Shown here piece after piece: positions 1 to 21,845 of a stretch of 21,845 bases of DNA (position 1 is the stretch's first letter; each line of letters starts with the position of its first letter). The stretch is from a virus. The stretch covers positions 1 through 21,845 of IMG/VR virus record IMGVR_UViG_3300005617_000110; one strand, 5' to 3'. The position numbers were made by a program, and so were the translations under genes. The notes under the pieces are model-generated. The model was given only the letters and a program-made list of their open reading frames with translations, searched no databases and was not told where the DNA came from.

Positions 1-63
1 TTCATGGCGGTAATGCTGCTGATTGCGGTGGTGCTGTTGGCCAGAACTGCGTGGAGCGAATGA
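1..63 (+). CDS. C-terminal end of a small membrane protein (partial)
   Basis: The frame is open from the left edge and stops at TGA 61-63. The visible residues are a run of Met, Ala, Val, Ile and Leu ending in a short polar tail (ARTAWSE), which looks like a membrane helix at a C-terminus. An ATG at position 4 could in principle make this a complete 19-residue peptide, but a truncated longer gene is more likely. Its stop overlaps the next start as ATGA, so it appears to belong to the operon that follows. The function cannot be told from this fragment. Confidence 0.45.
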   Translation, partial: FMAVMLLIAVVLLARTAWSE

Positions 64-296
64 TGGGCCTTTTGGATAAGGCGAAATCGTCTTATCATCC
101 TCGTGGAAGGAAATCTCGGCACGCGGATGAAGATCTTCAAGAGCTTTGCCTAGCTTGGCTACGGGGCGAGATAACCTCTCTGCAAGCTGCTGATGCCTTG
201 GGGGTAAGAACTGCTTTGGCCGCTCGTTCAACAATGCAAAGCTGGGTCGCGACGTCTATACGCCGAGGGAAATTGAAGGTTGAGGTAGTGAAATGA
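60..296 (+). CDS. Small hypothetical protein, possible helix-turn-helix
   Basis: This is a 78-residue basic protein. I chose ATG 60 because it forms an ATGA overlap with the upstream stop; an in-frame GTG at 51 would add three residues. The middle section (ITSLQAADALGV) resembles the first helices of a helix-turn-helix, followed by a Trp-containing basic stretch, so DNA binding is possible but unproven. Its base composition is AT-richer than the glycosyltransferase genes downstream. It ends in ATGA at 293-296, coupling it to the next gene. It could be a small phage regulator or an unrelated accessory gene. Confidence 0.6.
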   Translation: MMGLLDKAKSSYHPRGRKSRHADEDLQELCLAWLRGEITSLQAADALGVRTALAARSTMQSWVATSIRRGKLKVEVVK

Positions 297-1012
297 CGCC
301 TAGCGTCGTCTGCATCATGCTCACCAGAGATCGCGGCGGCATGAACCGCAGGGCAATCGAATCGTTCCGTTCGCAGACCTACGAAAACAAGGGGCTGCTG
401 GTGCTCGATACGGGCGATACCACTTGGGGCGAACACATCGCATGGCGCGAGAATGAGATTCACTGGAAGGTCAAGGAATCCGGCATGACCATCGGTGAAC
501 TACGCAACTACGCCAACGAGTACGTCACCACGTGGCCGATCGGATCGACGGATATCTTCGCGCATTGGGACTCGGACGACTGGAGCCACCCTAACCGTCT
601 GGCGGAACAAGTTACGCTGCTGCAGGCGAGCGGCGCCGATGCCGTGGGCTACAACTGTGCGCTGTTCTGGGATACTCGCAAGGATGGCGAAGCGTGGCTG
701 TACCAATTCCCAAATCCGCTGTACGCTTTGGGTGCCTCGCTGATGTACTGGCGGAAGACGTGGGAGCGGAACACGTTCCAGCATGTCAGGCACGGCGAAG
801 ATGAGCGCTTTACCAAGCGGTGCAAGACGGTGGGAGTGAGCAGCATGGCAATTGATCAAGGCGATCGCATCGACTGGGAAGTGCCCCGCGTAATCTTCGG
901 CGTCCATGGCGGCAACACCAGCGGGGCGTATGACTTCACCAAGCGTAACGGGAATTTCAAGCGCACGCCCGAATGGGATGCGTACTGTCGAACTCATATG
1001 GAGATGCTCTGA
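293..1012 (+). CDS. Family 2-like glycosyltransferase
   Basis: This 239-residue protein has the GT-A fold layout expected of a family 2 glycosyltransferase, which moves a sugar from a nucleotide-sugar to an acceptor. It opens with a hydrophobic beta strand leading into MLTRDR (residues 9-14), a nucleotide-binding start. The metal-binding DxD appears as HWDSDDW (D93 and D95), followed by a conserved-looking HPNRL. No membrane helix is visible, so it should be cytoplasmic. It starts at ATG 293 within an ATGA overlap and ends in TGATG shared with the next gene, so it is translated as part of the same operon. The donor sugar and acceptor cannot be read from the sequence. Confidence 0.85.
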   Translation: MTPSVVCIMLTRDRGGMNRRAIESFRSQTYENKGLLVLDTGDTTWGEHIAWRENEIHWKVKESGMTIGELRNYANEYVTTWPIGSTDIFAHWDSDDWSHPNRLAEQVTLLQASGADAVGYNCALFWDTRKDGEAWLYQFPNPLYALGASLMYWRKTWERNTFQHVRHGEDERFTKRCKTVGVSSMAIDQGDRIDWEVPRVIFGVHGGNTSGAYDFTKRNGNFKRTPEWDAYCRTHMEML

Positions 1013-1749
1013 TGCCAGTGTGGTTAGTTCTGCCGAGTGCCTTGCCGCCCGAGCAGGCCGACGAATGCTTCAAGCTCTGGAGCCAGCAAGGCTACAAATT
1101 GTGTATCCAGCGCGACCCCGGCCACATTTACGATTCGAAGTATGCGCACATCATGATGGAGCGACCATACAAGGGCTACCCGGAGGCGGTGAACTACCTT
1201 GCCAAGGGCGTGCTGGCTGATGATCTGGATTGCAACTGGATTGTAGCGGCGGGCGATGACACGCACCCGGATCTGAGCCACACGGCGTATGAGATCGCGG
1301 CGCAGTGCAGGCGTCATTTTGCGCACTGCACAGGGATCTGCAATTGCGGCCTGTGGCCTCAAACCTTCGGCGTGATGCAACCGACCGGCGACCGATGGGG
1401 CGATGACGCCTACTCCCGCGCGAAGTGGCCCGACGCGCCGGCCATGATCGACCGCATCTGCGGATCTCCCTGGATGGGGCGCGAGTTCTGCCTGCGCATC
1501 AACCAAGGGCAAGGTCCGCTGTGGATGGAATACCACCATAACTGGGCCGATGAGGAGTTGCAGAATGTTGCCATCAAGTACGGCTGCTTCTGGCAGCGGC
1601 GCGATCTGATCCACTACCACAACCACGCGCGGCGCAAGGGTGGCCAGTGGAAGGAGCATCAGCGCGGCTTCGATTCGGACTATACGCGGATGAAGCCGCT
1701 GTTTGATGCGCGAAAGAAGATGAACTTTCCCGGATCGGAGCCGCTGTGA
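1012..1749 (+). CDS. Glycosyltransferase-like protein
   Basis: This is a 245-residue protein. An earlier in-frame ATG at 973 exists, but ATG 1012 overlaps the upstream stop (TGATG) and gives a sensible N-terminus starting MPVWLVLPSA. The centre carries IVAAGDDTHPD (residues 78-87), a DxD-like motif of GT-A enzymes, and later motifs such as ICGSPWMGREFC and DEELQNVA look like the acceptor half. I associate this arrangement with phage-encoded glycosyltransferases. It has no signal peptide or membrane helix. It is coupled to the following gene through a GTGA overlap at 1746-1749. The specific sugar is unknown. Confidence 0.7.
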   Translation: MPVWLVLPSALPPEQADECFKLWSQQGYKLCIQRDPGHIYDSKYAHIMMERPYKGYPEAVNYLAKGVLADDLDCNWIVAAGDDTHPDLSHTAYEIAAQCRRHFAHCTGICNCGLWPQTFGVMQPTGDRWGDDAYSRAKWPDAPAMIDRICGSPWMGREFCLRINQGQGPLWMEYHHNWADEELQNVAIKYGCFWQRRDLIHYHNHARRKGGQWKEHQRGFDSDYTRMKPLFDARKKMNFPGSEPL

Positions 1750-1991
1750 CCACCGTAGAGAAGGCGAACTTCGACCAAGAGCGCGAGCTTGTGAAGTACT
1801 GGCGCGATAAGCACTATGCCAACCTGCAGGTGATTCACGATCTGGAGCATCCTAGGGAAAGGCCTTCTCGCGGTAAGGTGATAATCCAAACCACTCGAAC
1901 GGCTACTCAATTAACTGCGATCGGACGGCTGGACTCTGTGTACTCAAAGCTAATTGACATATATGAAAACATGCCGCGTAGGGATTATTAG
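1746..1991 (+). CDS. Small hypothetical protein
   Basis: This is an 81-residue protein starting with GTG inside the GTGA overlap with the upstream stop. The first half is strongly charged and probably helical (EKANFDQERELVKYWRDKHY), and the second half carries a Thr/Arg-rich stretch. The 3' two thirds of the gene are noticeably more AT-rich than the flanking transferase genes, which suggests a separate origin. I do not recognise a family. Placement between two transferases does not by itself imply a role in glycosylation. Confidence 0.6.
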   Translation: MTTVEKANFDQERELVKYWRDKHYANLQVIHDLEHPRERPSRGKVIIQTTRTATQLTAIGRLDSVYSKLIDIYENMPRRDY

Positions 1992-1994
1992 GAG
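1990..1994 (+). promoter_or_regulatory. Ribosome binding site supporting a TTG start
   Basis: AGGAG lies seven bases before TTG 2001. This decides the start of the downstream glycosyltransferase-like gene, which has no ATG near its N-terminus and is one of the few operon members not overlapping its predecessor. Confidence 0.7.
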
Positions 1995-2000
1995 ATCAAT

Positions 2001-2795
2001 TTGAAGCGAATCCTCATAACCTTCGGCGGTAGTGCTTACGAAGCCACAGTCGGCGCCACCGTCGAAGATCACAAGCGCTTCGGCGCGGATGCCTGCTATG
2101 TCTACGACGACGTTTGGCTTCGGGCGCATCCGTTCTACGAGCTAAACCGCTGGCTGTTTGAGCTGCCGGGAGTCCGCGGGCTTTGCTGGTTCGCATGGAA
2201 ACCTCTGATCATCATGGACGCGCTGGAGCGCTTCGCCGCTGATGGCGATGTGGTGCTGTTCATCGACGGCGACACGCACCCGATAGCGGATATGTCGCCG
2301 CTGTTCGACCGATGCGTGGCTGATGGGGGGCAGATGCTGTTCGCGGCGCAGGGGTGCAGCAATCGGCAGTGGGTGAAAAGCGAATGCTTCGAGGTGATGG
2401 CCGCTGAAAGGATAGTTCCTGGACGCAGGCATGTAGTCATCGACTCGCAGGCTGGAGTTGCTAGATTTATGCTTTTTCAGAAAGGGCATTGGCACGTTAA
2501 ACAGTTCCTTGCGGAGTGGTTAACATACTGCCTGAACCCAACGGCTACCACGTTCGACTTGCCGAACGGAATGATGGATGAGCATCCCGGCTTCGAGCAG
2601 CACCGCACCGAGCAGGCGATCATGACGCTGCTGGCACATAAGTACGGCTTCAAGCTGTACCGCGAAGCCGACCATTTTGGGGATGATGAACTCGCCAAGT
2701 TCGGGACAGACTCATGGTACGGAACCATTTTCGAGCAAATCTATGGGGCTGGTCCGCGAAACAACGAGGGGAGCCGTTACCGTAATGTCGGCTAA
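2001..2795 (+). CDS. Glycosyltransferase-like protein with FIDGDTHP motif
   Basis: This 264-residue protein starts at TTG with a good AGGAG seven bases upstream. It shows a transferase-type layout: an N-terminal Rossmann-like strand ([10 protein letters not shown]), a FAWKP segment (residues 64-68) and the putative metal-binding DGD at 89-91 in [12 protein letters not shown]. The second half has [13 protein letters not shown] and [17 protein letters not shown], which I recall from a phage-associated transferase family often found beside the protein type encoded just upstream. No export signal is present. Its 3' end overlaps the start of an HNH-type gene by 11 bases. Donor and acceptor are unknown. 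Confidence 0.7.
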
Positions 2796-3285
2796 AAGAA
2801 TAGACATGAGAGGCCAGAGATTTGCGTCTCTGGTGGTCGTTGATCCGCTTCGCATAACCAGCAAATGGATGTGCGTATGTGATTGCGGTAATACGCACGA
2901 AGCGTTTCGCCATAATTTGCTAAAGGGCCAGACAAAGGCTTGTAGTCAGTGCTCCATTAAACACGGGGGAAAGCACACGGCTGAATATCGCATTTGGTGC
3001 GGAATGAAAAACCGTTGCCTGAACCCAAACAACACTTCCTATGCTAGATATGGAGGGCGCGGTATTACCGTCTGTGAAAGATGGGTTGACTCGTTCACCA
3101 ATTTTAGGGCCGACATGGGATCGCGCCCAGAAGGCATGACGATTGAACGCATCGACAACGATGGGCCATATTCACCAGAGAACTGCGAATGGGCTTCGCT
3201 GAAAGCGCAGGCCAATAACCGTCGCGAACGAAAAGTATTCCCTCCACGAGATAGCGAAGGCAAGTACTCAAAGGCGGTAGCGTAA
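2785..3285 (+). CDS. Free-standing HNH-type endonuclease
   Basis: This is a 166-residue protein. The longer open frame extends back into the upstream gene, but ATG 2785 with GAGGGGAG upstream gives the expected family N-terminus. Cysteines 30, 32, 34, 53 and 56 form a probable zinc-binding module. The core reads [17 protein letters not shown], then [12 protein letters not shown] and finally [17 protein letters not shown], the signature of a widespread phage HNH-like family whose members are taken to cut DNA and promote their own spread. The C-terminus is basic. The gene is more AT-rich than its neighbours and sits between two tailoring genes without breaking the operon, consistent with invasion by a homing gene. 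Activity and target are not shown. Confidence 0.78.
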
Positions 3286-4007
3286 TGGCGATCTACCAAA
3301 GCAATCTCCGCGCCCCTGATCTCAGGCCGTATTTTCGCCTGCTCGACCCGCCGATGCAGCACTGCGGCTACGATGCGCCGAGCGATCCAGACTTCGACCC
3401 GCGCTGTACCTATTGGACGATGGACGAGGCGGCGATCTTGTACAACGTGGCGAAGTCCGTACCCGCTGGCACGTGGGTTGACATCGGCGCGCGGCTCGGA
3501 TGGACGGCGGCGCATTTGGCGGAAGCGGGACAGGAAGTCTATGCGGTAGATCCCGAGTTGGAATCCAATGACTTCTGCGACAGGTTTGATCGCAACACAG
3601 AGGCGTGGGGAATACGGATATACCCATTGGCTGACACCAGGGAAGGGTTCTTGAAGAGACCCTCCATTGTCGGCCTGAGCGCTCCATTCGACGGTTTTGT
3701 CATCGACGGCAACCACGACTCGCCAGAGCCGCTGAACGATGCGAAGGGCGCACTGGCACACGCGAAGCCGGACTGCATCATCATGTTCCACGACACGCTT
3801 GGCACTGCCGTGCGCGACGGCGTGCGGTACCTGATGGATCAGGGATGGCGCTGCCGGATGTACTGGACGCCGAACGGGGTAGCGTGCTGCTGGCGTGGGC
3901 ATGGGGGCTGGATGCCGCCAGATCATGTGCCGGACCCGAAGATGGATTTCGCGCCGCATAAAGCGCTGATGGTGGACATGCAGGATTACTGGGAGAGATG
4001 CGAATGA
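3285..4007 (+). CDS. Class I SAM-dependent methyltransferase
   Basis: This 240-residue protein has a Rossmann-type methyltransferase core. Motif I is VDIGARLGW (residues 65-73), binding S-adenosylmethionine, and the acidic residue ending strand beta 2 is D89 in YAVDPE. VIDGNHD (139-145) and IMFHDT (166-171) match the DG-x-H and HD motifs of the methyltransferase 24 and cephalosporin-hydroxylase-like group, often found in sugar and cell-surface loci. It begins at ATG in a TAATG overlap with the HNH-type gene and ends in ATGA. Its neighbours suggest a sugar or glycan hydroxyl as substrate, but this is inferred from context only. Confidence 0.8.
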   Translation: MAIYQSNLRAPDLRPYFRLLDPPMQHCGYDAPSDPDFDPRCTYWTMDEAAILYNVAKSVPAGTWVDIGARLGWTAAHLAEAGQEVYAVDPELESNDFCDRFDRNTEAWGIRIYPLADTREGFLKRPSIVGLSAPFDGFVIDGNHDSPEPLNDAKGALAHAKPDCIIMFHDTLGTAVRDGVRYLMDQGWRCRMYWTPNGVACCWRGHGGWMPPDHVPDPKMDFAPHKALMVDMQDYWERCE

Positions 4008-4249
4008 GCAAGGTGGGACATTTCGACATTTGCAAAGTGATGGCTGCTGAGAATCTGGATATCCAGATTGCTCCGCTTGAGAACGTGACCAATCTACGCA
4101 AGGTGAAGGCCGGAACGCAGGTGACGATAGGCGTCGGCGGTGACGTGGTGGCGGCGATTGGCCTAGAAAACAAATACGTCGGCGGATTGCTGCTGTGCAA
4201 CCGCGAGCAGTATTTCGCGATTAAGGAAAGGCTTGAGGCACAGAAATGA
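4004..4249 (+). CDS. Small hypothetical protein
   Basis: This is an 81-residue protein. ATG 4004 is chosen because it overlaps the upstream stop as ATGA; ATG 3998 two codons earlier is also possible. The sequence alternates short beta-like strands (QVTIGVGGDVVAAIGL) with a C-terminal charged helix (REQYFAIKERLEAQK), suggesting a small compact alpha/beta domain. I recognise no family or catalytic motif. It sits between two methyltransferase genes and is coupled to the second by ATGA at 4246-4249. Confidence 0.65.
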   Translation: MSKVGHFDICKVMAAENLDIQIAPLENVTNLRKVKAGTQVTIGVGGDVVAAIGLENKYVGGLLLCNREQYFAIKERLEAQK

Positions 4250-4863
4250 GCCATTCTCAGAACGGCGAGGATTCGATCATCGCGGCGTGCTTCCCGCCAG
4301 ACTACAAAGGGACGCTGCTCGAAATCGGCGCATGGCTCCCCGAAGAGTTCAGCAACTCGAAGCTATTCATTGATCGCGGATGGGACGCCACTCTGGTGGA
4401 GTTCTCGCCCCTCGCAGTGGACCGCCAGATCAAAGCGCACGGCTACAACGAGCGGGTGAAGATCATCGCGGCGGCTGTCACTGCTGAGCCGGGGCACGTT
4501 ACACGCTTCCACGTGACGGAAGATGCGCTGTCAACGGATAGCGAGGCGCAGGTTGCCGGATGGAAGGATCTGCGCCCTGGCTATCACGGCGGATTCTACG
4601 GTCACCTGTGGGTGCCGACAATCAGCATTGGGGCGCTGCTATCGCAGTTCTTCGGCAATACGCCGCTTGACTTCGCGTCCATCGACACCGAGGGCAGTTC
4701 CACAGAAATCTGCATTGCGCTGATGCGGACGGACCATCGCCCCAAGGTGATCTGCGTAGAGTACAACGGGCGGGCAGTCGAGATCATGCAGGTTGCGCGG
4801 CCGCTGGGGTACGTGATCGTGGAGCAGAATCAGGAAAACCTGATTTTACGGAGGGTAAATTGA
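4246..4863 (+). CDS. FkbM family methyltransferase
   Basis: This 205-residue protein matches the FkbM group of SAM-dependent O-methyltransferases, which methylate hydroxyls of sugars and polyketides. Hallmarks in order are SQNGEDSII (residues 4-12), LLEIGAW (24-30) as motif I, VEFSP (51-55), and SIDTEGSS (145-152) where FkbM proteins carry a conserved D-x-E-G. It is shorter than many family members and looks like the core domain only. It is probably cytoplasmic. It starts within ATGA and ends at TGA overlapping a TTG start. In this cassette it plausibly methylates a sugar placed by the transferases. Confidence 0.85.
   Translation: MSHSQNGEDSIIAACFPPDYKGTLLEIGAWLPEEFSNSKLFIDRGWDATLVEFSPLAVDRQIKAHGYNERVKIIAAAVTAEPGHVTRFHVTEDALSTDSEAQVAGWKDLRPGYHGGFYGHLWVPTISIGALLSQFFGNTPLDFASIDTEGSSTEICIALMRTDHRPKVICVEYNGRAVEIMQVARPLGYVIVEQNQENLILRRVN
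4850..4854 (+). promoter_or_regulatory. Ribosome binding site supporting a TTG start
   Basis: GGAGG lies five bases before TTG 4860, inside the last codons of the FkbM gene. It supports the non-ATG start of the 98-residue protein that follows. Confidence 0.7.
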
Positions 4864-5156
4864 TCAGATTTTGGATTTCGTGGTGGCAGCCGGGAGAAGA
4901 TTACAGGCCGCTGACTTTCCCCCCGAATAACCACATTTTGGGATGGTGGAGAAGCGGAGAGCGCGGGGAAGGCGAGTCGAGCCTTTGCGCGGCCGTAAGC
5001 GCCAAGGACGAAGACGCGGCAAAGCGCTACGTTCTGAAAGATTGGCCCGAGGCAACGGACTGGCGATTCTGCAACGTCGTGGCGAGCGATTATGTTCCGG
5101 GCGATAGGTTCCCGTTATCAGACTGGATGAAGCCTCGATTTGGAGTCAAGACATGA
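4860..5156 (+). CDS. Small hypothetical phage protein, Trp-rich
   Basis: This is a 98-residue protein starting at TTG in a TTGA overlap, with GGAGG five bases upstream. It is rich in Trp and Pro: FWISWWQPGEDYRPLTFPP, then ILGWWRSG, a SLCAAVSA segment and a KDWPEATDWRF segment. I have seen this pattern in hypothetical proteins of phages and prophages but know of no assigned function. It has no membrane helix or catalytic motif. It ends in ATGA, coupling it to the dehydrogenase gene. Whether it belongs to the glycan cassette or is a general phage gene is unclear. Confidence 0.7.
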   Translation: MIRFWISWWQPGEDYRPLTFPPNNHILGWWRSGERGEGESSLCAAVSAKDEDAAKRYVLKDWPEATDWRFCNVVASDYVPGDRFPLSDWMKPRFGVKT

Positions 5157-5860
5157 AGCTCAAGGGCAAGCGGGCCATCGTAACGGGAGCCTCGCGCGGT
5201 CTGGGCGCGAAGATCGCGGAAGTCTTCGAGCGGGAAGGCGCGGAGGTGTTCAAGCCAACGCGGGAAGAATACGATATGTCGTGGGAGGATTCGCCAGATA
5301 GAATCCTGCGTAACGCTTGGAATGGGATAGCGCCTGAAATCATCGTAAATAACGCCGCGCAAATTGGTCCGATCGGTCCCGCTGATGAAACTTACTATCT
5401 CGACTGGGAAGAATGCCTAAAGGTAAACCTCATCTATCCCGCTGAAATCTGCCGCCTAGCAGTTGGGATGATGAAGCGCGAGAAAGCGCAAGGCTCCATA
5501 ATCAACATCAGCGGCGGTGGGGCCACATCGCCGCGTCCCAACTATTCGGCCTATGCCACGGCCAAATGCGGCTTAGTGCGATTCTCCGAGACACTCGCGG
5601 CTGAAGTGGAGCAGTACGGCATCCGCGTGAACTGCGTGGCACCGGGCCTGCTGAACACGCGCATGGGCAGTCCCGATGGCGACCCACCTGATAGGGCGGC
5701 TGAGCTTGTTGCGTGGCTCGCCAGCGACGATAGCAGGCCGATTACGGGGCGGCTGATCAGTGCGAAGTGGGATGCGTGGGATCAGCCGGGATTTGCTGAA
5801 TATCTTTCCAAGGAGGGCGCGCGCGACATGTACAAGCTCAGGAGGATTCAACCCGAATGA
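5153..5860 (+). CDS. Short-chain dehydrogenase/reductase (SDR)
   Basis: This 235-residue NAD(P)-dependent oxidoreductase is of the classical SDR type. The cofactor-binding glycine motif is TGASRGLG (residues 11-18), NNAA lies at 66-69, the structural Asn of the tetrad is N92, the likely catalytic Ser is S120, and Tyr/Lys form YATAK (134-138). NCVAPG follows, as expected for the nicotinamide-binding loop. The C-terminal part after about residue 190 diverges from common family members. In a cassette with a Gfo/Idh/MocA enzyme and sugar transferases, oxidation or reduction of a sugar or sugar nucleotide is the simplest role. The substrate cannot be told. Confidence 0.87.
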   Translation: MKLKGKRAIVTGASRGLGAKIAEVFEREGAEVFKPTREEYDMSWEDSPDRILRNAWNGIAPEIIVNNAAQIGPIGPADETYYLDWEECLKVNLIYPAEICRLAVGMMKREKAQGSIINISGGGATSPRPNYSAYATAKCGLVRFSETLAAEVEQYGIRVNCVAPGLLNTRMGSPDGDPPDRAAELVAWLASDDSRPITGRLISAKWDAWDQPGFAEYLSKEGARDMYKLRRIQPE

Positions 5861-6813
5861 ACGTTGCCATCATCGGCTGCGGCAAGATCGGACAGCGGCG
5901 GGCGAAAGCGCTGCGGGCGGAAGATCGCATACTGTGGTGTTGCGATTCTGACGCGCAGTTGCTGAATGCCGTTCGAGCTTATGACTTCGCCACCGACTGG
6001 CGAGATGTTGTTGCTGATCTCGATGTCGAAGCCGTCATCATCGCCACCACGCCGGATGTCGCGCCAGAGATTGCGATGGCGGCGATCTGCCAAAACAAGC
6101 ATGTACTCCTCGAAAAGCCAGCAGCGCATTTTGCATCTCAGCTTGACCTTCTGAAATTGTCCGGGACGTGCGTGCGTGTCGGCTTCAACCACCGTTACCA
6201 CCGCGCCATCGTGAAGGCTCGCGAACTGTTCGACGCTGGCGCTATTGGCGACCTGATGTACATTCGCGGGCGATACGGCCACGGCGGGCGTCTGGGCTAC
6301 GAGAAGGAATGGCGGGCCGATCCGAAGATTTCAGGCGGCGGCGTGCTGATCGACATGGGCGTGCATCTGATCGACTTGGCGCAGTGGTTCACGGGCTGCG
6401 AGATGTGCGCGGAAGAGTGTTTCACAAGAACGTACTTCTACGACCAGCAGGTGGAAGATAACGCATTCATCCACCTTCAGAGCAGGCACGGAATTTTAGC
6501 TAGTCTGCACGTCTCCAACACCGAATGGAAGAACCTGTTCAGCTTCGAGATCTTCGGCGAGCGCGGCAAACTGGAAATCAACGGGCTGGGCGGAAGCTAC
6601 GGCGTGGAATCCTGCACACTGTATGCGATGTCTCCAGAGATGGGGCCGCCCGCAACAACGAAGTGGGAATACCCGATGGCGGATGATAGCTGGGAGCGCG
6701 AATGGCTGGAGTTCTGCGAGGATATCCGGCTGAAGCGGACGCCAGTTCCGGGGATTCGCGAAGCTCAGGAGGCATTGCGGATTGTTGAGGCGGTTTACGA
6801 GGCGAACAGATGA
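5857..6813 (+). CDS. Gfo/Idh/MocA family oxidoreductase
   Basis: This 318-residue protein has the two-domain plan of the Gfo/Idh/MocA family, which oxidises or reduces sugars, inositols and sugar nucleotides with NAD(P). The N-terminal Rossmann motif is GCGKIG (residues 7-12). The conserved EKP is at 86-88, followed by VGFNHRYH (108-115). The C-terminal domain holds the signature GGGVLIDMGVHLIDL (160-174), with D166 and H170 in the usual catalytic positions. The length is normal, so the enzyme should be intact. It starts and ends in ATGA overlaps. Together with the adjacent SDR it could build a modified sugar donor for the glycosyltransferases. Confidence 0.9.
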   Translation: MNVAIIGCGKIGQRRAKALRAEDRILWCCDSDAQLLNAVRAYDFATDWRDVVADLDVEAVIIATTPDVAPEIAMAAICQNKHVLLEKPAAHFASQLDLLKLSGTCVRVGFNHRYHRAIVKARELFDAGAIGDLMYIRGRYGHGGRLGYEKEWRADPKISGGGVLIDMGVHLIDLAQWFTGCEMCAEECFTRTYFYDQQVEDNAFIHLQSRHGILASLHVSNTEWKNLFSFEIFGERGKLEINGLGGSYGVESCTLYAMSPEMGPPATTKWEYPMADDSWEREWLEFCEDIRLKRTPVPGIREAQEALRIVEAVYEANR

Positions 6814-6998
6814 GCGGTCGAAATGTGATCGGCTGGATATTCATCGCGGCGGGCGTGGCGTTCATATCTGCTGCCCGATGGAAGACGCGCCATCTGGTCG
6901 AATGGGATTCACTGATGGCAATGTGGTATCCCTACCTGATCGGCGCTTTAATGCTGTGGGCTGGCTACATGATGTCTACTGAAAGGCGGACGAAATGA
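6810..6998 (+). CDS. Small two-helix membrane protein
   Basis: This 62-residue protein has two hydrophobic segments, roughly residues 6-22 (IGWIFIAAGVAFISAA) and 39-55 (MWYPYLIGALMLWAGYM), separated by a short charged loop and followed by a basic tail. A hairpin in the inner membrane is expected. It overlaps both neighbours through ATGA. It might anchor cassette enzymes at the membrane or modify the host envelope. Holins can also look like this, but holins are not normally found inside a sugar cassette. Confidence 0.65.
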   Translation: MSGRNVIGWIFIAAGVAFISAARWKTRHLVEWDSLMAMWYPYLIGALMLWAGYMMSTERRTK

Positions 6999-7861
6999 GC
7001 CGCATCGTCGCCATTCTCCCAGTCCGTAATGAGGGCTGGATTCTCGGCTGCAGCCTGCGAGCGCTGATGCGATGGGTGGATTCGGTTGTGGTGCTGAACC
7101 ACGCCAGCACAGACAACACCGGAGCCATCCTAGACGCGCTGGTGATCGAATACGGGCCAGGAAGAGTGACCGTCATGGAGGATAACGATCCCACCTGGCG
7201 CGAGATGTCCCAGAGGCAAAAGCTGCTCGATGCCGCTCGCTTCCTTGATGCCTCGCACGTGGTAATTGTGGATGCCGATGAGATCCTGACGGCAAATTTC
7301 CTCCCGATCATCCGCGCGATGGTCGAACGCACGCCGCATGGGCAGGTTCTTCAGCTTCCATGGCTCCAACTGCGCGGCAGCATCAACCAAGTGCATACGA
7401 CGGGCCTGTGGGGGCAGCAGAATGCATCGGTGGCCTTCCCTGACATGCCGGAATACTGCTGGAAGGCTCAGAACGGCTACGATCATCACCACAGGCACCC
7501 GATGGGGCGATCGCACATCCCGTATATGCCGATGGGAATGGCCCGAACTGGTGGCATCATGCACTGCCAGATGGTTAGTGATCAGCGATTGCGGTGGAAG
7601 CAGTTTCTGTACAAGCTGATCGAACGGCTGCGGTGGCCGAATAAGCGGACGCCTGCGCAGTTGAACGTAATGTACGACCCGACCGTGAATGCAGTTGACC
7701 GGATGGCTCCTACGCCTGCTGAATGGTGGGCGGGTTACGAATCGCTGCTGCAATACCTGAATGTCGATGCGGAGCCGTGGCAGAAGGCGGAAGCGCTGCG
7801 GATCATGCGGGAGAATCCGGGGATTGAAGCGGGGCTGACGGATTACGGGGTGCTGGGATGA
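6995..7861 (+). CDS. Family 2 glycosyltransferase
   Basis: This 288-residue protein starts with the typical family 2 sequence IVAILPVRNEGWIL, followed by VDSVVVLNHASTDNT, the nucleotide-binding half of a GT-A domain. The metal-binding DxD is IVDADE (D93 and D95). The C-terminal half, after about residue 120, is rich in His, Trp and Met (for example YDHHHRHPMGRSHIPYMPMG) and probably forms the acceptor side. No membrane helices are visible. It is the fourth transferase-like gene in this operon and the clearest one. It is linked by ATGA overlaps to the membrane protein upstream and to a hypothetical gene downstream. Confidence 0.88.
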   Translation: MSRIVAILPVRNEGWILGCSLRALMRWVDSVVVLNHASTDNTGAILDALVIEYGPGRVTVMEDNDPTWREMSQRQKLLDAARFLDASHVVIVDADEILTANFLPIIRAMVERTPHGQVLQLPWLQLRGSINQVHTTGLWGQQNASVAFPDMPEYCWKAQNGYDHHHRHPMGRSHIPYMPMGMARTGGIMHCQMVSDQRLRWKQFLYKLIERLRWPNKRTPAQLNVMYDPTVNAVDRMAPTPAEWWAGYESLLQYLNVDAEPWQKAEALRIMRENPGIEAGLTDYGVLG

Positions 7862-8340
7862 GCAGGTTTAAGACGCGTCGCGATAAAGACTATGAGCAGT
7901 GGATGAATGCCGTTAACGCTCTCAGGGCCTTATCGCCAGATGACGCACATCGGGCGTGGGCAGAGGCAACGCATGAGGAGTCGATGCAATCATGGGCGAA
8001 ATCTCGTGGCTTGAAGCGTTCTGGCGGACATGCATGCATTAAGCGTTTATTAGGAAAGGCTTGTCGTTACAATTGCGTTCTCGGTCGAGGATGTTTTCCA
8101 CCCATGCATGATCATTGCTCGTTGTGGCTGAAGAATGGCAAGCCACATGTGTTTGTATCTCAGCCCTATCCAGGATCAACCTCAGAAGTGGCGGAATGCA
8201 TCGCTTTCGCTAATGAAAATGGGCTCGTCTTGCGTATCGGAACGTGGCCTGCTTGGCATTATCCTGGAGCGGTCTTGATGATGGAATATTTCCGTAGAAG
8301 TACAGAGCCTCCAATAACCGATGTGGCGGTTGGTCCATAG
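7858..8340 (+). CDS. Hypothetical protein with Cys/His cluster
   Basis: This 160-residue protein, coupled by ATGA to the glycosyltransferase, is the last gene of the cargo operon. Residues 60-87 hold C60, C69, C73, C79, H84, H86 and C87, which could bind zinc or an iron-sulfur cluster. The N-terminal 50 residues look helical and charged, and the C-terminal third (SEVAECIAFANENGLVLRIG) looks alpha/beta. The gene is more AT-rich than the transferase genes. I do not recognise a family. Given its position at the border of cargo and structural genes, it may be a later insertion. Confidence 0.6.
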   Translation: MSRFKTRRDKDYEQWMNAVNALRALSPDDAHRAWAEATHEESMQSWAKSRGLKRSGGHACIKRLLGKACRYNCVLGRGCFPPMHDHCSLWLKNGKPHVFVSQPYPGSTSEVAECIAFANENGLVLRIGTWPAWHYPGAVLMMEYFRRSTEPPITDVAVGP

Positions 8341-8368
8341 ACGGTCTTTGATTCGGGTACACTCTAGC

Positions 8369-8374
8369 AGGAGG
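8369..8374 (+). promoter_or_regulatory. Strong ribosome binding site
   Basis: AGGAGG (positions 8369-8374) lies four bases before ATG 8379 and supports translation of a 55-residue protein. No convincing -35/-10 pair was found in the 38 bases between the cargo operon and this gene. Confidence 0.65.
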
Positions 8375-8378
8375 CGAT

Positions 8379-8546
8379 ATGCCGCTTGGAATCTTGTTCT
8401 GGGTCCTGATGATCATCTGGTTGGTGTTCGGGTACTGGTCGAATCTGCCGCAATCGCCTCCGTGGTCACGCTTCGGCGGCTCCATCCTGATCTTCGTGCT
8501 GATGGCCATCATCGGCTGGCAAGTGTTCGGTCCCGCAATCAAATAA
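8379..8546 (+). CDS. Small conserved-type phage membrane protein
   Basis: This is a 55-residue protein with AGGAGG just upstream. It has two hydrophobic segments, GILFWVLMIIWLVFGYW (residues 4-20) and SILIFVLMAIIGWQVFG (35-51), joined by a Pro/Ser loop. I recall very similar small proteins from prophages, usually annotated as hypothetical. A membrane hairpin is expected. A holin-type or superinfection role is possible, but nothing proves it. It is the first gene after the cargo operon and lies 25 bases before the portal start. Confidence 0.7.
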   Translation: MPLGILFWVLMIIWLVFGYWSNLPQSPPWSRFGGSILIFVLMAIIGWQVFGPAIK

Positions 8547-8554
8547 ACAGGCGC

Positions 8555-8571
8555 GGTGGTAAACTACCGCC
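8555..8571 (+). promoter_or_regulatory. Hairpin directly before the portal start codon
   Basis: Seven bases (GGTGGTA, 8555-8561) pair with TACCGCC (8565-8571), with one G-U and a three-base loop. The portal ATG begins at the next base. Flanking GCGC tracts (8551-8554 and 8574-8577) could extend the stem around the start codon. No Shine-Dalgarno sequence is seen, so the hairpin may limit portal translation. Its function is inferred. Confidence 0.4.
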
Positions 8572-10533
8572 ATGCGCCAACGCCTTCGCGGCTTGCTTCT
8601 CAAATTCTACCGGCATCTCACGCCGAAGCCTAACCCCGATCCCGATCTGCGCCGCCAGAATCAGTGGCTGCAGGAACAACTAGTCGCACTGCTGCAACAG
8701 GATCAGATGCGCGATGCCATGGACAGCTACGTCTCCATGGTGGGAGAGCTTGCCGAAGCAAAACAGATGGCCGGCGCGGGGCCGTGGAGTGCGGGGCCTG
8801 CTGCGCTGGCGACTACCGAAGCGATCATCAAGGACGCGCGTGAGCACTTTAAAGTGCGCGAGTCAATCGACGGCGCGATAGGCGCAACGGGCGACATCAA
8901 CCTAATGCTCGCCAACATCGGCTGGCGCAGGGAAACGGCGCTCTCGTGGCTGGAGTTCTCGCGTTGGGGCATTCAGCAGATTATCCTGATTTGCCGCCTC
9001 TACTACATCAAGAACCCCATCGTTCGCAGGCTGATCGACGTGTGCGCGGCGTACGTGTTTGCCCGCGGCGTGGAAGTCACGACCTCAGACGAAACCGCGA
9101 ATGAGGTGCTAAAAGACTTTTTCGAGCGGAACAAGAAAGTCTTCGGGCAGATTGCGTTGGTGGAAAGCGAGAAAGCGAAGGACTACGACGGCAACCTGTT
9201 CTGGTGTTTCTTCAGTGACCGCGAAAACAAGGGGCTGGTGGATGCGCGGCGAATTGATGCGACCGAGATTCAGCAGATTGTGACCGACCCCGAGGATTCG
9301 GATACGCCATGGTATTACCAGCGCATCTGGACGCAGAAAACATTCGACCCACAGCGCGGCGAAGTAGGCGAAACCACGCAATCATGCTGGTATCCGGCGC
9401 TCGGATTCGACCCGCCAGAGAAGCCTGCGGAATTCAACAAGTCACCTGTGATGTGGGATTATCCCGTCTACCATCGCAAGTGCGGCTACGTCGGCAAGTG
9501 GCTATTCGGATGCCCGCGCAACTACCCAATGATCGACTGGGCGAAAGAGGCAAAGCACATTCTCACGGCGTGCGCCTCACTGAAGCAAACCTTGATGCAG
9601 ATCGGCCTGAAGTGGACCACCAAGGGCGGCCAGCAGGCTATTGAGGGCATCAAACAACAGATGCAGACGACTGTCGGGCCGCAGACGCCGATCTGGGATA
9701 CGAACCCGCCAGCGGTAAGCGGCGCTTCGGTCGTAACCGGACCCGGCACGCAAGTTGAAGCCTTCAACATGACAGGCGCGGGTGGCAATCCTGATGATGT
9801 GCGGCAATATAAGCTCATGTGCGCGATGGTGGCGGGCGTTCCCGAAACGTTCCTTGCAGACGTCAGCACGGGCAATCTGGCGACGGCCACCAGCCTTGAC
9901 CGACCGACCGAAACGATTTTCTTGGAGAAGCAGGAAGCGTGGCGCGAGGATCTGGTGGTGATCGCGAAATACGTGCTGGAGGTTTCAGCCGGCGCACCGA
10001 GCGGCAGACTGCGAGAGTCAATGCGAAGCGGATGGACGGAGATTCGCGAATGCAGGCGCAAGCGAGGGCCACGCGGCGAAGTCGTCTACGAGGCGATGGA
10101 GCCGAGCGATGAAGAGATTGAGATCCAGGTCAACTTCCCTGCGATCCGAGAAGGCGATCTGAAGGATCTGGTTGCGGCGACCGTCGAATCCATCACGCTC
10201 AACAACAAGGGCGGCCAAGCGGTCGGCATTGACCTAAAAGCTGGCGTGATTAAACTGTTCGACCTGCTGGGAATCGAAGACGGGCAGGAGCTATCGGAGA
10301 AGATGTTTCCCGAGGGGAAATACAAGATCGACCGATCCGAGCAGGAGATTGCCGCGCCGATTATGCCCACACAGAAGCTACCCGGTGGTGAGCCTCTGAT
10401 TGATCCGAAGACTGGCGAAGAATCCCCGCATCCAGTGGCCAAGGAATCGGCGCGAGACATCGCAGGTAGACCGACGCGCAGGATTGCAGAGGCTTTGAGG
10501 CGGGTTCATGAGGCGACGGCGCAAACCGAATGA
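8572..10533 (+). CDS. Phage portal protein
   Basis: This is a 653-residue protein of the size and layout of siphovirus portals, which form the 12-fold DNA entry ring at one capsid vertex. Recognisable parts include an N-terminal helical region (about 1-110), SWLEFSRWG and YYIKNPIVRRLIDVCAAYVF at the start of the core, and the well-conserved region VPETFLADVSTGNLATATSLDRPTE around residues 425-450. The C-terminal 60 residues are polar and probably disordered. The only plausible early start is ATG 8572, which lies next to a hairpin. The next gene overlaps by ATGA. The terminase that should dock on it is not in this window. Confidence 0.9.
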   Translation: MRQRLRGLLLKFYRHLTPKPNPDPDLRRQNQWLQEQLVALLQQDQMRDAMDSYVSMVGELAEAKQMAGAGPWSAGPAALATTEAIIKDAREHFKVRESIDGAIGATGDINLMLANIGWRRETALSWLEFSRWGIQQIILICRLYYIKNPIVRRLIDVCAAYVFARGVEVTTSDETANEVLKDFFERNKKVFGQIALVESEKAKDYDGNLFWCFFSDRENKGLVDARRIDATEIQQIVTDPEDSDTPWYYQRIWTQKTFDPQRGEVGETTQSCWYPALGFDPPEKPAEFNKSPVMWDYPVYHRKCGYVGKWLFGCPRNYPMIDWAKEAKHILTACASLKQTLMQIGLKWTTKGGQQAIEGIKQQMQTTVGPQTPIWDTNPPAVSGASVVTGPGTQVEAFNMTGAGGNPDDVRQYKLMCAMVAGVPETFLADVSTGNLATATSLDRPTETIFLEKQEAWREDLVVIAKYVLEVSAGAPSGRLRESMRSGWTEIRECRRKRGPRGEVVYEAMEPSDEEIEIQVNFPAIREGDLKDLVAATVESITLNNKGGQAVGIDLKAGVIKLFDLLGIEDGQELSEKMFPEGKYKIDRSEQEIAAPIMPTQKLPGGEPLIDPKTGEESPHPVAKESARDIAGRPTRRIAEALRRVHEATAQTE

Positions 10534-10817
10534 CAGACACTCGAAACACTAAAGATATATGGAGCCATACCAAGCGATTGCTCCTAAAGAAACAGTGGTG
10601 GCTATCGCGGAGACATCCGATGCAGAAATTTGATCTAAGGGATGGTAGGGTGTGTCCTGTAAATATATGGGATTACGATGACGATGCGGTAAGGCATTTA
10701 ATCATGAAGGCATTGTCTTGTGCAGATCTTTTAGAATTCCATGGATATGAAAAGACTGCCAGAGAATTGAAATGGGCAGCGCAGCAAGCGATAAGCCATC
10801 ATGGTAGCTCCAAATAG
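10530..10817 (+). CDS. Small hypothetical protein, AT-rich insertion
   Basis: This is a 95-residue protein starting in ATGA with the portal stop. The gene is strikingly AT-rich beside the portal, with codons such as ATA, TTA and AAA that neighbours rarely use, which points to separate acquisition. The N-terminal half is basic (KRLLLKKQWWLSRRHP), and the C-terminal half looks helical (SCADLLEFHGYEKTARELKWAAQQA). No family is recognised. It overlaps the following morphogenesis gene by 17 bases, so it was accommodated without separating the two head genes. Confidence 0.6.
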   Translation: MTDTRNTKDIWSHTKRLLLKKQWWLSRRHPMQKFDLRDGRVCPVNIWDYDDDAVRHLIMKALSCADLLEFHGYEKTARELKWAAQQAISHHGSSK

Positions 10818-11091
10818 AATCATCGGCGCGCTGCTGGCGCTCGTTGAAGCGGCCAAGGGCAATTCGCGCACGTACTATTACGACACGGTAAATCAGAAGC
10901 GCTGGATTCTCGATGGCGGCGGCAAGAGCGGCAATTGTGAGGAGTGCGAAGAGAACGCCGATGCCGGATGGATTGGTGATGATGAAACCTTCATCGACTC
11001 CGAAGGCAATCCCATCGACGCGCCGCCCGCGCATCCAAATTGCCAGTGCGAATTGGAATTCAAGGAGCGCAGGGTGCGAGTGTACGTATGA
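10801..11091 (+). CDS. Mini head-morphogenesis protein (Mu F-like C-terminal motif)
   Basis: This 96-residue protein carries the Cys/His signature found at the end of Mu gpF-like head morphogenesis domains: CEECEENADAGWI (C46 and C49), then PPAHPNCQCELEF (H78, C81 and C83), ending in a VRVYV strand. Family proteins normally have 200 or more residues ahead of this motif, often fused to or following the portal; here only about 40 precede it. Its place shortly after the portal supports a head assembly role. It may be a reduced form, or an element that once formed the tail of a longer minor head protein. Start ATG 10801 lies inside the end of the previous gene. Confidence 0.7.
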   Translation: MVAPNRIIGALLALVEAAKGNSRTYYYDTVNQKRWILDGGGKSGNCEECEENADAGWIGDDETFIDSEGNPIDAPPAHPNCQCELEFKERRVRVYV

Positions 11092-11297
11092 TGATGCAGG
11101 CTTACGATGCCGAAGATGCGGTAGGGTGCTGCCGTCGAATCGCAGAAGCCATGCGCAAGGGGCAGTTGGATGATGCGGAGCGCTGGGAGTGCCCAAAATG
11201 CGGACTGGAGTGGCGACCGTCCAGCGAGCATGGAATTCGATTCTGGCGCGCGCGACCAGAGGTTACGCTACTTTCGCATCGCAAGCGCAATCTGTGA
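11088..11297 (+). CDS. Small zinc-ribbon protein
   Basis: This 69-residue protein starts at the first of three consecutive ATG codons (11088), which overlaps the upstream stop as ATGA. CPKCGLEW (C35 and C38) plus further Cys and His (C14, C15, H48) suggest a zinc ribbon or treble clef. It is probably a small nucleic-acid or protein binding factor; no defined role is known to me. Its 3' end converges with, and overlaps by 30 bases, the minus-strand gp10-like gene. Confidence 0.6.
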   Translation: MMMQAYDAEDAVGCCRRIAEAMRKGQLDDAERWECPKCGLEWRPSSEHGIRFWRARPEVTLLSHRKRNL

Positions 11298-11690
11298 TGC
11301 GAACAGTTCGCGGATTGTTTCGCGGGTGGTGTCAAGAGCGGGTCGCAGGTAAGGTTGAGCGGGCATTCCCGGCCACGTGGGGCTATAGGGTCCCGCGCCT
11401 GCACCCGCCGATGCGGCTCCCGCGCGTCCCGTCCCGTACTCGACATATGCCGCGTGGTTTGCGGAAAATCCCACATCGGCGACGATCGTTTTATCCGTCT
11501 CGCGCACAGTAGTATAGCCGCTATCGCGCAATTCCCCAGTGTCAACAGGGACAATGCGTTTGGCCTCTTCCAGCACTGCCTTACCAGCAGCTTCGCAGGC
11601 CGCGCGGACTGCTGGAGCGATTCGGGCGGCGATGAACTGGCCGGCTGAACCTCGCGGCGTGGCGGTTGCGGTTGCTCGAATGATCGGCAT
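11268..11690 (-). CDS. HK97 gp10-like tail completion protein
   Basis: This 140-residue protein on the minus strand clearly belongs to the HK97 gp10 family, which acts at the head-tail junction or in tail completion. Hallmarks in order are EEAKRIVPVDTGELRDSGYTT, then FSANHAAYVEYGTG, then GMPAQPYLRPALD. The plus-strand frames in this stretch have no such features and are shadows. Family members usually sit between head-closure and tail-terminator genes on the same strand as the rest of the late operon. Here the gene is about 7.5 kb upstream of that site and reversed. No clear promoter or Shine-Dalgarno is visible upstream of its start at 11690. Confidence 0.85.
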   Translation of the reverse strand: MPIIRATATATPRGSAGQFIAARIAPAVRAACEAAGKAVLEEAKRIVPVDTGELRDSGYTTVRETDKTIVADVGFSANHAAYVEYGTGRAGAASAGAGAGPYSPTWPGMPAQPYLRPALDTTRETIRELFASQIALAMRK

Positions 11691-11713
11691 GATGTGTATG
11701 TTATCATCCGCCC

Positions 11714-12001
11714 ATGCAACTGCTCAGTTTCAACATCGTAGGCACGGGCGCCGCTCTCGCGCTTGCGGATGGCGCGACCGGCGTTCCCAAAAAGTGCAAA
11801 TGGTTTCAGGTTTTGAACGTTGACGGGGCGGCTTTCACATTGGGCGGATCGACTGTCGATGCTACTCACGGATACCCGATCGGGACGACAGTGGCCAACT
11901 TTCAGCCTCCCATAGCCTTGGGCTTCGACTTCTATGATCTGGAGTCGATCTTCTTTTTCCTGACGACCTCGGCAAACGCGGTGCTGCTATGCGCTATCTG
12001 A
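11714..12001 (+). CDS. Small phage structural-type protein
   Basis: This 95-residue protein appears to be mostly beta strand and hydrophobic: FNIVGTGAALALADG, WFQVLNVDGAAFTLGG, then IALGFDFYDLESIFFFLTT. The pattern resembles small hypothetical virion-associated proteins that phages place near fibre or decoration genes, but I cannot assign a named family. It is divergent from the gp10-like gene with only 23 bases between the start codons. It overlaps the next gene by 13 bases. No signal peptide is present, unlike the three genes that follow. Confidence 0.65.
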   Translation: MQLLSFNIVGTGAALALADGATGVPKKCKWFQVLNVDGAAFTLGGSTVDATHGYPIGTTVANFQPPIALGFDFYDLESIFFFLTTSANAVLLCAI

Positions 12002-12792
12002 TCGCGCTGTCCCTATTTGCGGTTGTGATCTTCGCGCAACCGATCAATGCCCAGCCAGTAAATCCGCCGTCTGCGATGTTGCGAGGCAACCCGCCTGGCG
12101 GCGAAGGCGGCTCATGTACGGGATCGCGGCGGATCGGATATCTCGACAGTAGCGGTTGGATGTACACTTGCGTGAGCGGCCAGTGGACTCGGTACGGCGG
12201 CGGTGGGGGATCAGGCGTAGTTACCGTGACCACAGGCACCGGCAACCCATCGGCAAACTGCACCGCTCCATCTACATCGAATTTGGCAACCTACGTGGAT
12301 ACGGACACGCAGGATCAATGGTGGTGCTCGGCTACGAACACTTGGAAGAAAGTTCTATCCGTAACCGGAAGCGGGCCGTACGTCGTCACGGGAGCAACGG
12401 GCACGGTGCCATCCACGCCGGCATCCGGCAATGTAACCTGCTATTTCGATTCTACGGCGAACACGCAAATCTGTCTGGATTCCAGCGGAAACCCGTACAC
12501 GATGGTACGCAAGTGGAGCGGCACGGCCACACTTGGCACTTCGGCGATCACCGCCAATGCCTGCGCCTCCACTGTGACGGTAACAGCGACTGGCGCACTC
12601 TCGACTGATTCGATGACTTGGACGCCGAACGCCAATATCAGCGGTGTTACGGGATATGGGGCAGGCTCCGCAGATGGTCTGAAAATCTACCCGTGGATCA
12701 GTGCCGATGCCGTCAACTTCGCGGTCTGCAATGGAACGGGCAGCAGCATCACTCCCGGTGCGGCCACTCTCAACTGGACGATAGTTCGATGA
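11989..12792 (+). CDS. Secreted or virion cysteine-module protein
   Basis: This is a 267-residue protein. Residues 1-21 form a signal peptide (basic start, hydrophobic core IALSLFAVVIFA, likely cleavage at INA|Q). Three imperfect modules follow, each with two cysteines and a YxDS/W pattern: about 43-70, 87-122 and 149-174. A Gly-rich linker lies near residues 70-76. The C-terminal 90 residues, ending TLNWTIVR, form a beta-rich domain similar to ones I recall at the ends of phage fibre-like proteins from soil metagenomes. A tail adhesin or an exported protein are both possible; the signal peptide argues for passage through the host membrane. It overlaps the next gene by ATGA. Confidence 0.7.
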   Translation: MRYLIALSLFAVVIFAQPINAQPVNPPSAMLRGNPPGGEGGSCTGSRRIGYLDSSGWMYTCVSGQWTRYGGGGGSGVVTVTTGTGNPSANCTAPSTSNLATYVDTDTQDQWWCSATNTWKKVLSVTGSGPYVVTGATGTVPSTPASGNVTCYFDSTANTQICLDSSGNPYTMVRKWSGTATLGTSAITANACASTVTVTATGALSTDSMTWTPNANISGVTGYGAGSADGLKIYPWISADAVNFAVCNGTGSSITPGAATLNWTIVR

Positions 12793-13520
12793 AACTAGCA
12801 CTCCTACTCCTAGCTGCATTCTCTGCCGGCGCGCAGGTAATGCCATTCCCCGGTCCTGGGCTACCTGTTTCGGGAGGCGGTGGCGGCGGAACAATCACGC
12901 TGATCTCTCATATCCTCGGTCCTGCTGGTGGGGGGACTTCATCGGCAATCGTTTCCACGGGATCAACGGAATGTTTTGTCTGGAAAAGTGGGGCAGGATC
13001 TGGCGGCGGGTCGGCTCCGACGGATAGCAAGAGCAACACGTACGTTCTTGCATTCTGGGATAGCGGCAGAACAAGCTTGTGGTATGCCAACGCGTCCACT
13101 GGATCTTTCGCGGTAGGATCGGGCCACACATTCACCGGGCCTGGTGGCGAGTTTAATGCGTGGGGCGCGGCGTGCTTCAGTAATACTCTTACGACTGGCA
13201 ACCTCGATCCTGGGGCGACGGCGGGAAGCAGTTCAGGAATTACTACCGTTTCCCCGACTGCAGGAGCTGGGCCTTACGACCCAGGAAGCGGGCAGCATAT
13301 CATTTTCGTCGTATTGAGTTCCAACACGACCAGCGGCACGTGGTCTGGCGTAACTCCGGGGTTCACAATTCTTGATCAGGCTGATTTTTCGGGAGGCGTG
13401 AATTACGAGGGGGCTTTCGCTTATCTCGTCCAGGCATCTGGTACCTCGATCACTCCCACCGCCACCTTCAGCACTGCGGGAGACTTGATCGGCCTGACGT
13501 CTTCATTCAAAGGCCAATAG
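12789..13520 (+). CDS. Secreted or virion Gly/Ser-rich beta protein
   Basis: This is a 243-residue protein. The open frame extends further upstream, but ATG 12789 forms an ATGA overlap and gives a signal peptide (MKLALLLLAAFSAGA|Q). The mature part is rich in Gly, Ser and Thr and depleted in charged residues. It has repeated beta-like stretches such as SKSNTYVLAFWDS, TSLWYANASTGSFAVGSGHTFTG and GQHIIFVVLSSNT. I have seen similar patterns in phage tail-associated proteins without a defined role. Like its neighbours it may be an adhesin reaching the cell surface. No catalytic motif is visible. Confidence 0.65.
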   Translation: MKLALLLLAAFSAGAQVMPFPGPGLPVSGGGGGGTITLISHILGPAGGGTSSAIVSTGSTECFVWKSGAGSGGGSAPTDSKSNTYVLAFWDSGRTSLWYANASTGSFAVGSGHTFTGPGGEFNAWGAACFSNTLTTGNLDPGATAGSSSGITTVSPTAGAGPYDPGSGQHIIFVVLSSNTTSGTWSGVTPGFTILDQADFSGGVNYEGAFAYLVQASGTSITPTATFSTAGDLIGLTSSFKGQ

Positions 13521-13523
13521 GTC

Positions 13524-14198
13524 ATGAGACAATTATTGCTATTCCTAATCGCCGCGCCGCTGCTGGCAGCACAGATCCGCGTCAATGCTGGTGGCGGCGT
13601 GTCCGGTGCATACGGGGCCGATCAATATTTCACGGGCGGCGCGGCATATACGGCAACGGTTGCCGTTCCAGCGGGCCTCCCAGACTATCTGAAGACTTCG
13701 CGAGCGGGCAATTTCTCCTATCGCTTCCCCGTGTCTGATGGCTCCTACACTGTGGTGTTGCACTTCGTGGAGAACTCCAGCGCGATCACAGCGGCGGGAC
13801 AGCGCTCATTCTCGGTGGCAATCAACGGGACGAGCGTTATTCCATCGCTGGATTTGTTCGCGGTAGCGGGCATAAACGTGGAGGTCGTGAAGACATTCCC
13901 GGCGACGGCTGCGGGCAATGGGATATCAATCGCATTCACCACCATCGTCCGCAACGCCGTAGTCAGCGCAATCGAAGTGCTGCCCGTTTCCACTTCGCCC
14001 GTGGTGGGTTTCCGACCGACGCAAGGATTAGGCGGGACATTCAAGGTTTCCGCATCTGCAATCGCTTGTTATGTCAATGGGATCAGGCAGTATCAGGGAA
14101 CAGATTACGCTTACGATGGGACCACCGTTACGCCAGTTGCTGGGACGCTGATGGCGGATGCTGCTGGTGCTTTAATTTGCGATTACACGCCAAAGTGA
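13524..14198 (+). CDS. Secreted malectin-domain protein
   Basis: This is a 224-residue protein. Residues 1-16 are a signal peptide, with likely cleavage at LAA|Q. Residues 17-154 match a malectin domain, a beta-sandwich carbohydrate binder: IRVNAGG near the start, then GADQYFTGG, SRAGNFSYRFPVSDGSYTVVLHFVE, FSVAINGTSVIPSLDLFAVAG and AIEVLP at the end. The last 65 residues (YVNGIRQYQGTDYAYDG) resemble a domain common in phage fibre-type proteins. A glycan-binding adhesin, either on the virion or at the host surface, is the most likely role. Three bases separate it from the upstream gene and only a weak ribosome binding site is seen. Confidence 0.78.
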   Translation: MRQLLLFLIAAPLLAAQIRVNAGGGVSGAYGADQYFTGGAAYTATVAVPAGLPDYLKTSRAGNFSYRFPVSDGSYTVVLHFVENSSAITAAGQRSFSVAINGTSVIPSLDLFAVAGINVEVVKTFPATAAGNGISIAFTTIVRNAVVSAIEVLPVSTSPVVGFRPTQGLGGTFKVSASAIACYVNGIRQYQGTDYAYDGTTVTPVAGTLMADAAGALICDYTPK

Positions 14199-14205
14199 GG
14201 GTGCC

Positions 14206-14493
14206 ATGCGCAGGATTCCGAAGGTCTGCATTGATCGGTTAGCCGAAGAGTGCCGGCTAGAGGAAAAAGAAGAGGCCACCCGAATCAATGAGCGATTCTG
14301 GAAAAGATTCAAATGGTCGATGTATAAGTATTACCAGCCACCAGACGAGCGCAGCATGGTGGGTACGTCCGCGCAGGCGTGGGACGAATACGCCGATATT
14401 TACGGATTTGATGGGTTCAGGAGTCTTTACAGTTGTTCTCAAAAGTCGGTAGCGGGCGATCCCATATCCACTTCGCCACCGCCTGCCCGCTGA
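14206..14493 (+). CDS. Small hypothetical protein
   Basis: This is a 95-residue protein with GAGGG shortly before ATG 14206. The first 40 residues are highly charged and helical (ECRLEEKEEATRINERFWKRFKW), followed by an aromatic stretch (YADIYGFDGFRSLY). The last 25 residues are Ser/Pro-rich and are encoded where the gene overlaps the end of a minus-strand gene by 77 bases, so they may be accidental read-through. No family is recognised. It closes the run of plus-strand genes following the portal. Confidence 0.5.
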   Translation: MRRIPKVCIDRLAEECRLEEKEEATRINERFWKRFKWSMYKYYQPPDERSMVGTSAQAWDEYADIYGFDGFRSLYSCSQKSVAGDPISTSPPPAR

Positions 14494-14695
14494 ACTGAGC
14501 CATCGGCATTCGCATCAGCGTCCCGCACACATCCTGCCGGAAAGCCGCTACGCCGCGCGCGAAAGCTCTCGACTGAAGCATCTCTTCCTGCGTCTGCCGC
14601 CACGTGCGCTGATATTCCGCTTTGTGGAACTTGCACCAGTGGTGTTCTGAGGCGGATTCGGAGTCGCATCCGCCTTTCCAATCACATGTAGCCAT
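14417..14695 (-). CDS. Small zinc-finger phage protein
   Basis: This is a 92-residue protein on the minus strand. The frame extends further upstream, but ATG at 14695 gives a family-like start, MATCDWKGGCD. C4, C10, H18 or H19, C21 and H24 form a probable zinc finger, followed by a helical region (KAEYQRTWRQTQEEMLQSRAFARG). I recall proteins of this build from phage genomes, without an assigned function. It lies tail-to-tail with a plus-strand hypothetical gene and divergent from the protease gene, in which its upstream frame has no meaning. No strong Shine-Dalgarno is visible. Confidence 0.55.
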   Translation of the reverse strand: MATCDWKGGCDSESASEHHWCKFHKAEYQRTWRQTQEEMLQSRAFARGVAAFRQDVCGTLMRMPMAQFSGQAVAKWIWDRPLPTFENNCKDS

Positions 14696-14768
14696 ATCGG
14701 CTAGTCTACTGTACAAATTAGCCCATATGTTGTGGGGCATATGCACGGTCGCGTACCATCCGCGCTGT

Positions 14769-16034
14769 ATGGTTCTCAAGAACGGCTATATGGCGCTGGC
14801 GTTAAAACTCCAGGAAGCCGTCACCAAATCACCCGAAAAGTTCAAGGAAAAGCTGGAAGCGGCGCTGGCCGCCGAGACGGAAGACGGGCCGTGGAAAGCG
14901 TTTCTCGAAGCGGGAGCACGCCACTCAGCCTCGGACATGGGCCATCTGCAAGCGATTCACGACGCCTCGATGGTGTTGGGCGCTTCTTGCGGTGGCGGCA
15001 TGGAAGAGTCTGCTAAGCCGGAATCCTCTGGCGTCAGGCTCGTTGAATCGGCGGCGACCCTCGAACCCATCGTGATTCGTGAAGCTCGGGCAGACTATGA
15101 GATCAAGCTCATCGCACCCGGAAAGGGCAGCAGCGCATTCTATCCCGCCGAAGTGCTGAAGCGCGACGGGCCGAAGGTCTTCAAGGCCAACACCCATGTC
15201 TACGTCAACCATCCGACGATGGCGGAAGAGGCGCAGCGTCCCGAGGGCGACGTAAAGAACCTTGCTGGCGTGCTGACCACCGATGCCGTTTATCACGAGT
15301 CGCACCCGAAGGGCGAAGGACTCTACGCGCGAATGAAGGTCTTTGCCGACCATGGCCAGATGGTCGAAGAGAAGGCCGCACACGTAGGCATGAGCATTCG
15401 CGCTTCGGGCATCGCGGAAGCGAGCCGGAAGCATGAAGGACTACCCGTTCTCAAGGAATTGACCCGCGCCGAATCGGTCGATGTTGTGACCAGAGCGGGC
15501 GCGGGAGGCATGATTTTGACCGAATCGGAAGGCGTCAAGAAACTTTACGAGGCGCTTTCTGTCGCTCCATTAACCCCAACACAGGAGGCCGGAATGACGG
15601 CTGAAGAGACTCAACGTTTAATCGAGGCAGCCGTAGCGCCGTTTAAGGCTCGCGCCATTCAGGGCGATGCACGAGGCGAAGCTACCCGGCTGCTGGAAAC
15701 TATCACACTGCCGCAGGTGGCAAAGAATCGCATCATCGAGCGGGCCATCGCGAATCCGGCGACCACCGCAACTGGCGAACTCGATCTCGACAAACTGCGC
15801 GAATGCGTCGTAGCCGAATCGAAGGCGGAAGGCGAATATCTGGCGGCCATCACTGGCGGCTCCCGCATTCAGGGAATGGGCATCAGCGCTCCTGCTGCCC
15901 CGCCGAAGGCCGAAGACATCGCCACCCGTGAAGCCCGCGAGCAGCGCGAGTTTGCCGATGAGGTGAGCATCTATGAATCTCTCGGCATGTCGAAGCGCGG
16001 TGCGGAATTCGCCGCGAAAGGACGGGCCGCGTAA
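14769..16034 (+). CDS. Capsid maturation protease with C-terminal scaffold
   Basis: This is about 421 residues from ATG 14769 (ATG 14790 is an alternative; upstream in-frame codons run antisense to another gene). Residues about 95-250 look like a prohead protease. ADYEIKLIAPG starts the domain, the likely catalytic His is H148 in YVNHP, the likely Ser is S209 in VGMSIRASG, and SVDVVTRAGAGG closes it. Residues 276-421 are helical and charged, as expected for a scaffold that fills the procapsid. The gene directly precedes the decoration and major capsid genes, the usual order. An internal ribosome binding site would release the scaffold alone. Catalytic assignments are by analogy. Confidence 0.8.
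   Translation: MVLKNGYMALALKLQEAVTKSPEKFKEKLEAALAAETEDGPWKAFLEAGARHSASDMGHLQAIHDASMVLGASCGGGMEESAKPESSGVRLVESAATLEPIVIREARADYEIKLIAPGKGSSAFYPAEVLKRDGPKVFKANTHVYVNHPTMAEEAQRPEGDVKNLAGVLTTDAVYHESHPKGEGLYARMKVFADHGQMVEEKAAHVGMSIRASGIAEASRKHEGLPVLKELTRAESVDVVTRAGAGGMILTESEGVKKLYEALSVAPLTPTQEAGMTAEETQRLIEAAVAPFKARAIQGDARGEATRLLETITLPQVAKNRIIERAIANPATTATGELDLDKLRECVVAESKAEGEYLAAITGGSRIQGMGISAPAAPPKAEDIATREAREQREFADEVSIYESLGMSKRGAEFAAKGRAA
15583..15588 (+). promoter_or_regulatory. Internal ribosome binding site for nested scaffold
   Basis: AGGAGG lies five bases before an in-frame ATG at 15594, inside the protease gene and precisely at the border between protease and helical domains. It is a stronger site than anything at the start of the full-length gene. 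Confidence 0.6.
15594..16034 (+). CDS. Nested capsid scaffold protein (internal start)
   Basis: In-frame initiation at ATG 15594 would give a 146-residue protein identical to the C-terminus of the protease gene product, starting MTAEETQRLIEAAVAPF. It is predicted to be mainly helical and charged, with segments such as DLDKLRECVVAESKAEGEYL. The arrangement parallels lambda, where Nu3 scaffold is produced from within the C protease gene. The perfect AGGAGG five bases upstream is the direct evidence; production of the protein is inferred. The alternative is that the site is a by-product of Gln-Glu codons. Confidence 0.5.
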   Translation: MTAEETQRLIEAAVAPFKARAIQGDARGEATRLLETITLPQVAKNRIIERAIANPATTATGELDLDKLRECVVAESKAEGEYLAAITGGSRIQGMGISAPAAPPKAEDIATREAREQREFADEVSIYESLGMSKRGAEFAAKGRAA

Positions 16035-16447
16035 TGAAGAATCAGATTTATCTCGGCACTCCCACAAGCCCGCGGTTCGCGCTTTGCCCCACGACGGTAA
16101 CGGCTGGTATGCCGGTGCTGATCGGGAATGAGCCGGCTGTGGCGCTCGATGACTACCAGAGCAACCTCGGCGGCACGACTTTCTACATGGCGGGAACCTA
16201 CGGGCTGACGGTCATTGGCCGCAGTTCGGAATCGCCCGTCGTCACTGCTGGCATCAAACCCGGCGACCGAATTTACGCCGTTGGCACGCTGGACAGCGCC
16301 ACCAACGTAACCACCGCGTTGACTCTCGACGCGAACAGTTCGACCGGAACTTTATTCGGTTATCTTGACCCGCAATACAACACGGCCATCACAGCGGGGA
16401 CCACCAATACATACGCGGGTGTGAAGCTCGCAGGGAGCGGAAGCTAA
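16034..16447 (+). CDS. DUF2190-like capsid decoration protein
   Basis: This 137-residue protein lies between protease/scaffold and major capsid genes, overlapping both through TAATG. The sequence matches the DUF2190 type: TAGMPVLIGNEPAVALDDY, TTFYMAGTYGLTVIG and IKPGDRIYAVGTLDSATN, an all-beta layout in which such proteins cap or stabilise the capsid surface. Length and position are typical. The C-terminal third is Thr/Ala/Gly-rich. It was probably produced in amounts close to those of the capsid protein because the two are tightly coupled. Confidence 0.78.
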   Translation: MKNQIYLGTPTSPRFALCPTTVTAGMPVLIGNEPAVALDDYQSNLGGTTFYMAGTYGLTVIGRSSESPVVTAGIKPGDRIYAVGTLDSATNVTTALTLDANSSTGTLFGYLDPQYNTAITAGTTNTYAGVKLAGSGS

Positions 16448-17781
16448 TGCCTGTTACTAACTTTCAACCTCAAGAGCAGATCTCCGATTCCGCCTTCGAC
16501 GAAATGATTGCGTCGGGCTTCCGGCCGATCAGTCGGCAGAAGAACTCGCGGAGGATTCGCGAGGCTGCGCGCCTCTACGCCGACGTGTTGGAAGGAAGGG
16601 TCGAGCCATTCCTTCTGAAGCAGGCCATCAAGCCGACCGATGAACTTTTCGTTTACCACCTGAACCAGAAATATCCCGGCATCTTTGGCGACAACTTCAA
16701 GATGCAGGGATTGCGCGAAGCGATGAGCACCACGGACTATCAGGCGCTCTTCGTTGACGTCATCGACCGCCAGTATTACGGTTGGTACAATGATTGGCCC
16801 ATCGAAACGTACCCGCTGGTGAAGCGGCACACGTGCATGGACTTCCGCGTCGTCAAACGCTACCTCTACGACGGCATGGTGACTCCATGGACCGCCGTTG
16901 ATTCCGGCGCGCCGGCTCCGATGACCTCGCTGACCGGACCCGTTCCGCAGGGCGGCAGCAACGCGCAGACCGCGAGCACAGCAGCCGTCACGTATCAGCC
17001 GAAGGCTTACAAGGCCGGGGCTTCGATCACGTGGCAGGCCGGCGTGAATGACGATCTCGGCATCTTCCGAGACGTTCCGAAGCGGTTGGCCATCGAAGGA
17101 AACCGGGGCACGGCGAAACTGATCACGCAGTTCTTCTTCGACAGCAACGGGCCGAACGCTTCGCTCTATACCACGGGTTCTGGCACTTACGGCAATATCA
17201 TCAACCAGGCCAACGGCGCCAGCACCAACAACCCGCCGCTCGACGCGCAGGGGCTTCAAGACGCATTCACGGTCTTGATGAATATGAAGGACGACACTGG
17301 CAACCCGATCATGGTCATGGGCAATGCCACCATTTATCTGGTGCACGCTCTGACCGAATGGGTGACTGTTCAAAACCTGATGAACACTCTCACGAGCAAC
17401 ATCAGCGTCACTGGCGGTACGCAGACTTCGGCCACCTTCCCGGCGTACCAGTTGACGATCAATAACTGGATGAAGGCCAAGGTTGTGCCGATTGCCGATC
17501 CGTATCTTTCGATCGTGGCCACGGCGCATCCGCATAGCTGGGCACTCGTTGTCGATCCCGGCAGCGTCAACCGCCCCGCAGTCGAATTCGGCCAGTTGCG
17601 CGGCTTCGAGACTCCCCAGATTTACCAGCGCGTGCCGAATATTCAGCGGTTGGGCGGCGGCGTGGAAGTCACCATGGGACAGTACGACACCTTGACCAAC
17701 GACCTGCAAATCATCGGCGTTCAGGGTGGGACGCAGATTGACGGACGCAGCACAGTGGCGTCCAACGCTTCCGGGTCGTAA
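16447..17781 (+). CDS. Major capsid protein
   Basis: This 444-residue protein has the size and position of an HK97-fold major capsid subunit, with some similarity in layout to Mu gpT-type heads. The first 110 residues are helical and polar, probably the N-arm. Later segments include YPLVKRHTCMDFRVVKRY, KAYKAGASITWQAGVNDDLG, a variable Gly/Asn/Thr-rich loop near 240-270, and VVDPGSVNRPAVEFGQLRGFE followed by RLGGGVEVTMGQYDTLTNDL near the C-terminus. There is no sign of truncation. An intrinsic terminator follows immediately. The long open frame on the opposite strand is a GC-driven shadow. Confidence 0.88.
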   Translation: MPVTNFQPQEQISDSAFDEMIASGFRPISRQKNSRRIREAARLYADVLEGRVEPFLLKQAIKPTDELFVYHLNQKYPGIFGDNFKMQGLREAMSTTDYQALFVDVIDRQYYGWYNDWPIETYPLVKRHTCMDFRVVKRYLYDGMVTPWTAVDSGAPAPMTSLTGPVPQGGSNAQTASTAAVTYQPKAYKAGASITWQAGVNDDLGIFRDVPKRLAIEGNRGTAKLITQFFFDSNGPNASLYTTGSGTYGNIINQANGASTNNPPLDAQGLQDAFTVLMNMKDDTGNPIMVMGNATIYLVHALTEWVTVQNLMNTLTSNISVTGGTQTSATFPAYQLTINNWMKAKVVPIADPYLSIVATAHPHSWALVVDPGSVNRPAVEFGQLRGFETPQIYQRVPNIQRLGGGVEVTMGQYDTLTNDLQIIGVQGGTQIDGRSTVASNASGS

Positions 17782-17806
17782 CGCGATTGCTCCTCGGAAG
17801 AAACGG

Positions 17807-17834
17807 GCCGGGGGCTTAGGCTCCCGGCTTTTTT
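17807..17834 (+). terminator. Intrinsic terminator after the major capsid gene
   Basis: A nine-base-pair stem with one G-U pair (17807-17815 with 17820-17828) and a TTAG loop is followed by six T (17829-17834). It begins 25 bases after the capsid stop and should end or reduce transcription before the tail genes. Confidence 0.85.
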
Positions 17835-17863
17835 GTTGACTGAATATGGCTGCTAATCCCAAA

Positions 17864-18289
17864 TTACTTAGGCTGTTTTCGATACGGACCGCGAAGCAAG
17901 CCGGCTGGGATGCCCTTCCGTCTACGCATCCGGTTCGTGGCATCCCTCCTGCACTGCAGGCAGGAGCGAGTTCCGCGGTAAACCATCGTGTTTTCCGGCG
18001 TGAACTCGTGGCCGTAATTGCAATGTGTTTTTTCTCGGTTGCGCTTGCCTGTTTCGCCCCTGCGGATGTTTTCTTTAGCGGTGACTGGTTCAAGGTGGTC
18101 TGGATTGACGCAACAACGAACGCGGCAGAGATGGTCGAGCTGCAAGCCGTCAGGTACCGGCCCGCGAAGGCGAGTATAGATCAATCGGTATGGGCCATAT
18201 CCTCGACACAGCCATCCCATCCAAATCCAGCAACCGGATTCGGTAACCGGGATATAGTTTTCAAGAATAGGTATTCTTTTATTAGCCAT
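17864..18289 (-). CDS. HNH homing endonuclease
   Basis: This 141-residue protein on the minus strand starts at 18289 with GGAGG a few bases upstream. GCWIWMGWLCRGYG (residues 19-32) and the core LQLDHLCRVRCCVNPDHLEP (49-68) give the HNH residues H53, N62 and H65, with C55, C59 or C60 probably binding zinc. A second Cys/His module follows, CNYGHEFTPEN with SCLQCRRD (90-115), and the C-terminus is very basic. These are features of free-standing homing endonucleases of phages. It sits alone, opposite in strand, behind the capsid terminator and before the connector gene. It belongs to a different subfamily than the HNH-type gene at 2785. Confidence 0.88.
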   Translation of the reverse strand: MANKRIPILENYIPVTESGCWIWMGWLCRGYGPYRLIYTRLRGPVPDGLQLDHLCRVRCCVNPDHLEPVTAKENIRRGETGKRNREKTHCNYGHEFTPENTMVYRGTRSCLQCRRDATNRMRRRKGIPAGLLRGPYRKQPK

Positions 18290-18366
18290 GCGCCCTCCTC
18301 AAGGTGCATCGGTCAGGGCCGCGCGATGCTTCAACATTGTAGCGGCTCGTTTCATTTTACCGCCAC

Positions 18367-18373
18367 GGGAGGG
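18367..18373 (+). promoter_or_regulatory. Ribosome binding site for the connector gene
   Basis: GGGAGGG is eight bases before ATG 18382. The 92-base gap between this gene and the divergent HNH gene must also hold any promoter restarting transcription after the capsid terminator, but I could not identify a convincing one. Confidence 0.6.
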
Positions 18374-18381
18374 TATTTCTA

Positions 18382-18861
18382 ATGGCGGCTCAGATCGATT
18401 TCACCTACGATTTTTCGACCAACCTCCGGGTGGCGAACGTGCGCCTGCTGATCTCGGACACGATCAACACGGACGCGCAGCCGGCCATTTTCAGCGATAC
18501 CGAAATCAACGCCTTTTACAACATCCAGCAGGCCACGTTTCAGTCGTCCATGTTCTTCAGCGGCTCAGCGGGCCGCGATCTGCCGTACTCTCCCGTCTCC
18601 ACTCTCCGCGTGGCGGCGCTGGCGCTCGATTCGCTGGCGTCCAATGCTTCCCGGCTATCGGCCATTACCAAGCTGCTCGACGTGTCGCTTTCGCCCAAGG
18701 AGGCGGCGGTATCGCTGCGCGATCAGGCGATGCAGTATCGGACCACCGATGACGAATCGGGCGCTATGGTGCTGTTTGAGCAGGCCACTACCGTCTGGGG
18801 ATTTGCTCAAAGATTTTGGAATCAATACCAGCGGCAGACGGCGGGTGGGGGGCAGTTTTGA
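18382..18861 (+). CDS. Head-tail connector protein (gp6/gp15-like)
   Basis: This 159-residue protein is mainly helical. VRLLISDT and AIFSDTEINAFY near the N-terminus are typical of the adaptor family that docks beneath the portal ring and extends the DNA channel. The middle section (TLRVAALALDSLASNASRLSAITKLLDVSL) matches the helix bundle, with a polar C-terminal tail. Its place as the first gene after the capsid region is the usual one. A good ribosome binding site precedes it. It overlaps the next gene at TTGA. Confidence 0.78.
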   Translation: MAAQIDFTYDFSTNLRVANVRLLISDTINTDAQPAIFSDTEINAFYNIQQATFQSSMFFSGSAGRDLPYSPVSTLRVAALALDSLASNASRLSAITKLLDVSLSPKEAAVSLRDQAMQYRTTDDESGAMVLFEQATTVWGFAQRFWNQYQRQTAGGGQF

Positions 18862-19292
18862 ATCAGAACTTCATCCATCAGGCCATCCTCGGTGTAATGC
18901 CCGCAGTTCGCGCCACGGGGCTGCTGGTGAGCCTCGCGACCTTTCAGAGGCCCACGGGTGCCAGCGATAGCGCACCAGCCGGAACGCTCGACGATGAAGG
19001 CTTCCCGCTTGGGACTTACGAAGATGTGACCGGCCTAGTCGCCATCCCCTGTACAGCGCCGCCGATTGGAACGGGCGAGGGGATCTCGGCCACCGAAACC
19101 AAGGGGCTGGAAGAGTTGATGCTCGACGCGCCGAAGCATGTGCTGTTGGACCGCCGATACGATGCGGTTGAGGTTGGCTGGCGTCAGGGCTGGCGCGTCA
19201 CCATCGACGGAGTGATCTTCGATGTGATGGGCGCAGAGGGCGATTCGCAGGGGCAGATGACGCGCGTCTATGTTCGGAGGTTCACGCAATGA
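18858..19292 (+). CDS. Probable head closure (stopper) protein
   Basis: This is a 144-residue protein. I chose TTG 18858, which overlaps the upstream stop as TTGA and lies after a G-rich stretch; an ATG at 18816 inside the connector gene is the alternative. The protein is mostly beta: SLATFQRPTG, VAIPCTAPPIGTGEG, KHVLLDRRYDAVEVGWRQGWRV and VIFDVMGAEGDSQGQMTRVYVRRF. The C-terminal part resembles head closure proteins that seal the connector. The assignment rests on this pattern and on gene order. It ends in ATGA with the next gene. Confidence 0.6.
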   Translation: MNQNFIHQAILGVMPAVRATGLLVSLATFQRPTGASDSAPAGTLDDEGFPLGTYEDVTGLVAIPCTAPPIGTGEGISATETKGLEELMLDAPKHVLLDRRYDAVEVGWRQGWRVTIDGVIFDVMGAEGDSQGQMTRVYVRRFTQ

Positions 19293-19735
19293 CCCTCTAC
19301 TCCCGTATGCGCCTGCTGGCCTTTCAGGAATCGACACTCCGCGCATTCTTTGGCGACGATCTGACCACGTTTCGCTGGTTCTACATTCAGGTTCCAGCCG
19401 GAATCATCGGAGTTCAGACATGCGCCCGGGTCCTGACAGTTTCGCAGATCGTGGATAACGTCCACGGCGTGCCGATGCGGAAGCAGCTCACCCAGGACCG
19501 CACGCAGATCGACGTGCTGGACAAGCGTCCATCGGTGGCGGCGGAAGCGGCGGCGGCGATTGATGCCTGGTTGGAGCGTGCCGACTTCGCCCGCAATTCG
19601 GCTTTTACTTCGCCCGCAGGCAACTGGCCTGGCACGAATATCAAATTAAATGATCGTGGGGGGCTGGACTACCAGACGCAGCGTCCCACCCCGTGCGTGA
19701 GTCTGGAATACCGAATTTGGAACGACAACACCTAA
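19289..19735 (+). CDS. Probable tail terminator or tail completion protein
   Basis: This 148-residue protein starts in ATGA and precedes the tail tube gene. It has an N-terminal helical part, a middle segment with NVHGVPMRKQLTQDRTQIDVLDKR and an Ala-rich helix (VAAEAAAAIDAWLERADF), and a C-terminal beta part ending in SLEYRIWND. Tail terminators often combine such an arrangement with a conserved final strand, and they lie just before the tube gene. The gp10-like gene normally found next to it is missing here and lies reversed upstream. The role is inferred mainly from order. Confidence 0.55.
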   Translation: MTLYSRMRLLAFQESTLRAFFGDDLTTFRWFYIQVPAGIIGVQTCARVLTVSQIVDNVHGVPMRKQLTQDRTQIDVLDKRPSVAAEAAAAIDAWLERADFARNSAFTSPAGNWPGTNIKLNDRGGLDYQTQRPTPCVSLEYRIWNDNT

Positions 19736-19741
19736 AAGGAG
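19736..19741 (+). promoter_or_regulatory. Strong ribosome binding site for the tail tube
   Basis: AAGGAG is seven bases before ATG 19749, fitting high expression of the tube subunit. It contrasts with the chaperone gene just downstream, which lacks such a site. Confidence 0.7.
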
Positions 19742-19748
19742 AACGACA

Positions 19749-20237
19749 ATGCCCCTCGTACCGCCCGGATTACCAGCATCAAATCTAGTGTTGATGCTGC
19801 AGACCACCGAAAGCCCCGCCCGTTACAATGCGGTGGCGAACCTCGGAGACTTCACTGGCCCCGGCCAAAGCACCACCACGGTAGACGTGTCGAAGCACGG
19901 CGATAAGTTCCGTAACTTCGTTGCTACCCTCATTGATCCGGGTACGATTACCTGCCCAGTTTGGTTCGTGCCGACCGAGCCGACGCTTGCAGGTAACGCG
20001 CAGGCATTGGCCGAACTGGAGCAGAGCCGATCCTTTGAAAGCTGGCTGATCACGTTCGTTGACGATGCGGGCCTTATCACCGATCCGCAGATGACGTTCA
20101 ATGCCTACGTCTCGAAGTTCAGCCTGAAGGAACCCGTTGCAGGCGTCTACTCGGCTGACGCGGAATTCCGCATTTCCGGCGCCATCACGTACCTGTGGGA
20201 TGCCACGGTTATGCCGTCCGGTCAAGCTCTGCCGTAG
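19749..20237 (+). CDS. Major tail tube protein
   Basis: This 162-residue protein is beta-rich and sits between the tail terminator candidate and the two chaperone frames, the standard position for the tube subunit of long non-contractile tails. Typical parts are LVLMLQTTESPARYNAVANLGDFTG, a TTTVDVSKHGDKFRNFVATLIDPG segment, and the C-terminal FSLKEPVAGVYSADAEFRISGAITYL, matching the family's final strands. The strong ribosome binding site suits a protein needed in many copies. No extra domain is visible. Confidence 0.85.
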   Translation: MPLVPPGLPASNLVLMLQTTESPARYNAVANLGDFTGPGQSTTTVDVSKHGDKFRNFVATLIDPGTITCPVWFVPTEPTLAGNAQALAELEQSRSFESWLITFVDDAGLITDPQMTFNAYVSKFSLKEPVAGVYSADAEFRISGAITYLWDATVMPSGQALP

Positions 20238-20250
20238 TAACAATCCAAGC

Positions 20251-20275
20251 GCCATGGTATGTTTTATCCCATGGC
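20251..20275 (+). promoter_or_regulatory. Hairpin over the chaperone start codons
   Basis: A perfect seven-base inverted repeat (GCCATGG 20251-20257, CCATGGC 20269-20275) encloses an 11-base loop. ATG 20259 is in the loop and ATG 20271 in the right arm. No Shine-Dalgarno sequence is present. It may keep chaperone output low relative to the tube protein. Confidence 0.4.
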
Positions 20276-20690
20276 AGACAATGAAACCCCACTCCCGCCG
20301 AACGAATGGCCCAAGGTCACGGTCGGCGGGACTACCTACGAAGTGCGGTATGGAATGACCGCCAACTACCAACTCAGCAAAGCGGGCGTCTCGCCCTCTG
20401 ATGCCTTGGGAGTCCTTACCCAAGGTGGCGCTCCCGAAAACCTCTCCCGAATCATTGACATCTGGCGTGCTTGCACCGCGCACCACTTCACTCTCGCAAA
20501 GCCAAAACTGGAGCCTCCAACCGCCGAACAGTGGGCGGAAACGCTCGACAATTACCCCACCGAGGTCTTCACCCAGATCGCCACAGCGGTACGGACTGCA
20601 ATCCTAAAATGGTCGCTGGAGCGAAAGACTCAAGCCGCGCCGACTCCAGCGACGACGGAAGCGGCTCAGACGCCGACTCCGATCAACTAA
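20259..20690 (+). CDS. Tail assembly chaperone, lambda G-like
   Basis: This is a 143-residue protein from ATG 20259 (or 139 from ATG 20271, which gives the N-terminus MADNET). It is acidic and probably helical after a short beta start (KVTVGGTTYEVRYG), with a Thr/Pro/Ala-rich end. It is directly downstream of the tail tube and upstream of the tape measure, with a second frame overlapping its 3' end at -1, the arrangement of lambda G and T. Such proteins coat the tape measure during tail assembly and are absent from the virion. No sequence family is certain; position and overlap carry the assignment. Confidence 0.75.
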   Translation: MFYPMADNETPLPPNEWPKVTVGGTTYEVRYGMTANYQLSKAGVSPSDALGVLTQGGAPENLSRIIDIWRACTAHHFTLAKPKLEPPTAEQWAETLDNYPTEVFTQIATAVRTAILKWSLERKTQAAPTPATTEAAQTPTPIN

Positions 20691-21094
20691 GCCCCGCGTA
20701 TTGGATGCGGATGTGGGCGTTTGCCACTGCGGCAGCGCCCATGGGTCTTGGCTTGCGAGATGCCGAGTTCTGGTATCTCGATCATGTGGAGTATGCAGCA
20801 AAATTGCGAGTGTGGCGCGAGCATCGACAGGACCAATACACGATGCTCGCGTTTCTGCGTGCCGACTTCCACAACGGTATGATGCCCCGCAAGAGCGGCA
20901 AAGCCTATACCCCGCAAGAATTCGGCGCACCCGGTAAGCAAACTGATCCTGGAGTCATCAAGAAGTGGACCCCGCAAGAGTTCCAGCAGCGCGTGGAATC
21001 GCAGCGGGTGGATAAAGAAGCTCAAAAACAAAAGCTATCGGTGGTTGCCAGCATGAAGGGCCAAGGGCAGGAGCTACCGAGAAAGAAGGCGTGA
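20608..21094 (+). CDS. Tail assembly chaperone, lambda T-like (-1 frame)
   Basis: This reading frame lies at -1 relative to the G-like gene and continues from within it to 21094. The frame is open back to about 20471, but its conserved-looking part begins near LSPAYWMRMWAFATAAAP. AEFWYLDHVEYAAKLRVW, FLRADFHNG and a KAYTPQEF segment match T-like chaperone ends. ATG 20608 is the best independent start but lacks a ribosome binding site, so a -1 frameshift fusion is more likely; slippage at 20621-20627 would yield about 278 residues in total. The tape measure starts two bases after its stop codon. Confidence 0.75.
20621..20666 (+). promoter_or_regulatory. Putative -1 frameshift site with stem-loop
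   Basis: The heptamer GCGAAAG (20621-20627) is in phase as G CGA AAG and differs by one base from lambda's GGGAAAG. Five bases later a six-base-pair stem (AGCCGC 20633-20638 with GCGGCT 20661-20666) could stimulate slippage. A weaker alternative is C CTA AAA at 20603-20609. Confidence 0.5.
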
Positions 21095-21095
21095 G

Positions 21096-21845
21096 ATGGC
21101 AGACGAAACGATACCTGGAATAAGCATACCGATTACGGCTGATTTTTCGGATCTTGACCGGAAGTTTTCCGATGCCATCTCAGACGCGCAGCAGCAGTCC
21201 AGTAAACTTGCGTCTGCGATTCAGGATGGTTTCCAGCCGCCGAATACCGACGCGCTATCTAACGCCATCGAAAACGTCGGGGATAAGGCCGCCAGCACAG
21301 GCAAGGCGGTTGATGATCTCGGAGCAAAGATCGCAGAACTGCTTTCCTCAGGTCAGGCGCAGAGCACCTCCGAAGCTCTGGCCATGGCCATCCAGCAGCT
21401 TGGCGAGAATAGCTCCACGGCGGCCAACCAACTCGCGCCACTATCGGCGGCAATCAGCCAAACCAACGATGCGGCGTCCACCGCAGCACCACAGATACAG
21501 GAAGTAGCGAAGGCTTCGCAGCAGGCGGGCGAGAGCGCGACTACAGCGAGCGGCGGTATCGGCTCAATGGTTACGTCGCTGCTGGCTATCGGCGGAATCA
21601 CTCTCAGCATCGAAGCGCTCGTGGAGTTGGGCAAGTCTGCTATCGAAGCATCCGACAAGTTGGATGATGCAGCCTATGCTATCGGTCGCCTGAATAAGGG
21701 CGCGATGGACGGCAAGACGGAGATTGCCGGACTACTCGCGGTCGCGCAGGATGAGGGGCTTTCATTTCCCGGACTCGTCACCGCAGCGCAGCATCTGGAA
21801 GTGCTTGGCGTTCACGGGCAAGATGCCATCGACACGTTGCAGAAG
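21096..21845 (+). CDS. Tape measure protein, N-terminal part
   Basis: The frame is open from ATG 21096 to the right edge, giving 250 residues so far. AAGG upstream serves as the ribosome binding site. The start (GISIPITADFSDLDRKFSDAI) is typical of tape measure proteins, followed by a long Ala/Ser/Gln-rich helical section likely to form coiled coil (SDAQQQSSKLASAIQDG and similar). A hydrophobic stretch, SMVTSLLAIGGITLSIEALVEL, lies near residues 160-181, then a globular-looking section (DEGLSFPGLVTAAQHLEVLG). The protein sets tail length and helps DNA entry. The remainder lies outside the window. Confidence 0.85.
   Translation, partial: MADETIPGISIPITADFSDLDRKFSDAISDAQQQSSKLASAIQDGFQPPNTDALSNAIENVGDKAASTGKAVDDLGAKIAELLSSGQAQSTSEALAMAIQQLGENSSTAANQLAPLSAAISQTNDAASTAAPQIQEVAKASQQAGESATTASGGIGSMVTSLLAIGGITLSIEALVELGKSAIEASDKLDDAAYAIGRLNKGAMDGKTEIAGLLAVAQDEGLSFPGLVTAAQHLEVLGVHGQDAIDTLQK

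Follow-up and report, generated by a model that had tools for sequence, protein, structure and literature searches.

Predicted Sec-exported proteins with glutamine after the signal peptide, encoded among the virion genes of presumed soil phages

The fibers of tailed phages are assumed to be cytoplasmic parts of the virion. Among phage proteins found in the host envelope, T5 Llp and phi80 Cor are small and mask receptors, and Llp is a lipoprotein of the signal peptidase (SPase) II type. In Bacteroidetes, most SPase I substrates expose a glutamine upon cleavage, which is then cyclized; the published mean for this Q-rule is 71% (PMC5837995). Signal-peptide genes that follow the Q-rule have also been described in phages of Porphyromonas gingivalis (proposed Nixviridae), where they led to the inference that the phages are adapted to the secretion system of their host (PMC10367356).

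Here we analyze a viral record of 21.8 kb (the window, meaning the whole stretch of DNA), which contains a sugar-gene block, the portal, an antisense neck gene, a protease, the major capsid protein, and tail genes. A preliminary description of this DNA had pointed out three consecutive genes with signal peptides and a shared Gln after the cleavage site, and had proposed that their products are exported and may act at the host surface. Our analyses compare this locus with its relatives and with the systems above. The phages presumably come from soil, which is our reading of the kind of metagenome behind the record numbers.

Results

Three Signal-Peptide Genes Between Portal and Protease

Three consecutive genes with signal peptides were confirmed, at the positions given in the preliminary description (Table 1). 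Each begins with ATG. The genes are colinear, with a 4-nt overlap (ATGA) between genes 1 and 2 and a start for gene 3 that lies 3 nt past the gene 2 stop, and all three are under purifying selection, with dN/dS values of ∼0.06 to 0.13 (gene 1, 0.06 to 0.07; gene 2, 0.07 over the full gene; gene 3, 0.09 to 0.13).

Table 1. Features of the cassette and its borders in the window (↓, predicted cleavage site)
Feature	Position	Strand	Description
Portal protein	8572..10533	+	PHROG 10963, 4.7e-52; left border of variable interval
HK97-gp10-like neck gene	11268-11690	-	Antisense inside virion block
95-aa gene, left cassette flank	11714..12001	+	Directly upstream of gene 1, 13-nt overlap with it
Gene 1 (SP1)	11989..12792	+	267 aa; signal peptide, three Cys-paired hairpin-like repeats, Gly-rich linkers, C-terminal beta domain
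Gene 1 signal peptide	11989..12051	+	MRYLIALSLFAVVIFA↓QPINA↓Q; two possible cleavage sites, Gln exposed by either
Gene 1 C-terminal beta domain	12517..12789	+	Residues 177-267; 50-54% identity to L116 15554 and L118 12698
Gene 2 (SP2)	12789..13520	+	243 aa; signal peptide, PFPGPG and Gly-rich linker, GSTN-rich beta protein
Gene 2 signal peptide	12789..12833	+	MKLALLLLAAFSAGA↓Q
Gene 3 (SP3)	13524..14198	+	224 aa; signal peptide, malectin domain, C-terminal Cys-bounded module (CYVNGIRQ...CDY)
Gene 3 signal peptide	13524..13571	+	MRQLLLFLIAAPLLAA↓Q
Gene 3 malectin domain	13611..13955	+	Pfam Malectin (PF11721), carbohydrate-binding fold
95-aa gene	14206..14493	+	Directly downstream of gene 3; no family; dN/dS 0.12
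Small Cys-rich gene, right cassette flank	14417..14779	-	Homologs in 23 relatives, always antisense
Head maturation protease	14622..16034	+	Start uncertain; PHROG 15531, 1.4e-32; right border of variable interval

The 95-aa gene upstream of gene 1 has weak homologs in some relatives, and in two of them (L138 and L167) a signal-peptide gene also follows directly. The homolog of the neck gene is in sense orientation in 32 of the related loci and antisense in 18, and seems to flip repeatedly. Upstream of the portal, positions 293-7861 hold genes that by eye are glycosyltransferase-like, methyltransferase-like, short-chain dehydrogenase, and Gfo/Idh-type; this block is mosaic between relatives, with 78-96% identity by segment. 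Two inserts of ∼0.5 kb, at 17866-18396 and 2712-3282, are missing from the close relative G001, the former also from L004. Both hold ORFs that look HNH-like by eye (17864-18289, minus strand, and 2677-3285, plus strand) and are likely homing endonucleases.

Signal Peptides and Cleavage Sites

Signal peptides were scored with a home-made scorer derived from 31 well-known signal peptides of E. coli, 30 of whose 31 cleavage sites it recovered; it was tested on random and shuffled sequence, and random sequence reaches a score of 10 in 0.3% of cases. With this scorer, genes 1, 2, and 3 obtained 12.0, 16.1, and 12.2 and were the top matches in the window when all starts were scanned. Shuffles of their N termini matched the observed score in only 0.14%, 0.02%, and 0.68% of cases, respectively. 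All three have a positive n-region, a hydrophobic core (h-region), and a c-region with small residues at −3/−1. The SPase II lipobox, with its Cys at +1, is absent from genes 1 to 3, which have Gln in this position.

Specifically, gene 1 has two candidate cuts, FA↓Q (residue 16) and INA↓Q (residue 21), and Gln follows either of them; the predicted cut is AGA↓Q in gene 2 and LAA↓Q in gene 3, although for gene 3 the E. coli matrix slightly favors LLA↓AQ. Gln is hence at +1 in 3/3 window genes, allowing LAA↓Q for gene 3. On this point the preliminary description was right, with small ambiguities: two equivalent sites in gene 1 and an uncertainty of one residue in gene 3.

The relative G001 (48 kb, 93% identical) is probably complete, as its ends share an exact terminal repeat of 123 bp. 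Across 52 signal-peptide codons, the window and G001 differ by three synonymous changes and one nonsynonymous change (S8F, with which the core stays hydrophobic), and the changes in signal-peptide codons across the relatives are likewise mostly synonymous. In G001, no strong signal-peptide genes of this kind were seen besides genes 1 to 3 and two spurious calls, one within a membrane protein and one on the strand opposite another gene. No integrase was recognized among the searched proteins of G001. Positions 11792-12529 of its reverse complement strongly match a phage queuine tRNA-ribosyltransferase family (PHROG 1279, 1.9e-64), which hints at deazaguanine modification of DNA or tRNA.

Recurrence Among Portal Relatives

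An alignment search of public viral contigs with the portal gave 80 loci, of which 78 were scanned. Signal-peptide genes recur among these 78, mostly between portal and protease and often as overlapping runs like those of the window, whereas a few lie past the capsid gene or ahead of the portal. A Gln-type signal-peptide gene lies inside 11 of the 53 complete portal-protease intervals, and further ones are present in loci that end short of the protease (L116, L132, L133, and L167). Most relatives have no signal-peptide gene in the interval, so the function of the cassette is dispensable or carried elsewhere. The more distant relatives L015 and L016 (capsid 47% identical) have the same succession of portal, neck, antisense small gene, protease, and capsid, and genes 1 to 3 are absent from them. 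As judged from sequence, genes 1 to 3 are an accessory cassette, placed between the neck/95-aa gene and the head-maturation protease. In distant relatives, three large proteins that look secreted (L162 15634, L180 12472, and L183 15939) are encoded downstream of the capsid gene; Gln follows their likely cut, and their mature starts are similar.

The mature parts of the three window proteins are mutually unrelated. The combination of signal peptide and Gln also appears in nonhomologous genes of distant relatives, and because it recurs in this way, it is more than chance. Among the relatives, 19 of 35 sense matches have Gln at +1 versus 0 of 11 antisense matches, the internal control (Fisher one-sided p = 0.001). 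When the scorer was blind to the residues after the cut and near-duplicates were dropped, Gln was at +1 in 12/22; the p value is 2e-9 with the E. coli rate as reference and 9e-5 with that of the planctomycete.

Glutamine Bias and Candidate Hosts

Applied to Hymenobacter, the same scorer found Gln at +1 in 15/20 cases (75%), in agreement with the published mean, and in a planctomycete it found 4/24 (17%). For plasmids of one strain of Granulicella tundricola, of the Acidobacteriota (L187-L206, L247, and L248), the count was 13/25 (52%). The bias in Granulicella is nearly that of Bacteroidota and may be an undescribed trait of the phylum. Because the Gln bias of the phage group matches the Q-rule and the rates in Hymenobacter and Granulicella, the phages appear adapted to a host that follows the Gln rule. 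From these sequence comparisons, the host is probably a Q-rule bacterium, and the bias measured in the Granulicella plasmids makes Acidobacteriota a candidate. Acidobacteriota are a soil phylum.

The preliminary description had attributed the shared Gln to adaptation to the secretion machinery of one host. This is supported as adaptation to the secretion habit of a host lineage, given the Q-rule itself (PMC5837995), the precedent in phages (PMC10367356), and the acidobacterial bias. The paper on the Q-rule makes no mention of Acidobacteria (PMC5837995).

Searches of bacterial genomes did not find the host. Capsid alignment against bacterial genome contigs returned no relative; in Bacteroidota, there was no capsid relative in 296 genomes and no portal relative in 395. 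The phylum of a Verrucomicrobia MAG (240 genomes) had no portal relative either, and that of another MAG (297 genomes) gave one distant portal match over a short stretch with no signal-peptide gene there. Three bacterial samples could not be told apart by tetranucleotide similarity.

Mature Proteins

Gene 3 is the only one of the three genes with a Malectin match (E 8.5e-14, 52.3 bits versus a Pfam gathering cut-off of 23). Proteins from many bacterial phyla share ∼30-45% identity with its malectin domain, and malectin relatives sit on bacterial glycoside hydrolases. The repeats of gene 1 are short hairpins bounded by cysteines, and the two proteins that share its C-terminal domain (L116 15554 and L118 12698) are both signal-peptide and Gln proteins. 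For this domain, low-confidence and only suggestive fold matches were obtained to small phage beta proteins and tail fibers; the structure models are poor (pLDDT of 53 for gene 1 and 36 for gene 2). A match of gene 1 to EgtA in NCBIfam lay far under the cut-off and was dismissed as chance. No family match was found for gene 2, and defense-system models gave no match. Genes 1 to 3 are also unmatched in 50,697 phage records and have no significant PHROG match, whereas signal-peptide proteins of the relatives match tail-fiber PHROGs.

Conserved cysteines number eight in gene 1 and two each in genes 2 and 3. These even and conserved counts fit with predicted folding in an oxidizing compartment. 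In the group, the Cys content of signal-peptide proteins is 1.74%, versus 1.23% in fiber-like proteins that have no signal peptide (rank test, p = 6e-5). As a motif specific to signal-peptide proteins, Cys-x-[YFW]-Cys-Trp was rejected: it occurs in 6/30 of them but also in 47/879 other ORFs (1/64 fiber-like), and it is informative only as a comparison with fiber-like proteins.

Several of the group's 30 signal-peptide proteins match tail-fiber PHROGs. Four have collagen repeats and one has an S74 fiber chaperone (endosialidase chaperone), and there are single cases of LamG and GH43 (both in L110), CBM5/12, and a GDSL lipase (in L157).

Discussion

At the level of sequence, the genes are real and accessory in location, their signals are strong, the Gln bias is group-wide, and malectin in the window stands beside fiber-like domains in the relatives. 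From this we infer actual export, disulfides, and a glycan target bound at the envelope. Our favored explanation, which we hold with slightly less than even confidence, is that these are Sec-exported, disulfide-stabilized fiber- or lectin-like proteins that would act at the envelope of the infected cell, most likely by masking surface sugars; masking as their purpose is a guess. A predicted long-tailed soil phage would carry the cassette in its virion-gene block, and the host would export the encoded fiber- or lectin-like proteins via Sec and SPase I. Cleavage would expose the Gln favored by the host lineage as the new N terminus. The mature proteins would acquire their fold and their disulfide bonds beyond the cytoplasm and would bind glycans in the envelope or matrix of the infected cell. 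With surface sugars masked or occupied, progeny or rival virions would not be caught there. Sec alone reaches the periplasm; crossing of the outer membrane is a separate step, for which this explanation does not account.

Of the proposal in the preliminary description that the proteins are exported and act at the surface, the part on export gains support as a Sec/SPase I route from the strong signals, purifying selection on them, conserved even cysteines, and recurrence in relatives. Action at the surface is made plausible by malectin and by the fiber- and lectin-like relatives.

Our second choice, which we consider unlikely, is that the proteins are free, exported glycan-binding or -cutting proteins that loosen biofilm or capsule and let progeny escape, as free depolymerases do. 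The GH43 and LamG protein, the GDSL lipase, the CBM5/12 member, and malectin in the window speak for such handling of the matrix, as does the presence of malectin relatives on bacterial glycoside hydrolases. However, few of the 30 signal-peptide proteins have a recognizable enzyme domain, and the three of the window have none.

Given that genes 1 to 3 are surrounded by virion genes, the default guess would be a role in the virion, and the preliminary description had offered joining the virion in an unusual way as its alternative. As our third choice, fibers would be exported, form disulfides, and be added to the outside of virions during lysis or later. The placement of the genes, the tail-fiber PHROG matches, the collagen repeats, and the S74 chaperone in signal-peptide proteins agree with this, but the tail module of G001 has ordinary fiber/lectin genes (BNR/Ig-like and LamG) with no signals, which weakens it, and to our knowledge no tailed phage has been established to attach exported fibers from outside. 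We regard this route as quite improbable. Slightly less probable still is host-derived cargo, that is, captured secreted bacterial proteins kept for the benefit of the infected cell rather than for infection itself. The similarity of malectin to many bacterial phyla and the lack of matches to genes 1 to 3 in the phage records would fit with cargo, but genes 1 and 2 have no recognized bacterial family, and the architectures are fiber-like and mosaic among phages. Finally, that the N termini are hydrophobic virion-attachment segments resembling export signals, as their location among virion genes could suggest, is very improbable given the complete n-, h-, and c-regions, the extra cysteines, and a +1 Gln bias that spans unrelated genes and matches host secretomes.

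If the recurring locus indeed exports fiber- and lectin-like proteins, these phages would be remodeling the surface of the cell that they are killing. For uncultured phages, the Gln signature also gives a hint of the host phylum from sequence alone, and it suggests that Acidobacteriota, too, may follow the Q-rule. In its widest form, the proposal is that a widespread group of soil tailed phages turned tail-fiber-type proteins into Sec-exported, disulfide-bonded envelope fibers with leaders tuned to a Gln-rule phylum, possibly Acidobacteriota, for which such a rule is not on record; this we put forward as a possibility about which we are more doubtful than hopeful.

With phage tail fibers and collagen-like minor tail proteins, the signal-peptide family has in common collagen repeats, the S74 chaperone, Gly-rich stalks, and mosaic modules, but unlike them it has a cleavable export signal (predicted), Gln at +1, more cysteines, and a head-side location. 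With T5 Llp and phi80 Cor, it would share the sending of a phage protein to the host envelope, as predicted here; the window proteins differ in being SPase I-type and fiber/lectin-like, and masking is in their case a guess. Gene 3 has the domain of bacterial malectin-domain proteins (PF11721), above the curated cut-off, yet this phage protein is small, stands alone, and has a C-terminal module of its own, rather than being appended to a hydrolase. The Q-rule substrates of Bacteroidetes (PMC5837995, PMC10653852) likewise combine a Sec signal, an SPase I-type site, and Gln at +1; those are host proteins in which pyroglutamate was measured, whereas the features here are predicted from sequence and the host may belong to the Acidobacteriota instead of the Bacteroidetes. 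The P. gingivalis phages are unrelated prophages of an oral Bacteroidetes species, whereas the present locus recurs in presumed soil phages and encodes fiber- or lectin-like proteins. Q-rule genes in phages were thus already known (PMC10367356), and what appears to be new is a locus that recurs across a large, apparently soil-dwelling phage group, together with the fiber- or lectin-like nature of its predicted exported proteins.
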